A stretch of 64,000 bases of DNA from Geothrix paludis. GTDB lineage: Bacteria; Acidobacteriota; Holophagae; Holophagales; Holophagaceae. A program made the position numbers and the translations under genes. Where the stretch lies: positions 1-64,000 of the forward strand of contig NZ_JAKZLC010000007.1 of NCBI RefSeq assembly GCF_022808815.1, given 5' to 3'. How positions within the stretch are numbered: the stretch's first letter is position 1; each line of letters starts with the position of its first letter. Shown piece by piece: positions 1 to 64,000 of this stretch. The notes under the pieces are model-generated. The model did no database searches. It saw nothing but the letters and a program-made list of their open reading frames with translations, and was not told the origin of the DNA.

Positions 1-3
1 GGC

Positions 4-127
4 CCCTAACCCTCCGCTCAACTCGGACCCAGCCTGCATTGTCTTCCGCTCTATCTCAACTTCTCGCTTCCTCGGCTCCGCTCAACGCCTCGGTGCAGGC
101 GGGGCCGGTTAGCTTCATTCGTTAGGC
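4..127 (+). repeat. attC site 1
   Basis: R'' CCCTAAC at 4-10 and R' GTTAGGC at 121-127. Inner arms AACTCGGACCC... and GGGGCCGGTT are present. It closes a cassette whose gene lies left of the window. Confidence 0.93.
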
Positions 128-132
128 CGTCG

Positions 133-615
133 ATGCGCATGAATCATATCTTCAAGGCTGGTTTCATAGTCATAGCCGCAATGGCTCTTGATGCTGCGCC
201 AAAGGTAAAGCCGGGGATTTCGATTCAACGGTTACAGGTGAGTGAACTTCAAGATGGCGCAATTAGCTACGCCTACTTTACGGATAAACCTAAGGGAGTT
301 GGCTGCGAATGGGCAACATCACCTCAAATCGCCGCTCCCTCCAAAGTTGATCCGCATCAACTCGCCATTCGGATTAATGGTCGACTTCACCATCTCCAAC
401 TTTCAGAAGGTCATAGCCGCAATGGCCCTAAATCATTCGATGGCACTACCTATCGGCTCTTCAGGGAATGGTCAGACAACGAAGTCAAAATTGAAATTTA
501 CGAAAATCGTATTGAAGAAAACGACTCACAAAGGTGTACACAGGGTTTACTGATCGTGACCATTGGCGAAGATTCTAAGCGTTTCCCACTCTGGGGGCTA
601 CACGGATGCGAGTAG
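133..615 (+). CDS. Cassette 1: hypothetical secreted protein
   Basis: A 160-residue protein with no family I recognise. The N-terminus has a basic start followed by a hydrophobic stretch (FIVIAAMALDA), which looks like a signal peptide, so export is likely. The start is ATG at 133; a second in-frame ATG at 139 is equally possible. It begins six bases after the R' box of attC 1 and ends seven bases before attC 2, the usual cassette layout. A 16-nt string (TCATAGCCGCAATGGC) occurs at 170-185 and again at 411-426 in a different reading frame, suggesting an internal duplication of sequence rather than of protein. Confidence 0.65.
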   Translation: MRMNHIFKAGFIVIAAMALDAAPKVKPGISIQRLQVSELQDGAISYAYFTDKPKGVGCEWATSPQIAAPSKVDPHQLAIRINGRLHHLQLSEGHSRNGPKSFDGTTYRLFREWSDNEVKIEIYENRIEENDSQRCTQGLLIVTIGEDSKRFPLWGLHGCE

Positions 616-621
616 CGATCG

Positions 622-745
622 GCCTAACCCTCCGCTCAAGTCGGACCCCGCCTGCATTGCCTTCCGCTCTGTCTCAACATTTTGCTATCTCGGCTCCGTT
701 CACCGTCTCGGTGCAGGCGTGGCCGCTTAGCTTCCTTCGTTAGGC
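622..745 (+). repeat. attC site 2
   Basis: R'' GCCTAAC at 622-628, R' GTTAGGC at 739-745. The L' box reads CCGCTTAGC instead of the commoner CCGGTTAGC. Confidence 0.95.
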
Positions 746-750
746 GCTCC

Positions 751-1173
751 ATGCAGATCACATCACTTCCCACCGAAAAGGTGATCATGGTGTTGGCCCT
801 TTGTTTGGTCAGTTCATGCACTTCTGTCATTGCGCACTACGATCACCGAGGGGCAGGTACTGTTTGGGTTGAGCAAACACATGGCGGTCCCAAAATTGGC
901 ACTGGTGCAGTCATATACAGGCAGAACGATTATTTCGAATTGAGCTTTCATGAAAGGTCCAATACCTACAGTTCGGCGAATATGGAGGTTCGGATCGGGT
1001 CTAGATACGATTCGAAATCCAGAATTCTCAACCGCTTCGAAGGCGGTGTCCAAATTGATCGAGAACAGTCGGTCATTGAAATCACCATCGTTGAGATCCT
1101 GTCTGATGGCAAGAAATCGCCTCTTCCCATTAACGGGCGCCATAAACTCAAGCCGGGCCAAATGCTTCCCTAG
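751..1173 (+). CDS. Cassette 2: putative lipoprotein
   Basis: A 140-residue protein starting at ATG 751, six bases after R'. An upstream in-frame ATG at 682 lies inside attC 2 and would only translate the recombination site. The N-terminus carries a Lys, a hydrophobic run and then LVSSC, which fits a lipobox with lipidated Cys at about residue 23, so the mature protein is probably a membrane-anchored lipoprotein. The remainder is rich in charged and beta-prone residues and matches no family I know. ATG 787 is an alternative start but would lose the basic n-region. Confidence 0.65.
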   Translation: MQITSLPTEKVIMVLALCLVSSCTSVIAHYDHRGAGTVWVEQTHGGPKIGTGAVIYRQNDYFELSFHERSNTYSSANMEVRIGSRYDSKSRILNRFEGGVQIDREQSVIEITIVEILSDGKKSPLPINGRHKLKPGQMLP

Positions 1174-1174
1174 C

Positions 1175-1298
1175 GCCTAACCCTCCGCTCAAGTCGGACC
1201 CCGCCTGCATTGCCTTCCGTTCTCTCTCATTATTTCGCTATCACGGCTCCGCTCATCGCCTCGGTGCAGGCGTGGCCGCTTAGCTTCATTCGTTAGGG
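1175..1298 (+). repeat. attC site 3
   Basis: R'' GCCTAAC at 1175-1181, R' GTTAGGG at 1292-1298. It starts one base after the stop codon of cassette gene 2. Confidence 0.95.
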
Positions 1299-1309
1299 CT
1301 CCCACTTCG

Positions 1310-1705
1310 ATGAGGAATTCCTGGCCCGTTCTTCTTCCATTGCTGATGAACGTCCTTGCCTGCTCGTCAGGGAAATCCGTCATTCCCGAGATTCAAACCT
1401 TGGCCCGCGTTGAATCACCCGATGGCCGGTATGAAGCCAGATTGGATCGCATCATTGGTGGGCCTTGGATGGGTGGTGCCGTCGTTTGGCAAGAGTTGCG
1501 AGTGGTTCCACGGAATGCCGTGGTCCATCCGGGCCAAGATGAGCCGAGCATTACTCTCACTTCCAATGAGGAAGACAATTCACCCTCAGTTGGCCTTCGT
1601 TGGGCATCGTCTGCCAAACTAGTTGTCACCCCAACAGGTCCAAGCTCAATTAAGCAAGTCCGCCAATCCATCGGCAATGTCGAGATTTCCATCTCCCAAC
1701 AATGA
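1310..1705 (+). CDS. Cassette 3: putative lipoprotein
   Basis: A 131-residue protein. The N-terminus MRNSWPVLLPLLMNVLAC has the basic, hydrophobic and VLAC lipobox order of a bacterial lipoprotein signal, with Cys at residue 18. After a short Ser-rich linker, the segment VESPDGRYEARLDRI resembles the beta-propeller-like start of many small periplasmic proteins, but I cannot assign a family. The gene starts 11 bases after R' of attC 3 and stops just before attC 4, so it is a complete one-gene cassette with no visible promoter of its own. Confidence 0.65.
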   Translation: MRNSWPVLLPLLMNVLACSSGKSVIPEIQTLARVESPDGRYEARLDRIIGGPWMGGAVVWQELRVVPRNAVVHPGQDEPSITLTSNEEDNSPSVGLRWASSAKLVVTPTGPSSIKQVRQSIGNVEISISQQ

Positions 1706-1708
1706 TCG

Positions 1709-1832
1709 CCCTAACCCTTAGCTCAACTCGGACCCCGCCTGCATTGCCTTCCGCCCTCTCTCAACATTTCGCTACCTCGGCTCCGTTCATCGCCTCGGTG
1801 CAGGCGTGGCCGGTTAGCTTCATTCGTTAGGT
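1709..1832 (+). repeat. attC site 4
   Basis: R'' CCCTAAC at 1709-1715, R' GTTAGGT at 1826-1832; arms intact. Confidence 0.94.
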
Positions 1833-1840
1833 AGCCCAAC

Positions 1841-2194
1841 ATGCGCTCGCGAATTGCCTGTCTAGTTATCGCGGTCTCGGTGCTCACTGGCTGTTCATCT
1901 ACCCCTGAGAAGGCCCCGACACTTGCTCAGGCAGCTGCATTCCCAAAGGAATTTCAACCTGGAGCAAGGGCTGTGGCTGCTTCCATTCAGCAACACGGTG
2001 AGAATCCCTCAGAGTTCCATGCCGTAGTTGAGGGACCGATAAATGGCACTCTCATTTTCCATCTCTGGCATCAGAGTGCTTTCACCCCGGAAAACAGGAA
2101 CCCGGCTCTCGTTGGCAACCCTGGTGGCAAATGCCGTGATGTAACTTTTGATATCGCCACCAACAAAGTCCTCTCAACTGCACTTTGGCAGTGA
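1841..2194 (+). CDS. Cassette 4: putative lipoprotein
   Basis: A 117-residue protein. MRSRIACLVIAVSVLTGC is a textbook lipoprotein signal, with lipobox LTGC and Cys at residue 18, followed by the Ser-rich linker SSTPEKAPT. The mature domain of about 95 residues contains FHAVVEGPINGTLIFHLWHQ and is not a family I recognise. It starts eight bases after R' of attC 4. It is the third lipoprotein in a row in the array, so export of cassette products looks like a theme. Confidence 0.68.
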   Translation: MRSRIACLVIAVSVLTGCSSTPEKAPTLAQAAAFPKEFQPGARAVAASIQQHGENPSEFHAVVEGPINGTLIFHLWHQSAFTPENRNPALVGNPGGKCRDVTFDIATNKVLSTALWQ

Positions 2195-2201
2195 CCGGCC
2201 T

Positions 2202-2325
2202 ACCTAACCCTCCGCTCAACTCGGACCCCGCCTGCATTGCCTTTCGCTCTCTCTCAACTTCTCGCTTCCTCGGCTTCGCTCAGCGCCTCGGTGCAGGCGG
2301 GTCCGGTTAGCTTCATTCGTTAGGC
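2202..2325 (+). repeat. attC site 5
   Basis: R'' ACCTAAC at 2202-2208, R' GTTAGGC at 2319-2325. Confidence 0.95.
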
Positions 2326-2347
2326 ATGCCTCTAGAGAGTCGTTCAG

Positions 2348-2917
2348 ATGAATGAAGCGTTCAATTATTGGCTCATTGGGATTCAATACTTACGTTTAGC
2401 GGAAGCAGCGTGTAATGAACTGGTTGGCCGAGAGAATGCATCTGGGGTTGTATTTATTGGAGCGGTAGATTGGGACGAGTACCTTGAAGCGACTAAGTGG
2501 TCCGATCACAGCATTGGGATTGCAATTTTATTCAATTTCTTTCATGGAATCGAAGTTCTCCTCAAAGGATTCCTATCATTGAAAGCAGCCAGTCCGCCGC
2601 GGCACCACAGGCTTTCAGAAATTCTTATGGAGTTTGAAAAGGAATACCCTGGTACTCGCCTTTCAAGCCTTGTTCGCGAATACACGGAAGAGCTGTGCCC
2701 CTACTCCCCTCTTGGCCAGTTTTTCAGAACGAACGCGATATCGGTGGATGAGTGGTACGAGGCATTAAAATATCCCGAGTCAAAAAGCGGTCGTTCTTAT
2801 CGGCACACGGACTTAAAATATGGCGGCCTTGACACAGTTCACTTTTGGAAATCTATCGGCAATACAGCCATTCTTCTGCGAAAAGAGGCTGTACAACTAT
2901 CTAGGTCCATCGATTGA
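2348..2917 (+). CDS. Cassette 5: HEPN-like helical protein
   Basis: A 189-residue soluble, mostly helical protein without a signal peptide. The stretch around residues 58-95 (FFHGIEVLLKGFL, then HHRLSEIL) resembles the core of HEPN-type domains, in which a helix with E..LK is followed by a loop and an H-x-L motif. HEPN proteins are often RNases or nucleotide-binding partners in toxin-antitoxin and defence systems, but the catalytic R-x4-6-H motif is not obvious, so function is open. The GC content is lower than in the core genome. It starts 22 bases after R' of attC 5, with an AGAGAG stretch upstream. Confidence 0.45.
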   Translation: MNEAFNYWLIGIQYLRLAEAACNELVGRENASGVVFIGAVDWDEYLEATKWSDHSIGIAILFNFFHGIEVLLKGFLSLKAASPPRHHRLSEILMEFEKEYPGTRLSSLVREYTEELCPYSPLGQFFRTNAISVDEWYEALKYPESKSGRSYRHTDLKYGGLDTVHFWKSIGNTAILLRKEAVQLSRSID

Positions 2918-2929
2918 ATCGCACCGCAT

Positions 2930-3053
2930 GCCCAACCTCTCGCTCAAGTCGGACCCCGCCTGCATTGCCTTCCGCTCTCTCTCACCATTTTGCTATCCCG
3001 GCTCCGCTCATCGCCTCGGTGCAGGCGGTGCCGCTTAGCTTCATTCGTTAGGC
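2930..3053 (+). repeat. attC site 6
   Basis: R'' GCCCAAC at 2930-2936 (one change), R' GTTAGGC at 3047-3053; L' reads CCGCTTAGC. Confidence 0.92.
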
Positions 3054-3075
3054 TTCACCACAAGGAGTCACCAAG

Positions 3076-3489
3076 ATGCCTCGAAAAGTCATCGCTCCTT
3101 TGCTTCTTACTTCACTGATCTTCACCCTCGCTGGATGCACCGGCCCTGTTTGGGTCCGGGCACGTCCCGAAGGCGGGTATGTGCGCGCCCAAGGGTATAG
3201 CCACGAAGACAACTCTCGCATCACTGCTGAACTTAAAATTTTCGGCACCATCGATCCGAGTTCCATTTCATTTGAAGGGGCTTCTCCGCAAGAATTGAAA
3301 ATCGAATATCAGTCAGATGAAGCAACTGTGCGTTGGTCAGTGCCAGGAGATCGGATTGGTAAATGGAACAAAGCTCCGTATTTCATTCTTGGGCGAAGTA
3401 AGGATCGACCTTTCAAAATTCGAGTCGACTGCCAGCCTAAACACACCATTCTTACCGAGATGATTCTCATTCCGGGGGCTCGGTTGTAA
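3076..3489 (+). CDS. Cassette 6: putative lipoprotein
   Basis: A 137-residue protein with a good ribosome binding site (AAGGAG, eight bases before ATG 3076). MPRKVIAPLLLTSLIFTLAGC is a lipoprotein signal with lipobox LAGC. The mature part begins TGPVWVRARPEGGYVRAQGY and is probably a small beta domain; I cannot name the family. It contains a single later Cys near the C-terminus (RVDCQPKH). It is a complete cassette between attC 6 and attC 7. Confidence 0.68.
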   Translation: MPRKVIAPLLLTSLIFTLAGCTGPVWVRARPEGGYVRAQGYSHEDNSRITAELKIFGTIDPSSISFEGASPQELKIEYQSDEATVRWSVPGDRIGKWNKAPYFILGRSKDRPFKIRVDCQPKHTILTEMILIPGARL

Positions 3490-3513
3490 AACCAAACCAG
3501 AACTGGTTCTTCA

Positions 3514-3637
3514 GCCTAACCCTCAGCTCAACTCGGACCCCGCCTGCATTGCCTTTCGCTCTCTCTCAACTTCTCGCTTCCTCGGCTCCGCTCATCGTCT
3601 CGGTGCAGGCGGGGCCGGTTAGCTTCATTCGTTAGGA
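3514..3637 (+). repeat. attC site 7
   Basis: R'' GCCTAAC at 3514-3520, R' GTTAGGA at 3631-3637. Confidence 0.95.
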
Positions 3638-3641
3638 CGCC

Positions 3642-4136
3642 ATGAATCAACTCAAAATTCCCCTTGGCTTTCTATTGACCACCATGGCGTTCTCTTCGCT
3701 AAAAGCGGAAGAGCCGAAGGAACGCTTCAGGGTCGGGCTTGTTGCTAGTTTCCCGATTTCAGATTTCAAAGATTCGACCTCATCAGCAGGGCCAGGCATT
3801 TCTGCTGGCTGGAGTTTCTGGACTATATCCCCCAACACCAGTGCAGGCATGTATCTCGAAAATGGTTGGTACTCCGCGGATTCAGGTACGGCAGTTCTAA
3901 CTAACCTAGGCTTTGAGATGAGGTCGAGATTAAATGGTGGATTCTATGACCGGTATGGAATTGGTGCTGTCCGTGTGAAAGCACCGACTTCAGAAGCTAC
4001 GATCAAACTCGGTGGCGTTTTTGGGTTTGGTTATAGGTTTAGCGATGCAGTTGGAATTGAGCTTTATGGGGCATTCCTGGCCTCATCTCAACCCCCTGCT
4101 TCAACGTTGAACATGGCCGTTGTATGGAATTTCTAG
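3642..4136 (+). CDS. Cassette 7: outer-membrane beta-barrel-like protein
   Basis: A 164-residue protein with a cleavable signal peptide (basic start, hydrophobic FLLTTMAF, likely cleavage after SLKA). The mature part shows alternating hydrophobic strands with many Gly and aromatic residues (GISAGWSFW, YDRYGIGAV, LGGVFGFGYRF) and ends in Trp-Asn-Phe. A terminal Phe is typical of proteins inserted by the BAM complex. This suggests a small outer-membrane barrel, as in OmpW/OprF-N-like proteins, but without family assignment. The start codon is only four bases after R' of attC 7. Confidence 0.55.
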   Translation: MNQLKIPLGFLLTTMAFSSLKAEEPKERFRVGLVASFPISDFKDSTSSAGPGISAGWSFWTISPNTSAGMYLENGWYSADSGTAVLTNLGFEMRSRLNGGFYDRYGIGAVRVKAPTSEATIKLGGVFGFGYRFSDAVGIELYGAFLASSQPPASTLNMAVVWNF

Positions 4137-4169
4137 CTGCCCAAAATGAACCAAGCAAACCGCCTGGCG

Positions 4170-4293
4170 CCCTAACCCTCCGCTCAACTCGGACCCTGCC
4201 TGCATTGTCTTCCGCTCTCTCTCAGCTTCTCGCTTCCTCGGCTCCGCTCAGCGCCCCGGCGCAGGCGGGTCCGGTTAGCTTCATTCGTTAGGC
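4170..4293 (+). repeat. attC site 8
   Basis: R'' CCCTAAC at 4170-4176, R' GTTAGGC at 4287-4293. Confidence 0.94.
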
Positions 4294-4299
4294 AGCCCA

Positions 4300-4857
4300 A
4301 TGGAATTCTCAGAATCACCTGGCATTGGCAAGCCGAAATCAAATCGGTTCAAAATTCGTGCGAGTATCTTATTTTTGATCTCAACAATCCTGTTTACATA
4401 CACCGTCATTTGCAACGTATTCTATTATCGATCCAAAAAAGAACTGACCAGCCAATACGCATTGATTCATTCCTTTTATATTCAATCGTCACCAGCAATA
4501 GAAGGTTTTGCCTTAAGGTATGCTTCCTCACGCATTGTTCAAGTCAAAGCCCAAAGTAACCACGGGCATCTAGTTTCTCCGTTTAATTCTGACGATTTCG
4601 AATTCATAAAAACAAAATATGTTCTACTCGATAACATCGCCTTCGAAATTCTAGGCAAATTACAATTTCGAGAAGTCCCTGAAAATTTATCCGATATAGT
4701 TGAACTAAATAAATTTCTGATTTCCTCAAACAAATTACAAATTCAATATTCAAAATCAGTCGACGACTACAATAGTACTTGTAAAACAATGCATCAATTA
4801 CTTCCATCCTTTTTAATTCTTGATCTGGAAACAAACCCAGGAGATTTTCGGAGCTAG
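4300..4857 (+). CDS. Cassette 8: LemA-like membrane-anchored protein
   Basis: A 185-residue protein in distinctly AT-rich DNA. Residues about 20-42 (ASILFLISTILFTYTVICNV) form one transmembrane helix; the rest is an extracytoplasmic helical domain. The C-terminal part, with YSKSVDDYNSTCKTMHQLLP, resembles the LemA-family pattern of a long helix with a YN...FP motif, and an N-terminal anchor is also LemA-like. The match is only partial, so the role is unknown. The base composition differs strongly from the neighbouring cassettes. The following attC has a damaged R' box, which may fix this cassette to the next one. Confidence 0.4.
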   Translation: MEFSESPGIGKPKSNRFKIRASILFLISTILFTYTVICNVFYYRSKKELTSQYALIHSFYIQSSPAIEGFALRYASSRIVQVKAQSNHGHLVSPFNSDDFEFIKTKYVLLDNIAFEILGKLQFREVPENLSDIVELNKFLISSNKLQIQYSKSVDDYNSTCKTMHQLLPSFLILDLETNPGDFRS

Positions 4858-4880
4858 CAACTTGGTCGTATCGCAAGGCT

Positions 4881-5004
4881 GTCTAACCTCTCGCTCAACT
4901 CGGACCCCGCCTGCATTGCCCTCCGCTCTCTCTCAACATTTCGCTTCCTCGGCTCCGTTCATCGTCTCGGTGCAGGCGGGTCCGGTTAGCTTCATTCGCT
5001 AGGC
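4881..5004 (+). repeat. attC site 9 (altered R')
   Basis: R'' GTCTAAC at 4881-4887; R' is GCTAGGC at 4998-5004, so the conserved GTT is GCT. Arms remain intact. Confidence 0.88.
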
Positions 5005-5009
5005 ATTCC

Positions 5010-5948
5010 ATGATCGCTTCGACAGTTCTATGGATGGTCGTTATGGTCCTTGTCCCTCGCTCGGGGCCAAGGATCAACCCTCAAGAACTTCCTGCACTTG
5101 CTGCTGATCCAAAGCTGTCTGAAAGACTCGGATCAAAGGCTGAGGCAGAAGGGAAATATGCGGAGGCAAGAAGGCATTACGAAGAGGCTTGTCGCCTCGA
5201 TGCAGATTGGGGAGAAGAAAATCAGCCTCCATTCGGAGAGGCAAGCGTCCTCCTCAAACTTGCACGACTGCTTCGCGATCCAAAGTGCGGTCCTCCCGAC
5301 CTCACACGGGCCGGGCGCTGTTATGTGGCCGCACTTGGCATCGGTTCAAACCAATGGAGTGCAGAAGCCTGGATTGAACTGATCAAAATGTATCGAGATG
5401 GTCTAGGTGTGCCAAAGGATCCTGGATTTTCAAAGCATCTGTTGGAGGAATTTCGATTCAAGGCGGGAAATATGCACTGGTCCAAAGAGGACAGTCGTCG
5501 CCTTGCACTGATGTGGGAGAAAGGAGATTTCCTACCAAGAAACCTACTTGCTGCATCCAGTCAATTTTATTTGGCTGGCGACATAGCATCCGCCCGCAAA
5601 GCCTTAGAGAAAGGGGCCGATGAAGGCGATCCATCTGCATGTGAAAAATTGGCATGGTCCTATCAGGGCCAAGGTTTGGTAGTCACCGACATCGACCCAA
5701 AAAGGGCTAACGCGTACTTGCTGAAAGCCAAGTCTCTTCGTTCAGCGATTACCTCGCCCAAGCCCCAAACCAATCCTGAGAAGCCAAGAGTAGCCATGAG
5801 GGCCTGGGGTGGCGATGCCGGCCCTCCACAAGAAGCAAGTGATGAATCACTAGGGTCCGAAAAACAGCATGAACTCTCCCAAACCCCTGACCCCGTCCGT
5901 GGGCTTTATCATCGACTTTGGGCAGAGTACCTGTCCCCAAAGGATTGA
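5010..5948 (+). CDS. Cassette 9: Sel1/TPR-like repeat protein
   Basis: A 312-residue protein, the largest cassette product in the strong part of the array. It starts with a hydrophobic segment (VLWMVVMVLV) that may be a signal or anchor. Helical repeats follow: residues about 45-65 (AEGKYAEARRHYEEACRLD) look like a TPR, and 118-145 (AEAWIELIKMYRDGLGVPKD) like a Sel1-type repeat, with further degenerate copies around 190-240. Such repeats normally mediate protein-protein contacts. The C-terminal 60 residues are Pro- and Lys-rich and probably disordered. The start is ATG 5010, five bases after R' of attC 9. Confidence 0.6.
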   Translation: MIASTVLWMVVMVLVPRSGPRINPQELPALAADPKLSERLGSKAEAEGKYAEARRHYEEACRLDADWGEENQPPFGEASVLLKLARLLRDPKCGPPDLTRAGRCYVAALGIGSNQWSAEAWIELIKMYRDGLGVPKDPGFSKHLLEEFRFKAGNMHWSKEDSRRLALMWEKGDFLPRNLLAASSQFYLAGDIASARKALEKGADEGDPSACEKLAWSYQGQGLVVTDIDPKRANAYLLKAKSLRSAITSPKPQTNPEKPRVAMRAWGGDAGPPQEASDESLGSEKQHELSQTPDPVRGLYHRLWAEYLSPKD

Positions 5949-5955
5949 GTGAATG

Positions 5956-6078
5956 CCTAACCCTCCGCTCAACTCGGACCCCGCCTGCATTGCCTTCCGC
6001 TCTCTCTCGGCTTCCCGCTTCCTCGGCTCCGCTGGTCGCCTCGGCGCGGGCGGGTCCGGTTAGCTTCATTCGTTAGGC
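5956..6078 (+). repeat. attC site 10
   Basis: R'' GCCTAAC at 5956-5962, R' GTTAGGC at 6072-6078; the L' arm reads GCGGGCGGGTCC. Confidence 0.93.
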
Positions 6079-6123
6079 CTCTCACAATCTTCAAAGCCAT
6101 CATCGATCCAGGCACGGAGCACC

Positions 6124-6465
6124 ATGGCCAAATACCTGATCTCCTTCCCCAGTGCTGCGATGGTCGTTCCCAGCGGCGAGCTAGAGGCAGTGGGCCACGC
6201 TGCGCACGCCGTGATTGAAGAGGCGAAGGCCGCTGGCGTTTACATCTTCGGCGGTGGCATCGACGAAGATGTGCCGCCAGTGCTCGTTTCGTCCGATGGC
6301 ACGATCTCTATGGGCGGTTACCCGTGGGCGCCCACGCTCGATGGCGGATTCACCGTGCTCGAGCTGCCCTCGCGCGAAGAGGCCATCGCGTGGGCTACAC
6401 GGATCGCCAAGGCTTGCCGCTGTGACCAAGAGCTACGCGTCTTCGGGCTCGACCCGCAGTCCTAA
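6124..6465 (+). CDS. Cassette 10: YciI/DGPF-like protein
   Basis: A 113-residue cytosolic protein. The C-terminal pattern LDGGFTVLELPSREEAIAWA followed by CRCDQELRVFGLD matches the YCII-related (DGPF) fold, in which a conserved Gly-Gly-Phe strand precedes an EAI-x-WA helix. These proteins form dimeric alpha-beta barrels; most have no proven reaction. The usual DGPF motif is replaced by a longer loop. GGAG lies close before ATG 6124. GC content is high, unlike neighbouring cassettes 8 and 11. Confidence 0.68.
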   Translation: MAKYLISFPSAAMVVPSGELEAVGHAAHAVIEEAKAAGVYIFGGGIDEDVPPVLVSSDGTISMGGYPWAPTLDGGFTVLELPSREEAIAWATRIAKACRCDQELRVFGLDPQS

Positions 6466-6485
6466 AGGCGCACGGACGCATATCG

Positions 6486-6609
6486 GCCTAACCCCTAGCT
6501 CAACTCGGACCCCGCCTGCATTGCTTTTCGCTCTCTCTCAACTTCTCGCTTCCTCGGCTCCGCTCAGCGCCTCGGTGCAGGCGGGTCCGGTTAGCTTCAT
6601 TCGTTAGGC
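6486..6609 (+). repeat. attC site 11
   Basis: R'' GCCTAAC at 6486-6492, R' GTTAGGC at 6603-6609. Confidence 0.95.
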
Positions 6610-6615
6610 GCATCG

Positions 6616-7257
6616 ATGATCGCTCCAATGAGAATTAAGCTGATATCCGTTGCAATCATGGCGATCTGTGAATTCGCCTGCCTTGGACCAAATACATTCA
6701 CTGTTCCAAAGACACAGAAGAAAATCGGAAACTTAGGATTCCTGATTGATATCCCAATTCCAGGAGTTCCAATTGAGTGTCAGTTCCCGGGCAATGGGAT
6801 AGTGAATTATGATTTTTACTTGAATTCGAGAGAATTCAAGCCTGCCAAACTATTTTCTGTTGAATGGATAAGCCGGAAGGGCAAGCAGCCCCTGAGCGAG
6901 AAGGAAGTAGACACATATTTGGTGGACTTCATTCCCAAATATTTGACACATAATTTTGAAAACGGGAATTACACACTTCTATTCTCAAGCCCAGTTGTTC
7001 TCAATAATGAATTCGCTGGAACATTATTCGTGGGTTCTGGTCATCACAATGGCGGTCAGCCAGGTTCAATCTATCTAATCACTGTTTACTTCGATCATCA
7101 CTGGGCCATGATTTATTCTTTAAATACGAACACGATTGAGAAAGATAACCCATCGCTTCGTTCCATGGAATCAGTTGCTGGCCTGCCCGCGTTTGGCAAT
7201 TTCAGCAAATTTGCAGACTCATTTGATTTGGACCTACCTTACAAACCCCGGAAGTGA
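6616..7257 (+). CDS. Cassette 11: hypothetical secreted protein
   Basis: A 213-residue protein in relatively AT-rich DNA. The N-terminus (MRIKLISVAIMAICEFAC, counted from the alternative start at 6628) is hydrophobic and reaches Cys in EFAC, so it may be a lipoprotein or a secreted protein. The body is a mixed alpha/beta domain with many aromatic and charged residues and no motif I recognise. The gene sits as a single complete cassette between attC 11 and attC 12. Confidence 0.6.
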   Translation: MIAPMRIKLISVAIMAICEFACLGPNTFTVPKTQKKIGNLGFLIDIPIPGVPIECQFPGNGIVNYDFYLNSREFKPAKLFSVEWISRKGKQPLSEKEVDTYLVDFIPKYLTHNFENGNYTLLFSSPVVLNNEFAGTLFVGSGHHNGGQPGSIYLITVYFDHHWAMIYSLNTNTIEKDNPSLRSMESVAGLPAFGNFSKFADSFDLDLPYKPRK

Positions 7258-7272
7258 GTAGGTGCCAGATGC

Positions 7273-7396
7273 GCCTAACCCTCCGCTCAACTCGGACCCC
7301 GCCTGCATTGCCTTCCGCGCTCTCTCAGCTTCCCGCTTCCTCGGCTTCGCTCATCGCCTCGGTGCAGGCGTGGCCGGTTAGCTTCACTCGTTAGGT
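7273..7396 (+). repeat. attC site 12
   Basis: R'' GCCTAAC at 7273-7279, R' GTTAGGT at 7390-7396. Confidence 0.95.
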
Positions 7397-7413
7397 GTTC
7401 CCTCGGGGCTTTA

Positions 7414-7911
7414 ATGACCAAATATCCAATGTCCAAGCAAGTTCTAGGCTTCTTTGGGTGGCTCTCCATTTGCTTTGCAACCGCAGCCCTTGGCGCCCTC
7501 GCTTCCGCACAAGCTGGATCTTTCTACAAGGCACTCATTCGCCCACTATGGGCACCACCCGGATGGCTCTTCGGTCCGGTTTGGACTGTTCTCTACATCA
7601 TGATGGCCATTTCAGCCTGGCTTATATGGCGGGAATACGGTCTTCGAAAGGCCGGTCCCGAGCTCGCTCTGTTCGTTTTCCAACTAGCCGTAAATGCCCT
7701 ATGGACTTGGTTGTTCTTTGTTTGGCATCTCGGCGCCCTGGCGTTCGCTGAGATCCTATTTTTGTGGCTGTTGATCATCGCCACCGCAATTATGTTCTGG
7801 CGCCGAAATCGTTTTGCGGGTGCTTTGCTTATCCCCTATTTAGCCTGGGTGTCTTTCGCTTCCGTTCTCACCTGGGCAGTATGGAAAAGCAATCCCCACA
7901 TCCTTGCCTAA
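7414..7911 (+). CDS. tspO: Cassette 12: TspO/MBR family membrane protein
   Basis: A 165-residue protein with five predicted membrane helices and the TspO/MBR pattern: WAPPGWLFGPVWTVLY near residues 49-64, then ALWTWLFF and a C-terminal LLIPYLAWVSFA. Family members bind porphyrins and cholesterol-like ligands and influence tetrapyrrole handling and stress responses. The stop codon TAA (7909-7911) lies inside the R'' box of attC 13, so the recombination site supplies the end of the reading frame. A second ATG at 7429 is a possible start. Among the cassettes this is one of the most confident functional calls. Confidence 0.9.
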   Translation: MTKYPMSKQVLGFFGWLSICFATAALGALASAQAGSFYKALIRPLWAPPGWLFGPVWTVLYIMMAISAWLIWREYGLRKAGPELALFVFQLAVNALWTWLFFVWHLGALAFAEILFLWLLIIATAIMFWRRNRFAGALLIPYLAWVSFASVLTWAVWKSNPHILA

Positions 7912-8029
7912 CCCTTAGCTCAACTCGGACCCCGCCTGCATTGCCTTCCGCTCTCTCTCATCCACTCACCTCCTCGGCTCCGCTCATCGCCTCGGCACAG
8001 GCGGGGCCGGTTAGCTTCATTCGTTAGGC
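7906..8029 (+). repeat. attC site 13
   Basis: R'' GCCTAAC at 7906-7912, R' GTTAGGC at 8023-8029. It overlaps the end of the tspO-like gene. Confidence 0.95.
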
Positions 8030-8048
8030 GTTCCCACCTTCATTCCGG

Positions 8049-8537
8049 ATGGTTGTCATGAGCGCTCAATCGGTTTTCACGTTCCTTCTTTCTCTGGCGT
8101 GCACAACCCTACCTGCCCAGGTAGATGCAGCTGCATATCTTCCAAGGTCGTTTGATCAGATCCTCATCGAGAGGAAACCGTGTGCAGATCCTGCATCAGA
8201 CCTTAATGTGTGCACGGAAATTCACAAATATCAAACCCAACTGACATATCTAAATGAGATACGCCCAATTACCGGCCGAAAGGCTGAACTACTAAAGGGC
8301 CTCCAAACCTCATGGAAGGCCCTGCCAAATGTCGTTCAGTTTTTCGCCATGTACCATCAGGAAATACTGGTTACCTACAAAGGCACCAAGGTATGGATCC
8401 CAATCCAAGACTCTTTAATCCCTGAAGTGAAGCAATACTTGAAACCAAACCATGACTTCTTGGCGTTCCTAGTGGTTCCAGGCGCTCTAAAATCAGAGTT
8501 GGTCTTCGTTCTGACAAGATTCGATGAACTTGATTAG
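8049..8537 (+). CDS. Cassette 13: hypothetical secreted protein
   Basis: A 162-residue protein. Residues about 4-27 (SAQSVFTFLLSLACTTLPAQ) look like a cleavable signal peptide, so a periplasmic location is likely. The mature part has two Cys pairs close together (KPCADP, NVCTEI) that could form a disulfide and a C-terminal half with alternating hydrophobic strands. No family is recognised. ATG 8058 is an alternative start with slightly better spacing from a GGA stretch. Confidence 0.6.
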   Translation: MVVMSAQSVFTFLLSLACTTLPAQVDAAAYLPRSFDQILIERKPCADPASDLNVCTEIHKYQTQLTYLNEIRPITGRKAELLKGLQTSWKALPNVVQFFAMYHQEILVTYKGTKVWIPIQDSLIPEVKQYLKPNHDFLAFLVVPGALKSELVFVLTRFDELD

Positions 8538-8554
8538 GGGTTCGGGCCGGGTAC

Positions 8555-8678
8555 GCCTAACCCTCCGCTCAACTCGGCCCCCGCCTGCATTGCCCGCCGC
8601 TCTCTCTCATCGTTCCGCTTCCTCGGCTTCGTTCAGCGCCTCAGTGCAGGCGGGTCCGGTTAGCTTCATTCGTTAGGC
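8555..8678 (+). repeat. attC site 14
   Basis: R'' GCCTAAC at 8555-8561, R' GTTAGGC at 8672-8678. Confidence 0.95.
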
Positions 8679-8719
8679 TGCGCGGCGTGTTCAACCTCGC
8701 CAACAGGAAAGGTCCAAAC

Positions 8720-9574
8720 ATGAAGAGGACGGCTTTTCTCCTGACGATGTTTCTGCCAGCTGCCTTAGTGGCGCAGCATCAACCTACGACGGGTTACGCC
8801 CCGGTGAACGGTCTCAAGATGTACTACGAGATCCACGGGAGCGGCGACCCGGTGGTCCTGCTCCACGGCGCGTTCATGACGATCACCAACAACTGGACCG
8901 GGTGGATTGACGAGCTCTCCAAAACGCGGAAAGTGATCGCCGTCGAGATGCAAGGCCATGGGCGCACGGCGGACATCCCACGCGACATCACCTCCGAGAA
9001 CCTCGCCGACGATGTGGCGGCTCTGCTCGATTACCTGAAAATCCCACGCGCGGACCTCCTCGGGTACAGCATGGGCGGCGGCGTGGCCATGCGGTGTGCG
9101 ATCCGTCATCCGGACAAAGTGCGAAAGGTCGTCGTCATTTCGTCGATGCTCCGCCGGGACGGCGTGGTCAAGGAAGGGCAGGACGCCCTCGCGACACTCA
9201 CCGCGGACGCCTTTAAAGGTTCGCCCATTGAAGTCGAGTACAAGAGACTGAACCCGAATCCGGACGATTTCCCGAAGTTCGTCAAGCGGGTCCTCGCCAT
9301 GGATTCGAAAGGGCGCGACATTGGCGACGATCAACTGAAGGCCACCCCGGCGCCGATGTTCTTCATCCACGGTGACTCGGATGGTGTACGGCTCGAGCAC
9401 GTCGCGGAAATGTTTCGCCTGAAAGGCGGCGGGATCCACGGCGACATCAAGCCGCTCCCCGCCTCGCGATTGGCCATCCTGCCCGCCACGACGCACGTGA
9501 CGCTGATGCAGCGCATGTCCGTCATCGTCCCGATGGTGAATGACTTTCTTGACGCCAAGCAACCAAAGCCATAA
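8720..9574 (+). CDS. Cassette 14: secreted alpha/beta hydrolase
   Basis: A 284-residue protein. [19 protein letters not shown] is a signal peptide. The fold is an alpha/beta hydrolase: the oxyanion motif VVLLHGAF, the nucleophile elbow GYSMGG, an acidic residue in FIHGDSDG and a catalytic His in PATTHVTLM are in the right order. The substrate cannot be read from sequence; esterase or haloperoxidase-like activity is typical. Start ATG 8720 is chosen over the in-frame GTG at 8687 because AGGAAAGG lies upstream and the signal peptide starts there. GC content is high compared with most cassettes. Confidence 0.85.
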
Positions 9575-9632
9575 GAGAAGTCCCGTACCTCAAACCACTC
9601 AGCCCAGATATTCATCTAGATTCCATCTCGCA

Positions 9633-9756
9633 GCCTAACCCTGTGCTCAACTCGGACCTCGCCTGCATTGCCCTCCGCTCTCTCTCAACTTCTCGCTTCC
9701 TCGACTCCGTTCAGCGCCTCGGTGCAGGCCGGTCCGGTTCGCTTCATTCGTTAGGC
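9633..9756 (+). repeat. attC site 15
   Basis: R'' GCCTAAC at 9633-9639, R' GTTAGGC at 9750-9756; L' reads CCGGTTCGC. This is the last site with both outer boxes intact. Confidence 0.93.
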
Positions 9757-9819
9757 CTTCCTCGAAAATCCAAAACCCAGGTCCCTTCTTAAAAACCCAG
9801 CAGCAATAGGATGCTTGTC

Positions 9820-10359
9820 ATGAACCCATCCAAGCCTTCTCTTGATGAACTTGTGGCGGTGCTGGAACGAACGCCCGCTAGTCTCGCGAAGTTGCTCGAA
9901 GGATTACCTGAAACCTGGGTGACAGCGACCGAGGGCGATAACACTTGGTCCCCGTACGATGTCCTCGGCCATCTCATCCATGGCGAGAGAGTCAACTGGA
10001 TTCCTCGAGCACGGCACATCCTGGCTGGAGAGACGCGACCATTTGATCCATTCGATAGAACTGCCCAGTTCAATCAAAGCCAAGGCAAACCGCTTTCAGA
10101 GTTGCTCACGACCTTTGAATCACTTCGACGCGATAACGTCTCTGTTCTACTCGAAATGAACCTTACGAACGCAGACCTTGATCGTGTCGGTCTACACCCT
10201 GAACTTGGGAATGTAACATTGGCGCAGCTATTGGCAACGTGGGCTGTCCATGACCTTGACCATCTTGGACAGATTGCCCGAACGATGGCAAAGGTTTGCG
10301 CCAGTGCCGTAGGACCATGGGCGAATTACTTATCGATCTTAAAGGATCGTCGGCATTAA
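9820..10359 (+). CDS. Cassette 15: DinB-fold protein
   Basis: A 179-residue four-helix-bundle protein of the DinB/YfiT-like superfamily. Metal-ligand positions are visible as His in GHLIHGE (around residue 50) and the pair in HDLDHLGQI near residues 145-153. The pattern matches putative metal-dependent enzymes, many of which use small thiols; the reaction is not known here. Start ATG 9820 follows AGGA at suitable spacing; ATG 9811 is an alternative. The attC that follows (site 16) has lost its R'' box. Confidence 0.8.
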   Translation: MNPSKPSLDELVAVLERTPASLAKLLEGLPETWVTATEGDNTWSPYDVLGHLIHGERVNWIPRARHILAGETRPFDPFDRTAQFNQSQGKPLSELLTTFESLRRDNVSVLLEMNLTNADLDRVGLHPELGNVTLAQLLATWAVHDLDHLGQIARTMAKVCASAVGPWANYLSILKDRRH

Positions 10360-10386
10360 GTGGCTCAACTACGGACAGTTCGGCTT

Positions 10387-10509
10387 AGGTAGCCCTCCGC
10401 TCAGCTCGGGCCCCGCATGCGTTGCCCTCCGCCCTCTCTCAACTTCCCGATTCCTCGGCTCCGCTCAGCGCCTCGGTGCAGGCGGGGCGGTTAGCTTCTT
10501 TCGTTAGGC
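10387..10509 (+). repeat. attC site 16, degenerate R''
   Basis: The R'' position reads AGGTAGC (10387-10393) instead of GCCTAAC, while R' GTTAGGC at 10503-10509 and the inner arms survive. The outer stem can no longer pair. Confidence 0.85.
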
Positions 10510-10542
10510 CCGGCCCAGAGAAGGTGTCCACCCAGACCACAC

Positions 10543-10845
10543 CTAGTTGTCAATCAGCATTTCAAGCCTGAGCAGTTGCTCTACCCGAAGCACGGTGACA
10601 ACCCATATGGTGCTTCCGGCCCGGCGATAGATGACTCGACAGGGATAGGCAGTTACTTCGCGGTGAGGCAATCCCTTGAAAACCACTTTTCCCATCTCTG
10701 GATGCTCTCGCAAGTGCTCCAAGAGTTTCTCGACATGCGCAGCAATCTTGGAGGTAGCGTCAGGATTGTCCATCGCGATGAATTGAAGGATCTCGTTCAA
10801 CTGCCGATGGGCTCGTGGAGCAAACCTGATGCTTAGCGTTGCCAT
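10543..10845 (-). CDS. Cassette 16: RelE/ParE family toxin
   Basis: A 100-residue basic protein with the RelE/ParE fold: N-terminal helices with ARQ-like repeats (HRQLNEILQFI), then KGLPHREVTAYPCRVIYR and a final strand with VVTVLRVEQLL. ParE types poison DNA gyrase and RelE types cleave mRNA on the ribosome; sequence alone does not decide which. It overlaps the antitoxin gene by 13 bases, the usual coupled arrangement with the antitoxin first. It runs opposite to every other cassette gene. Confidence 0.88.
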   Translation of the reverse strand: MATLSIRFAPRAHRQLNEILQFIAMDNPDATSKIAAHVEKLLEHLREHPEMGKVVFKGLPHREVTAYPCRVIYRRAGSTIWVVTVLRVEQLLRLEMLIDN

Positions 10846-11102
10846 TTCTTCAGGTCCGCTTTGACGTTCTTCCAGCTAACGCTCAGTCCTTGCCCGATTT
10901 CCATTTCGCCCATGGCAATCTCCTCGAGCACGGCCAGGCGGTTCGTCAGCATGTGGTAAGCCTCTGGGTCCATGATCACGCCAGCTTCCCGCCCGTGCTC
11001 CGTGACCATGACGGGTTGTTTGGTGGCCCGCACTTGCTCGAAAATCTCTGCGGTGTGTCGTCGCACTTCTGTAAGGGGTGTAAGGTTTGGGCTCAGGTTC
11101 AC
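10833..11102 (-). CDS. Cassette 16: Phd/YefM family antitoxin
   Basis: An 89-residue protein with the Phd/YefM N-terminal DNA-binding fold: LTEVRRHTAEIFEQVRATKQ, then PVMVTEHGREAGVIMDPEAY. The C-terminal tail (about residues 60-89) would wrap and neutralise the toxin encoded just downstream. The start is GTG at 11102 with GAGGTG upstream. Antitoxins of this family repress their own promoter, and a good promoter lies immediately before the gene. Carrying such a pair in an integron array can stabilise the array against loss. Confidence 0.88.
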   Translation of the reverse strand: MNLSPNLTPLTEVRRHTAEIFEQVRATKQPVMVTEHGREAGVIMDPEAYHMLTNRLAVLEEIAMGEMEIGQGLSVSWKNVKADLKKWQR

Positions 11103-11119
11103 AGCATCACCTCAAACAA

Positions 11120-11147
11120 AGTATAACTATTCTTGCACTTTTTGCAA
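11120..11147 (-). promoter_or_regulatory. Promoter of the toxin-antitoxin cassette
   Basis: On the minus strand TTGCAA (11147-11142) and TATACT (11125-11120) are separated by 16 bases, a near-consensus sigma-70 promoter. It faces the antitoxin gene and lies inside the cassette, so the pair does not depend on an upstream integron promoter. Confidence 0.75.
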
Positions 11148-11154
11148 TTCCTGG

Positions 11155-11278
11155 GCCCAGCTCACCGCTCAACTCGGACTCCGCTCGCATTTCCTTCCGC
11201 CCTCTCTCGGCTTCCTGCTTCCTCGGCTTCATTCAGCGCCTCGGTGCAGGCGGGGCCGGTTAGCTTCATTCGTTAGGC
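11155..11278 (+). repeat. attC site 17, degenerate
   Basis: R''-like GCCCAGC at 11155-11161, R' GTTAGGC at 11272-11278; the L'' arm is partly changed (ACTCCGCTCGCAT). Confidence 0.85.
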
Positions 11279-11285
11279 GTCTCGG

Positions 11286-11610
11286 ATGCGCCCCACCGAA
11301 TTCATCAACCTCTTCGCAGTTCTTCTTGGGGCTCTCTATGTGGGGATAGCATCAGGTTTTATCGCTCTAATCGCCCCTATCCCAATCTCGCCCAGAGCTC
11401 GATCGTGGGTCGCATACGGTGCCCCGGTCGCACTCGCGACCATGCTCGATCTTCCTGCCCATCTGGGACCGAGGCACTTACCCCAGCTGCGGTTGGGATG
11501 TCGTGGCGATTCTGTTATGGGCAACTGTGGGCATGGTGGTTTCCATTCTCGTGGCCAATTACAAAGAGCGTCGATCTAAACTTAAAATCAATCCGACGCC
11601 TAGCCCTTAG
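11286..11610 (+). pseudogene. Cassette 17: frameshifted two-helix membrane protein
   Basis: From ATG 11286 the frame encodes a hydrophobic N-terminus (FAVLLGALYVGIASGFIALI), then loses sense after about residue 58. A second frame that becomes sensible from about 11450 encodes IWDRGTYPSCGWDVVAILLW and a membrane helix ending in a basic tail (NYKERRSK). Joined near 11445-11460 by a one-base correction, the two parts make a plausible membrane protein of about 107 residues that stops at 11610. Either the gene is broken or the assembly has an indel here. As read, the first frame stops at 11579. Confidence 0.5.
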
Positions 11611-11721
11611 CTCAACTCGGACCCCGCCTGCATTGCCTTCCGCTCTCTCTCAACTTCCCACTTCCTCGGCTCCGCTCGTCGCCTCGGTGCAGGCAGGGCC
11701 ATCTAGCTTCATTCGTCAGGC
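11598..11721 (+). repeat. attC site 18, degenerate
   Basis: R'' GCCTAGC at 11598-11604, R' GTCAGGC at 11715-11721; L' reads CCATCTAGC. Both outer boxes carry changes in the conserved triplet. Confidence 0.82.
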
Positions 11722-11726
11722 GCTCC

Positions 11727-12302
11727 ATGCTTCCCGAATCCTTCGCCATTATCGGTGCCATCATCGGGTCGCTCGGCGGCTTCTATTACTTATACGAAAC
11801 CATCGCCGGCAAAGCCCAACCCAACCGCATCACGTGGCTGCTTTGGGGTGTTTTCCCGATGGTTATTTTTGTGGCGCAAAGGGCGCAAGGCGTAAAGAGT
11901 TTATCCTGGGCGTCCTTTGCCGCCGGCTTTACGCCGTTGCTTATCGTTGCTGTATCTTTCTTCAACAAGAAGGCCTATTGGAGAAGCGAGCCCCGCGACT
12001 ACTACCTGATGGCGGCGGCCATCATCGGCATCGTCCTCTGGGCCATGACCGACAATCCGAACCTGGCCATCCTGTTCTCGCTGCTGGCCGACATGCTGGC
12101 CGGCATACCGACCCTCATCAAGTCGTATCTCCATCCCCATTCAGAGAGCTGGGTTGCCTATGCCGTCAGCGCATTCGGTTTCGGAATAAGCTTTCTGTCG
12201 ATTCGAACCCACAACTTTGAAAATACAACTTTTGTAGCGTATCTTTTCATTCTCAATGGCACCTTTGCGGTACTGGCCTCACGAAGCCGTAAGCATCAAT
12301 AA
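11727..12302 (+). CDS. Cassette 18: multi-pass membrane protein
   Basis: A 191-residue integral membrane protein with about six or seven hydrophobic segments. Internal symmetry is suggested by two halves: ITWLLWGVFPMVIFV in the first and ADMLAGIPTLIKSY in the second. Small helices ending in a Pro motif recall PQ-loop/SemiSWEET-type transporters, but the resemblance is weak and I give no function. The start is ATG 11727, five bases after the R'-like box of attC 18. Confidence 0.6.
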   Translation: MLPESFAIIGAIIGSLGGFYYLYETIAGKAQPNRITWLLWGVFPMVIFVAQRAQGVKSLSWASFAAGFTPLLIVAVSFFNKKAYWRSEPRDYYLMAAAIIGIVLWAMTDNPNLAILFSLLADMLAGIPTLIKSYLHPHSESWVAYAVSAFGFGISFLSIRTHNFENTTFVAYLFILNGTFAVLASRSRKHQ

Positions 12303-12334
12303 GCGACCAGCTTCTTTCATCAACCTCGGCGCCA

Positions 12335-12458
12335 GCCCAACCCTCCGTTCTGCTTGGGCTTCGCCTGCCTGGCCTTCCGCCCCTTCTCAACCATTCGCTT
12401 CCTCGGCTCCGCTCCCTGGCCTGACGCAGGCGGATCCGGTTGGCTTCATTCATCAGGG
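12335..12458 (+). repeat. attC site 19, strongly degenerate
   Basis: R'' GCCCAAC at 12335-12341; the R' position reads ATCAGGG (12452-12458). Many substitutions occur in the variable part, yet the length and arms (GCGCAGG-like) are kept. Confidence 0.75.
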
Positions 12459-12469
12459 GTCTCCGGCTC

Positions 12470-12934
12470 ATGCCCACCATCGAAATCGCCACAACCAGAA
12501 TGGACATTGATTCTGCGCGGGACCTTTTCCTCGAATATCAATCCCTCTTGGGGGTCGATCTCGGGTTCCAGTCGTTCGATGAAGAAGTCAACCGCCTGCC
12601 AGGCGACTACGCGCCTCCCGATGGAAGGCTGCTTCTCGCCAAAAAGGATGGCTTCCCGCTCGGGTGCATTGCCTTGCGGCGCATCTCCGCCACCAGGTGT
12701 GAGATGAAGCGCCTTTTTGTCAGGCCCCAAGGCAGGGGCCTGGGCGTTGGCAAAAAGCTTGTCGCCCGGCTCATCGCGGAGGCCCGGTCCATGGGATACG
12801 CCGAAATCGTCCTGGACACCCTGCCCACCATGACCGAGGCCCAGACCATGTACCTGGCCTTCGGTTTTCACGATATCGCCCCCTACCGTCCCAACCCCAT
12901 TCCTGGGGCGCGGTTCCTGGGCCTGTCCCTGTGA
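12470..12934 (+). CDS. Cassette 19: GNAT family acetyltransferase
   Basis: A 154-residue GNAT protein. The acetyl-CoA binding motif A is clear in MKRLFVRPQGRGLGVGKKL, followed by the motif B helix (EAQTMYLAFGFHDIAPY). It should transfer an acetyl group to an amine; the substrate is unknown. Start ATG 12470 lies 11 bases after the degenerate R' of attC 19; the upstream ATG at 12440 would read from inside the site. Codon use is GC-rich and core-like. Confidence 0.85.
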   Translation: MPTIEIATTRMDIDSARDLFLEYQSLLGVDLGFQSFDEEVNRLPGDYAPPDGRLLLAKKDGFPLGCIALRRISATRCEMKRLFVRPQGRGLGVGKKLVARLIAEARSMGYAEIVLDTLPTMTEAQTMYLAFGFHDIAPYRPNPIPGARFLGLSL

Positions 12935-12936
12935 TC

Positions 12937-13062
12937 GGTCCACCCCTCTGTTCACCTCGGGCTCCCGCCTGCATTGGCTTCGGCGCATTCCCGCCTTCCC
13001 GCTTCCCAGGCTTCGTGAGCCGCCTTGGGGCGGGCGGAAACGGGTAACATCCTTCGTCAGAC
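12937..13062 (+). repeat. attC site 20, remnant
   Basis: The region retains the order ACCTCGGGCTCCCGCCTGCAT ... GGGGCGGGCGGAAACGGGTAAC ... CGTCAGAC with an R'-like GTCAGAC at 13056-13062. R'' is no longer recognisable. Confidence 0.6.
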
Positions 13063-13078
13063 CGCCTCCGAGGTTCAC

Positions 13079-13396
13079 ATGCATCCGAACTTCCCGCTGC
13101 TGATCGCCTCCCTGGTCCTCGCCGCCCTCGCCCTTCCACTGGCCGTGAGATGGGTCCGCCCGAATCCGCTGTACGGCGTTCGAATCCACAGGAGCCTCCA
13201 GAACGAGCGGCTCTGGTTCAAGACCAACACGTTTGGCGGTTGGCTGCTGGTGGCGGTGGCCCTGCTCGGCGTCGGCCTCTCCATGGCCGGTTCGACCATC
13301 ATCGGGTTCTCTGCCAGCTTCAATTGGCTCCTTTTTGTGGCTGCCCTTCTTGTCGCTCTGATCATGTCAACGGCCTACGCCTACCTTGCGGCGTAA
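13079..13396 (+). CDS. Cassette 20: SdpI-like small membrane protein
   Basis: A 105-residue protein with three membrane helices. Between helices 1 and 2 the segment RPNPLYGVRIHRSLQNERLW, followed by FKTNTFGG, fits the SdpI family signature (N-x-x-YG-x-R ... W-x-x-x-N-x-x-G). SdpI gives immunity to a cannibalism toxin in Bacillus; distant relatives are widespread and mostly of unknown role. Start ATG 13079 follows the R'-like box; an upstream ATG at 13025 would read through the attC remnant. No attC is visible between this gene and the next. Confidence 0.65.
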   Translation: MHPNFPLLIASLVLAALALPLAVRWVRPNPLYGVRIHRSLQNERLWFKTNTFGGWLLVAVALLGVGLSMAGSTIIGFSASFNWLLFVAALLVALIMSTAYAYLAA

Positions 13397-13554
13397 TCCC
13401 CGGGCTCAAGCCAGTCCATCCCCCAGGCCACAACGATATGGATCATGCCCTTCTCGCTCGAGTGCTCCAAGGTGACGAAGAATCCGCCTCCCGGTTTGGC
13501 AAACCTTGAATTCACCCTTCTCGACGACGGTCGCCTCATCAAGGAGCACCCACC

Positions 13555-13974
13555 ATGTCAGCAGAAGCCGCAGCCGTCACGCGCGTGATCGAATCGTTCG
13601 CCGCATGCTGGAACCGACACGACATGAACGCGTTTGGGGCGTTGTTCTCGGCGGATGCCGAGTTCGTGAATGTGGTCGGCCTATGGTGGAAGGGGCGGGC
13701 AGAGATCCAGGCGGCCCACGAATTCACTCACCAAACCCTCTTCAGGGACAGCCGGTTGACCATCGGGGAAGTCTTCACGCGGTTCCCGGCGCCGCACCTC
13801 GCGATCGCGCGGTGCCGATGGAAGCTCGAGGGCCACGTCACGCCCGACGGGGCGCCACTGCCAGAGCGCAACGGCATCCTGCTGAACGTGCTGCGCCAGG
13901 AAGGCGGCGGGTGGTTCATCATTGATTCGCAGAACACCGACATCATTGAAGGGGTCGCGTCCAGGCCGCAGTAG
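13555..13974 (+). CDS. Cassette 21: SnoaL-like (NTF2-fold) protein
   Basis: A 139-residue NTF2-fold protein of the SgcJ/EcaC or DUF4440-like kind: AVTRVIESFAACWNRHDMNA, then LFSADAEFVNVVGLWWKGR and an end strand GGWFIIDSQNTDI. Such proteins are small cone-shaped dimers that act as isomerases, hydrolases or binding proteins; nothing here fixes the substrate. AAGGAG precedes the ATG at nine bases. It shares a cassette-sized interval with the SdpI-like gene because no attC remains between them. Confidence 0.8.
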   Translation: MSAEAAAVTRVIESFAACWNRHDMNAFGALFSADAEFVNVVGLWWKGRAEIQAAHEFTHQTLFRDSRLTIGEVFTRFPAPHLAIARCRWKLEGHVTPDGAPLPERNGILLNVLRQEGGGWFIIDSQNTDIIEGVASRPQ

Positions 13975-14006
13975 TGGCAATCGTGATGTCGCCGGGTCGG
14001 CCGATG

Positions 14007-14131
14007 GCGCTGGACCTTCCGTTCACTTCTGACCCCACCGCATGGTCCTTCGCGCCCTCTCACCTCCCCGCTTCCTCGGCCTTGTTCGGCGCCCCGGCGC
14101 AGGCGGTGCCGGCCACCTTCCTTCGATAGGC
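14007..14131 (+). repeat. attC site 21, remnant
   Basis: The R' position reads GATAGGC (14125-14131); the variable part (CCTCCCCGCTTCCTCGGCC) and arms (GGCGCAGGCGGTGCCGG) are recognisable, R'' is lost. Confidence 0.65.
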
Positions 14132-14136
14132 AGCCC

Positions 14137-14580
14137 ATGAGCCACCAGATCCGATCGGCCACCCTGTCAGATGCCTCTGACATCGCGCGCCTCTCGGACG
14201 CGCTCGGATACCCCGCCGAGCACGAGGAGATCGCCCGGCGCCTGGCCGTGCTGCTTCCCAATCCTTTGCATCTGGTCCTCGTGGCAGAACCGCTGGAGGG
14301 CCACGGCCTCCTCGGCTGGCTCGCCGCGGAGCAGCGCATCACCCTTGAATCTGGAACCAAGTTTGAGATCGTGGGGTTGGTCGTGGACGGAACGGCCCGG
14401 CGATCCGGAATCGGCAAAGCGCTGGTCCAAGCCGCGGAAGCGTGGGTCCTGGACCAATCGGGGACGGGCCTCGGTGTCAGGTCGAATGTCCTGCGCCCCG
14501 AGTCTCATGGGTTTTACGAATCGCTCGGCTACCTCCGCAAGAAGAGCCAGCACGTCTACCACAAGGGCCTGCCGACCTGA
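14137..14580 (+). CDS. Cassette 22: GNAT family acetyltransferase
   Basis: A 147-residue GNAT domain protein. Motif A is seen as VGLVVDGTARRSGIGKAL and motif B as VLRPESHGFYESLGY, which places it among small N-acetyltransferases of the type that modify small molecules or antibiotics. Start ATG 14137 is five bases after the remnant R' of attC 21, so it keeps the layout of a cassette gene. It is followed at 14,575 by only the left half of an attC. Confidence 0.87.
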   Translation: MSHQIRSATLSDASDIARLSDALGYPAEHEEIARRLAVLLPNPLHLVLVAEPLEGHGLLGWLAAEQRITLESGTKFEIVGLVVDGTARRSGIGKALVQAAEAWVLDQSGTGLGVRSNVLRPESHGFYESLGYLRKKSQHVYHKGLPT

Positions 14581-14632
14581 CCCTCGCTCATCCGGGACCT
14601 TGCCTGCATGGCCTTCCGCATCCGTTCCCGCC
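14575..14632 (+). repeat. Half attC remnant (site 22)
   Basis: CTGACCCTCGCTCATCCGGG and then TTGCCTGCATGGCCTTCCGC match the left half of the array's attC; the right half (L', R') is absent. It overlaps the stop region of the GNAT gene and is the last clear trace of the array. Confidence 0.6.
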
Positions 14633-14727
14633 TGGGCAGAATGAAGCAGCGATCCGCATATCCGTGGCTGCTCCTTCCACCCCGGGGCTCTCACGTACCT
14701 TTATTTTCTGCCCTTCATGGAGCCGTG

Positions 14728-15243
14728 ATGAGCCTAGGAACCAGGTGTGCATTCGGGATGCTGCTGGTCCTGCCCTTGATGGGACAGGTGGCCGCCCGCC
14801 AGGGAACCGTGGCTGATGTGCGGCAAAGCGAGTTCTCGTCCCCGATGGTCCTCGAGCTGCCGATGGACCGGCTCAACGCCGCGGAACCCGGGGACATGTA
14901 CTCGTTCACGGACCAGGGGACCTTCGTCTGTGATGACGTGTCCCTTCCCCTGGTCGTGGTGAAGAAGATCGTCAATGACAAGGCCAATCGGGTGGAGCTG
15001 AAGATCCAGTCCACGGCCTACGTGCGCCCCTCCTTCGACCGGAAGGTGGTCCTCCGCTATTCGGTCCTCCGCTCCGGCCAGGCGCTGGCGGCCTTCACGG
15101 AGCAGGAGATCTCGGCCAAGGAGAAGAAATACAGGTCCGACAGTTCCACCCTGGTAATACCCAAAGACGAGTTCGACAGCCTCTTCCAGGGTGGAAGCCG
15201 CGGGGTGCTCAAGATCGTCATGGTCGTCACCCCAGACCGATGA
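14728..15243 (+). CDS. Hypothetical secreted protein
   Basis: A 171-residue protein from ATG 14728, with a signal peptide (MSLGTRCAFGMLLVLPLMGQ, likely cleavage near VAA). The mature part has beta-rich segments (DRKVVLRYSVLRSGQALAAF) and a GGSRGVLKIVMVVT end; no family is recognised. An in-frame ATG at 14608 exists but the signal peptide starts at 14728. It may be a former cassette gene whose attC has decayed, since it follows the half attC remnant. Confidence 0.6.
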   Translation: MSLGTRCAFGMLLVLPLMGQVAARQGTVADVRQSEFSSPMVLELPMDRLNAAEPGDMYSFTDQGTFVCDDVSLPLVVVKKIVNDKANRVELKIQSTAYVRPSFDRKVVLRYSVLRSGQALAAFTEQEISAKEKKYRSDSSTLVIPKDEFDSLFQGGSRGVLKIVMVVTPDR

Positions 15244-15343
15244 CACGGCCTTAGACGGGTCCCGGCCGGCCCGGGCGTGCCCAGCCATGCTCTGACGGCC
15301 GCGGGACATGACCGCGAGAAGACGCCGCGGGATTCAAGCCCCC

Positions 15344-15703
15344 CTATCGCCGCCTTTCCTCGGCCTCGGCGTCCTCTTCCTCTTCATCCTCCTCGATGGC
15401 CGCCAGGGACACGGGATTCCCCCGAAGATCCAGGGGCGAACCATCGTCCGGGATGAAGATCTCGTGATCCGCGTCCCAGCGCCCGCTCATCTCATCGCCA
15501 TCCGTGAAGAACCGGGCCTCCCCGGCCTCGGGAAACACGGCCACCCACCTTGCCTGGGTGCCATGCGGCTCGTAGGCGACGAGAACCCACCAGGACTCGC
15601 CGCGGCCCTCTGTGGTCTCGAGGGTTTCCATGAGCGTGTACGGCGGCGGGAAGGCCTGGCCGCGCATCTCATCCAGATCCCTGATCATCTTGGTGCGCAG
15701 CAT
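15344..15703 (-). CDS. Hypothetical acidic protein
   Basis: A 119-residue soluble protein, starting MLRTKMIRDLDEMRGQAFPP. It contains a central segment with many aromatics (ESWWVLVAYEP, RWVAVFPEAGEARFF) and a very acidic C-terminal tail (EEDEEEEDAEAEE). No family assignment is possible. The frame remains open upstream to 15976, but the composition there looks like non-coding translation, so the start is placed at 15703. It is convergent with the preceding gene. Confidence 0.5.
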   Translation of the reverse strand: MLRTKMIRDLDEMRGQAFPPPYTLMETLETTEGRGESWWVLVAYEPHGTQARWVAVFPEAGEARFFTDGDEMSGRWDADHEIFIPDDGSPLDLRGNPVSLAAIEEDEEEEDAEAEERRR

Positions 15704-15869
15704 GACCACCCTCCTCGGCCTGTCCCATGACGGAGAAGAAGGACGATCATACTCCGGACGCAAAGTACCGGATGCCAAGGATTCCGACCTGCGCGAGCCG
15801 CGGACGGGCCTATCTTCATCGATCGGAACACCCATCTTGCGGGGCGACTCAAACGATGCGGAGGTACCC

Positions 15870-16058
15870 ATGAAGCCTGCTTCGTTCCTCGCCACGGCCT
15901 TTCTCGGAATCGTCGCCTTGGCCCATCTGGTGCGGGTGATTCTCGGGCTGGAAGTCCAGATCGGCCGGGCCCTCATCCCCTCCTGGATGAGCCTGGTGGC
16001 GTTCCTGTTCTGCGGGGCCCTGGCGACGATGCTGTACCGGGAAAGCCGCGCGGATTGA
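15870..16058 (+). CDS. Small two-helix membrane protein
   Basis: A 62-residue protein with two hydrophobic segments (FLATAFLGIVALAHLVRVIL and SLVAFLFCGALATMLY) joined by a short loop, ending in a charged tail. GGAGGT lies seven bases before ATG 15870, which supports real translation. The family is unknown. It directly precedes a broken acetyltransferase fragment. Confidence 0.6.
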   Translation: MKPASFLATAFLGIVALAHLVRVILGLEVQIGRALIPSWMSLVAFLFCGALATMLYRESRAD

Positions 16059-16062
16059 CCGC

Positions 16063-16233
16063 GGCTGCCTGCTCGTCGGCGATCCCGCCTACTACCTCCG
16101 CTTCGGCTTCAGGCATGTCCCTTCGCTTCGCATCCACGACGTGCCGCCGGAGAATTTCATGTGCCTTCCCTTCTCCGGGGACATCCCGAGCGGGCTCGTC
16201 ACGCATCACCCGGCCTTCTTCACGACGGCCTGA
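16063..16233 (+). pseudogene. C-terminal remnant of a GNAT acetyltransferase
   Basis: Frame 16063-16233 encodes GCLLVGDPAYYLRFGFRHV, then FMCLPFSGDIPSG and HHPAFF, the characteristic C-terminal third of YhbS-like N-acetyltransferases. The N-terminal two thirds, including the acetyl-CoA binding motif, are missing; upstream sits an unrelated small membrane protein gene. It is therefore a truncated relic. A short CCTGACCCTCCGC stretch at its stop weakly resembles an attC R'' end, so it may once have been a cassette. Confidence 0.7.
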
Positions 16234-16408
16234 CCCTCCGCCCGTGGGCCTCCGACCAAGGCAAGGGCCATCTTTTTACCAAGCGATGGGCCCTGGCGCC
16301 CCGGGGGAACCGGGCTATCTTCATTCCCGTGGCTTCCACAAGGATGCAGTCTCGATCTCACATCGTGGATCCGGCCCGAACGCCGCCGGTCCCCCCAGGG
16401 AGCTTCCC
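16234..16408. other. Intergenic, no feature seen
   Basis: About 175 bases with no reading frame, hairpin or promoter I can support, apart from an AGGGAG ribosome binding site at the right end. It marks the border between the array-derived part and the core chromosome. Confidence 0.5.
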
Positions 16409-17230
16409 ATGGCCGACCTGAGTCCAGACCAAGTGGCCGGGAACTGGGGTGCCATCGCCTCGGACTACGAGCGGGCCTTCGAGGGCCTGAGCGGTCAGTT
16501 CGCGGCGCACGCGCTGCGGCTGCTGGGCCTGCGGCGGGGCGAACGCGTGCTCGACGTGGCCGCGGGCACGGGAGCCTTCGGGCTGATGGCCGCGCGGGCC
16601 GGCGCGAAGGTCCTCGCGACGGACTTCGCCCCGGGCATGGTGCACCGGCTCCGCGAACGCATTGCTGAAGAACAGCTCTCGGGCATCTCCGCCGAGGTGA
16701 TGGACGGGCAGGCCCTGGACGTTCCGGATGGAGCTTTCGACGCCGGCGCCTCGGTGCTGGGCCTGATCTTCTTCCCGAACATCGACCGGGGCCTGGCCGA
16801 GCTTCGGCGCGCCCTGCGTGGAGGCGGACGCGCCGCGATCGTCTGCTGGCGCGACCCCGCCAACCTGCAGCTGATGACGCTGGTGCGACAGGCGGTCCAG
16901 AAAGTCGCCCCCGAGTTCCAGCCCCCCACCGCGCCGCCCGTGTGGGCGAGGCTCAGCGGCGCCGAGACGCTGAAGGCCCGCATGGAAGCGGCCGGCTTCC
17001 GCGAGGTGGAGGTCGTGACGTCCACGGCCGTGCAGGAGATCGACGAGCCGGAGGCCTACTGGTCGGGCTTCACGCGGTCGGCGCCGCCCCTGGCCCACCT
17101 GTTCAGCCGGCTCGGGCCCGAGGCCACCGAAGCCGTGGGGCGCGAGTACATCGAGGCCCTCCGCACCCAGTCCCGCCGCGGGATGCCCGTCATGAGGGCG
17201 GAGGCCTGCATCGGCCTCGGCCGGGCCTGA
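16409..17230 (+). CDS. SAM-dependent methyltransferase
   Basis: A 273-residue class I methyltransferase. Motif I is VLDVAAGTGAFG near residues 47-58, followed by an acidic strand end (VLATDFAPGMV) and a post-I segment (AEVMDGQALDVPDGAFDAG) typical of UbiE/COQ5-like or methyltransferase-11 proteins. The substrate is not evident. Start ATG 16409 follows AGGGAG; upstream in-frame sequence has no sense. The next gene, also a methyltransferase family member, begins two bases after its stop, so the two are probably co-transcribed. Confidence 0.87.
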   Translation: MADLSPDQVAGNWGAIASDYERAFEGLSGQFAAHALRLLGLRRGERVLDVAAGTGAFGLMAARAGAKVLATDFAPGMVHRLRERIAEEQLSGISAEVMDGQALDVPDGAFDAGASVLGLIFFPNIDRGLAELRRALRGGGRAAIVCWRDPANLQLMTLVRQAVQKVAPEFQPPTAPPVWARLSGAETLKARMEAAGFREVEVVTSTAVQEIDEPEAYWSGFTRSAPPLAHLFSRLGPEATEAVGREYIEALRTQSRRGMPVMRAEACIGLGRA

Positions 17231-17231
17231 C

Positions 17232-17705
17232 ATGGACGCGGACCGCACCGGCCCCGGGGTCCGCCTGCCGCCGCCCGTCGTGTTCATCGCGGGCCTGGGT
17301 CTTGGCTTCCTGCTCCAGCACCGCATTCCGCTGGCCTTCGCCGTGCCGGGGAACCCCCTTCCGCGGCTGCTGGGCGCCGTGCTCGTCCTCGGCTCAGGGG
17401 CCCTGGCGCTCTGGGGCTTCCTCACCTTCCGCCGGGCCCGCACCACGGTGCGGCCCGATCGCTCCGCCTCGGCACTCCTCACCGAGGGGCCCTTCCACTT
17501 CACCCGGAACCCCCTGTATCTCAGCCTCTCGCTGCTCCATGCCGGCGTGGCCCTGCTGGCGAACGCCCTCTGGCCCGCGCTCATGCTGCTGCCGGTCCTG
17601 CTCGTCATCCGCTTCCACGTCATCGCCCGGGAGGAGCGCCACCTGGCGGCCCGCTTCGGGGCGGAGTACGAGACCTACCTCCGGACCGTCCGACGCTGGT
17701 TCTGA
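17232..17705 (+). CDS. Isoprenylcysteine/phospholipid methyltransferase-family membrane protein
   Basis: A 157-residue membrane protein with four helices. The C-terminal pattern GPFHFTRNPLYLSL, then REERHLAARFGAEYETYLRT, is the ICMT/PEMT-like signature for binding S-adenosylmethionine at the membrane face. Bacterial members methylate lipids or unknown substrates. It is tightly linked to the upstream soluble methyltransferase gene with a one-base gap. Confidence 0.87.
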   Translation: MDADRTGPGVRLPPPVVFIAGLGLGFLLQHRIPLAFAVPGNPLPRLLGAVLVLGSGALALWGFLTFRRARTTVRPDRSASALLTEGPFHFTRNPLYLSLSLLHAGVALLANALWPALMLLPVLLVIRFHVIAREERHLAARFGAEYETYLRTVRRWF

Positions 17706-17709
17706 TCAC

Positions 17710-18072
17710 CTACCGGTGATCGGGAACCCCCTCGGCCACTCGGGCGGCGTAGGCGTCCATGGCCCGGGCGGAGAACACGAGTGCGGCACCGGCATTGACG
17801 GCCACGGCCACACCCAGCGCCTCGGCGATCTCCTCCCGGCTGGCCCCCAGCTTCACCGCCGCATCGGTGTGGACGGCAATGCATCCGTCACAGCGTACGG
17901 TGACCGCCACGGCAAGGGAGATCAGCTCGCGGGTCTTGGCGTCGAGATGGCCGGTCTTCTGACCCGCCTCCCCCAGCATGCGGTAGCCCCGCGCGGTCTC
18001 GGGGCTCAGCCGGGCGAGATCGCCCACCCCCGCCCCGACCTGTTTCCGATAGCCGTTCCAGTCGAGCATCAT
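17710..18072 (-). CDS. Carboxymuconolactone decarboxylase/AhpD-like protein
   Basis: A 120-residue helical protein with the CxxCxxxH motif in CDGCIAVHTDAAVKLG, preceded by ELISLAVAVTVR, the pattern of AhpD-like members of the carboxymuconolactone decarboxylase family. These act as peroxidase-associated thiol proteins or alkylhydroperoxidase partners. Start ATG 18072 is followed by a second ATG (18069). The gene converges on the preceding methyltransferase, with only four bases between the stops. Confidence 0.9.
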   Translation of the reverse strand: MMLDWNGYRKQVGAGVGDLARLSPETARGYRMLGEAGQKTGHLDAKTRELISLAVAVTVRCDGCIAVHTDAAVKLGASREEIAEALGVAVAVNAGAALVFSARAMDAYAARVAEGVPDHR

Positions 18073-18149
18073 GGCGGCACCTCCGGCCCACGAGTGTTCC
18101 ACCTTCCTGGCCCAGGCAGGGGCGATTCGATGGGGCTTATGCTGGCTGC

Positions 18150-18704
18150 ATGGCAGATTCCTTCCTCGAGCGCCTCCCCACCCTCTCCGAGGCGGAGCTG
18201 CGCCGCTATGTGGAGCGGCCCCAGGCCTACAAGGCCGAAGCCGTGACGGCGGCCCTGGCGGAGCTGCGGCGGCGGGGCGCAGCGGTCTCCGAGGGCGACC
18301 TCGCGCAGATCCGGGAGGCCCTCCGGTCCCGGGAGGCGCGTCAGGCCGCGCAGGCCGGCCGCCTGCTGGGGACGGACCCGCGCGTCCGGAAGCACCGCAT
18401 CCGCCGCGTCACGGCGGGCATCCTGACCGCGGGCCTCGGCGGTGCTGCCCTGATCTACCTGCGAGCCGTGCCCCGGGTGGCCAACCCCCTGGGCTACGAG
18501 CCGGAGGACACCAAGAAGTACCTGCGGGAGCTGGAGGTCTACGGGGGGAAGCTGAACGTCCTGGTCACGGAGTTCCGGCGCTGGTTCGAGGGGCTGTGGC
18601 AGGGCCGGTCCCTGGCCGCCACCGTGGCCGTCCTGACGCTCCTCCTCGCCCTGGGCTTCTGGTTCGTGGCCACCCGCCTGGCTCCGGACGGGGAGGGCCG
18701 CTGA
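18150..18704 (+). CDS. Hypothetical membrane protein
   Basis: A 184-residue protein. The first 75 residues are soluble and helical, rich in Arg and Glu ([20 protein letters not shown]). Two membrane helices follow: [17 protein letters not shown] near residue 91 and [19 protein letters not shown] near residue 155, with a soluble loop between them. No family is recognised. rlmF starts one base after its stop codon, so the two genes are probably in one transcript. Confidence 0.65.
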
Positions 18705-18705
18705 C

Positions 18706-19692
18706 ATGGCCTCGAAGCCGCAGGCCCAGGCGCCGAAATCCCCAGCCCCTGCCCATCGACCCGCCAAGCCGGGCCTTCACCCCCGCAACCGCCACGGCGG
18801 CGGCTACGACTTCCCGCGCCTGGTCGCCGCCAGTCCCGAGCTGGGGCCCTTCGTGCGGCGCGCCCCCCATGGCGGGCCCACCATCGACTTCTCGGATCCC
18901 GCCGCGGTGAAGGCCCTGAACCGGGCCCTGCTGCTGGAGGCCTACGGCATCCGCGGCTGGGACCTGCCGGCGGAGGCCCTATGCCCGCCCATCCCCGGCC
19001 GCGCGGACTACCTGCACCACCTGGCGGACCTGCTGGCGGAGGGCGGACCCATCCCCCGGGGCGCCACCGTGCGCGCGCTGGACATCGGCACCGGCGCCAG
19101 CCTCATCTACCCGCTGCTGGGCCACCGGGAGTACGGCTGGTCCTTCGTGGGCTCGGACCTCGACGGTGCGTCCCTCGCCTCGGCAGCCCGCATCCTGGCC
19201 GCCAACCCGGACCTGGCGGCGGCCATCGCCCTGCGCCGGCAACCCGATCCCAAGGCCGTCTTCCGGAACGTGGTGGGGCTCGACGAGCGCTTCGACCTGA
19301 CCCTCTGCAACCCGCCCTTCCATGCCTCGGCGCGGGAGGCCCGGGAGGCCGCCCAGGCGAAGTGGCGGAAGCTGGGGCGGGGATCCGCCGGGACGGCCCG
19401 GAACTTCGGCGGCCGGGGGGCCGAGCTGTGGTGCGAGGGCGGCGAGGCAGGCTTCGTCCGGCGGATGATCGACGAAAGTGCCACCCTCGGAACCCGGGTG
19501 CGCTGGTTCACCACGCTCGTCTCCAGCTCCGCGAACCTGCCCGGCCTGCAGCGGGCCCTGCGCCAGGCCGGAGCCGTGGAGGTCCGCACGGTGCCCATGG
19601 CCCAGGGCCAGAAGCAGAGCCGCTTCCTGGCCTGGACTTTCCTGGCGCCTGATGCGCGGAAAGCTTGGTCTGGCTTAGGATCCGGGTTGTGA
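18706..19692 (+). CDS. rlmF: 23S rRNA (adenine(1618)-N6)-methyltransferase
   Basis: A 328-residue protein. After a Pro/Ala-rich N-terminal tail, [18 protein letters not shown] and [19 protein letters not shown] match RlmF closely, and the amino-methyltransferase catalytic motif NPPF is at residues 202-205 (LCNPPFHAS). RlmF methylates N6 of A1618 of 23S rRNA using S-adenosylmethionine. The length is a little over the E. coli enzyme because of the N-terminal tail. Confidence 0.93.
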
Positions 19693-19740
19693 TTCGATAT
19701 TTCGGATAAACAGGTACGATTCCCAGAACCGGGAGTCCCC

Positions 19741-20070
19741 ATGTTCGTCCTTCGCCGCCTGCCCGCCCTCCTCGCCCTGCTGATGCTGGGGGCCCACTTC
19801 CTCCGCTTCGGGCACACACCCCTGGTGCTGCTCTGTCTGGCCCTCCTGGCGCCCCTCTTCATCCCGCGGCCCTGGGCCCAGGTCCTGGTGCGCTGGACCC
19901 TGGCCCTGGGCGCCCTGGTCTGGCTGTGGACCCTGGTGGAGGACGTCCGCCAGCGCCTGGCCTTCGGCGAGCCCTGGCTCCGCCTGGCATTCATCCTGGG
20001 CGCCGTGGCGGCGTTCACCGGCTGGGCGGCGTGGCTAGTACGGGCGGAGACAACCGAGAAAAAGCGCTGA
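19741..20070 (+). CDS. Hypothetical small membrane protein
   Basis: A 109-residue protein with four predicted membrane helices (for example LPALLALLMLGAHFLRFG and LVLLCLALLAPLFI) and an Arg/Lys-rich C-terminus. No family is recognised. The start ATG 19741 follows GGGAGTCCCC. Its stop overlaps the left arm of a large palindromic element that separates it from convergent glsA. Confidence 0.65.
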   Translation: MFVLRRLPALLALLMLGAHFLRFGHTPLVLLCLALLAPLFIPRPWAQVLVRWTLALGALVWLWTLVEDVRQRLAFGEPWLRLAFILGAVAAFTGWAAWLVRAETTEKKR

Positions 20071-20143
20071 CAGGATTAACAGGATTAAAGCATTTCAAGT
20101 TTTGAATCCTGTTCATCCTGCCTTTCATCCTGTTAATCCTGTC
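20069..20143. repeat. REP-like palindrome of CAGGATTAA units
   Basis: A 17-bp arm at 20069-20085 is perfectly complementary to 20127-20143, and each arm is itself built of repeated 9-mers (CAGGATTAA). It lies between convergent genes and can form a long hairpin in either transcript, so it may work as a bidirectional terminator. Confidence 0.7.
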
Positions 20144-20153
20144 CCGCTTTTCC

Positions 20154-21065
20154 TCAGAAGACCGACCACCCTGTCCGCGTCGTGAAGCGGTCCAGGGCCT
20201 CGACGCCGGCGATGCTGTTGCCGTGGGGGTCGAGGGCGGGACTCCAGACGCAGAGGACGCCGCGCTCGGGCAGCACGGCCAGGATGCCACCGCCCACGCC
20301 GCTCTTGCCCGGCAGGCCCACGCGGTAGGCGAAGTCACCGGCGGCGTCGTAGGTGCCGCAGGTGAGCATGATCGAGTTGATGCGCTTGGATTCGCTGCGG
20401 GAGAGCAGGCGCGTGCCGTCCGCCCGCAGGCCGTGGTTGGCCAGGAAGAGCCCGGCCTTGGCCAGATCCGCGCAGCTCATGGCGAGGCTGCACTGGCGGA
20501 AGTAGTGGTCCAGCACCCGGTCCACGGGATTCTCCAGGTTGCCGCAGCTGGCCATGAAGTGGGCCAGCGCCGCATTGCGGTGGCCATGCGAGGCCTCCGA
20601 GTCGGCCACCTCCGGATCCACGTCCACGGCCGGGTTGCCGCTCTCGATGCGCAGGAAGTCCCGCAGGGTGCCCAGGGAATCGCCCGTGAGGGTGAGCAGT
20701 CGGTCGATGAGGACCAGGGCCCCGGCGTTGATGAAGGGGTTCCGCGGAATGCCCTTCTCGTACTCGAGCTGCACGAGCGAGTTGAAGGGGTTGCCCGAGG
20801 GCTCGCGGCCCACACGCTTCCACAGCGCCTCGCCGTCCCGGGCCAGCACCAGGGCCAGGGAGAAGGCCTTGGACACGCTCTGGATGGAGAAGGGCGTGCG
20901 CCAGTCGCCGGTTCCGAGGAGCTGGCCGTCCGTGGTGGCGAGGGCCAGGCCGAAGCGCGCGGCGGGCACGGAGGCCAGGGCCGGGATGTAGTCCGCCACC
21001 TTCCCCTGCGCCGCCAGGGGCGCGGCTTCCGCCGCCAGATCATCGAGGAGGGCTTGGAGGTCCAT
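20154..21065 (-). CDS. glsA: Glutaminase A
   Basis: A 303-residue serine-dependent glutaminase, converting glutamine to glutamate and ammonia. The catalytic S-x-x-K is at S63-K66 (SIQSVSKAF), with EYEKGIPRNPFINAGAL and a C-terminal GLPGKSGVGGGI segment that matches the family. Start ATG 21065 gives the usual N-terminus MDLQALLDDL. A longer upstream frame is not supported. It is transcribed divergently from the DinB-fold gene, with 43 bases between the starts. Confidence 0.93.
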   Translation of the reverse strand: MDLQALLDDLAAEAAPLAAQGKVADYIPALASVPAARFGLALATTDGQLLGTGDWRTPFSIQSVSKAFSLALVLARDGEALWKRVGREPSGNPFNSLVQLEYEKGIPRNPFINAGALVLIDRLLTLTGDSLGTLRDFLRIESGNPAVDVDPEVADSEASHGHRNAALAHFMASCGNLENPVDRVLDHYFRQCSLAMSCADLAKAGLFLANHGLRADGTRLLSRSESKRINSIMLTCGTYDAAGDFAYRVGLPGKSGVGGGILAVLPERGVLCVWSPALDPHGNSIAGVEALDRFTTRTGWSVF

Positions 21066-21108
21066 GCCTCCAGAATCCCACAGGAACCGTGGGTATAGGA
21101 TGGTCGCC

Positions 21109-21609
21109 ATGACGCCCCTCGCCGCCGACCTCCTCCTGCTGTTCCGCCGGGACCTGCGCTGCCTCATCCGCGAGGTGGAGCTTTTCCCGAATGACACTGC
21201 GCTGTGGCGCACGGTGCCGGGCATCGCCAACAGCGCCGGGAACGTGGCCCTGCACGCGGCGGGCAACCTCCGGCACTTCGTGGGCGCCGTGCTGGGGGGC
21301 ACCGGCTACGTGCGCCAGCGGGAGCGGGAGTTCGCCCAGCGGGAAGGCACACGGGTTGAGGTCGCGGCGGAGCTGGAGGCCGCCATCGCCGCCGTGGAGG
21401 CGGGCCTGGCGGCCCAGACGGACGCGTCCCTCCAGGCGCCCTTCCCCACCCCCATCGGCGGGCACCGGATGTCCACCCGGCGCTTGCTCCTGCACCTGGA
21501 GGCCCACCTCGCCTTCCACCTGGGCCAGGTCGGATACCTACGCCGCGTGCTCACGGGGGATGCCGCCAGCGCCGGCGGCATGGCCATCCAGGACCTTGCG
21601 GAGCCTTGA
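21109..21609 (+). CDS. DinB-fold protein
   Basis: A 166-residue four-helix-bundle protein of the DinB superfamily. Metal-ligand His residues are visible in LHAAGNLRHFVGA (near residues 44-56) and HLEAHLAFHLGQ (near residue 137). The likely role is a metal-dependent thiol-linked enzyme or stress protein. Start ATG 21109 follows AGGA; ATG 21100 is an alternative. It is a second DinB-fold gene, distinct in sequence from cassette 15. Confidence 0.8.
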   Translation: MTPLAADLLLLFRRDLRCLIREVELFPNDTALWRTVPGIANSAGNVALHAAGNLRHFVGAVLGGTGYVRQREREFAQREGTRVEVAAELEAAIAAVEAGLAAQTDASLQAPFPTPIGGHRMSTRRLLLHLEAHLAFHLGQVGYLRRVLTGDAASAGGMAIQDLAEP

Positions 21610-21660
21610 GCCACCGGCGAGGCCGGCGGAGAATTGTGCATCATGCCTGAAGGAGGGCTC

Positions 21661-22404
21661 ATGTCCCTGAATGATTCCGTCGCGCTCGTCACCGGCGCCA
21701 GCCGTGGCATCGGGGCCGCCGTGGCCAAGGCCCTGGCCACCGAGGGCGCCGCGGTGGCCGTGAACTACTTCGGCTCGGAGGCCGCCGCGAAGGCCGTGGT
21801 GGGCGACATCCAGGCCGGGGGCGGCCGGGCCATGGCCGTGAAGGCGGATGCCCGCGACCGGGCTCAGGTGGAGGCCATGGCCGCGGCAGTGAAGGTGGAG
21901 TTGGGGCCCATCGGGATCCTGGTCCTCAACGCATCCATCGGCTTTCCCATGAAGGGGATCCTCGAGTACCCCTGGGAGGCCTTCGAGGCCAAGGTGCTGG
22001 GCGAGATGGGCGCGGCCTTCCACGGCTGCCGGGCCGTGGTGCCCCAGATGCTGGCGCAGCAGAAGGGCGCCATCATCGCCATCACCAGCGGCCTCGCCCG
22101 CAACCCCGGCTGGGGGTTCTCCGCCCACAGCGCGGCCAAGGCGGGCCTGGAGGGGTTCGTGCGGGCGCTGGCCTTCGAGCTGGGCCCCATGGGCATCCGC
22201 GTGAACGCCGTGGCGCCCGGCCTCACGCTCACGGACGCCACGGCGGACCTGCCGGAGAAGCACAAGCAGGCGGCGGCGGAGCACACGCCCCTGCGGCGCA
22301 ACGGCCAGGCGGAGGATGTGGCCGAGGCCGTGGTCGGCCTCCTGCGGGCCGGCTTCGTCACGGGCGCCACCCTCCCCGTGAACGGCGGCGGGCACACCTT
22401 CTAG
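21661..22404 (+). CDS. Short-chain dehydrogenase/reductase with His in place of catalytic Tyr
   Basis: A 247-residue SDR. The cofactor motif TGASRGIG is near residues 11-18 and the catalytic Ser143 is in ITSGLA. The Y-x-x-x-K motif reads H156-S-A-A-K160 because codon 22126-22128 is CAC, so the conserved Tyr is replaced by His. The segment VNAVAPGLTLTDAT fits FabG-like members. AAGGAGG precedes ATG 21661, supporting this start. Related SDRs with a similar replacement probably exist, so it may not be a sequencing error. Confidence 0.88.
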   Translation: MSLNDSVALVTGASRGIGAAVAKALATEGAAVAVNYFGSEAAAKAVVGDIQAGGGRAMAVKADARDRAQVEAMAAAVKVELGPIGILVLNASIGFPMKGILEYPWEAFEAKVLGEMGAAFHGCRAVVPQMLAQQKGAIIAITSGLARNPGWGFSAHSAAKAGLEGFVRALAFELGPMGIRVNAVAPGLTLTDATADLPEKHKQAAAEHTPLRRNGQAEDVAEAVVGLLRAGFVTGATLPVNGGGHTF

Positions 22405-22412
22405 GAGCTTTC

Positions 22413-22949
22413 ATGGCGGCGGTTCGCACAGGTCTCGTCCTCGGCATCCTGGTGGTGCTCTGGACCTTCGTCATGGGCTTCACGGGTTGGTACCGCCATC
22501 CCAGCCTCTTCTTCCTCCTCTGGCTGGCCATCCCCCTGCAGATCGGCCTCCTGATCCTGGCCCTCCGCGGCACCGCCTCGAGCCAGGGCTACCTGCGCCA
22601 GGTGCAGGATGGCGTGGGGGCCACCCTCATCGCCTCCGCCATCATCTTCGTGGGCAGCCTGCTCTTCACCCTGGTGGTGTTCCCCAGCTACTTCGCCGAG
22701 ATGGAGGCCCTGGGCCGCCTGAAGATGGTCCAGCAGGGCTTCAGCGCCGATCAGATCGAGGCCGTGATGAAGGCCAAGGGCCCCATGCAGACCTCGCTGG
22801 GCCGGGCCTTCTCCTGGGCCCTGGGCACCTGGATCACGGGCCTGGTCACGTCCCTGGCCGCCGCGGTGAAGTACCACCGGCGCAGGCCGCTGGCGGCCAT
22901 GCCGCCTGCGGGTGTCGACCATCCGCAAGAGGGACCGACGGGCGTTTAG
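22413..22949 (+). CDS. DUF4199-like membrane protein
   Basis: A 178-residue membrane protein with four helices, the first starting at residue 7. The arrangement (GLVLGILVVLWTFVMGFTGW, then FPSYFAEMEALGRLKMVQQG) resembles DUF4199 proteins of unknown role. The C-terminus is basic and Pro-rich. It begins eight bases after the SDR stop and probably belongs to the same transcript. Confidence 0.65.
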   Translation: MAAVRTGLVLGILVVLWTFVMGFTGWYRHPSLFFLLWLAIPLQIGLLILALRGTASSQGYLRQVQDGVGATLIASAIIFVGSLLFTLVVFPSYFAEMEALGRLKMVQQGFSADQIEAVMKAKGPMQTSLGRAFSWALGTWITGLVTSLAAAVKYHRRRPLAAMPPAGVDHPQEGPTGV

Positions 22950-22969
22950 GGCCTGTCGGTGTTCCTTCT

Positions 22970-23413
22970 TCAGCGCTCCCGCCTCAGTGCTGTGGCGAGG
23001 GAGAGCGGGTGGGCCGCGCCGGCGATGACGTCGTCCACGCAGCGCAGGACGAGGCCCGAGCGCAGGGGCGCGGCGGCCAGCTCGTCGCGGGTGAGCCAGC
23101 GGCAGCCCAGGATGTCCGGATCCTCCGGGGCCGCTTCCGCGCCTTCGGGCACGGTGCCCCGGAAACAGATGCGGCAGTAGTCCTTCCCGTTCCGCGCCTG
23201 GAGCTGATAGATGCCCACGAACGCCTCGGGCGTGAAGGCCAGGCCCGTCTCCTCGCGGACCTCGCGGCGCACGGCGGCGAGGACGTCCTCGCCGGGCTCC
23301 ACGTGCCCCGCGGGCTGGTTGAAGACACGCTCAGGCGAGGCGCCGTCGGTCTCCTCCACGACAAGGTAGCGGCCCTCCCGCTCGATGACGGCGGCGACCG
23401 TGAGCTCCCACAT
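22970..23413 (-). CDS. Nudix hydrolase
   Basis: A 147-residue Nudix protein. The Nudix box (G-x5-E-x7-RE-V-x-EE-T-G-L) runs from Gly36 to Leu58, containing the metal-binding glutamates. The layout suits NudJ-like phosphatases acting on nucleoside or thiamine pyrophosphates, though the substrate is unknown. Start ATG 23413 overlaps the stop of the upstream gene (TGATG), so it is translationally coupled. GTG 23416 is an alternative. Confidence 0.9.
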   Translation of the reverse strand: MWELTVAAVIEREGRYLVVEETDGASPERVFNQPAGHVEPGEDVLAAVRREVREETGLAFTPEAFVGIYQLQARNGKDYCRICFRGTVPEGAEAAPEDPDILGCRWLTRDELAAAPLRSGLVLRCVDDVIAGAAHPLSLATALRRER

Positions 23414-23943
23414 CACGCACCCAGGAAGAGGTAGAAGCCGTTGATGAAGTAGACGATCCCGATCACGCCCACCAGCAGGCCCAGGTAGTAGACGGGCTTC
23501 TGCTTGAGCAGGGCGGCGATCGAGGAGAGCAGGATGCCGATCTGCAGGAAGATCACCGCCAGGCCGAAGGCCGCGCCGTGCCGCTGGGCCTCGGTCTTAA
23601 CGTCCTCGAAGCGGCGGGCCTCCTTCTGGATCTCGGCCTTCTCCCCGTCGTACTTGGCCACCTTCTTCTCCACGTCCGCGAGGCTCTTCTGCAGGGTGGG
23701 CAGGGCCGTCTTCGGCGCCAACTCCAGCTCCCGGCGCAGGCGCATGGCCTCCACCTCGTAGAGGTTCCCCTTGATGCCCTTGGCTTGGTAGTAGGCCCAC
23801 TGGTCCGAGGCCTGGCTCTGGCTCAGCACGGCCCGCGTGGAGTGGCCGCCACCCTTGAAGGTCGCCAAGGTGGCGCAGACCGCGAGGATCACGGTCGTCA
23901 GGGCCAGCAGGTTCAGCCAGGGTTCTTTCTTGTCGTCGCTCAT
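23413..23943 (-). CDS. DUF4337 family membrane protein
   Basis: A 176-residue protein from ATG 23943 (MSDDKKEPWLNLLAL). It has one membrane helix near the N-terminus, a central coiled coil (about residues 75-125) and two closely spaced helices at the C-terminus. AVLSQSQASDQWAYYQAK with KGNLYE fits DUF4337. The function is unknown. It is coupled to the Nudix gene, whose start overlaps its stop codon. Confidence 0.8.
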   Translation of the reverse strand: MSDDKKEPWLNLLALTTVILAVCATLATFKGGGHSTRAVLSQSQASDQWAYYQAKGIKGNLYEVEAMRLRRELELAPKTALPTLQKSLADVEKKVAKYDGEKAEIQKEARRFEDVKTEAQRHGAAFGLAVIFLQIGILLSSIAALLKQKPVYYLGLLVGVIGIVYFINGFYLFLGA

Positions 23944-24159
23944 GGGTCTCCGCCGCAATTGGCTCTGTCCATTCTACGGAAAAAGGCCCCGTTGCTTGAA
24001 CCGGCGGGACTTGGGCCTATCGTGAAGGATTGGAGTCCTCCGGGATGTGCGCCGAATGTCGCAGTCCTCCTCCGATCCGACCAGGATCCGCCGCCCTTCA
24101 CCGGGGGCGGGCTCGGCGCGTCCGTCCCCATGTTCCCAAGCAAAGCCTAGGAGGCTCCC

Positions 24160-25038
24160 ATGCTGCACCGCACCGCGCTTTGCATCGGGATCAACCAGTA
24201 CCAGAACTTCCCCGCGGCCAACCTGAACGGGTGCGTGAACGACGCCCACGACATGGCTTCGCTGCTGAAGGATCTGCTGGGCTTCGAGGATTCCGATATC
24301 ACCCAGTTGACGGACCAAGCCGCCACCAAGGCCAACATCATGCGCGAGCTGCGACGCATGGTGGAAGGCGCCTTGGCCGGCCGCTACAACCACCTGGTCT
24401 TCACGTTCTCGGGGCATGGCACCCAGGTGCCGGACCTGAACCTCGATGAGTTCGACCGGGCCGACGAGGCCTTCTGCCCCCATGACCTAGCCCAGAGCGG
24501 CCCCCAGTGGGACCGCGACCACCTCATCGTGGACGACGAGCTCCACGACCTGTTCGTGCAGCTTCCCCAGAGCGTGATCCTGGAAATCCTCCTCGACACC
24601 TGCCACAGCGGCGCGGGCCTCCGGGCGGCGGACCTGCTCATGGACCGCAAGCCCCGCTACCTGCCGCCGCCCTCGATCGAGGCCTTCCGCGACATCGAGT
24701 ACCGCCGGGCCCGCCCCGGGCACCTCAAGCTGCTGGAGAAGGGCCTGTCGCACCACATCCTCTGGACCGCCTGCAAGGAGAGCCAGACCGCTGCGGACGC
24801 CTTCATGCAGGGCGACTGGCACGGCGCCTTCAGCTGGCACTTCTGCCGCGAGGCGAGGGCCAGCGGTAACCACCTCACCCGGGCCAAGGTGCTGGCGAAG
24901 ATCCGTTCCGACCTCAGCGCTGCCCACTTCACGCAGACGCCCCAGCTGGACTGCGAAGCCGTCACCCGCCATGCGGTGATGAAGGCGGTGGAGGTTCCCC
25001 CGAACCTGTCGCCACTGCCGACCGAGATGCCGACCTGA
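24160..25038 (+). CDS. Caspase-like peptidase (metacaspase type)
   Basis: A 292-residue protein of peptidase family C14. The catalytic His86 lies in FSGHGTQ and Cys148 in DTCHSG, in the order and spacing of caspase folds; ALCIGINQYQ is the first strand. There is no signal peptide, so it is cytosolic. No accessory domain is present. Bacterial relatives are implicated in regulated cell death, proteolysis or defence, but no partner gene is adjacent, so the role is open. AGGAGG lies before ATG 24160. Confidence 0.9.
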   Translation: MLHRTALCIGINQYQNFPAANLNGCVNDAHDMASLLKDLLGFEDSDITQLTDQAATKANIMRELRRMVEGALAGRYNHLVFTFSGHGTQVPDLNLDEFDRADEAFCPHDLAQSGPQWDRDHLIVDDELHDLFVQLPQSVILEILLDTCHSGAGLRAADLLMDRKPRYLPPPSIEAFRDIEYRRARPGHLKLLEKGLSHHILWTACKESQTAADAFMQGDWHGAFSWHFCREARASGNHLTRAKVLAKIRSDLSAAHFTQTPQLDCEAVTRHAVMKAVEVPPNLSPLPTEMPT

Positions 25039-25060
25039 CCGGGTCTACGCCCGAAACGAG

Positions 25061-25086
25061 CAGGGCGCCGCAAGGCGCCCTGTTCT
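25061..25086. terminator. Hairpin terminator between convergent genes
   Basis: CAGGGCGCC (25061-25069), loop GCAA, GGCGCCCTG (25074-25082) and then TTCT. A second hairpin (CTGAAACGC/GCGTTTCAG, 25087-25107) lies next to the ahcY stop. Confidence 0.8.
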
Positions 25087-25108
25087 CTGAAACGCGAAGC
25101 GTTTCAGC

Positions 25109-26506
<1,398 letters not shown>

Positions 26507-26572
26507 GGGACCTCCACGAAGGGCCGGATCGACAGGAGGGTGCGTCCACCCCATCGCCCCGGTTCAGGGTTG

Positions 26573-26660
26573 AGGTGAGCGCCGTTCCTGGAAGGATGGG
26601 TCCGAGCCTGAGATCCCGCACAGCCGATCTGCCGGGTCCTGCAGCGCTCCTCGGACCTCT
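26573..26660 (-). promoter_or_regulatory. SAH riboswitch upstream of ahcY
   Basis: On the minus strand, GTCCGAGGAGCGCTGCA, then AGGCTCGGA and AACGGCGCTCAC follow the SAH riboswitch consensus, including the pairing CCGAG/CTCGG and the pseudoknot GAGCGC/GCGCTC. It lies about 70 bases upstream of the ahcY start. It binds S-adenosylhomocysteine and turns the gene on. Confidence 0.93.
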
Positions 26661-26694
26661 CCAGGATAGCGGTGACGACAGGGGGTGGAGTGGT

Positions 26695-26870
26695 TTCTAT
26701 TTTCTTGGTGTCGCGTTACAAAATTTTTTCAAAATTTTGTAACGAAATATAAATATTAAAATAATTATAATTGTTAACTAATTTGTGTATTTTGTCACTT
26801 TTATCTAACAAATTTTTTTCGTAGAAAAATTTTTGTACCTGCAAACACACGACTTGCAAACTGGCACAAC
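26695..26870. other. AT-rich island with a perfect 14-bp palindrome
   Basis: About 175 bases of markedly AT-rich sequence in a GC-rich genome, between the ahcY leader and the comEA-like gene. CGTTACAAAATTTT at 26714-26727 pairs perfectly with 26731-26744 around TTC. A weaker inverted pair surrounds 26805-26835. No reliable gene is seen; a minus-strand frame through it has no coding character. Confidence 0.75.
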
Positions 26871-26906
26871 CCTCGATGTGACATGGCTGCCTGAAAGGAG
26901 GCAACC

Positions 26907-27221
26907 ATGTCCAACCCCTTCACCTCTCTGGCCTTGGCGCTCGTCCTGGCCCTTCCCCTCTCGGCCGCGGCCGGCCGTTCCCCCCGGGCGCCCCAGCGGC
27001 CGGTGAACCTCAACACGGCTTCGGTCACCGAGCTCATGCAGCTGCCCCGCGTCGGCCAGAAGACCGCCGAGCGCATCGTGAGCTTCCGCAAGCAGCATGG
27101 CGGCTTCCAGCGCCCGGAAGAGCTCATGAACGTCAAGGGCATCGGCGAGAAGTCCTACGCCAAGCTGAAGCCCTACCTGGCCCTCACGGCCTCGCCGCGT
27201 TCCGCGGCCGCGGCGAAGTAG
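26907..27221 (+). CDS. Secreted helix-hairpin-helix protein, ComEA-like
   Basis: A 104-residue protein. AAAGGAGG precedes ATG 26907. After a signal peptide (ALALVLALPLSAAAG) comes a double helix-hairpin-helix DNA-binding domain: VNLNTASVTELMQLPRVG, then FQRPEELMNVKGIGEKSYAK. This is the layout of ComEA-like periplasmic DNA receptors in natural transformation. A pseudopilin-like gene and radC follow in the same direction, a DNA-uptake-flavoured cluster, although functional transformation cannot be inferred from it alone. Confidence 0.88.
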   Translation: MSNPFTSLALALVLALPLSAAAGRSPRAPQRPVNLNTASVTELMQLPRVGQKTAERIVSFRKQHGGFQRPEELMNVKGIGEKSYAKLKPYLALTASPRSAAAAK

Positions 27222-27230
27222 GGGGTGGCC

Positions 27231-27731
27231 ATGCTCCGGAGCTGCCGCCTCTCCCAGCGGGGGACCTCCCTGCTGGACCTCACCGTCTCCATGGCCGTGG
27301 CCGCCGTCATGACCATGATCTGCCTGGCCCAGTGGGATCCCGGCAGTGTCGAGCTCTCGGTGGCCCACCAGGAGATCCGCGGCAGCCTGGAGCAGGCCTT
27401 CAGCCTGGCGCGGGCCCGGGGCAGCAATGTCACCGTGGCCCTGGGCCAAGCCAGCGGCGCCGGGGAACACCTCCCGGTGCAGCTCAGCCGCCGGATCAAG
27501 TGGGGCAAGCCCGCCCAGATCCCCCTGCCCCCGGGCATGGACGCGCCCGCGGTGGCGACCCGCACGGGCGAGGCCCACCCCATCCTCACGGTCACCCCCC
27601 GCCACACGGCCCTGGCCAGCACCTGGTTCCTGAACGACGGCCAGGAAGCGCTGTGCATGCGGCTCTCCGGCCAGGGCCGGCTCCAGGTGCTCCGGTGGCG
27701 GCGGGACCGCCAGAAGTGGGTGAGGGCCTGA
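27231..27731 (+). CDS. GspH/type IV pseudopilin-like protein
   Basis: A 166-residue protein with a prepilin-type N-terminus: basic start, then SQRG followed by TSLLDLTVSMAVAAVM, a long hydrophobic helix. The normal cleavage site is G-F/M-T-L-x-E; here Gly is followed by Thr, and position +5 is Asp rather than Glu. The rest resembles GspH-like minor pseudopilins. GTG 27225 is an alternative start. It lies between the ComEA-like gene and radC and overlaps the latter by one base. Confidence 0.7.
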   Translation: MLRSCRLSQRGTSLLDLTVSMAVAAVMTMICLAQWDPGSVELSVAHQEIRGSLEQAFSLARARGSNVTVALGQASGAGEHLPVQLSRRIKWGKPAQIPLPPGMDAPAVATRTGEAHPILTVTPRHTALASTWFLNDGQEALCMRLSGQGRLQVLRWRRDRQKWVRA

Positions 27732-28411
27732 TGCGCATCCTCGACCTCTCCCCCGACCAGCGTCCCCGGGAGCGCCTGCTCGCCGGTCACGGCGAGACCC
27801 TCTCGGACGCGGACCTCCTTGCCCTCATCTGGGGCACGGGTCTCCGGGGCCACAGCGCCGTGGAGCTGGCCCAGGCGGTGCTGGGCCGCACCGGCGGCCT
27901 GGCGGGCCTCCTGGCCCTGGGGCTGAACGACTGGCTGGGCCAGCCCGGTCTCGGCCCCGCCAAGGCGGGCCAGCTCTGGGCCGCCTTGGAGCTCTCCCGG
28001 CGTGCCCAGCGCGGGTCCGACCGTCCCCGCATCACCAGTCCCCGCGCCGCCGGCAGCTACCTGCTACCCCGCTGCCAGGGCTGGACCGAGGAGCGCTTCG
28101 GCCTCCTCGCCCTCAACGCCAAGGGCGACCTCCTGGCGGAGCGCATCCTCAGCCAGGGTACGGCCACGGCCACGCTCATCAGCCCCCGCGAGTTCTTCCG
28201 GGAGGCGCTGAGATACGGCGCCAGCACCGCCCTGGCCTTCCACAACCACCCGAGCGGCGACCCCGCCCCCAGCCGCGAGGACATCCAGCTCACCCGCCGC
28301 CTCCAGGCCGCCGGCGAGTCCCTGGGCGTGCCCCTGGCCGACCATCTCATCCTCGGCCAAGAGCGCTATCACAGCTTCCGCGCGGCGGAGGGCTGGGATC
28401 AGCGAGGGTAG
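27731..28411 (+). CDS. radC: JAB/MPN-domain protein RadC
   Basis: A 226-residue protein. The N-terminal UPF0758 part (RPRERLLAGHGETLSDADLL, LIWGTGLRGHSAVELA) and the C-terminal JAMM zinc motif (HNHPSGDPAPSREDI, His171 and His173) are clear. RadC was once thought to be a repair protein; its exact role is unknown, and some links to DNA uptake and mobile elements are reported. Start ATG overlaps the preceding stop (TGATG), so it is coupled to the pseudopilin gene. Confidence 0.93.
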   Translation: MRILDLSPDQRPRERLLAGHGETLSDADLLALIWGTGLRGHSAVELAQAVLGRTGGLAGLLALGLNDWLGQPGLGPAKAGQLWAALELSRRAQRGSDRPRITSPRAAGSYLLPRCQGWTEERFGLLALNAKGDLLAERILSQGTATATLISPREFFREALRYGASTALAFHNHPSGDPAPSREDIQLTRRLQAAGESLGVPLADHLILGQERYHSFRAAEGWDQRG

Positions 28412-28414
28412 GGC

Positions 28415-29938
28415 TCAGGGCCTGAACGGCTCCTTCAGCGGTTCGCCGCAGGCGAGGTCGGCCAGGGTCTCGATGAGCACGTGGGCACCGCGGTGCAGAT
28501 CCTCGATGGGCACCTGCTCGTCCACGTCGTGCCCCGGATAGGGCCGGCCGGGGAACCACATGCCGAAGGCGATGGCGTGGGGCATGCGCTTGGCGTAGGT
28601 GCCGCCCCCGGAGATGGCGGGCTGATCCACCCGTCCGGTGGCGCGCTCATAGTCGGCCATGAGGCGCTTCACCAACCGGGACTGGGGATCGAAGGCCAGC
28701 GGGGTGTCCCCGAAGAAGCCCCCGAAGCTGAAGGCCGTCTTCCGGGCGGCCGCGAACGCCGAGACCACCTGCCGGAGGTGCGCCTCCAGCGCGGGCCCGT
28801 AGCGCTTCGGTGTCGCGCGGATGTTGAGGGTGAGCTTCAGACCGCCGCCAGCCTCCGGCTTGAGGGTGGCCACGTTCACGGCGCACCTGCCCCAAAGCGG
28901 GTCGGGTTCCGTGAGCCCCAGCCCGGTCCCGTACAGGTCCCCGCCCGCCTGCCGGGCGAAGGCCAGGAGGTCGTCCGCCCCGCCTGGCGGCAGCTCGCCG
29001 TCCAGCAGCCGCGCCAGGGCCACGAGCGCATTGCGGCCCCCTTCCAGGTTGACGCCACCGTGGGCGGCCTTGCCCTGGACGGTGATGGTCAGGGAGGCAC
29101 CGGCCCCCTCCGGCGTGAGGCTGAAGGCCGCTCGGCATCCGGGGTCCAGCGGCCGGCGCTCCAGGCGCTTCCGTAGGGCGACCAGAGGATCCTTCCCAGC
29201 CGCGGAGGCCAAGCGGATCACCGCCCGATCGGGGACGATGCTCGTGGCCAGGCCCGCCTCCAGGGCCGCCACGGTCCAGGGACGGTCCGCCGTGGGAGCG
29301 GTCGGCCGCTGGGTCTCGAGGGTGAGCGCGTTCCAGGCCTTCTCGCCCACGACCACGGGGAAGGCGGAGTCGAGCACGAGGCTGAGGTCCGGCGGCCGGT
29401 TCGCCTTCAGGTAGTCCGTGATGTCGGTGTTGGTGCTCTCCTCGTCGCTTCCCACCAGGAGCCGGATGGTGCTGGCCCGGGTGGGGCCGGCCTCCTTCAG
29501 GGCCTTCATGGCCAGGAGGGCCTGGATCATCGGGCCCTTGTCGTCCGCGGCCCCGCGGCCGAGGACCCGCCCATCCTTCACGGTCCCCGAGAAGGGTGGG
29601 ATGCTCCAGTGATCGTCCACGGGCTGCACATCGCCATGGACGAGGAGACCGAGTACCGGCGCCCCATCCCGCCCACCCGTGGCCGGCAGGTCCACCTCCA
29701 TCACCTTGCCCGCGTCCCGCACCTCGAAGCCGAGGCCCTTGGCGAGCTTCTGGATCCAGGTCTTCTGGTCCGCCCAGGCCTTCGCGTTTCCGGCGACCGT
29801 GGGGAAGCGGATCACCTCGGACAGCAGGGGCACCATCCGGGGCGCCAGGCGGCGATCGTAGTGGTCGTGGACCGGCCGTGTCGGCTGGGCCGGCTGGGCC
29901 GCCCACAGGAGAGAAGGGATCATCAAGGAAAGCAGCAT
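28415..29938 (-). CDS. Secreted M20 family dipeptidase (Sapep/PepV-like)
   Basis: A 507-residue metallopeptidase with a signal peptide (MLLSLMIPSLLWAAQ). Zinc-ligand segments are LLVHGDVQPVD, LGRGAADDKGPM and GSDEESTNT, in the order of the PepV/Sapep group. The insert domain characteristic of these dipeptidases follows. It probably releases amino acids from dipeptides in the periplasm. GGAGGT is 10 bases before ATG 29938; GTG 29944 or 29947 are alternatives. It ends four bases from radC, convergently. Confidence 0.88.
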   Translation of the reverse strand: MLLSLMIPSLLWAAQPAQPTRPVHDHYDRRLAPRMVPLLSEVIRFPTVAGNAKAWADQKTWIQKLAKGLGFEVRDAGKVMEVDLPATGGRDGAPVLGLLVHGDVQPVDDHWSIPPFSGTVKDGRVLGRGAADDKGPMIQALLAMKALKEAGPTRASTIRLLVGSDEESTNTDITDYLKANRPPDLSLVLDSAFPVVVGEKAWNALTLETQRPTAPTADRPWTVAALEAGLATSIVPDRAVIRLASAAGKDPLVALRKRLERRPLDPGCRAAFSLTPEGAGASLTITVQGKAAHGGVNLEGGRNALVALARLLDGELPPGGADDLLAFARQAGGDLYGTGLGLTEPDPLWGRCAVNVATLKPEAGGGLKLTLNIRATPKRYGPALEAHLRQVVSAFAAARKTAFSFGGFFGDTPLAFDPQSRLVKRLMADYERATGRVDQPAISGGGTYAKRMPHAIAFGMWFPGRPYPGHDVDEQVPIEDLHRGAHVLIETLADLACGEPLKEPFRP

Positions 29939-30122
29939 CCGCACCACGACCTCCGCACCACTGATCCCCGACTATACGTGTGCAAACAGAAATTCCGGCC
30001 AGGATTGACGGAATGACAGGTTCCGCTTCCCCGAGCCAAGATGAGAGCCGGCGATTCTGTGACTTCGAATCCCGCTCCCGCCACATTTACATGAAGGCGC
30101 CCCGCGACGCGGGGCGCTGATG

Positions 30123-30212
30123 TGGCGGAGGGAGCGGGATTCGAACCCGCGGTGAGCTCACACCCACGACGGTTTTCAAGACCGTTGCCTTAAACCGCTC
30201 GGCCATCCCTCC
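30123..30212 (-). tRNA. tRNA-Ser (TGA)
   Basis: Reading the minus strand from 30212: acceptor GGAGGGA pairs with TCCCTCC, with GGTTTAAGGC D-loop, anticodon TGA (30178-30176), a long variable arm as in serine tRNAs, T-loop TTCGAATCCCG and an encoded CCA end at 30125-30123. Confidence 0.95.
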
Positions 30213-30295
30213 GTGCCTCCATCTTGAAGGCTGGGCGCGGCCCTGGGCAAGAAGCCTTGTGCCGAACCGCCCCCAACGGTAATCTGGAAGGCCTT

Positions 30296-30388
<93 letters not shown>

Positions 30389-30390
30389 CT

Positions 30391-30415
30391 GAAGCCGCCG
30401 AAAGGCGGCTTCTTT
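30391..30415 (+). terminator. Terminator after tRNA-Ser (GCT)
   Basis: GAAGCCGCC (30391-30399), loop GAAA, GGCGGCTTC (30404-30412) and then TTT. Confidence 0.85.
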
Positions 30416-30416
30416 G

Positions 30417-30453
30417 TGGCGGAGAGAGGGGGATTCGAAATCACTGAATCGCC
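30417..30453 (-). repeat. Inverted copy of tRNA-Ser 3' end, copy A
   Basis: The 23 bases 30417-30439 are the exact reverse complement of the last 23 bases of tRNA-Ser (GCT), followed by ATCACTGAATCGCC. There is no rest of a tRNA. A second copy lies at 30605. Confidence 0.85.
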
Positions 30454-30604
30454 GTCCCTCGTCTTGGCTCGGGGAGACAGCCCAGTGGGCTGTCGGACCC
30501 GAGGCAGAGAGACGTGCGATTCGTGCGGCCGGAGGGGACCCCGCGCAGCGGTGACCCCGGAGGGAATCCCCCTAACCGGCCTGCCCGGATGATCATCGAA
30601 GCCG

Positions 30605-30641
30605 TGGCGGGGAGAGGGGGATTCGAAGTCACTGAATCGCC
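30605..30641 (-). repeat. Inverted copy of tRNA-Ser 3' end, copy B
   Basis: Matches copy A in 35 of 37 positions and so the tRNA-Ser (GCT) 3' end in 22 of 23. The two direct copies enclose about 150 bases without a gene but with an ACAGCCCAGTGGGCTGT palindrome. Confidence 0.83.
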
Positions 30642-30829
30642 AACTCTTGGCCCCAGGCCAGAAGACCGAAGAAAACCGCCCCCATCCCCGGAGATGGGCC
30701 TAGCATGGGGCGACGCATCCGCCGGTCGGCCCTCCGAGGTCGGCGTCGGCAGGTGGACGGATCTTGCTCAAGGCGTCTTCCTGGTTCCCCTGCCGGCCTC
30801 CTCCGGCTGGGGCGAGAAAGGAGGAAGCG

Positions 30830-31900
30830 ATGCTGGACACGCTTCGGTACCGGGGCCTCAACGGAGCCCGCGCCATCCGGCGCTGGGCCGTTCCCTACGT
30901 CGGGTCGCGGCTGCGGCCGGATGAGTTCCGACCCCTGCTCTGCTACCTCTTCACCGACTGGAAGTGCAACGTGGATTGCCACTACTGCTTCCAGTACGAC
31001 AACCACCGGCCGGGCATGTCTCTCGAGACGGCACGCTCCGCCATCGATTGGCTGAAGACGGTGGGCTGCCGAGTCCTCGCCATCATGGGCGGCGAACCCC
31101 TGGTGCGGAAGGACTTCATCCTGGACGTGATCCGCTACGGCAGCGAGAACGGGTTCTTCGTCTACCTGCCCACCAACGGCTACCTCATGGACCCGGCCTT
31201 CATTGATGCGGCGGGCCGCGCCGGCGTCACCGCCATCAACCTGGCCGTGGACGGCGTGGCGCCGCGGAAGGGCCTGCCGAAGGCGCTCCTGGCCATCGAG
31301 CCGCAGTTCCGCTACCTCGTGGCCCAGCAGAAGAGGCACGGCTACATCCTCTTCTTCAACATCAACATCTGCGGCCCGAACCTGCGGGACGTGCGGATGC
31401 TCACGGAGATCGCGCGCCAGAACGGCATCGGCACCGACTACCACCTGCTGGAGGACCCGCAGGCGACGGTGGACACTGGGCACTATGCCCACCGGGACAA
31501 CGATCTGCGCATCCGGCCCGAGCAGTACGAGGAGGTGGATGCGCTCCTGGACTGGCTCATCGAGAAGCAGGAGGAGGGCTGGTGCATGGTCAACGCGCCC
31601 GAGCACCTCCGGGCCATGAAGGACCGCCTGCGCGGCCGGATCGAGCCCTGGGACTGCCGCGCCGGGCACAACGGCGCGCTGATCAAGCCGGACGGCTCCA
31701 TCGCGCCCTGCTTCGACCTCATCACGCACCCCTACGACTGGGGGCGCATCTGGGAGCCCGACTTCAACCCCGAGGCGCTGCGGGCCGCGAAGGAGGCCTG
31801 CCTGCCCCACTGCTCCTCCACCTGCTTCTACAACCTGGGCACCTACTACAACCTGCGCTCCCTGCCCACGTGGCTCGCCAAGCACGCGCGGATGGGCTGA
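30830..31900 (+). CDS. Radical SAM protein with C-terminal Cys cluster
   Basis: A 356-residue radical SAM enzyme. The [4Fe-4S] motif CNVDCHYC is near residue 45, followed by the GGEPL motif. Further cysteines (WDCRAGHNGA, PCFDLI, CLPHCSSTC) at the C-terminus resemble a SPASM-like auxiliary cluster domain. Substrates of this kind are often peptides or lipids; nothing nearby identifies one. AGGAGG precedes ATG 30830. Immediately downstream, in the opposite direction, lies a cytochrome gene. Confidence 0.9.
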   Translation: MLDTLRYRGLNGARAIRRWAVPYVGSRLRPDEFRPLLCYLFTDWKCNVDCHYCFQYDNHRPGMSLETARSAIDWLKTVGCRVLAIMGGEPLVRKDFILDVIRYGSENGFFVYLPTNGYLMDPAFIDAAGRAGVTAINLAVDGVAPRKGLPKALLAIEPQFRYLVAQQKRHGYILFFNINICGPNLRDVRMLTEIARQNGIGTDYHLLEDPQATVDTGHYAHRDNDLRIRPEQYEEVDALLDWLIEKQEEGWCMVNAPEHLRAMKDRLRGRIEPWDCRAGHNGALIKPDGSIAPCFDLITHPYDWGRIWEPDFNPEALRAAKEACLPHCSSTCFYNLGTYYNLRSLPTWLAKHARMG

Positions 31901-31939
31901 CCCCGCGGCGTGTGGGGCGGCGACAGATTTCCAGGCGCG

Positions 31940-32287
31940 TCAGCCCTTCTTGTGGGCGTGCACCTTCGCGAACATGGCGTCGGTCATGGGGGAGACCTTC
32001 TTCTTGCCGTGGCAGGTGGCGCACTGGGCCTTATCCGGCATGATCAGGCCCGCCTTCTTCGCGGCGGCGGGATCCTTCATGACCCGGATGCCCTTGTACT
32101 CGCTGCCCGGGCCGTGGCAGCCTTCGCAGTCCAGCACGGGCTTCGTCTTGGCGTGCGCCGAGGCGCTCCAGGACTCGAACTGGACCTTGTGGCACATCTT
32201 GCAGGCCGCGGCGCCGATGCGGGTCGGAGCCGCGCTGGCAACCGCGCACGCGATGAGAGCCACCACCACAGGACGGATCAGCACCAT
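31940..32287 (-). CDS. Secreted three-haem cytochrome c
   Basis: A 115-residue protein with a signal peptide (VVVALIACAVASAA). Three c-type haem sites are visible: CKMCH, CEGCH and CATCH. Two or three extra His residues (SASAHAK, KVHAHKKG) could serve as distal ligands. It resembles cytochrome c554/c3-like small electron carriers, frequent in metal-reducing Acidobacteriota. AAGGAGG is just before ATG 32287. Confidence 0.9.
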   Translation of the reverse strand: MVLIRPVVVALIACAVASAAPTRIGAAACKMCHKVQFESWSASAHAKTKPVLDCEGCHGPGSEYKGIRVMKDPAAAKKAGLIMPDKAQCATCHGKKKVSPMTDAMFAKVHAHKKG

Positions 32288-32373
32288 GGCTTCCTCCTTG
32301 GAAGAGATCTCCACGCTACGCGCCTAAGGCGGACACTTCATCCAACCCGTAGGTCAAGAATGAAAACCCGCGA

Positions 32374-33762
32374 TCAGGGCGTGCGGAAACGGTGGTACCG
32401 CAGGGGCGGGATGCCGTCGTGCAGGCACGGTCCGCGGGCCGACATCGGCGGGGAGAACCAGCGCTCGGTGGCGGGGCGGGTCCGGGGGTCCTGGGTCTGG
32501 TTCATGGACCAGCGGGAGGCGCGCTCCTCCCCGTCGAGGCGGAAGCGGGCCCGCACGGACCACAGGTACTCCGTGGCCGGAGCCAGGGCGGCGTCGAGGC
32601 CGTGCTCCACGAAGGCCTTCTCCACCGGCTGCGGCGGCTTCCCCTCGGAAGGGGGCGTGGCCCCCACGGGATCCCGGCGGGCGTCCAGCCGCAATCCGGT
32701 CCGTTCGTAGACCAGCGGCCCCGGACCGCCTCCCACGGAGGCCCAGATCCGGAGGTCGTACCGGACGTCGGTGATGCGCCCGAACAGGCCGCCGGCATCG
32801 TGTTCGAGGTCCTCTCGGCGGGGGAACGCCTCCCACTGCAGGACGGGACGGAGGCTTTCGACCTGGGGCGAGGCCCCGCCGAAGGGGAGGAGCGTCGGGG
32901 GGAGGACCGGCCGGGGCCGGCGGGGCAGCAGCCCGCAGGTCGCGGGGCCCAGCTCCTTCGCGATGAAGAAGTCCTGGATCAGGAAGGCGGAATCGGCGAT
33001 GGCCTCGGCCGCCGAGTCCAGCGTGGCGCCCACGGCCTCCTGCAGCCGCTTCCCGTCCTCCGTGCCCCATTCCTGGAGGGGACGCCGGGGCCCGCCGACA
33101 GAGAACTGCCGGGCCAGCAGGACGGTCCCCTTCTGATCCAGCACCCGGTAGAGGACCGTCAGCTCGAAGTCGGCCACGGGATGGGAGCCTGCTCCGCCGT
33201 ACAAACCCCAGGAGAGGACCGAGACCTCCACCCGCAGGTCCGGCGCGGCGCCGGGGGCGGCCAGGATCTTCCCCGTCCCGGGCAGGCGCTGGACCACCCC
33301 CTTCGCCAGCTCGGCCGACAGGTCGGTCTGATTGCGCGCCAGAACCGCTTTCGCCGTCGCCGCGTCCTTCGTGGGCATGCCATGGGCGTAGCCCACCGCC
33401 GCCCCGCTCGCCCCGCCGATCACGGTCGCCGCGGGCACGAGGATGGGGGCGAGGATGACGAAGAAGGGGCCGGTCTGCAGGGAGGCCAGGAAGCCGGCTG
33501 TAGCCCCGGTGGCGGCCCCCGTGGCGGCCCCCTTCCCCGCCGCGCGCCCCTTGCCGATCTCCCCCCCAAGCTGGGCCTGGGTCCCGGGCTCGGGGGCCAC
33601 CGGCACCACCGCCACGGCGACGGCTCCCCGCCGGACCGGCTCGGGCACCGCGGGCGTGTAGGCCAGGGGATGCGGGGTGGCGCAGCCCCAGGCCAGTACG
33701 GAAAGGAGACCCGCGGAGAGGGGGACTCTCCAGGCGGGTCTCCCGCTGCGGACGGTGGGCAT
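32374..33762 (-). CDS. Large lipoprotein of unknown function
   Basis: A 462-residue protein. The signal ends in VLAWGC, a lipobox with Cys at about residue 27. Residues around 70-125 are Gly/Ala-rich with a hydrophobic stretch (FFVILAPILVPAATVIGG) suggestive of a glycine-zipper segment. Later segments include VEVSVLSWGLYGG and an FN3-like region with YLWSVRARFRLDGEERAS. The family is unknown. The start ATG 33762 follows GGAGGGG. It lies downstream of ilvE on the same strand. Confidence 0.7.
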   Translation of the reverse strand: MPTVRSGRPAWRVPLSAGLLSVLAWGCATPHPLAYTPAVPEPVRRGAVAVAVVPVAPEPGTQAQLGGEIGKGRAAGKGAATGAATGATAGFLASLQTGPFFVILAPILVPAATVIGGASGAAVGYAHGMPTKDAATAKAVLARNQTDLSAELAKGVVQRLPGTGKILAAPGAAPDLRVEVSVLSWGLYGGAGSHPVADFELTVLYRVLDQKGTVLLARQFSVGGPRRPLQEWGTEDGKRLQEAVGATLDSAAEAIADSAFLIQDFFIAKELGPATCGLLPRRPRPVLPPTLLPFGGASPQVESLRPVLQWEAFPRREDLEHDAGGLFGRITDVRYDLRIWASVGGGPGPLVYERTGLRLDARRDPVGATPPSEGKPPQPVEKAFVEHGLDAALAPATEYLWSVRARFRLDGEERASRWSMNQTQDPRTRPATERWFSPPMSARGPCLHDGIPPLRYHRFRTP

Positions 33763-33788
33763 GGCCCCCTCCGGAATGTCTGTCCGGA

Positions 33789-34901
33789 TTATCCGACGAT
33801 CTTCTTCATCCAGCCATGGGGGTCCGGCGCGAGGCCGTGCTGGAGGTTGAGCAGGGACTCGCGCAGCTTGGCGGCCACCGGGCCGGTCTCGCCGTTGTTC
33901 ACGAGCCACTCACCCCTGCGGGACTTCACGCGGCCCACGGGCGTGATGACGGCGGCGGTGCCGCAGGCGAAGGTCTCGGTCATGCGGCCTTCGGCGACGG
34001 CGGCCTTCCACTCCGCCACACTGATCTTCCGCTCCTCCGACCGGTAGCCCAGCTCCCGGGCCAGCTGCAGCAGGCTGTCGCGGGTGATGCCGGGCAGCAG
34101 GGTGCCCGTGAGCTCCGGCGTCACCACCACGGTCTCGCCCTTCTCCTGGTAGACGAAGAAGATGTTCATGCCGCCCATCTCCTCGATGTACTCGCGGTGG
34201 ATGGCGTCCAGCCACACCACCTGGTCGCAGCCCTCGCCCTTCGCCTGGCTCTGGGCCACGAGGCTGGCGGCGTAGTTGCCCGCGCACTTGGCGAAGCCCG
34301 TGCCGCCGGGCGCGGCGCGGACGTAGTCATCGGAGATCCACACGGTCACGGGCTTCACGCCGCCGGAGAAGTAGGCGCCGCTGGGGCTGGCCATGAGGAT
34401 GAAGAGGTATTCGTTGCTGGCGTGGACGCCCAGGGCGGGCTCGGTGCCGATCATGAGCGGACGCATGTAGAGGCTCTCGCCCACGGCGCCGGGAACCCAG
34501 GCCTGGTCCTGGGTGATGAGGGCCCTGGCGGCCTCGAGGAAGCGCTCCTCGGGCAGCTCGGGCATGGCCAAGCGCGCGGCGGAGGTGGCGAAGCGGCGGG
34601 CGTTGGCCTCGGGGCGGAAGGAGGCGATGCTGCCGTCCTTCTGCTTGTAGGCCTTGAAGCCCTCGAAGATGGCCTGGCCGTAGTGCAGCACGGAGGAGGC
34701 TGGCGACATCTCGATGGGGCCATAGGCCTTCAGCTCGCCCTTGCCCCAGCCCTGCCCGTCCTTGTAGGGGATCACCACCATGTGGTCGGTGAACACCTGG
34801 CCGAACCGGGGATTGGTCATGAGCTTGGCGCGCTGCTCGGGGCTGGCGGCGTGGTCCGAGGGGTGGATCTCGAGGGTGGGGGTGGACATCGCGGGATTCA
34901 C
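33789..34901 (-). CDS. ilvE: Branched-chain amino acid aminotransferase
   Basis: A 370-residue fold-type IV PLP enzyme that transfers the last amino group in Val, Leu and Ile synthesis. The PLP Lys is in FAKCAGNYAAS, with EGFKAYKQKDG and EEMGGMNIFFVY matching the IlvE family. Start GTG 34901 is five bases after AAGGAG, better than ATG 34889. It is 20 bases downstream of a MocR-type regulator gene on the same strand, so an operon is likely. Confidence 0.93.
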   Translation of the reverse strand: MNPAMSTPTLEIHPSDHAASPEQRAKLMTNPRFGQVFTDHMVVIPYKDGQGWGKGELKAYGPIEMSPASSVLHYGQAIFEGFKAYKQKDGSIASFRPEANARRFATSAARLAMPELPEERFLEAARALITQDQAWVPGAVGESLYMRPLMIGTEPALGVHASNEYLFILMASPSGAYFSGGVKPVTVWISDDYVRAAPGGTGFAKCAGNYAASLVAQSQAKGEGCDQVVWLDAIHREYIEEMGGMNIFFVYQEKGETVVVTPELTGTLLPGITRDSLLQLARELGYRSEERKISVAEWKAAVAEGRMTETFACGTAAVITPVGRVKSRRGEWLVNNGETGPVAAKLRESLLNLQHGLAPDPHGWMKKIVG

Positions 34902-34921
34902 AGGCGCTCCTTGGAATGAAG

Positions 34922-36391
34922 TCAGGCCCGGCGGACCAGGTGCCCGAGGCGCGCGATGGCGTCCCGGGTGGTGGCTGGGTCGTGCGTGGAGAAGTTCAGG
35001 CGGAGGCAGTTGGTACCGCGGCCGTCGGCGAAGAAGAGCGGGCCCGGCGCGAAGCCGATGCCGTGCTGCAGAGCGTCCCGGTGCAGGTCCAGGGCGGAGT
35101 AGCCATCGGGCAGGACCACCCACAGGTGCATGCCGCCCTTAGGCTCGGAAACCTGGGTGCCCGGGGGGAAGTGCTCCGCCAGGGCCTCCACCATGGCGTC
35201 GCGGCGCTCCTTGAGGGCGCGGCGCAGGCGGGCCAGGTGGCGGCGGAAGCCCCCGGTGTCCAGGAAGCGGGCCACCACCGCCTGCAGGAGCGGCGGCTGG
35301 CCGATGGTCTGCACCTCCTGGATGAGGGCCATGCGCCGGAGCAGGTCGTCCTTGGCGATGAGGTAGCCCAGGCGCAGTCCCGCCGCCAGGGACTTGGAGA
35401 AGCTCCCCAGGTGGATGACGTTGTCGGCGCCTTCCAGGCGGCGGTAGGGCGGCAGGGAGTGGCCCGAGAAGCGCAGGTCGCCGTAAGCAGAATCCGTCAC
35501 CACGATCACCCCGTGGGTCCGAGCCACGGCCAGCACGCGCTCCCGGCGCACCTTGGACTGGGTCATGCCCGTGGGGTTGTGGAAGCTGGGTACCGTGAAG
35601 AGCAGCTTGGCCTCGCTGCGCTGGAGGGCCGAGGCCAGGCGGTCGGGATCCAGGCCCTGGCGATCCACGGGCACGGGCACGGCCTCCCGGCCCAGGGCGC
35701 GGATGAGGGCCAGGATGCCCACGTAGCAGGGGCTCTCCACCAGCACCCGGTCGCCGGGCACCGTGAAGGATTCCAGCGCCAGGGCCAGGCCGGACTGCGC
35801 CCCCGGGAGCGACCGGATGCCCCAGCCTTCGTCGATGGGTTCGCCTTCGGAGGCCAGCCAGCGGGAGACCGCCTCGAGGTACGGCGGATGGCCCGCCGGC
35901 GCGGCGTAGACCCAGACCTCGGGGCCCATCTCCTTGAGGACCTGGGCCGTGATCCGGCGCAGGTGCTCGCCCGGCAGCAGGTCCGAGGGGATGAAGCCGG
36001 CGGAGAAGCTCACCAGGTGGCGATCCTGGACCCGCTCCAGGGTCTCGCCCAGCCAGGAGCCCAGCTCGCCGTCGTGGACCAGCATGGGCGAGCCCTCGAA
36101 GGGGAACTCGCTGGTGGCCCGCAGGCCCGGGGCCTCCGGCAGGCGGGGCGCCACGAAGCTGCCCCGGCCCTGCACGGTCTGGATCCAGCCCGTGCGCTTC
36201 AGGCCCGCCAGCGCCTTCAGCACGGTCAGGCGGTGGACCCCCCAGCGCTGGGCCAGCTCCGGCACCGCCGGCAGGCGCGAGCCCGGCCGCCACTCGCCTT
36301 CCTGGATGAGCCCCCTCAGCCGCCGCTGGAGCTGCAGATACAGGGGGCTGGAGGCGCCCGGGTCGAGGGAGGGATCGAGAACCATCCCCAT
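34922..36391 (-). CDS. MocR/GabR-type regulator with aminotransferase domain
   Basis: A 489-residue fusion: an N-terminal GntR winged helix (residues about 15-85, LPAVPELAQRWGVHRLTVLK) joined to a fold-type I PLP aminotransferase domain with the Lys in SFSKSLAAGLRLGYL. Some members act as repressors controlled by amine ligands and others as true aminotransferases such as LysN. Adjacency to ilvE suggests control of branched-chain amino acid metabolism, an inference. ATG 36385 is an alternative start. Confidence 0.9.
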   Translation of the reverse strand: MGMVLDPSLDPGASSPLYLQLQRRLRGLIQEGEWRPGSRLPAVPELAQRWGVHRLTVLKALAGLKRTGWIQTVQGRGSFVAPRLPEAPGLRATSEFPFEGSPMLVHDGELGSWLGETLERVQDRHLVSFSAGFIPSDLLPGEHLRRITAQVLKEMGPEVWVYAAPAGHPPYLEAVSRWLASEGEPIDEGWGIRSLPGAQSGLALALESFTVPGDRVLVESPCYVGILALIRALGREAVPVPVDRQGLDPDRLASALQRSEAKLLFTVPSFHNPTGMTQSKVRRERVLAVARTHGVIVVTDSAYGDLRFSGHSLPPYRRLEGADNVIHLGSFSKSLAAGLRLGYLIAKDDLLRRMALIQEVQTIGQPPLLQAVVARFLDTGGFRRHLARLRRALKERRDAMVEALAEHFPPGTQVSEPKGGMHLWVVLPDGYSALDLHRDALQHGIGFAPGPLFFADGRGTNCLRLNFSTHDPATTRDAIARLGHLVRRA

Positions 36392-36593
36392 CAGGATCGG
36401 TCATTTCGTGGGTGAAAACGATGGATTTCGCAGTCCAGAACAGACCATGTGCCGGGGTGGCGGGGGGCCGGGCCATATCCCAGACCACCCTAGACCGGTT
36501 GCTGAGGCTCAACTCCAGGGTTCAACCCACGACTCAGCCCACGGCTCAACCTTGGCCTTTCCGGGACATCCATAATGGTGAACCGGAGGTTCC

Positions 36594-37139
36594 ATGCGCC
36601 GCCTTGCCTTGCCCGCCGCCCTGCTCTCACTCCTGGCCCTGGGTGCCTGCACGGGCTACAGCGTGAACTACGACTACGACGTGACCGCCTCGTTCGCCCG
36701 CTACAAGACCTTCGACTACTACACCTCCAAGAAGGGCACCGGCGGCACCACCAGCCTCATGGACAAGCGGGTACGCGCCGCCGTCGAGAAGGAGCTCCAG
36801 GCTAAGGGCTTCGTCATGGAGGCCAAGGCCGATCCGGACTTCCTCGTGACCTACTACCCCATCGTCCATGAGCGCAGGTACCGCACCACCACCCACATGG
36901 GCTGGGGATGGGGCTGGGGCTACCGGCCCTTCTACGGGAGCGTGGGCACCAGCATGAGCCAGGTCCACACCTACCAGGAAGGCACCATCGTCATCGAGAT
37001 CGTGGACTTCAAGACCAACCAGATGATCTGGCAGGGCGCGGCCGCCGGCGCGCTCACAGGCCTGAACAATCCCGAGGATGCCGACGAGGTCGTGCCCAGG
37101 GCCGTGCGCGACATCCTGGCCAAGTTCCCGCCGCGGTAG
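36594..37139 (+). CDS. DUF4136 lipoprotein
   Basis: A 181-residue protein. The signal peptide ends in LALGAC (Cys at residue 19), followed by VNYDYDVTASFARYKTFDYY, which is the DUF4136 start. A Gly/Trp-rich loop (MGWGWGWGYRP) and the C-terminal VDFKTNQMIWQGAAAG complete the domain. The function is unknown; a periplasmic or outer-membrane location is likely. It diverges from the MocR gene. Confidence 0.88.
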   Translation: MRRLALPAALLSLLALGACTGYSVNYDYDVTASFARYKTFDYYTSKKGTGGTTSLMDKRVRAAVEKELQAKGFVMEAKADPDFLVTYYPIVHERRYRTTTHMGWGWGWGYRPFYGSVGTSMSQVHTYQEGTIVIEIVDFKTNQMIWQGAAAGALTGLNNPEDADEVVPRAVRDILAKFPPR

Positions 37140-37150
37140 GGCCTACCGGC

Positions 37151-38572
37151 TCAAGCCGAGATCCGTTTCGTGTGGCGGAAGAGGTCGTCCGGGTCGTAGG
37201 CCCGCTTGATGGCCGCCAGCCGCTCCAGCGTGGGCCTGCCGTAGGCCGCCTCGATGCGGTCCGTCCCCTCCTCCTCCGTGAGGAAGTTGACGTAGGCGCC
37301 CCCTGTCGAGCAGGGCCCGGAGGCCTCGAAGCAGTCCCGGGCCCAGCGGATGTTCGCCGCGTCGTCCTCCGGCCGCTCCCAGGCGCTGGCGATGTTCAGC
37401 ACGTAGGCCGCATCCCGGTTCCCCGCGGGCGAGTGGCCCGCCGGCAGTTCGTTCAGGGCCCCCGCCAGGTGGAACAGGAAGAAGGCCGAGTGGGGCGACA
37501 CCATGCGTCCCAGGTGGGCCACCCCGATCTCGATGAGTTCCGGGCTGATGCCGGGCAGGTAGTGGGACTTCCAGTAGTAGCGCCGGCCCTTGGGCTGCGT
37601 GGCATCCAGCAGGCTCTGCATCTGGGTGTAGAGACGGCGGGTCACCGTATCGGCGATGGGGCTCCCGGTCCGGCGCAGGGGGGCCAGCAGGGCCTCGCCC
37701 TCCGCGATGCTCCCCGTGTGGCAGACGAAGATGAGCGCCACCGGCTTCCCATGCTGCTCCTTCGGCAGCCAGGGCGCCGGCGGCGCGGTCCGCAAAGCGG
37801 CCACGCAGGTCAACTCCCGCGGGGCCGCCGCGCTGAAGGCGCGATAGGCCTCGAGGACCTGGCGCGCGTCCTCGCCGCGCCAGGCGAGGGCCCCGCCCAG
37901 GATCTCGGGCCCCACGGGAAACAGCCGGTACTCGAAGGAGGTGACGATCGCGAAGTTGCCGCCGCCGCCCCGGAGGGCCCAGAAGAGGTCCGCGTGCGAT
38001 TCCGCGGAGACCTGCCGGATCTCCCCGTCCGCCGTCACCACCTCCATGGAGGCCACGTTGTCGCAGGTCCAGCCATGGCGCCGCGTGAGGTAGCCGAAGC
38101 CGCCGCCCACGGTGAGCCCCGCGATGCCCGTGGCGGACACGAACCCGAGGACCGTGGCCAGCCCGTGGGCCTGGGTCTCCCGGTCCAGGTCGCCCAACGT
38201 GCAGCCACCCTGGGCACGGGCCAGGCGCGCCGCGGGATCCACCCACACGCCCCGCATCAGGGAGAGGTCGATCATCAGCCCGCCTTCGCAGACCGCCAGT
38301 CCGGCGATGTTGTGGCCGCCGCCGCGCACGGAGAGCAGGAGCCCGTGGCGCCGGGCGAAGCGGACCGCCTGGGCCACGTCCGCGGTGCCCGTGCACCGGG
38401 CGATGAGGCCCGGCCGGCGGTCGATCATCCCGTTCCAGATCCGCCGGGTGTCCTCGTAGCCCTCATCCCCGGGGACCAGCAGGGCCCCGCTGAACGCGCC
38501 ACGGAAGGCCTGGAACGCCTCGGGCGGGAGGTCCACCTTCCCGCCTGCCATACCGGTCAGCTGAATCGCCAT
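37151..38572 (-). CDS. FAD-linked oxidoreductase (BBE-type)
   Basis: A 473-residue oxidoreductase. The FAD_binding_4 domain is seen in LLSVRGGGHNIAGLAV (His likely covalent FAD site) and LTVGGGFGYLTRRHGW, and the C-terminal BBE element in GAYVNFLTEEEG. It resembles 6-hydroxynicotine and oligosaccharide oxidases; the substrate is unknown. Start ATG 38572 (MAIQLTG) is chosen over the upstream in-frame ATG at 38611. It converges on the DUF4136 gene. Confidence 0.88.
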   Translation of the reverse strand: MAIQLTGMAGGKVDLPPEAFQAFRGAFSGALLVPGDEGYEDTRRIWNGMIDRRPGLIARCTGTADVAQAVRFARRHGLLLSVRGGGHNIAGLAVCEGGLMIDLSLMRGVWVDPAARLARAQGGCTLGDLDRETQAHGLATVLGFVSATGIAGLTVGGGFGYLTRRHGWTCDNVASMEVVTADGEIRQVSAESHADLFWALRGGGGNFAIVTSFEYRLFPVGPEILGGALAWRGEDARQVLEAYRAFSAAAPRELTCVAALRTAPPAPWLPKEQHGKPVALIFVCHTGSIAEGEALLAPLRRTGSPIADTVTRRLYTQMQSLLDATQPKGRRYYWKSHYLPGISPELIEIGVAHLGRMVSPHSAFFLFHLAGALNELPAGHSPAGNRDAAYVLNIASAWERPEDDAANIRWARDCFEASGPCSTGGAYVNFLTEEEGTDRIEAAYGRPTLERLAAIKRAYDPDDLFRHTKRISA

Positions 38573-38758
38573 GACGTCTCTCCTCGACGGGATTGGCCCG
38601 GAATTTTCCATATGATGCCGGCCGCACCTCAGGCGTTGCCCCCGCCGATCAGCCTGGTGGATGGTGCCGGACGGGCCCCCTCTTGGGACAAAACCGTCCC
38701 CATGGCGTTCGGAATCCTTCCGGAGGCGTAAACTGGAAGTCCTCTAGGAGGAGTTCTC

Positions 38759-39256
38759 ATGGCCAAGGTCACCCTCAAAGGCAATCCATTCAACACCGCC
38801 GGCGATCTGCCGAAGGTGGGTTCGGCGGCTCCGGCCTTCACCCTGGTGCGCACGGACCTCTCCGAAGTCTCGAACAAGGATCTGGCCGGCCAGCGCGTGG
38901 TACTGAACGTCTTCCCCAGCCTGGACACGCCCACCTGCGCGGCCAGCGTGCGCAAGTTCAACGCCCGGGCCAACGAGAAGCCCAACACGACCATCCTTTG
39001 CGTGAGCGCGGACCTGCCCTTCGCCCAGAAGCGCTTCTGTGGCGCCGAGGGCCTGGACAACGTGGTGCCCGCCTCCGTCTTCCGCGCCCCCGACTTCGGC
39101 AAGGCCTACGGCGTGACCCTGACGGACGGGCCCATGAAGGGCCTGCTCGCCCGCGCGGTGGTGGTGGTGGATGGCTCCGGCAAGGTGATCCACACCGAGC
39201 TGGTGCCCGAGATCGCGCAGGAACCCGACTACAACGCCGCGCTGGCGGTGCTGTAG
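38759..39256 (+). CDS. tpx: Thiol peroxidase (atypical 2-Cys peroxiredoxin)
   Basis: A 165-residue peroxiredoxin. The peroxidatic Cys60 is in SLDTPTC and the resolving Cys94 in KRFCGAEG, matching Tpx. It reduces hydrogen and alkyl peroxides with thioredoxin. AGGAGG precedes ATG 38759. A terminator follows 35 bases after the stop. Confidence 0.95.
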   Translation: MAKVTLKGNPFNTAGDLPKVGSAAPAFTLVRTDLSEVSNKDLAGQRVVLNVFPSLDTPTCAASVRKFNARANEKPNTTILCVSADLPFAQKRFCGAEGLDNVVPASVFRAPDFGKAYGVTLTDGPMKGLLARAVVVVDGSGKVIHTELVPEIAQEPDYNAALAVL

Positions 39257-39290
39257 GTCGTCCTCGGGCTTCAGTCCTCAGTTGTTCGCG

Positions 39291-39313
39291 AGCGGCCCTT
39301 CGGGGCCGCTTTT
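39291..39313. terminator. Terminator after tpx
   Basis: AGCGGCCC (39291-39298), loop TTCG, GGGCCGCT (39303-39310) and then TTT. It separates convergent genes. Confidence 0.9.
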
Positions 39314-41050
39314 CTATTCCACCTGGAAGGTGGCGGCGGTGGCCTTGAGGGACTGGGCGACGCCGGCCAGGTCCCGGGTGGTGATGGCCACCTCGGGCGC
39401 GGTGTTCGCCAGCTGGGCGGCGGCGAGCTGGACTTCTCCCGCGGAGGCCTGGCTGGCCTGCATCCGCCGGCTCACCTCGCCGCTGACCTTGGACTGCTCC
39501 TCCGCCGCCTGATGGATCTCGGCCGCCACCGCCTCGACCGCTCCCAGGGTCTCCTCCACGCGCATCAGCACCTGCAGGATGGCCGCGGCCTGACCTTCGC
39601 CTTCGCTGATCATCGGGTGGAGCGAGGCGTCCGAGCGCGCCTTCAGCCCGTGCAGGAGGTCCACCAGGGTCTGGGCGCGGCCGCAGGCGCCCTTCACTTC
39701 CAGGCCCGCGGCCTGCCCATCGTCCACCATGGCGTCCAGGCTCGCCCGCACCTGGAGGACCGAGGTCTGGAGCTGGGCGACGGCATAGGCCACGTCCTCG
39801 GAGGCCTGGCGCTGGACCCGGCTGCTGTTCGCGAGCTGCTGCGTGGCGGCGGAGACCTGCTCCGCGCTGGCGGAAAGCCCCGTGGCGCCGGTGGACACGC
39901 GGAAGGCATGGGCCTGGAGGGTCCGCGCCAGCTCCCGGAGGTGGGCGCTCATGGCGTTGAAGGCCTCGGTCATCCGGCCCGTCTCGTCGTAGCTGCGCAC
40001 CGGCAGCTGGACGCGCAGATCGCCGTTCGTCATGCGGGCCATGCCGTCCGCCAGGGCGTGGATGGGCTCGGTGAGCAGCACCGTGGCGCGCCAGGTCCAG
40101 AGCAGCACCACCAGTCCGAAGAGGCTGAACCCCGCCGCCAGAAGCCAGCTCTTGGTGCGGGCGCCGCGCTCCAGCCCCTGGGCGTCGGCCAGGATGTCCC
40201 CGCTCATGCGGTCCTGGACACCCTTGAGAGCCTGCAGCTCCTCGGAAGCCACCTTGGCCCAGGCTTCCGGATCCTCGATCACCCGCCCGGCCTGGACCAG
40301 GTCGCGCATGCGTTGGAGCTCGGGAGCGAAGGGCCCCGCCAGGGCCTTCCGGTAGTCCTCCTGGGCCGCCTCCGGGGCGGCGGAGAGGAATGCCTCGCCC
40401 TGGGCCTTCTGGGCGTCCAGAAGCGCCAGGAAGCGCTCCTGGGTGGCCACGTCCATGGTGCCGTGGGAGAAGACGTTGGAGAGGAGGGCGCCTTCGAGGC
40501 CCGCGGATTCCTTGGCCCGGATCAGGGTTCCAAAGGCCTGGAAGCGGCTTTCCAGCGGCGTTCCGGCGGCGGGTAGCATGAGCTGGTTCTGGATCCGGAG
40601 CAGCGCGTCCACCTCGCGGGCGTAGCCGTCGATCATCTCCAGGCTGGCGCCGCGCAGGTCCGTGCGGCGCCGGAGATCCTTGATGCGGACCCCATCCCGG
40701 ACCTGGGCCGGGAACAGGGCTTTGAACTCCGGCTCGGTCCCCGAGAGGATGCCCGCCAGGGCCGCCCGCTCCCGGTCCACCGCATCCCGGCCGTGCGACA
40801 TGGGAGCCTGGAGAACGCCTTCACTGCCGAGGAAGAGGGCGGTTCCCGAGGACTCTGCCTGGAGGGCGTGAACCAGGTTGCCCACCTCCACGGAGAGGCT
40901 CGAGGCCGCCCGAAGGCGCTGCATCCGCTCCAGCAGCCGGGTCTGGTTGGCCACCACCAGCCCCGACAGCAGGGCGCCGCCCACCACCGGGAGGAGTACC
41001 AGGCCAAGAAGCTTGATGCGGATGCGGACGTGGAGGAGGTCGAAGATCAT
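39314..41050 (-). CDS. Chemoreceptor-like membrane protein, NIT and HAMP, without signalling tip
   Basis: A 578-residue protein. A membrane helix near residue 15 is followed by an extracytoplasmic NIT-like sensor region (LVHALQAESSGTALFLGSEG, then IRAKESAGLEGALLSNVFSH), a second helix (WLLAAGFSLFGLVVLLW, around residue 305), a HAMP domain (PIHALADGMARMTNGDLRV) and a helical coiled coil. The conserved MCP hairpin with EAARAGE, which binds CheA and CheW, is absent. It may sense nitrate/nitrite-like ligands but cannot signal through a standard chemotaxis complex. Confidence 0.75.
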   Translation of the reverse strand: MIFDLLHVRIRIKLLGLVLLPVVGGALLSGLVVANQTRLLERMQRLRAASSLSVEVGNLVHALQAESSGTALFLGSEGVLQAPMSHGRDAVDRERAALAGILSGTEPEFKALFPAQVRDGVRIKDLRRRTDLRGASLEMIDGYAREVDALLRIQNQLMLPAAGTPLESRFQAFGTLIRAKESAGLEGALLSNVFSHGTMDVATQERFLALLDAQKAQGEAFLSAAPEAAQEDYRKALAGPFAPELQRMRDLVQAGRVIEDPEAWAKVASEELQALKGVQDRMSGDILADAQGLERGARTKSWLLAAGFSLFGLVVLLWTWRATVLLTEPIHALADGMARMTNGDLRVQLPVRSYDETGRMTEAFNAMSAHLRELARTLQAHAFRVSTGATGLSASAEQVSAATQQLANSSRVQRQASEDVAYAVAQLQTSVLQVRASLDAMVDDGQAAGLEVKGACGRAQTLVDLLHGLKARSDASLHPMISEGEGQAAAILQVLMRVEETLGAVEAVAAEIHQAAEEQSKVSGEVSRRMQASQASAGEVQLAAAQLANTAPEVAITTRDLAGVAQSLKATAATFQVE

Positions 41051-41168
41051 GGGTCACCCGGGGCCGGTCACGGCAGATCCCACCAGTGTGGAAGCTTTGC
41101 TCCGATTCAGGGGACCATCGGGTAGTTATTTGATCAAGATCACCGCCATGGCCGGTTTCTTCAAGCCC

Positions 41169-42416
41169 TCAGCCGATGCGGTCCATCCGGCGGAGGCCGG
41201 GCACCTTCCAGGCGGTGGTCGCCACCACCAGCAGGGTCATGCAGCCGCCGAAGACCACGGAAGGCACCAGGCCCAGCAGCCGCGCCGCCAGGCCGCTCTC
41301 GAAGGCGCCGATCTCGTTGCTGGAGCCGATGAACACCTGGTTCACCGAGGACACTCGGCCCAGCATGTGGTCGGGCGTGAGGGTCTGGAGCAGGGTGGCC
41401 CGCAGCACCACGCTGACATTGTCCACGGCCCCGCTGGCGACCAGCAGCAGCAGGCTGAGCGCGAAGCTCCGGCTCAGGGCGAAGGCGATCATGGCCGCGC
41501 CGAAGCCCGCGACGCAGAGCAGCAGCGTGCGCCCCGCGCGGCGCAGGGGCGGCAGGTGGGCCAGGGTGATCCCCATGAGCACCGACCCCACGGCCGGCGC
41601 CGCGCGCAGGGCGCCGAGCCCCTGGGGCCCCACCTTCAGGACCTCCTTGGCGAACACGGGCAGCACCGCCACGGCCCCGCCGAAGAGCACGGCGAAGAGA
41701 TCGAGGCTGATGGCCCCCAGCAGCAGCCGCTGGGAGAACACGAAGCGCAGGCCCTCGCCCAGGCTCGCCAGCACCGAGCCCGCCCGCGGTGCCACGGGGC
41801 GGGGCGCGTAGCGGATGAAGAGCAGGCCCAGCGTGCCGCAGGCCAGGAGCAGCATCACCAGGAAGTGGGCCAGGGCCGGGCCGCGCCAGGCGTAGACGAG
41901 CCCGCCCAGCGCGGGCCCCACCACCATGCCCGTGTGGAAGACGGACACCCGCCAGGTGGAGCCGTTCGCGTAGAGCGCCTTGGGGAGCAGGTCCGTGCCC
42001 AGGGCCACGTTGGCGGGACGGTAGAAGGCCCGCACCAGGCCCGTGAGGAAGATGACGGCGTAGATGGGCCACACGGCGCGTGCCAGCGGGCCCGTGGAGC
42101 ACCGCCAGGTGAAGGTCCACAGCAGGCCCGAGCAGAGGGCGAGGCCCAGGGTGGCGGCCATGCAGAGGCGCAGGCGATTCGCCCGGTCCGCCGCGTGGCC
42201 GCCGAACAAGGCCGTGGCCAGGAAGGGCAGCGCCTCGGAGAGACCCACCAGGCCCAGGGCCAGGGGATCGCCGGTGCGGTCGTAGACCTGCCAGCCCACC
42301 ACCACGCCCTGCATCTGCAGGCCCAGCGTGACGAGCCCCATGGTCGCGATGAACCAGCGGTAGTTCCCGTCCCTCAGGGCCGCATAGGGATCATGCGTCG
42401 CCGCCGCGTCGGACAC
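41169..42416 (-). CDS. MFS transporter (EntS-like)
   Basis: A 415-residue major facilitator with about 12 membrane helices. QVYDRTGDPLALGLVGLSEA and FGGHAADRANRLRL match the MFS_3/EntS-like group. It would export a small molecule, possibly a siderophore or drug. The start is GTG 42416, six bases after the stop of the MacB-like permease gene. It belongs to the export operon with the adaptor and permease. Confidence 0.85.
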   Translation of the reverse strand: MSDAAATHDPYAALRDGNYRWFIATMGLVTLGLQMQGVVVGWQVYDRTGDPLALGLVGLSEALPFLATALFGGHAADRANRLRLCMAATLGLALCSGLLWTFTWRCSTGPLARAVWPIYAVIFLTGLVRAFYRPANVALGTDLLPKALYANGSTWRVSVFHTGMVVGPALGGLVYAWRGPALAHFLVMLLLACGTLGLLFIRYAPRPVAPRAGSVLASLGEGLRFVFSQRLLLGAISLDLFAVLFGGAVAVLPVFAKEVLKVGPQGLGALRAAPAVGSVLMGITLAHLPPLRRAGRTLLLCVAGFGAAMIAFALSRSFALSLLLLVASGAVDNVSVVLRATLLQTLTPDHMLGRVSSVNQVFIGSSNEIGAFESGLAARLLGLVPSVVFGGCMTLLVVATTAWKVPGLRRMDRIG

Positions 42417-42422
42417 GCTGGA

Positions 42423-43640
42423 TCACTCGTATCTCAGGGCGTCGATCACATCCAGCTTGGCGGCCTTGAGGGCCGGCAGGAACCCCGCCGCCACGCCCAC
42501 CAGGCCCGAGAAGCCCAGGCCCAGGGCCACGGCCCAGGATTCGGTCACGGCGGGCACGGCGAACTTCTGGAGGATGAAGACGGCGCTGTAGGCGAAGGCG
42601 ATGCCGATGAGGCCTCCCAGCACGGACAGCACGATGGCCTCGATGAGGAACTGCCACAAGATGCTGTGCTGGGTCGCCCCGAGGGCCCGGCGGATGCCGA
42701 TCTCCCGGGTGCGCTCGGTGACGCTCACCAGCATGATGTTGGAGATGCCGATGCCGCCCACCACCAGGGAGATGCTGGCGGCCACGGCGAGCAGGGCCGT
42801 GAGGATGCCCGCCTGCTGGGTCTGCATCTGCACGATGTCGTCCTGCTTGCGGATCTGGAAGGGGTTGTCGTCCTTGGGGGCGACCTTCATGCGCTGGCGC
42901 AGCAGCGCGGTGACCTCCGCCTCGGCTAGCTCGGCCTTGCCCTCCTGGGCGCTCACCATGATGCGCTGGATCTTGTCGCGGCCCATGATCTTGCGCATGA
43001 CCGTGGTGTAGGGCGCCACGATGAGGTCATCCTGGTCGCCGAACATGCCCGCGCCCTTCTTCTCCAGCACGCCCACCACCTGGAAGGGCAGCGCCCCCAC
43101 GCGGACAGTGAGGCCCACGGGATCCTCCCCGTTGGGGAAGAGGTTGTCCTTCACGGTCTGGCCGATGACGCAGACCTTGGCCATGCCGCGCACCTCGGTG
43201 TCGGTGAAGAAGCGGCCATTCTCCACCTCCCAGCCCCGGATCTGCAGGAACTCGGGTCCGGTGCCCTGCACCTGGGTCACGTAGTTGCTGTTCTGGTAGA
43301 TGATGGGCCGGGTGGTCTGGACCTGGGCCGTGGCCGCCACCACGCTGCTCTGGGCGAGCTCCTGCTGGATCAGCGGGGGATCGGTCTCCAGGAGGATGTC
43401 GGCGCTGCCCATGGCCATGGGGCCGAAGCGGTTGCCGCCGGCCCCGGGGAAGATGGTGAGCATGTTGGAGCCCATGTTCTGGATGAGGGCGATGGAGGCC
43501 CGCTTGGAGCCCTCGCCGATGCCGATCATGGCGATGACGGCTCCCACGCCCACGATGATGCCGAGCATGGTGAGGAAGGCCCGCATCTTGTTCCGCGTGA
43601 TGGCGAACAGGGCGAGTTTGAGGAATTCCAGGAATCGCAT
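42423..43640 (-). CDS. MacB-like ABC permease, without ATPase domain
   Basis: A 405-residue FtsX-type permease: an N-terminal helix (KMRAFLTMLGIIVGVGAVIA), a periplasmic domain and three C-terminal helices. MacB proteins normally carry an N-terminal ATPase of about 220 residues, missing here. No separate ABC ATPase gene lies in the operon, so the ATP-binding partner must be encoded elsewhere. It follows the adaptor gene by 12 bases. Confidence 0.9.
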   Translation of the reverse strand: MRFLEFLKLALFAITRNKMRAFLTMLGIIVGVGAVIAMIGIGEGSKRASIALIQNMGSNMLTIFPGAGGNRFGPMAMGSADILLETDPPLIQQELAQSSVVAATAQVQTTRPIIYQNSNYVTQVQGTGPEFLQIRGWEVENGRFFTDTEVRGMAKVCVIGQTVKDNLFPNGEDPVGLTVRVGALPFQVVGVLEKKGAGMFGDQDDLIVAPYTTVMRKIMGRDKIQRIMVSAQEGKAELAEAEVTALLRQRMKVAPKDDNPFQIRKQDDIVQMQTQQAGILTALLAVAASISLVVGGIGISNIMLVSVTERTREIGIRRALGATQHSILWQFLIEAIVLSVLGGLIGIAFAYSAVFILQKFAVPAVTESWAVALGLGFSGLVGVAAGFLPALKAAKLDVIDALRYE

Positions 43641-43652
43641 GGACCCCTCCGG

Positions 43653-45155
43653 CTACCGCCGTCCGCCGTTCGTTCCGCCGGAGGCGCCGTTGGTAGGCTT
43701 GGTGTTCTCCACGCCGGTGAGGATCATCATCCCCTCCTGCAGGCCTTCCCCCGTGATCTCCGTGAACTGGCCATCCGAGATGCCGGCCTTCACGACCAGC
43801 GCCTTGGGCTTCCCGTTCTCCAGCACCCAGACCCGGTCCTCGCGCTTGGCCACCACCCCGCCCTTGCTGCCCGACGTGCTCTGGCTCTGGGCGCCGGAGC
43901 GCGGGCGCCCCATCATCATGGGCCCGCCCAGCCGCGGACCTTCGGCCGGCTTCTCCTCCTTGATGAAGGCGGCGGGGTTGAAGCGGAGGGCCGCGTTCGG
44001 CACCCGCAGCACATCCCGCTTCTGGTTGGTGATGATGGTGACGTTGGCCGTCATGCCGGACCGGAGGGCCAGGTCGCCCGTGAACTTGGGGCCGCCCAGC
44101 AGGCTGGCGCCGCCGGGGGTCCGGGCGAGGGCCATGCGGTCCGCCGGGACCGCGCTGGGCTTCATCGCCGGCCGGGCCGTCGGGGCGGTGGCCGCGGCTT
44201 GGCGCTCCTTGAACCGCTTGAGGAACTGCTCTTTGGTGACGCCCTGGGCCTCCATGCGCTCCTTCATGCGTTCCCAGGCCTTCTCGGGGTCCCGCGCACC
44301 GCGGCCCGGCGTTCCGGATGCGGCGGGATCGCCGCCGGGCCCGGAGAGGGGCTCGTTGGGTACCACCATCTCCACCACGTAGTTCACCACGTTGCTGGTG
44401 GTGATGGGCTCCTGCCGGACCAGGCTCACGGTGGCGGCGAACTGCTTGTCCGGTAGGCTGTCCACAGTGAACATGGCCCGCTGGCCTACCTGCACTTCGT
44501 CGATGTCCGACTCGCCGATGGACACCTGGACCTTCATCTTCGACAGATCCTGGGCGATCTGGAACAGGTTCGGCGTGCTGAAGCTGGCCGCCACGGTCTG
44601 GCCCACGTCGGCCAGCCGGGAGATCACCACGCCGTCCACCGGAGCGGTGATGTCGCAGTAGCCGCGGTTGGCCTTGGCCCGGGCCAGGGAGGCCTGGGCG
44701 GACTCCAGGTTGCCGCGGGCGTTCTTGAGGGCCGTTTCCTTGGTGTCCAGATCCTGGTCCGCCAGGAGCTTGTCCATGGCCAGGCGCTTGCTGCGGTCAT
44801 AGTCGGCCTTGGCGAAATCGTAGGCGGCCTGGGCGCGGAGCAGGCTGGCCTGGGCGTCCTGGAGCTGGGTGTCCCAGACGGTCGGGTCAATCTGGGCGAT
44901 GAGCTGGCCCTTCTTCACGATGCTGTTGTAGTCCACGTAGAGGGCCGAGATCACGCCGGACACCTGGGTGCCCACGGCCACCTGCACCACCGGGCTCACG
45001 GCGCCTGTGGCATTGATGCGCTGGGTGATGTTGCCGCGGTCCACCTTGGCTGAGCGCCACTTGATCTCTTCCTTGGGACGGGTGAGCAGGTAGGTCGCCC
45101 CCCCCGCCACCACCACGACACCGATGCCGAGGCCGATCCAGGTGTTCCGTTTCAT
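43653..45155 (-). CDS. MacA-like periplasmic adaptor (membrane fusion protein)
   Basis: A 500-residue adaptor with an N-terminal anchor (WIGLGIGVVVVAGGATYLL), a biotinyl-lipoyl-like half (ALYVDYNSIVKKGQLIAQID), a coiled hairpin (residues about 100-160) and beta-barrel domains. An unusual low-complexity insert of about 90 residues (around 285-375, Pro/Ala/Arg-rich) splits the usual domain. It would bridge the permease to an outer-membrane channel for substrate export. Confidence 0.88.
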   Translation of the reverse strand: MKRNTWIGLGIGVVVVAGGATYLLTRPKEEIKWRSAKVDRGNITQRINATGAVSPVVQVAVGTQVSGVISALYVDYNSIVKKGQLIAQIDPTVWDTQLQDAQASLLRAQAAYDFAKADYDRSKRLAMDKLLADQDLDTKETALKNARGNLESAQASLARAKANRGYCDITAPVDGVVISRLADVGQTVAASFSTPNLFQIAQDLSKMKVQVSIGESDIDEVQVGQRAMFTVDSLPDKQFAATVSLVRQEPITTSNVVNYVVEMVVPNEPLSGPGGDPAASGTPGRGARDPEKAWERMKERMEAQGVTKEQFLKRFKERQAAATAPTARPAMKPSAVPADRMALARTPGGASLLGGPKFTGDLALRSGMTANVTIITNQKRDVLRVPNAALRFNPAAFIKEEKPAEGPRLGGPMMMGRPRSGAQSQSTSGSKGGVVAKREDRVWVLENGKPKALVVKAGISDGQFTEITGEGLQEGMMILTGVENTKPTNGASGGTNGGRR

Positions 45156-45268
45156 GACGCCGCGCTCCGCTTCTCAAGGGTCCGAACAGGGGCCCAGCCC
45201 TGTACCTTCGCATAACGATGTATGGACCACCAGGGAAGGTTCCCGGTTGAAGCCGGAAAACCGAAAAA

Positions 45269-46768
45269 CTATCGGAGCAGCCCCAGGCCTTCCGTGATGG
45301 CCCGCTTCGCGAACCCGTCCGCCAGGGCGTACTGGATGAAGCCACCGGCCAGGACGATGGCCGCGGACACCAGCACGGCGGCGCCCGCCAGAGGAGCGCG
45401 GACCGCCGGGCGATCTGAGGCCAGGCGCTCGGCCTCGGCGCTGGGGGCCTGGAGGAAGAGGGCCACCAGGAACCGCAGATAGTAGTAGGCGGACACCAGG
45501 CTCGCGATGACGCCGAGGATGGCCAGGCCCACATGGCCCGTGCCCACCAGCTCGCGGAAGATCATGTACTTGCCGTAGAAGCCGCCCAGGGGCGGAATGC
45601 CCGCCAGGCTCAGCATGAAGACAGCGGCCGAGAAGCCCATGGCCGGACGCTTCCAGCCCAGGCCCCGCAAGTCCTCGAAGGTGGTCTGCTCGCCCACCAG
45701 GCCGAAGGCGGTCAGGAGGCCGAAGGCGCCCATGTTCATGGCCAGGTAGATGACCAGGTAGAACAGCACGCCCGTGTAGGCGGCCGGGGTGCCGGCCACG
45801 AAGCCCAGCATGAGGTAGCCCGCGTGGCTGATGCTGGAATAGGCCAGCATGCGCTTCACGTTGGACTGCACCAGGGCGGTGAGGTTGCCGAGCACCAGCG
45901 TGGCGACGGCCAGCACCGCCAGCACGGCCTGCATCTTCGCGCCCACGGGGCCCAGGGAGCCGAAGCTCCCGGGGAAGACGCGCAGAAGGGCGATGAAGGC
46001 CACGCCCTTGGTGGCCACGGACATGAAGCCGGCGATGGGATGGGGCGAGGCCTCGTAGGCGTCCGGCGTCCACTGGTGGAAGGGCACGGCGGAGACCTTG
46101 AAGAGGAAGCCCAGCAGCATCAGGGCGGCGCCCACCAACACCAGGGGATCGAGGGCGAGTCCCTGGACCGTGAGGATGGAGGCCGCGGCGGCCAGATCGA
46201 AGGTCCCGCTCAGGCCGTAGATGAGCACCCCGCCCATGAGGAAGCAGCTGGAGGCCACGGCGCCGGTCAGGAAGTACTTCATGCCGCCCTCGGCGCTCTC
46301 GGAGCGTGCCCGCACGGTGCCCACCAGGGCATAGAGGGGGAGGCTGAACAGCTCCAGCCCCAGGAAGAGCACCACGAAGTGGGTGGTGGAGGCGAAGAGC
46401 ACCATGCCCACCACGGCGAAGAGCAGCAGGGCGAGGGTCTCGCCCTTCACCCAGCCTTCCTGGTGGAAGTGGTCCCAGCTCTGGAGGATCGTGAGGGCCG
46501 CGGCCACGGCCACGAAGATGCCCGTGAACTGGGCCAGGCGGTCCATGTGGAGCTGGAAGAAGGTCGGCTGGCTGCCGGTCCTCCAGAGATCGGTCAGGTA
46601 CCAGAAGCTGGCGCCCACGGCGAGGAGGGCCGTGCCGTACATGGCGCCCCGGATCCACTTGGTGGTGGCCTGGTCCTTGTCGATGGACATCAGGGTGACC
46701 AGGCAGGCGCCGAAGGCGGGGATGAGCAGCGGCAGCAGGGCCGCCCACTGGCTGGGGGTGAGGCTCAT
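45269..46768 (-). CDS. nuoN: NADH-quinone oxidoreductase subunit N
   Basis: A 499-residue antiporter-like membrane subunit of complex I with about 14 helices, pumping protons during electron transfer. The SISHAGYLMLGF and FYGKYMIFRELV segments match NuoN. Start ATG 46768 overlaps the nuoM stop by four bases. It is the last gene of the nuoH-N run in this direction. Confidence 0.94.
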   Translation of the reverse strand: MSLTPSQWAALLPLLIPAFGACLVTLMSIDKDQATTKWIRGAMYGTALLAVGASFWYLTDLWRTGSQPTFFQLHMDRLAQFTGIFVAVAAALTILQSWDHFHQEGWVKGETLALLLFAVVGMVLFASTTHFVVLFLGLELFSLPLYALVGTVRARSESAEGGMKYFLTGAVASSCFLMGGVLIYGLSGTFDLAAAASILTVQGLALDPLVLVGAALMLLGFLFKVSAVPFHQWTPDAYEASPHPIAGFMSVATKGVAFIALLRVFPGSFGSLGPVGAKMQAVLAVLAVATLVLGNLTALVQSNVKRMLAYSSISHAGYLMLGFVAGTPAAYTGVLFYLVIYLAMNMGAFGLLTAFGLVGEQTTFEDLRGLGWKRPAMGFSAAVFMLSLAGIPPLGGFYGKYMIFRELVGTGHVGLAILGVIASLVSAYYYLRFLVALFLQAPSAEAERLASDRPAVRAPLAGAAVLVSAAIVLAGGFIQYALADGFAKRAITEGLGLLR

Positions 46769-48393
46769 GGGTGCACCTCGTGGGCGGCGGGAGCTTCGGG
46801 GGCATGGGCGCCGGCGGCGCCGACAGCCTCATGGGCCTCGGAAGCCTCATGCACGGCAGGGGTCAGGACGAAGGTCCGGGGCGCCGGGGCCTTCACCTCC
46901 TGGAGGAGGGCGGCCACGGGCGTCTCGCTGGCGGCCACGAAGGTCTTCGGATGGACGCCCATCCAGACGATGAGCACGACGATGGGCAGCATCACCGCGA
47001 TCTCCCGGGCGTTGAGGTCGCTGTGCAGGTGGTGGGTGCCGCTGTCCTCGTCCTTGTTCTCGGGGCCCCAGAAGACCCGCATGAACATCCACAGCATGTA
47101 GACCGCGCCGAGCACCACGCCGGAGGTGGCCAGACATGCGTAGAAGCGGCCCCATGGGAAGCCGGAGAGGAAGGTGCCGTTGAGGATCCAGAACTCGCCC
47201 ACGAACCCGTTGGTGAGGGGCAGGCCGATGGAGCTGAGCGTCACGATCATGAAGAAGGTGGTGAAGATGGGCATCTTCACGGCCACGCCGCCGAAGTCGG
47301 CGATCATGCGGGTGTGGGCGCGGTCGTAGAGCATGCCCACCAGGAGGAAGAGCGCGCCGGTGCTGATGCCGTGGTTCAGCATCTGGAGCATGGCGCCCTG
47401 GGTGCCGATGACGGTCATGGAGGCCAGGCCCAGCATCACGAAGCCCATGTGGCTCACGGAGGAGTAGGCCACCAGCTTCTTGATGTCGCGCTGGACCATG
47501 GCCACCAGGGCCCCGTAGACGATGGCAATGACGCTCAGCAGGGCGATGGGCTTGGCGTAGTGCATCGCCGCCTGGGGGAACATGGGGATGGCGAAGCGGA
47601 TGAAGCCGTATCCGCCCAGCTTCAGCAGCACGCCGGCGAGGATGACGGAGCCCGCCGTGGGCGCCTGCACATGGGCGTCCGGCAGCCAGGTGTGCAGCGG
47701 GAAGAGCGGCACCTTGATGGCGAAGGCCACGGCGAAGGCGATGAACAGCCAGCCCTGGACGCCGAAGGGCAGCGCCGAGGCCGCCTGGGCCATCACGGCG
47801 GGATTGAAGCCGCCGGCCTTGTTCGCCAGGTAGAGCAGCGCCACCAGCCACAGGAGCGAGCCGCTCAGGGTGTAGAGGAAGAACTTGTTGGCGGCGTAGC
47901 GGCGCTCATCGCCGCCCCAGACCCCGATCATGAAGTACATCGGGATCAGCATGGCCTCCCAGAAGAGGTAGAACACGAACAGGTCCTGGGCCACCAGGGC
48001 GCCCAGCATGCCGGTCTCCAGGAGGAGGAACAGGGCCGCGAAGGTGCCCATGCGGTCCTTGAGGCTGTTCCAGGTGCCCAGCATGGTGAGAGGCACGAGG
48101 AAGGTCGTGAGGAGGACCAGCCAGAGGTTCAGGCCGTCCACCGCCAGGGCGTAGTCCACGGGCAGGCCCACCAGCGTGAACCAAGGGGTGCGCTCGGCCA
48201 TGACCGTACCGCCCGCGGCTGGCGCGTGGCCCAGCAGCCAGGCGAGGCTCAGGACGAAGATGGCCAGGGCGCCCAGGAAGCCCAGCAGGCGCGCCAGCTT
48301 GCCCAGCGCGTGCGGCAGGGCCATGAGGAGGAAGCCCAGGACGGTCGGCGCGAAGACCAGGAAGGTGAGGGGATGGAGGTTCAGCCAGGTCAT
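46765..48393 (-). CDS. nuoM: NADH-quinone oxidoreductase subunit M
   Basis: A 542-residue antiporter-like subunit with about 14 helices. LFWEAMLIPMYFMIGVWGG, LHTWLPDAHVQAPTAGSV and AYSSVSHMGFVML are typical. The C-terminus has a long Ala/Pro/Glu/His-rich tail. Start ATG 48393 (MTWLNLHPLTFLVF) is eight bases after the nuoL stop; a longer upstream frame is not coding. Confidence 0.94.
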   Translation of the reverse strand: MTWLNLHPLTFLVFAPTVLGFLLMALPHALGKLARLLGFLGALAIFVLSLAWLLGHAPAAGGTVMAERTPWFTLVGLPVDYALAVDGLNLWLVLLTTFLVPLTMLGTWNSLKDRMGTFAALFLLLETGMLGALVAQDLFVFYLFWEAMLIPMYFMIGVWGGDERRYAANKFFLYTLSGSLLWLVALLYLANKAGGFNPAVMAQAASALPFGVQGWLFIAFAVAFAIKVPLFPLHTWLPDAHVQAPTAGSVILAGVLLKLGGYGFIRFAIPMFPQAAMHYAKPIALLSVIAIVYGALVAMVQRDIKKLVAYSSVSHMGFVMLGLASMTVIGTQGAMLQMLNHGISTGALFLLVGMLYDRAHTRMIADFGGVAVKMPIFTTFFMIVTLSSIGLPLTNGFVGEFWILNGTFLSGFPWGRFYACLATSGVVLGAVYMLWMFMRVFWGPENKDEDSGTHHLHSDLNAREIAVMLPIVVLIVWMGVHPKTFVAASETPVAALLQEVKAPAPRTFVLTPAVHEASEAHEAVGAAGAHAPEAPAAHEVHP

Positions 48394-48401
48394 CGCCCCA
48401 C

Positions 48402-50306
48402 CTACTTCAGGAAGACATAGAGGAGGATCGCGGCCCCCAGCGCCATGCTGAGTGCGTAGTTCCGCACCCGGCCCGTCTGGAAGAGCGCCGTGAAATCCCC
48501 GGAGACCCGGGCCAGCGCGCCCGGCAGGTTCACGCCCACGCCGTCGATGATGATGACGTCGAAGAGCTTCCACATGAGGTTGCCGAACCAGCGGATGGGC
48601 CGGAGCAGGTAGAGCTCCACGCCCTCATCCACGTAGTACTTGTTCACCAGCACCCGGTGGACCGTGGGGAACTTCTCGGCGAAGGCCAGCTCCCAGGCCG
48701 GCCCGTTCTTGTACTTCGACCAGCCGAGGAAGCCGAAGACCAGGCCCAGGGTCGTGGAGATCGCGGCCAGCAGCACCGCCGGGCCCTCGTGGTGGCCGTG
48801 GGCGGCGTGGGTCTGCCCGAAGGTCAGGGCCGGCTTCAGCCACTCGCCGATGGCGAAGTGGCCGCCGAAGGCCTCGGGCACGCCCCAGAAGCCCCAGAGC
48901 AGCGAGCCCACCGCCAGCACCATGAGGGGCACCGTCATGGACAGCGGGCTCTCGTGGGCGTGCTCGTAGGCATGGCGGTCGCGGGGCTCGCCCCAGAAGG
49001 CCAGGGCCATGAGGCGCCACATGTAGAAGCTGGTGCAGCAGGCGGCGACGACGCCCACCGCCCACAGGGCCGGGGACTTCAGGTAGGCCAGGTAGAGGAT
49101 CTCGTCCTTGCTGAAGAAGCCCGAAGTGCCGGGGAAGCCCATGATGGCGACGGTGCCGGCCACCATGGTGATGAAGGTGATCTTCGTCTTGTTCTTCAGA
49201 CCGCCCATCTTGAAGAGGTCCTGCTCGTGGTGCATCGCGGTGATCGCACTGCCGGCGCCGAGGAAGAGGAGGGCCTTGAACCAGGCGTGGGTGAATACGT
49301 GGAAGAAGCCCGCCGCGAAGCCCGCCGCGCCCAGGCCCAGGAACATGTAGCCCAGCTGAGAGACGGTGGAATAGGCCAGCACCTTCTTGATGTCGCGCTG
49401 GAAGAGGCCGATGGTGGCGGCGAACAGGGCCGTGGCCGCGCCCACCCAGGCCACCACATCGAGGCTGATGGGCGTGAGGGTGTAGAGGGGGGCCAGGCGG
49501 CAGATCATGTAGATGCCGCTGGTCACCATGGTGGCCGCGTGGATGAGGGCGCTGACGGGCGTCGGGCCCGCCATGGCGTCCGGCAGCCAGAGGTAGAGGG
49601 GGATCTGGGCGCTCTTGCCCGTGGCGCCCACGAAGAGCATCAGCGTGGCGAAGGTGAGGATGCCGAAGCCCGCCTCGGGGGCCAGATGACCGGCCTGGGT
49701 GAGGATGTCGGAGATGGTCAGGGTGCCGAAGGCGGCGAAGAGCACCAGCATGCCGATGGACACGCCCAGGTCGCCCACGCGGTTGAAGAGGAAGGCCTTG
49801 AGGCCCGCCTGGGGCGCGAAGTCCGTCTCGAAGTAGTAGCCGATGAGCAGGTAGGAGCAGAGGCCCACGCCCTCCCAGCCCACGAACATCAGGGGCAGGC
49901 TCGAGCCCAGGATCAGGGTCAGCATGAAGAACACGAAGAGGTTCAGGTAGCTGAAGAACCGGGCGTAGCCTTCCTCCGCGTGCATGTAGCCCACGGAGTA
50001 GAGGTGGATGAGGAAACCGACTCCGGCGACGATCAGCATCATGGTGCCGCTGAGGGGATCGATCACCAGGCCGAAGGGGACGGCCATGGAGCCGGTCAGC
50101 ATCCACTCGCCGTAGTTCAGCACCAGACGGTGGTCGGGCATTCCCTTCATGGCGAAGAAGGCGGAGGTGGCGACCAGCAGCGAGGCCAGGACCACGCCCA
50201 CGCCCACGACGGTGACGGCGCCCTTGCCCGCGCGCTTGCCCAGCAGGCCATTGAAGGCCGCGCCCAGCAGGGGGAGGATCGGAATGAGCCAGTAGTACTT
50301 GTTCAT
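48402..50306 (-). CDS. nuoL: NADH-quinone oxidoreductase subunit L
   Basis: A 634-residue proton-pumping subunit with about 16 helices and the long lateral helix at the C-terminus. MFVGWEGVGLCSYLLIGYY, WLPDAMAGPTPVSALIHAAT and AYSTVSQLGYMFLG identify it. A periplasmic His-rich loop (HAAHGHHEG) occurs near residue 500. Confidence 0.95.
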   Translation of the reverse strand: MNKYYWLIPILPLLGAAFNGLLGKRAGKGAVTVVGVGVVLASLLVATSAFFAMKGMPDHRLVLNYGEWMLTGSMAVPFGLVIDPLSGTMMLIVAGVGFLIHLYSVGYMHAEEGYARFFSYLNLFVFFMLTLILGSSLPLMFVGWEGVGLCSYLLIGYYFETDFAPQAGLKAFLFNRVGDLGVSIGMLVLFAAFGTLTISDILTQAGHLAPEAGFGILTFATLMLFVGATGKSAQIPLYLWLPDAMAGPTPVSALIHAATMVTSGIYMICRLAPLYTLTPISLDVVAWVGAATALFAATIGLFQRDIKKVLAYSTVSQLGYMFLGLGAAGFAAGFFHVFTHAWFKALLFLGAGSAITAMHHEQDLFKMGGLKNKTKITFITMVAGTVAIMGFPGTSGFFSKDEILYLAYLKSPALWAVGVVAACCTSFYMWRLMALAFWGEPRDRHAYEHAHESPLSMTVPLMVLAVGSLLWGFWGVPEAFGGHFAIGEWLKPALTFGQTHAAHGHHEGPAVLLAAISTTLGLVFGFLGWSKYKNGPAWELAFAEKFPTVHRVLVNKYYVDEGVELYLLRPIRWFGNLMWKLFDVIIIDGVGVNLPGALARVSGDFTALFQTGRVRNYALSMALGAAILLYVFLK

Positions 50307-50313
50307 CGCATCC

Positions 50314-50652
50314 TCACTGCTTCAGGCTGGCGGCCCGGTCCGAGTCCGTGGTGTCCCGGTGCCGGTAGAGGCCGATGATCAGCGCCAGGCCGACGGCCGC
50401 CTCGCAGGCGGCGACGGCGATGATGAAGAGGTAGAAGACCATGGCCTGGGCGTCCCCCCCGCGGAACCGGGCGAAGGCCAGCAGGACCACGTTGGCGGCG
50501 TTGAGCATCAGCTCCACGCCCATGAACTGGAGGAGGAGCGTCCGGCGCAGCAACACCGTCGCCAGCCCCAGGAAGAAGAGCAGCAGCGCCACCACCAGGT
50601 ATCCCTGGAGGCCGCCGTTGAGGATCTGATGGATCGCATCCATGCCGGTCAT
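50314..50652 (-). CDS. nuoK: NADH-quinone oxidoreductase subunit K
   Basis: A 112-residue three-helix subunit at the core of the membrane arm, homologous to MrpC. GVELMLNAANVVLLAFAR with the conserved Glu and the C-terminal helix AAVGLALIIGLYRHRD are typical. ATG 50652 is six bases after GAGGAG; the longer frame begins with GTG 50655. Confidence 0.93.
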   Translation of the reverse strand: MTGMDAIHQILNGGLQGYLVVALLLFFLGLATVLLRRTLLLQFMGVELMLNAANVVLLAFARFRGGDAQAMVFYLFIIAVAACEAAVGLALIIGLYRHRDTTDSDRAASLKQ

Positions 50653-50662
50653 CACTGGCTCC

Positions 50663-51157
50663 TCACAGGTTCCGCTTTGTCAGCGCCACGGCGCCGATCA
50701 TCGCGGCCAACAGCACGAGGCCGGCCACCTCGAAGCCCAGCAAGTGGTCGGCGAAGAGATTGGTGCCCACCGTCTGCAGGGTCATGGCCTGGGGCATCGC
50801 CGCCCCCTTCACCGCCAGGGTCTTCACCCCGGGAGAGGCGAACACCAGCTTCACCGCGCCGAAGGCCAGCACCGCCAGCAGGGCCACCGACAGCCAGCGC
50901 TGGACGGGATGGGAGACGGCGGCCGACTCTTCCTGGTGGCTGCTCAGCATCATGATCACGAAGAGCACCAGCACCATGATCGCGCCGGTGTAGACGATGA
51001 TCTGGAGCGCGGCGGCGACGGGGTTGGCCAGCAGCACGAAGAGCCCGGCCACGCCGAAGAAGGCGGCCACCATGCAGAGGCCCGCCACGACGACGTTCTT
51101 CTGCAGCAGCATCCCCAGGGCGCCCAGGAGGGTGATGAGGGCAAAGGTGATGAACAT
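50663..51157 (-). CDS. nuoJ: NADH-quinone oxidoreductase subunit J
   Basis: A 164-residue membrane subunit with five helices. Helix 3 (IIVYTGAIMVLVLFVIMML) is the conserved NuoJ segment near the quinone channel. It lies 10 bases before nuoK and 10 after nuoI, in the standard order. Confidence 0.93.
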   Translation of the reverse strand: MFITFALITLLGALGMLLQKNVVVAGLCMVAAFFGVAGLFVLLANPVAAALQIIVYTGAIMVLVLFVIMMLSSHQEESAAVSHPVQRWLSVALLAVLAFGAVKLVFASPGVKTLAVKGAAMPQAMTLQTVGTNLFADHLLGFEVAGLVLLAAMIGAVALTKRNL

Positions 51158-51167
51158 GGCCGCTCCC

Positions 51168-51731
51168 TTACAACGCGATCGTGCGGCGCGGCACGGAGGG
51201 GGTGGGATCTTCGGAGATGTTCTCCTTGCCGTCGGCCTTGGCGTAGGTGTTCATCAGGTCCCACTTGCCGTACTGCATGGCGAGCCGGTCGTAGGCGGCC
51301 ACTTCGTAGTCCTTGCGGAGCCAGATGGCGTCCTTGGGGCAGGCCTCTTCGCACATGCCGCAGTAGATGCACCGCAGCATGTCGATGCTGAACTTGGCCG
51401 GGCGCTTCTCCTCGAAGCCCTGGGTGATGTTGAGGTCGCTGAACTCCTCGGCTTCGATGCTGATACAGCGGGCCGGGCAGGCCTCCTGGCACATGAAGCA
51501 GGCCACGCACTTGATGGCCCCGTCCTCGAAGCGCTTCAGCTCGTGGAGGCCGCGGTAGCCCTCGGGCATCTCCTTCTTCATGTCCGGGTACTGGATCGTG
51601 TAGCGCTTGGCGGTGGGCGTGAAGAGCTGCCTGAAGAAGTGCCTGAGCGTGATGCCCATGCCTTTCATCACCGGCCAGACATAGGTGCGGTCCAGCCAGC
51701 TCAGCTCGACCTTCTTGACGACGACACCCAT
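51168..51731 (-). CDS. nuoI: NADH-quinone oxidoreductase subunit I
   Basis: A 187-residue ferredoxin-like subunit with two [4Fe-4S] motifs, CFMCQEACPARC (with CVA before it) and CIYCGMCEEACP. It carries electrons from the peripheral arm towards the quinone site. It is the only peripheral-arm subunit present in this cluster. Confidence 0.95.
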   Translation of the reverse strand: MGVVVKKVELSWLDRTYVWPVMKGMGITLRHFFRQLFTPTAKRYTIQYPDMKKEMPEGYRGLHELKRFEDGAIKCVACFMCQEACPARCISIEAEEFSDLNITQGFEEKRPAKFSIDMLRCIYCGMCEEACPKDAIWLRKDYEVAAYDRLAMQYGKWDLMNTYAKADGKENISEDPTPSVPRRTIAL

Positions 51732-51741
51732 CGCCTACTCC

Positions 51742-52803
51742 TCAGTGGCCCTGGCTCATGCGCCAGGCGTGGAAGACCAGGTTGACCATGGACATCGGCA
51801 GCATCGCCTTCCATCCGAGATGCATGAGCTGGTCATAACGGAACCGCGGCAGCGTCCACCGGATCCACACGAAGACCCAGGCGAAGAAGAGCATCTTCAC
51901 CAGGAAGCTGGCCACCGAGAGCATCACTGGGGGGTTCTGCATGAAGGGCACCTGCCAGCCGCCGAAATACAGCGTGGCGATGAGCGCCGAGGCCGTCATC
52001 AGGTGGCAGTATTCGGAGAGGGCCAGCAGGCTGAATTTCATGCTGCCGTATTCGGTGTTGAAGCCCGCCACGATCTCGCTCTCGCCTTCGGCGAAGTCGA
52101 AGGGGAGGCGGTTCGTCTCGGCGAACATGCACGTGAAGAACACGATGAAGCCGAGGGGCTGGCGGACGATGTTCCAGGCCCAGGGAAGGTGCCCCTGCGC
52201 CTTGATCACCTCGGAGGGATCGTAGCCTCCTGCCGTCATGAAGATGGTGACCACGGCCAGGCTCATGCCGATCTCGTAGCTCACCATGGTGGCCGACGAG
52301 CGCATTCCGCCGAGGATCGCCCACTTGTTGTTGCTGGACCAGGCCGCCACCAGCACGCCGTAGACCGCCATGCCACCGATGGCCAGGGGGTAGAGCAGGC
52401 CCATGCCGTTGCCTGGATCCAGCAGCGCCATGTGGTACTCGTGGCCGCCGCTCACGAAGCTGCGCCCGAAGGGGATGACGGCGAAGCCCATGAGGGCCGG
52501 CACCAGGGCCAGGAAGGGCGCCAGCCAGAACAGGCCCTTGTTGGCGTCATTGGGAACCAGGTCTTCCTTGAAGAAGAACTTGATGCCGTCCGCCAGGGGC
52601 TGGGCCAGGCCAATGATCTTGATCTTGCCGAAGAGGGCCGCGCGGTTGGGCCCGATGCGGTCCTGGATCATGGCCGCGCCACGGCGCTCCACCCAGGTCC
52701 AGAGGGCCGCCAGCGAGAAGACGCCGCCGAAGACGATGACGAGTTTCGCCACCATCCAAGCGATGGCAGGCGAGGTGTGCAGCAGGCTTGCGAGCTTGTC
52801 CAT
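51742..52803 (-). CDS. nuoH: NADH-quinone oxidoreductase subunit H
   Basis: A 353-residue membrane subunit that forms the quinone site with eight helices. RIGPNRAALFG, LAQPLADGIKFFFKED and the SEIVAGFNTEYGSMKF region are diagnostic. Start ATG 52803. Upstream is a 290-base gap and then glnS, not nuoA-G, so the complex I genes are split. Confidence 0.94.
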   Translation of the reverse strand: MDKLASLLHTSPAIAWMVAKLVIVFGGVFSLAALWTWVERRGAAMIQDRIGPNRAALFGKIKIIGLAQPLADGIKFFFKEDLVPNDANKGLFWLAPFLALVPALMGFAVIPFGRSFVSGGHEYHMALLDPGNGMGLLYPLAIGGMAVYGVLVAAWSSNNKWAILGGMRSSATMVSYEIGMSLAVVTIFMTAGGYDPSEVIKAQGHLPWAWNIVRQPLGFIVFFTCMFAETNRLPFDFAEGESEIVAGFNTEYGSMKFSLLALSEYCHLMTASALIATLYFGGWQVPFMQNPPVMLSVASFLVKMLFFAWVFVWIRWTLPRFRYDQLMHLGWKAMLPMSMVNLVFHAWRMSQGH

Positions 52804-53093
52804 GGGCGGCTTCCCGGCAGGGCCACCCGCGGGGAGGCCCAACCCATCGAGCCTATCAGAGCCGTGACGTTCCCGACACGGAGGGAAAGAACTCCGGAGG
52901 AGCCGATGCGACCTGGGTCACAGCCTGGGGCCAAGGCTGGCGCTTTGGCCCCCTGTAAAAAAGCCAAGGCATTTCGCACGGCGTGGCCGCGCTCAAGAGA
53001 AATCGTGGGCGAAGCCCGCGATTTCTCAGCTCTTGGCCTCGATTTTGGCCCTCCCGACCGCCGGATCCTGGCTCCGGCGAGGAGGGAATCACC
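52804..53093. other. Gap between nuoH and glnS, with long hairpin
   Basis: No gene. A 14-bp inverted repeat (GAGAAATCGTGGGC at 52997-53010 and GCCCGCGATTTCTC at 53014-53027, loop GAA, one G-T wobble) lies downstream of glnS and may act as its terminator. The promoter of nuoH must lie to the left part, but I cannot place it. Confidence 0.55.
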
Positions 53094-54803
<1,710 letters not shown>

Positions 54804-54862
54804 CGGGGCTCACAAGATGCAAACCTCAAAGATACCCGCTGGCCGGCCTTCCCCGGTAATGG

Positions 54863-55678
54863 TCATCCCAATCCCGCCGCCACCTGCGTCGCCCGCTCGA
54901 TGCCGCGGGCCACGACGGAGCGGATGCGGCCGTCCTCCAGGGCCAGGAGGCCGGCGATGGTGCAGCCGGCGGGAGTGGTCACGTCGTCCTTGAGGGCGGC
55001 GGGGTGGCGGCCCGTCTCCAGCACCATGGCGGCGGCGCCCAGGGTCATCTGGGCCGCCAGTTCCACGGCCACGGCCCGGGGCAGGCCGCACTGGACGCCC
55101 CCTTCGGCCAGGGCCTCGAGGATGACGAACATGAAGGCCGGGCCGCTGGCGCTGAGGCCCGTGACGGCGTCCATGTGGCGCTCGTCCAGGTCCATGACCC
55201 GGCCCAGGGGTTCGAAGAGGGCCCGGGCCTGGGCCAGCTGGGCCTCAGTGACCCCCTGCCCCGCCGCCAGCACCGTCATGCCCCGGCGGATGGAGCAGGG
55301 CGTGTTGGGCATGGCCCGCACCAGGGGCGTGCCCGCGGGCGTGTGGGCCACCAGGAAGTCCAGGGTGGTCCCCGCGGCGATGGAGACCACCAGGGGGTGG
55401 TGGTCCAGCGCCCCCGAGGCGGACAGGCCCGCCAGCAGGCCTTTCAGCTCCTTCGGCTTCACGCAGAGCAGCACCAGTTCCGCATGGCGGACAGCCTCGT
55501 CCGCGTCGCTCGAGAGCGCGATGCCCAGGGCCTCGGCCCGGGCCCTGCCCGCGCCCGGGTGCCGCGTGGCCGCGTGGATGCGACCCGCTGGGTAGCCTGA
55601 GGCCTCCACCAGGCCGGCGCTGATGGCCTGGCCCATGGTGCCGAAGCCGAGGATGGCGAGCTTGGGATGGCGGCTCAT
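54863..55678 (-). CDS. proC: Pyrroline-5-carboxylate reductase
   Basis: A 271-residue NAD(P)H-dependent enzyme making proline from pyrroline-5-carboxylate. ILGFGTMGQAISAGL is the dinucleotide site, and the C-terminal DAVTGLSASGPAFMFVILEA with KDDVTTPAGCTIAGL is diagnostic. A leader-peptide-plus-terminator arrangement just upstream suggests attenuation control. Confidence 0.95.
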   Translation of the reverse strand: MSRHPKLAILGFGTMGQAISAGLVEASGYPAGRIHAATRHPGAGRARAEALGIALSSDADEAVRHAELVLLCVKPKELKGLLAGLSASGALDHHPLVVSIAAGTTLDFLVAHTPAGTPLVRAMPNTPCSIRRGMTVLAAGQGVTEAQLAQARALFEPLGRVMDLDERHMDAVTGLSASGPAFMFVILEALAEGGVQCGLPRAVAVELAAQMTLGAAAMVLETGRHPAALKDDVTTPAGCTIAGLLALEDGRIRSVVARGIERATQVAAGLG

Positions 55679-55695
55679 GGAAACTCCCTGAAACG

Positions 55696-55723
55696 AAAAA
55701 CCCCCGCCTTGGGGGGCAGGGGT
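55696..55723 (-). terminator. Terminator or attenuator before proC
   Basis: On the minus strand ACCCCTGCC, loop CCCCAA, GGCGGGGGT and then TTTTT: a nine-pair stem plus U-run, located between the leader ORF and the proC start. Confidence 0.75.
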
Positions 55724-55746
55724 GGATGGCGGGACCTGGATCCAGG

Positions 55747-55818
55747 TCAGCCGATCATGCGACTCCCCCCCGCACGCAAGGTGCTAGGGCGCGGGTGGAT
55801 GGCCAGGATGAGGATCAT
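55747..55818 (-). CDS. Possible 23-residue leader peptide before proC
   Basis: An ORF of 24 codons encoding MILILAIHPRPSTL and RAGGSRMIG. A TATAGT box (revcomp of ACTATA, about 55827-55832) lies only about eight bases upstream, so the transcript may start almost at the ATG. A perfect palindrome (GACCTGGATCCAGGTC, 55733-55748) and a terminator follow before proC. The arrangement resembles a transcription attenuator; the peptide is not specially rich in Pro, so its sensing role is uncertain. Confidence 0.4.
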   Translation of the reverse strand: MILILAIHPRPSTLRAGGSRMIG

Positions 55819-55863
55819 GTGAATCACTATAAACCTTCCGGACCTTCCGGCAGGCGGAAACCG

Positions 55864-56208
55864 CTACTGGTCCCGACCCCGATCCAGGGTCCACCAAGGG
55901 CAGGCGCCCAGGTCCGAGACCACGAATCCCTGCCGCATCTCGGAGATGAGCTGGAACTGCGTGCCGACCGGCGTGTGGAAGCCCGTGGTGATCTCGCCGG
56001 GTCCCGAGCGGACGCCGAAGTAGAAGTCGGCCTGCTCCAGACCCAGGCGCAGGATGGTCTCCTGGAGGGCCTCCCGCTGGTCCATGCCCTCGGGAATGCC
56101 CTGGATCACCTGGACCGCGTCGCCGGCGATGATGGTGGGGGCGTAGGCCTCGGCACCCTGGTCCTCCAGCACGGCCAGGGTGATGTGGGTGAACTCCTGG
56201 AGGTCCAT
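55864..56208 (-). CDS. Hypothetical protein coupled to gltX
   Basis: A 114-residue soluble acidic protein starting MDLQEFTHITLAVLEDQG. Its start overlaps the gltX stop by one base (TGATG), so it is translationally coupled to gltX. The TTGFHTPVGTQFQLISEM segment has no family I recognise. Confidence 0.65.
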   Translation of the reverse strand: MDLQEFTHITLAVLEDQGAEAYAPTIIAGDAVQVIQGIPEGMDQREALQETILRLGLEQADFYFGVRSGPGEITTGFHTPVGTQFQLISEMRQGFVVSDLGACPWWTLDRGRDQ

Positions 56209-57680
56209 CAGAGCCACTTCGCCAGCCGCGCGGCCACTTCCTCCCGGCCCACCAGCATGAGGGTGTCGAAGATGCCCGGGCTGACGGGCTTCCCGCAGAG
56301 CGCCACGCGGAGGGCCTGGGCCAGGTCCTTGGTCTTGAGGCCGTGGCGCTCCAGGATGGCGGCGAAGCCGGCCTCCAGGCCCTCGTGGCTGTAGTCCGCG
56401 AGCTCCGCGACTTCCCGCAGGGCGGGCTTGACGGCCGCGGTCATGAACTTCTCCACGGCCTTCTCATCGAAGGCGGCAGGCCGCTCGAAGGCAAAGCGCA
56501 GGGCCTCGGCCATGTCGGTGAGGGATTTCCCCTTCTGGGTGGCCTGGATGGCCTGGGCCCGCCAGGCCTCGGGCTTCTGCTCCCAGATCTCGGGCACGAA
56601 GGGCCTGAGATGCGGCTCCAGCTCCTGCCAGGTCGCCCGCTGGATGAGCTTCTGGTTCAGCCACTGGAGCTTGTCCATGTCGAAGCGGGCCGCGCTCTTC
56701 TGGCAGTCCGCCAGGTCGAAGAGCTGGATCATCTGCTCGTCCGTGAGCAGTTCCTCCTCGGCGCTCTCCACGGCCTTGCCGCCGATCTTGGGCGTCCAGG
56801 AGAGGCGGGCCAAGGCCAGGCGCACGGCGGAGGGCAGCAGCCCCATGGCCTGGTACTCCGTGATGCTGGTGGCGCCGTGGCGCTTGCTGAGCTTGGCGCC
56901 ATCCGCGCCCAGGATCATGGGCACATGGGCGAAGGCCGGCAGGTCGTACCCGAAGGCGGCGAACAGCGGGATCTGCTTGGGCGTGTTGTTCAGGTGGTCG
57001 TCGCCACGGATGACGTGGGTGACCTCCATGTGGGTGTCGTCCACCACCACGCAGAAGTTGTAGGTGGGCACGCCGATCTCGCCGGGCCCGTCTCCCGTGC
57101 GGGCGATGATCCAGTCGTCCAGGCTCTCGGCGGGGAAACGCGTCTCGCCCTTGATGAGATCGGGCACGAGGATGTCGCCGTCCACGGGCATGCGGAAGCG
57201 GATGGCGGCGGGCTGGCTGGCGTCGTGGTTCGCGCCGGCGCAACCCTTCCCCGCGTCCATCCCGCGGTTGTACTGGAAGACCTTGCCGGCGGCCTCCACG
57301 GCCTTGCGACGCTCGTCCAGGGCCTCCTTCGAGCAGCGGCAGCGGTAGGCCAGGTCCTTTTCCAGCAGCTCCTGGATCTTGGCCTTGTACAGGTCCATGC
57401 GCTGCATCTGGCGGTAGGGGCCGTGGGGTCCCTTCCACTGGCCGGGATCGCCCACCACCGGGCCCTCGTCCCAGTCCAGGCCGCACCAGGCCATGCCTTC
57501 TTCGATGATCCGGATGTTGTCGTCGGTGCTGCGTGAGAGGTCCGTGTCCTCGATGCGCAGGATGAAGCGGCCCCCGTGCCGGCGGGCATAGAGCCAGCAG
57601 AACAGCGCCGTGCGGACCCCCCCGATGTGGAGCATGCCGGTGGGGGACGGGGCGAAGCGGGTGACGACCTGACGGGACAT
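56208..57680 (-). CDS. gltX: Glutamyl-tRNA synthetase
   Basis: A 490-residue class I synthetase. The HIGH motif is seen in SPTGMLHIGGVRTALF and the KLSKR motif in GAKLSKRHGATS. It charges tRNA-Glu, which also feeds tetrapyrrole synthesis. Start ATG 57680 (MSRQVVTRFAPS) follows a longer non-coding frame. Confidence 0.96.
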   Translation of the reverse strand: MSRQVVTRFAPSPTGMLHIGGVRTALFCWLYARRHGGRFILRIEDTDLSRSTDDNIRIIEEGMAWCGLDWDEGPVVGDPGQWKGPHGPYRQMQRMDLYKAKIQELLEKDLAYRCRCSKEALDERRKAVEAAGKVFQYNRGMDAGKGCAGANHDASQPAAIRFRMPVDGDILVPDLIKGETRFPAESLDDWIIARTGDGPGEIGVPTYNFCVVVDDTHMEVTHVIRGDDHLNNTPKQIPLFAAFGYDLPAFAHVPMILGADGAKLSKRHGATSITEYQAMGLLPSAVRLALARLSWTPKIGGKAVESAEEELLTDEQMIQLFDLADCQKSAARFDMDKLQWLNQKLIQRATWQELEPHLRPFVPEIWEQKPEAWRAQAIQATQKGKSLTDMAEALRFAFERPAAFDEKAVEKFMTAAVKPALREVAELADYSHEGLEAGFAAILERHGLKTKDLAQALRVALCGKPVSPGIFDTLMLVGREEVAARLAKWL

Positions 57681-57742
57681 GAGGGGCCTCGAAATCAAAC
57701 CCTCAGTGTGCCTCAAGCGCACGGGCTTCGCCCGCGCGTATA

Positions 57743-57765
57743 CGAAAAACGCATGGCGTATTTCG
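57743..57765 (-). terminator. Hairpin after the MglA-like gene
   Basis: CGAAAAACGC (57743-57752) and GCGTATTTCG (57756-57765) pair with one mismatch around ATG. It lies just after the stop of the MglA-like gene. Confidence 0.55.
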
Positions 57766-57767
57766 CT

Positions 57768-58652
57768 CTACTTGATGTAGAGCTTCAGCTTGATCTCCAC
57801 CGGGGAATCGCCGCTGAAGAGGCTGCGATCCAGCACGATGGGCACCTCCACGACACTGCGGTGGGGCATGTGCGTGGGCGCGGGGGCATGGGCTTGCGAG
57901 AAGGTGGAGTCCACGGGGAATTCGTCGATCTCTTCCAGCAGCTCGCCCGCGGACAGCTCCTCCACCTCCAGGGGCTTGGAATCCATGGCGGGAGTCGGGG
58001 GCGGCGGAGGGGGAGGTGGCGCTCCTCCCGTGAGCACGGTCTGGGGCTCCTCGACGACGCCGCCGCCATATTTCTCGGCGAGGCTCTTCAGCACGAGGCG
58101 GGCCACTCCCGAGAGAGTCTCCTTGACCCCCTCGCCCCGCATGGCGCAGGCCTCGAAGGTGGGCACGCTGAAGAGGTTGATCTCCTTGTCCAGGGTGCCG
58201 ATGGGCAGCGCGTTCGGCGTGTCCCGCTTGTTCCACTGGATGACGTGGGGGATCTTCGACAGGTCGGTGCCCTGCTCCTTGAGGTTGGCGATGAGGTTCT
58301 GGAAGCTCTCCTTGTTGCTTTCCAGGGCCGGGGCCTGGGAATCCGCCACGAACACCACCGCATCGGCGCCGCGGAGCACCAGCTTGCGGGTGGCGTCGTA
58401 GAAGACCTGGCCGGGCACGGTGTAGAGCTGGACGCGGGTCTTCATCCCCCGGATGGTCCCGAGGTCGATGGGCAGGAAGTCGAAGAAGAGGGTGCGGTCC
58501 GTCTGGGTGGCCAGCGACAGCATCTTGCCGCGCCCCTCGCCGGGCAGCGTGTCGTAGATGTGCTGGAGGTTGGTCGTCTTCCCGCAGAGGCCGGGCCCGT
58601 AGTAGACGATCTTCGCCGTCAACTCCTTCGTGGCCGCGTTGAAAAGCACCAT
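57768..58652 (-). CDS. MglA-like GTPase with C-terminal extension
   Basis: A 294-residue protein. Residues 1-195 are an MglA-type small GTPase: P-loop YYGPGLCGKTTNLQHIY, VPGQVFYDATRKLVLRG and the NKRD base-recognition motif. The last 95 residues are an extension not found in typical MglA (about 195 aa): a Pro-rich linker with eight consecutive prolines, then an acidic helix and a beta-rich end (VVEVPIVLDRSLFSGDSP). MglA controls polarity and motility. The start is ATG 58652. Confidence 0.88.
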   Translation of the reverse strand: MVLFNAATKELTAKIVYYGPGLCGKTTNLQHIYDTLPGEGRGKMLSLATQTDRTLFFDFLPIDLGTIRGMKTRVQLYTVPGQVFYDATRKLVLRGADAVVFVADSQAPALESNKESFQNLIANLKEQGTDLSKIPHVIQWNKRDTPNALPIGTLDKEINLFSVPTFEACAMRGEGVKETLSGVARLVLKSLAEKYGGGVVEEPQTVLTGGAPPPPPPPPTPAMDSKPLEVEELSAGELLEEIDEFPVDSTFSQAHAPAPTHMPHRSVVEVPIVLDRSLFSGDSPVEIKLKLYIK

Positions 58653-58815
58653 GCTGCACCCTCGCGATTCATTCGCGTGATCTTCAGGGAAGATTGGCCG
58701 CTCCACCAAAACCCGTCAAGAAAGAACCGATACGAGTCTTTCGCCCCCAATGAGCCGCCACGATGACGGAGGGATGCGCTAAACTTCCCGCCATCCCACC
58801 TTCCCCGAGGGTTCC

Positions 58816-59796
58816 ATGGCCAAGCTGCTGGTGCACGAAAGCGCGGGTACCCGCGAATTCGAGATCGTGGATGAAGAAGTCCACATGGGACGCGAGCTGG
58901 ACAACACCCTGCGGCTCCCGGATCCCAGCATCAGTCGCCATCACTGCGTCCTCCGCAAGGTGGGCGGGGGCTATGAGATCCAGGACCTCCAGAGCAGCAA
59001 CGGCGTGCTCGTGAACGGCAACCGGGTGCAGTCCTCCCCCCTTCGGAACGGGGATCGCATCACCCTGGGCCAGGTGCAGCTCACCTTCCAGGATCCCCAG
59101 TCCGAGGTCGGCGCCACGGTGGCGGTGAACCGTGAAACCGCGGCCAAGCCCCCTCTCGGCACCGTGCGGATGTCCGCGGATGAGCTGGCCGCCATCCATG
59201 CCGGGAAGGCGCCGGCCGAGGACCCCGCGGTGCCCATCCAGCCCTCCACCGGCCCTGTGCCCACCCCCGCCAAGATGGCGCCCCCCGTTCCGCCCGTGGC
59301 CCCGCCGCCCGCGCCCCGGCCCGCGGCGCCCACCCGGCCTCCCGAGCAGTCCTTCCTCGGCTCCCTCCTGCCCTCCATCCCCGATGACGCTGTGACCGTG
59401 GGCGAGCGCGGCGACCTGGTGAACCGGCTCCTGGCCGTCCTCATCGACGCCGTGCCCGCGGTGCTCATCTCCATGGTCTTCATGGTCCTGTCCCACGTGC
59501 CCGTGATCGGGTGCGTCCTGGTACCCGTCAGCGTCCTCGCCCAGATCGCCTACTACTGGCTCTTCATCCCCTGGTGCGTCTCGAAATACGGCGCCAGCAT
59601 CGGCAAGAAGATGATGAAGCTGCGGGTGGTGCCGGAGGGCCAGCCCCAGGGACGCATCGAGTTCGGTCCCGCCATCCTCCGCCAGATCGGCAACATCCTG
59701 GCGCTCAACCTGATCGTCCTGGCCGTGAAGGGCGACGAGCGCATCAGCCTCAGCGACATGCTGGCCAAGACCGAAGTGCTGAAAGTGGACCGCTGA
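58816..59796 (+). CDS. FHA and RDD domain membrane protein
   Basis: A 326-residue protein. Residues 10-95 form an FHA domain (phosphothreonine binding: MGRELDNTLRLPDPSISRHH, then SSNGVLVNG). A Pro/Ala-rich linker of about 65 residues leads to a C-terminal RDD-type membrane domain (LVNRLLAVLIDAVPAVLISM, then GASIGKKMMKLRVV). It links phospho-signalling to the membrane, though the partners are unknown. It diverges from the MglA-like gene. Confidence 0.9.
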   Translation: MAKLLVHESAGTREFEIVDEEVHMGRELDNTLRLPDPSISRHHCVLRKVGGGYEIQDLQSSNGVLVNGNRVQSSPLRNGDRITLGQVQLTFQDPQSEVGATVAVNRETAAKPPLGTVRMSADELAAIHAGKAPAEDPAVPIQPSTGPVPTPAKMAPPVPPVAPPPAPRPAAPTRPPEQSFLGSLLPSIPDDAVTVGERGDLVNRLLAVLIDAVPAVLISMVFMVLSHVPVIGCVLVPVSVLAQIAYYWLFIPWCVSKYGASIGKKMMKLRVVPEGQPQGRIEFGPAILRQIGNILALNLIVLAVKGDERISLSDMLAKTEVLKVDR

Positions 59797-59798
59797 CG

Positions 59799-60326
59799 GT
59801 GATCCTCACCGGCAAGCAGATCCTCGAGGCCCGGAACCAGGGGAAGATCCGCATCGATCCCTGGTCCGACCGCCAGCTGAATCCCAACAGCTACAACCTG
59901 CGCCTGGGAGATGACCTGGCCGTCTACACTGAGCGCGAGCTCGACATGGCCAAGCCCAACGGCATCGAGTTCCTGAAGATCCCCGCGGAGGGCCTGCTGC
60001 TCCAGCCCGGCACGCTCTACCTGGGCCGCACGCTGGAATACACGGAGACCCACGGCATGGTGCCCATGCTGGAGGGGCGCAGCAGCGTGGGGCGCCTGGG
60101 CCTCTTCGTGCACGTCACCGCCGGCTTCGGCGACATCGGATTCTGCGGCTTCTGGACCCTGGAGATCAGCTGCATCCAGCCCGTGCGCATCTACGCCGGC
60201 GTGGGCATCTGCCAGATCTTCTACCACACCGTCAGCGGCGAGTACGACAGCTACGAATCCGGCAAGTACCAGCGCAACTCCGGCATCCAGCCGTCGATGC
60301 TGTGGAAGGACTTCGTCAAGGAATGA
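59799..60326 (+). CDS. dcd: dCTP deaminase
   Basis: A 175-residue enzyme that converts dCTP to dUTP. The motifs SYNLRLGDD, EGRSSVGRLG and FCGFWTLEISC match the Dcd family. It starts with GTG 59799, two bases after the FHA-RDD gene stop, so it is probably co-transcribed with it. It is slightly shorter than E. coli Dcd (193 aa). Confidence 0.93.
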   Translation: MILTGKQILEARNQGKIRIDPWSDRQLNPNSYNLRLGDDLAVYTERELDMAKPNGIEFLKIPAEGLLLQPGTLYLGRTLEYTETHGMVPMLEGRSSVGRLGLFVHVTAGFGDIGFCGFWTLEISCIQPVRIYAGVGICQIFYHTVSGEYDSYESGKYQRNSGIQPSMLWKDFVKE

Positions 60327-60345
60327 CCCGTCCCCGTACGAAAAA

Positions 60346-60368
60346 GCGGCGCCGGGGCGCCGCCTTTT
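60346..60368. terminator. Terminator after dcd
   Basis: GCGGCGCC (60346-60353), short loop, GGCGCCGC (60356-60363), then CTTTT; A-rich on the other side, so it may act on both strands. Confidence 0.85.
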
Positions 60369-60384
60369 CGTGCGGGGAGAAGCC

Positions 60385-60825
60385 TCAGGCCATGCCGCTC
60401 ATCAGCTTGTTGAAGCCGGCGACCTTGACCCACCAGATGACGAGGCACACCAGGGCGACGGGGCCCGCGAGGAGGTTCAGGATCGGGATCAGGCCGCAGC
60501 AGTTCGCGATGCAGGCGACCAGGCCAATGGTGTAGCCGGCGTCTTCCACGTTCTTGCCGTTTTCCGCTGCCCAGCTCTTGATGGAGTCCGAGACGTTCTT
60601 CACGACGAAGAAGTGCCACACCAGGTTGAACAGCGGGATGAGCATGAGCCAGACCATGGCCGGCTTCATCTTCTGGTGGCGCTCGCCGGCGAGATTGAGG
60701 GCCTTCTGCATCGTGAGGATGTAGAAGATCGCGATGGCGAGGCCCACTGCGGCGATGAGCAGCCCGAAGATCAGGCAGCCGCCGCCGAGCATCGCGGCCA
60801 AGGCATTGGAATCGGTATGAGACAT
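60385..60825 (-). CDS. Small multi-pass membrane protein
   Basis: A 146-residue protein from ATG 60825 with three or four membrane helices. FGLLIAAVGLAIAIFYILTM near residue 20 and KPAMVWLMLIPLFNLVWHFF around residue 52 suggest a compact integral protein of unknown family. GGAGG precedes the start. It is convergent with dcd. Confidence 0.65.
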   Translation of the reverse strand: MSHTDSNALAAMLGGGCLIFGLLIAAVGLAIAIFYILTMQKALNLAGERHQKMKPAMVWLMLIPLFNLVWHFFVVKNVSDSIKSWAAENGKNVEDAGYTIGLVACIANCCGLIPILNLLAGPVALVCLVIWWVKVAGFNKLMSGMA

Positions 60826-60973
60826 GGAGCCTCCTGGAGATGGCGGAACCCGGATCGGGATACGGCCGGAACATGGGGGGAAGGGGATCAGTCCAGAGCT
60901 TAGAGGCCTCCCGGGTCGGATACAAGATCCCGGGTGGCCCGCGCGGCGGGGGACGCCTGAACAGGCCCCCTGC

Positions 60974-62584
60974 TCATCCTCCGTAGGCGGCCGTCGGCCG
61001 GTCCTCTTCCCAGACCACCTCGAAGGGACGCACCTCATGCTCGATGCCCTTGAGCTGGAAACCCTCCAACTGGCGCAGGCGGGCCGCGCCCACCAGCTCG
61101 GCCGTGCGTGGGCCGATGACGATCTGGCCGGGCTTGGCCACACCGCTCTCCAGGCGGGAGGCCAAGTTCACGGTGCTGCCCATGACGGTGTAGTCCATGC
61201 GTTTCTCGCAGCCAATGTCGCCCGCGAAGGCCTCGCCGCTGTTGATGCCGATGCGCATCTTCAACTCAGGGTAGCCCTCGGGCCGGGCTTCGTTCAGGGT
61301 CCGCAGGGTCTCCTGCATGGCCGCGGCGGCCTCCACGGCGTGGCGGGCATGGTCGGGGTCGGGGTTGGGCGCGCCGAAGAAGGCCATGATGGCGTCGCCG
61401 ATGTACTTGTCGAGGGTGCCCCCCCGGCTGAAGATCTGGTCCGTCATGGCCTCGAAGGTGCGGTTGAGGATGCCCGCCAGCACGAGCGGCTCCATGCCCT
61501 CGCTCATGCGGGTGAAGCCGGAGATGTCGGCGAAGAGCACGCTGATCTGGCAGCGCTGGGCCTGGAGGGCTGGAGCCTCCTTGTTCTGGCTGGACTTGAG
61601 GATCTGGTCCACCACGGCCGGGCTGTGGTACCGCTCCAGGCGCTGGCGGAACTTGGCCTCCCGCTCGCGCTGGATGCCCACGGCGGCGAAGTTGGCCATG
61701 GCGCTGAGCAGGTGCTCGTCCTCCCGCTTGAAGCCGCCCTTGCTGAGGCTCGTCTCCAGGTAGATCACCCCCAGGGACTGGTTCTCCACGATGAGGGGCG
61801 CGCAGAGGGCCGAGGTGATGCCATGGATCTTGATGCTCTCGCCGGCGCTGAAGCGGGGGTCCATCCGGGCGTCGGTGGTGAGGATGGCCACCCGGTCCTT
61901 CATGGCCGTGCGGGCGATGGTGCGGCTGATGGGGTTGGCGTTCTGGCCCGCCTGCTCCTCCCAGACCAGCTCGGGCACCAGCTCGCCATTGGCATCCGCC
62001 AGCAGGATGAAGCCCCGCTGGCAGGGGATCTGGGCCGTCACCAGGCCCATCACGGACTCGAGCAGCTCCGCCAGGCCCGCGGCCCGCAGCAGGGTGCCCG
62101 CCATGCTGGCCAGACGCTGGAACAGGGTCACGGCATCGCCCGCGGGGTGCTGGCCGCCGGCCTGGGCCAGCATGGCCTCCAGGCTGGCGTGAGGCACCAG
62201 GATCGAGCCCGAGGCATCGAAGGCCCGGTCCTCGAGGGAGATTTTCGGGGCCGCGGTCCGGCCCGCCAAGTTCAGGCCCTGCGTCGGAGATCCCGGCACG
62301 GGCTCGGGCATCCAGCGCACCACGGCTTCGCCCAGAAGCACCGTATCCCCCGGATGCAGGGGCGCCGGCTCGGCCAGGACCACCCCGTTGAGCGTGGTGC
62401 CGTTCAGGGACTTCATGTCCATGACGTGGGGCTGGCCATCCTTGAGGAAGATCCGGGCGTGGACCCGGCTGACCGCATTGGCCTGGATGCGGATGGTGGC
62501 CTGGTCGCCCCGGCCCAGGGTCACGCCTTCTTCCGTGAGCGTTACGGGATGCAGGGCGCCGTCAACCTGGAGGGTGAGCTTCAT
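60974..62584 (-). CDS. FHA-GAF-adenylate/guanylate cyclase
   Basis: A 536-residue signalling protein. The domain order is N-terminal FHA (TLGRGDQATIRIQ, then SLNGTTLNG), a GAF domain (around residues 155-310, with TSALCAPLIVENQSLGVIYL) and a C-terminal class III nucleotide cyclase (VLFADISGFTRMSEGMEP, then DKYIGDAIMAFFGAP, with conserved Asp residues). It would make cAMP or cGMP in response to a ligand or phosphoprotein binding. No receiver gene is adjacent. Confidence 0.93.
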   Translation of the reverse strand: MKLTLQVDGALHPVTLTEEGVTLGRGDQATIRIQANAVSRVHARIFLKDGQPHVMDMKSLNGTTLNGVVLAEPAPLHPGDTVLLGEAVVRWMPEPVPGSPTQGLNLAGRTAAPKISLEDRAFDASGSILVPHASLEAMLAQAGGQHPAGDAVTLFQRLASMAGTLLRAAGLAELLESVMGLVTAQIPCQRGFILLADANGELVPELVWEEQAGQNANPISRTIARTAMKDRVAILTTDARMDPRFSAGESIKIHGITSALCAPLIVENQSLGVIYLETSLSKGGFKREDEHLLSAMANFAAVGIQREREAKFRQRLERYHSPAVVDQILKSSQNKEAPALQAQRCQISVLFADISGFTRMSEGMEPLVLAGILNRTFEAMTDQIFSRGGTLDKYIGDAIMAFFGAPNPDPDHARHAVEAAAAMQETLRTLNEARPEGYPELKMRIGINSGEAFAGDIGCEKRMDYTVMGSTVNLASRLESGVAKPGQIVIGPRTAELVGAARLRQLEGFQLKGIEHEVRPFEVVWEEDRPTAAYGG

Positions 62585-62685
62585 ATGGAAACCGGGGGGA
62601 AGGCCGAGTCTAGCACGGGGCTGCTGACCCTATCGGCGCTTCGCGGTAATCTATGAGGTTCCACTTGATGGTGGATGGAGGTCCG

Positions 62686-64000
62686 TTGACCAAAGTCGGT
62701 TTCATGTCCCTGGGCTGCCCCAAGAACCTGGTGGATTCGGAAGTCATGCTGGGCCACCTGCGCCTGAAGGGCTACCAGATCACCCCCGTGCTGGAGGAGG
62801 CCCAGGTGCTGGTGGTGAACACCTGCGGCTTCATCGACGCCGCCAAGCAGGAGAGCGTCGAGGCCATCCTCCAGGCCGCGTCCATGAAGAAAGAGGGTGC
62901 CTGCGAGAAGCTCATCGTGGCCGGCTGCCTGGTGGAGCGCTACCGCGACGAGCTCATGACCGAGATGCCCGAGATCGACGCCTGCCTGGGCACCCGGGAC
63001 ATCGAGCAGATCGCCGAAGTCATCGGCGCGGGCGCGGCCTACGAGCTGGATCCCAATCCCGATTACCTCTACACCGAGGCCAGCCCCCGGATGCTCACCA
63101 CCCCCAAGGCCAGCGCCTACCTCAAGATCAGCGAGGGCTGCGACCACGCCTGCGCCTTCTGCGTCATCCCCCAGCTCCGGGGCGCCCAGCGCAGCCGCAG
63201 CATCGAGAGTGTGGTGACCGAGACGAGGAACCTCGTGGCCCAGGGCGTGCTGGAGATCAGCCTCGTGGGCCAGGACACCACGGACTACGGGCGCGACTTC
63301 GGCGATCCGGACGCCCTGGAGAAGCTGGTGCGTGCCCTGGGGAAGGTGGAGGGCCTGCGCTGGTTCCGCATCCACTACGCCTACCCGAACCGCCTGACGG
63401 ACGGCCTGCTCCACGCCATCGCCGAGACACCGAACTGCGCCCGCTACCTGGACATGCCCCTGCAGCACGCGGACGCCGCCATCCTCAAGGCCATGGCCCG
63501 GGGCGGCGGCCGGGCCCAGTTCCTGAAGCTGATCGAAAAGGTGCGCCGCATCGTGCCGGGCATCGCCATCCGCTCGAACTTCATCGTGGGCTTCCCCGGC
63601 GAGGACGAGGGGGCCTTCGAGGAATTGAAGGCCTTCGTGAAGGAGGCCCGCTTCGACCATGTGGGCGTCTTCACCTACAGCCCCGAGGAGGGCACCACGG
63701 CGCACGATCTGGGCGACCCCGTGCCCAAGCGCACGAAGGAGGCCCGCAAGCGCCGCCTCCTCGAGCTACAGCAGAAGATCGCCCGTGAGAAGAACCAGGA
63801 GAAGGTTGGCCAGGTCATCGACGTGCTGGTGGAGGGCGCCCACGAGGAGACGGACCTCATCGTGAAGGGCCGCCACCAGGGTCAGGCTCCGGACATCGAC
63901 GGCAACGTGCTGCTGGTGAACGGGACGCCGCAGGTGAACACCATCCAGAAGGTGCGCATCGTGAAGGCCCACGCCTACGACCTCATCGGCGAGGTGGAAG
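62686..64000 (+). CDS. rimO: Ribosomal protein S12 methylthiotransferase (partial)
   Basis: The frame runs open to the window end, so about 438 residues are seen and the C-terminus is missing. The N-terminal MTTase domain has MSLGCPKNLVDSEVMLG, NTCGFID and VAGCLVERY; the radical SAM motif is CDHACAFC in SEGCDHACAFCVIP. A TRAM domain follows. It adds a methylthio group to aspartate of S12. TTG 62686 follows GGAGG at good spacing; ATG 62653 and 62668 are alternatives. Confidence 0.93.
   Translation, partial: MTKVGFMSLGCPKNLVDSEVMLGHLRLKGYQITPVLEEAQVLVVNTCGFIDAAKQESVEAILQAASMKKEGACEKLIVAGCLVERYRDELMTEMPEIDACLGTRDIEQIAEVIGAGAAYELDPNPDYLYTEASPRMLTTPKASAYLKISEGCDHACAFCVIPQLRGAQRSRSIESVVTETRNLVAQGVLEISLVGQDTTDYGRDFGDPDALEKLVRALGKVEGLRWFRIHYAYPNRLTDGLLHAIAETPNCARYLDMPLQHADAAILKAMARGGGRAQFLKLIEKVRRIVPGIAIRSNFIVGFPGEDEGAFEELKAFVKEARFDHVGVFTYSPEEGTTAHDLGDPVPKRTKEARKRRLLELQQKIAREKNQEKVGQVIDVLVEGAHEETDLIVKGRHQGQAPDIDGNVLLVNGTPQVNTIQKVRIVKAHAYDLIGEVE

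Follow-up and report, generated by a model that had tools for sequence, protein, structure and literature searches.

Do the gene cassettes at the start of contig NZ_JAKZLC010000007.1 of Geothrix paludis preferentially encode proteins that leave the cytoplasm, and does such a preference extend to the other arrays of the genus? The region opens the 64,000-nucleotide stretch of DNA that was analysed (hereafter the window) and lies at the distal end of an array of cassettes in a chromosomal integron, with recombination sites (attC) of about 124 bp. A first attC (4..127, plus strand like all that follow) lies within the first 127 bp of the contig, which are an exact copy of the end of contig C4. 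Similarity to a single attC query places further sites at 622..745, 1175..1298, 1709..1832, 2202..2325, 2930..3053, 3514..3637, 4170..4293, 4881..5004, 5955..6078, 6486..6609, 7273..7396, 7906..8029, 8555..8678 and, behind gene 14, 9633..9756. The remainder of the array (9757..14131, plus strand) contains six more cassettes, with attC sites that are degenerate towards the far end; these cassettes encode a DinB_2 protein, a ParE/Phd pair (on the minus strand), two hydrophobic proteins, a GNAT protein and a SnoaL/DUF4440 protein.

The sites of the Geothrix arrays are about 75-99% identical to the query, and their consensus fold pairs GCCTAAC with GTTAGGC, i.e. complementary core boxes are present. 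Within each of 24 array stretches all attC lie on the same strand, which also carries the main ORF in 384 of 387 cassettes under a scoring that favours that strand. An intact integrase gene (intI), free of internal stops, is located on another contig (G000:C2:579331-580275) and matches the integron integrase profile TIGR02249 with 462 bits (cut-off 265); a search with this profile exceeded the cut-off in 29 of 47 Geothrix genomes. Contig C6 has no TIGR02249 match among the matches listed, and the array start on that contig adjoins an ORF that we take to be peptidase-like. Each genome harbours several dispersed arrays with one attC type in common. Contigs are broken at arrays. Sequence common to contig ends, and identical cassettes in two arrays of one genome in three cases (G008, G014 and G017), are indirect signs of recombination that may have been driven by the integrase. 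A coupling peptide encoded in attC, as ORF-11 is in attI1, was also considered and rejected: the frame that stops at the TAG of GTTAGG stays open for at least 36 codons in 356 of 370 attC, but a second frame is open in 339 of 370, and variation by codon position (mean entropy 0.43, 0.42 and 0.36) reveals no codon pattern.

Export was predicted with a home-made program that scores signal peptides (cut-off 8) and lipoboxes (cut-off 10). Its calibration set comprised 173 E. coli K-12 proteins of assigned localisation, ambiguous, very short and cut genes being excluded. It called 7 of 7 lipoproteins and 22 of 24 signal-peptide proteins of this set correctly, with false exports among 0 of 105 cytosolic and 5 of 37 membrane proteins.

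The first 14 genes, all on the plus strand, are situated where an earlier note on this DNA had placed them, and every one is followed by an attC. Two of them, gene 4 (1841..2194, 117 aa) and gene 6 (3076..3489, 137 aa), are predicted lipoproteins. A cassette 96% identical to gene 4 occurs in genome G009 (dN/dS 0.14), and the gene 6 family combines a lipobox signal with an invariant cysteine (8 of 8 aligned homologs), the lipobox score being at least 10 in five of the eight, 9.5 in one and lower in two with short predicted N-termini. Genes 2 (751..1173, 140 aa) and 3 (1310..1705, 131 aa) are predicted to be exported, as a probable and a possible lipoprotein, respectively; with lipobox scores of 9.8 and 8.45 they pass only as signal-peptide proteins. 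Gene 7 (3642..4136, 164 aa; signal peptide score 8.05) may be an outer-membrane barrel, with a match to PF13505 under the curated cut-off (E 0.0023) and a C-terminal Phe shared by all six aligned sequences; homologs with no attC nearby exist in the genus. Single-sequence AlphaFold2 models are poor for gene 6 (mean pLDDT 58.3) and unreliable for gene 7 (41.9), both of insufficient quality for fold comparison. Gene 14 (8720..9574) encodes an alpha/beta hydrolase with a signal peptide, for which we took the ATG at 8720 to be a likelier start than the GTG at 8687, and gene 8 (4300..4857, 185 aa) a protein predicted to be exported or N-terminally anchored. Gene 1 (133..615, 160 aa) has a borderline Sec signal peptide, scoring 7.8 against the cut-off of 8; it has relatives at four other places in the genus, of which three were aligned (signal scores 8.65, 8.3 and 7.5). 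Gene 13 (8049..8537, 162 aa), with a 96% identical cassette in G009 (dN/dS 0.06), scores 8.8 and is assigned 'membrane' by rule, while export of gene 11 (6616..7257, 213 aa; score 6.7) is unsupported. The other products are those of gene 5 (2348..2917, 189 aa; weak HEPN match under cut-off, no export call), gene 9 (5010..5948, 312 aa; weak TPR/Sel1 matches under cut-off, identical copy in a G001 array, L202), gene 10 (6124..6465, 113 aa; weak YCII match under cut-off, cytosolic call) and gene 12 (7414..7911, 165 aa), a TspO/MBR membrane protein. A homolog search with the 14 genes in the named IntI loci L095-L174 gave a single weak match.

The earlier note had counted at least nine exported products among these 14. 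Our strict count is seven, including gene 8, which was absent from its list and passes the predictor; nine are reached by adding genes 1 and 13. Among the nine proteins that it named, genes 2, 3, 4, 6, 7 and 14 are retained, genes 1 and 13 are borderline and gene 11 lacks support, and of the lipobox motifs that it saw in genes 2, 3, 4 and 6, those of genes 4 and 6 reach the cut-off. Seven of 14 exceeds the background rate of 0.163 (binomial p 0.004) and compares with a pooled array rate of 0.293 at p 0.08, the first 14 cassettes being richer in exported proteins than the arrays overall. Over any 14 consecutive cassettes the maximum is eight exported, and shuffles arrive at this same maximum most often (651 of 1000). 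A clustering of exported cassettes was rejected, with 35 adjacent pairs observed where 31.1 were expected (p 0.19).

To see the window in the context of the genus, cassettes were pooled over arrays from 10 of 12 listed genomes plus the own genome, and background genes were taken from 8 of these 11. We dropped 19 of 406 cassettes without an ORF of at least 60 aa, which left 387, and then eight ORFs from one cassette family that we regarded as noncoding (dN/dS mostly 0.4 to 1.7), which left 379; removal of five background stretches with attC-like matches reduced the background from 1068 to 967 genes. For the window cassette at 10503-11154 the automated set contains an ORF on the wrong strand in place of the ParE/Phd genes; this ORF and those genes all count as cytosolic. 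The enrichment proposed in the earlier note, to be abandoned if the rate were no higher than the genome average, stands in the pooled data: exported proteins make up 111 of 379 cassette products (29%) and 158 of 967 non-array products (16%; OR 2.1, p 2e-7). It is stronger for lipoproteins (29/379, 7.7%, against 23/967, 2.4%; OR 3.4, p 2.4e-5) than for other signal peptides (OR 1.7). With one representative per protein cluster and a background of at most 320 aa, the exported counts are 89/320 and 70/475 (OR 2.2, p 8.5e-6), and a PROSITE-like lipobox regular expression gives 25/387 against 24/967 (p 0.001). Export enrichment is kept at four pairs of cut-offs and in each comparison with background genes divided into thirds by codon score; the strictest cut-offs shrink the effect (64/387 against 58/539, p 0.014), and lipoproteins are not significantly enriched relative to the lowest of these thirds (29/387 against 7/179, p 0.14). 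Per genome, the exported share of cassettes ranges from 0.17 (G008) to 0.47.

In the own genome taken alone the enrichment is weak, with p between 0.014 and 0.14 depending on counting: 17/69 against 127/746 (p 0.14), 17/62 against 116/676 in a second count (p 0.056), and 19/62 against 115/676 when alternative starts are allowed (p 0.015). Signal peptides without a lipobox are not significantly enriched in this genome (11/62 against 99/676, p 0.46).

Could the pooled effect be an artefact of gene calling, of composition, or of having chosen the richest stretch? The excess of the first 14 cassettes over the arrays as a whole points in this direction, as do the different rules by which cassette and background genes were called. 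However, allowing alternative starts raises the effect (122/379 against 160/967, OR 2.4), shuffled N-termini of cassettes yield just 3.1% signal-peptide calls (and 0.1% lipoprotein calls), and homologous pairs of which both members are exported have a median dN/dS of 0.26 (24 pairs, three from the noncoding family). The export signals of the cassettes look real: exported homologs evolve under purifying selection, and the eight aligned homologs of gene 6 all keep the lipobox cysteine. The enrichment therefore holds, and we regard an artefact as very improbable.

Our preferred reading, to which we give a probability of roughly two in three, is that the region is the distal part of a chromosomal array of Geothrix integron cassettes whose pool favours small single-gene products with Sec signals about twofold, and lipoproteins about threefold. 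IntI may capture cassettes and move them among this array, further arrays on that chromosome and related species. The exported products would then function in the periplasm or at the outer membrane, the arrays would form a reservoir of exchangeable surface functions, and the array might, as the earlier note suggested, tune the envelope. Of the 101 representatives of exported clusters, at least 67 have no Pfam match; among 25 listed of the 31 families matched, those of envelope type are TonB_C (three members), YkuD (one) and an outer-membrane barrel (one).

A simpler account, which we place a little short of even odds, is that arrays keep genes that are self-sufficient in any host, and that small exported proteins are over-represented solely for this reason, with no coordinated tuning of the envelope. 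The scatter of exported cassettes noted above fits this account, as does the stand-alone nature of other cassettes in the window (the ParE/Phd pair, GNAT, DinB_2, the alpha/beta hydrolase) and the mild enrichment of membrane proteins with called starts (117/379 against 233/967, OR 1.4, p 0.013), which is lost with alternative starts (OR 1.25, p 0.099). It leaves unexplained, however, why lipoproteins are skewed more strongly than other signal peptides. That the exported cassettes serve mainly in surface defence against phages or rivals seems improbable: twelve defence systems have been detected in Xanthomonas arrays (PMC12444791), but just three of the PADLOC models find a counterpart in the 101 exported representatives (2, 1 and 1 members).

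A separate observation concerns the translation start. Among the 329 cassettes with a core box at most 60 nt from the start (58 of 387 without one in reach were left out), 132 have their start codon 5-8 nt past the GTTRRRY core, and a canonical Shine-Dalgarno sequence is absent from these short-spacing cassettes. At this distance the AGG of GTTAGGC occupies the Shine-Dalgarno position, and the attC core box of Geothrix could double as a translation signal, a tentative and rather doubtful proposal. Outside Holophagaceae, 50 attC-like sites provided 19 usable starts, three of them at 4-9 nt, with no peak in this small sample; 15 Holophagaceae loci provided four attC-like sites and zero usable starts. 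A link between start spacing and export was rejected (51/150 exported with near and 51/152 with far starts, 27 of the 329 having a spacing outside both groups). If the proposal were true, any captured gene, exported ones included, would arrive ready for translation, and the connection between recombination site and start codon would bear on the expression of cassettes far inside large arrays.

The Geothrix system resembles chromosomal integrons of the Vibrio type and CALINs in its intI, its long and uniform attC, its tens of cassettes in the same orientation, many of them without a known family, its toxin-antitoxin cassette, and its additional attC arrays away from intI. It differs from them in its host and in having several dispersed arrays per genome with one attC type. 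A literature search for Geothrix and integrons found no earlier report, the one matching title concerning, as worded, a class 1 integrase in sewage. An effect of an array on the cell surface is supported by experiment in Vibrio rotiferianus, where array deletions alter surface polysaccharide (PMC3590141), whereas in Geothrix it is suggested by predicted exported proteins alone. The export bias as such is known: published work gives signal peptides in 13.2% of archaeal cassettes against 6.9% of the genome (PMC9668308), 10-30% in integron cassettes in a review (PMC8618304), rates not directly comparable with ours because the predictors differ, and, citing a study in press, an enrichment relative to metagenomes (PMC10963911). 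Geothrix is therefore a new instance, in which this bias receives a controlled test within a single genus whose genomes contain several arrays each, and which offers a conserved lipoprotein family for expression and localisation. The passages on signal peptides in those earlier reports do not treat lipoproteins apart, whereas in Geothrix it is the lipoproteins that show the strongest skew.

Cassette cargo in Geothrix is enriched in proteins with predicted export signals, as the earlier note had proposed for a run of genes that forms the first 14 cassettes of one integron array. In a pooled Geothrix set of 406 cassettes, 387 of which carry an ORF of at least 60 aa, a Sec signal peptide or lipoprotein signal was called in 111/379 cassette genes versus 158/967 background genes (OR 2.1, p 2e-7). 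These denominators leave out eight cassette ORFs of a family considered noncoding and five background stretches containing attC-like hits, whose removal took the background from 1068 to 967 genes. Lipoproteins are in excess (29/379 versus 23/967; OR 3.4, p 2.4e-5), as are other signal peptides (82/379 versus 135/967; OR 1.7, p 0.0009) and membrane proteins (117/379 versus 233/967; OR 1.4, p 0.013). With one gene per cluster and a background of at most 320 aa the exported fractions were 89/320 versus 70/475 (p 8.5e-6), and the exported share per genome ranged from 0.17 to 0.47 (n=11 genomes). Other Geothrix genomes, with their arrays and background genes, had been brought in to gain power. In the window's own genome, a first count gave 17/69 exported cassette ORFs versus 127/746 other genes (p 0.14), with lipoproteins at 5/69 versus 19/746 (p 0.045) or, when alternative starts were admitted, 7/69 versus 20/746 (p 0.005). 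A revised set, with one main ORF per cassette, minus one noncoding ORF and plus four cassettes from two small arrays, gave 17/62 versus 116/676 (p 0.056) and, with alternative starts, 19/62 versus 115/676 (p 0.015); before that removal and addition the values were p 0.034 and p 0.014, respectively.

These calls were made with a Sec signal-peptide and lipobox scorer of our own writing, whose cut-offs were set on 173 E. coli K-12 proteins with presumed localisations. At the chosen cut-offs it detected 7/7 lipoproteins and 22/24 signal-peptide proteins, and falsely called 0/105 cytosolic and 5/37 membrane proteins exported. Nine of the window's first 14 cassette products had been named as exported: genes 2, 3, 4, 6, 7 and 14 pass the scorer, genes 1 and 13 are borderline and gene 11 fails. 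Gene 8, which is not among the nine, also passes, and the strict total is 7/14. Shuffling of residues 2-40 lowered signal-peptide and lipoprotein calls to 3.1% and 0.1% in cassettes, and in a sample of 300 genes from the background to 2.2% and 0.1%. The export effect was kept at four cut-off pairs, being smaller at the strictest (64/387 versus 58/539, p 0.014), and a PROSITE-like lipobox expression matched 25/387 cassettes versus 24/967 background genes (p 0.001). Against the third of the background with the lowest codon score, exported proteins were still enriched (background 24/179, p 2.3e-5), while lipoproteins alone did not reach significance (background 7/179, p 0.14).

Export calls also tend to be shared by homologs, being concordant in 79% of 110 homologous cassette pairs versus 56% by chance, a noncoding family included. 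Median dN/dS was 0.26 in pairs with both members exported (n=24, three from the noncoding family; identity 40-97%, dS > 0.05) and 0.21 in pairs with neither exported (n=40). Compared with cassettes of another Geothrix genome (G009), gene 4 gave 0.14 and gene 13 gave 0.06; for gene 14, comparison with three cassettes gave values between 0.16 and 0.32. Six further Geothrix genomes contain matches to gene 6, with attC-like hits at 5/7 loci carrying its homologs, and the lipobox cysteine is the sole invariant residue in the N-terminal part of eight aligned sequences. Gene 7 is similar to outer-membrane barrels, its match to PF13505 (E 0.0023) falling short of the curated cut-off; homologs occur in loci without attC hits, and among five aligned the signal score is at least 8.45 in three and 6.95 in one, the start being ambiguous in the other. 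These cassette proteins can be called exported. Pfam matched 31 families among 101 exported cluster representatives, nearly all single-member among the 25 families shown; on these counts, at least 67/101 had no match. Three PADLOC models matched, with two, one and one members.

The window is the initial 64 kb of contig C7 in a 3.41-Mb genome of nine contigs. Its attC sites, of about 124 bp and ~75-99% identical to one query, repeat from base 4 to ~14.1 kb, with degenerate copies where the array ends. Cassette 16 carries, in reverse orientation on the minus strand (10543-11102), a toxin-antitoxin pair resembling ParE and Phd/YefM. The integrase gene lies on another contig (C2:579331-580275; 462 bits against TIGR02249), and its best named matches are from Geothrix species, with G. 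terrae at 95% identity; an integrase scored above the cut-off in 29/47 Geothrix genomes. Further array stretches occupy ends of C2, C4 and C6, and sampled stretches held extra attC sites on C1 (four), C3 (two) and C4 (one single). The more complete Geothrix genomes have several dispersed arrays with the same attC type. By eye, from ORF lists, a short stretch between intI and the first attC (L046:3608-3784) resembles one within a cassette belonging to the C6 array (reversed L048:9500-9676).

The last 127 bases of C2 recur at the end of reversed C6, and reversed C4 and C7 have their first 127 bases in common; the shared bases lie, respectively, at the ends of loci L046 and reversed L048 and at the starts of reversed L047 and the window (1-127). 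The simplest reading is that the assembly broke at one cassette present twice, of which it would retain only the ends. Such a duplicated cassette would link an intI-side array with an array start on C6, where no integron integrase matched; the part of its start that is visible codes for a hydrophobic N-terminus with a score of 7.35, below the cut-off. Gene 9 (5010-5948) and a cassette in an array of another genome, G001 (L202:17533-18468), encode 100% identical proteins with dN and dS both zero, which suggests recent transfer. Three same-genome array pairs (L190/L191, L195/L196, L199/L200) share cassettes with coding regions free of differences, and such sharing suggests that cassettes move from array to array inside one genome. 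An eight-copy family (L046:4213; L188, L189, L202, L203), with ORFs of 69-98 codons and dN/dS mostly from 0.4 to 1.7, is probably a noncoding cassette spread over several arrays.

The attC core box might also serve captured genes as a translation signal, a tentative reading to which we give a probability of about one in three. In 329/387 cassettes the box and the start codon are no more than 60 nt apart, and the gap from GTTRRRY to the start peaks at 5-8 nt (132/329; 49 at exactly 5 nt; e.g. at 127-133, 745-751 and 5004-5010). The first ATG past the box falls at 5-8 nt in 127/329 cassettes versus 4.3% in shuffled sequence, and the short or long gap class is common to both members in 50/58 homologous pairs. 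A 4-base Shine-Dalgarno match at -17 to -4 occurs in 4% of 150 cassettes with gaps of 4-9 nt versus 62.5% of 152 with gaps of at least 14 nt and 65.6% of 1067 background genes, a contrast that arises partly by construction because that stretch is mostly attC where gaps are short; the spacing peak is for this reason the stronger evidence, and our estimate allows for this.

Were the core box read by the ribosome, its AGG would fall 6-9 nt upstream of the start; the pairing predicted between it and the anti-Shine-Dalgarno is weak, averaging -3.0 versus -6.5 kcal/mol in background. The short gaps could possibly reflect a leaderless-like start, or simply the compactness of cassettes. About 20% of gene cassettes are described in a review as having no canonical initiation region, for which ORF-11 of attI1 may help (PMC8876359, section 3.1), and the parts available to us of the literature on attC and ribosome binding do not assign a ribosome-binding role to the attC core.

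A narrow literature search combining chromosomal integrons, signal peptides and lipoproteins found no paper. In the parts of individual accounts available to us, signal peptides are given for 13.2% of archaeal cassettes versus 6.9% (PMC9668308), for 11.6% of Xanthomonas cassettes, without a background figure alongside (PMC12444791), for 11% in macroalgal and 14% in seawater samples (PMC10963911), and for 10-30% of cassettes in a review (PMC8618304); in a Vibrio, array deletion altered the surface polysaccharide (PMC3590141). These same parts make no mention of a lipoprotein skew such as that of Geothrix cassettes. Since signal peptides of cassette products are already well published, we count the export bias of Geothrix under this known tendency, of which it is another case.
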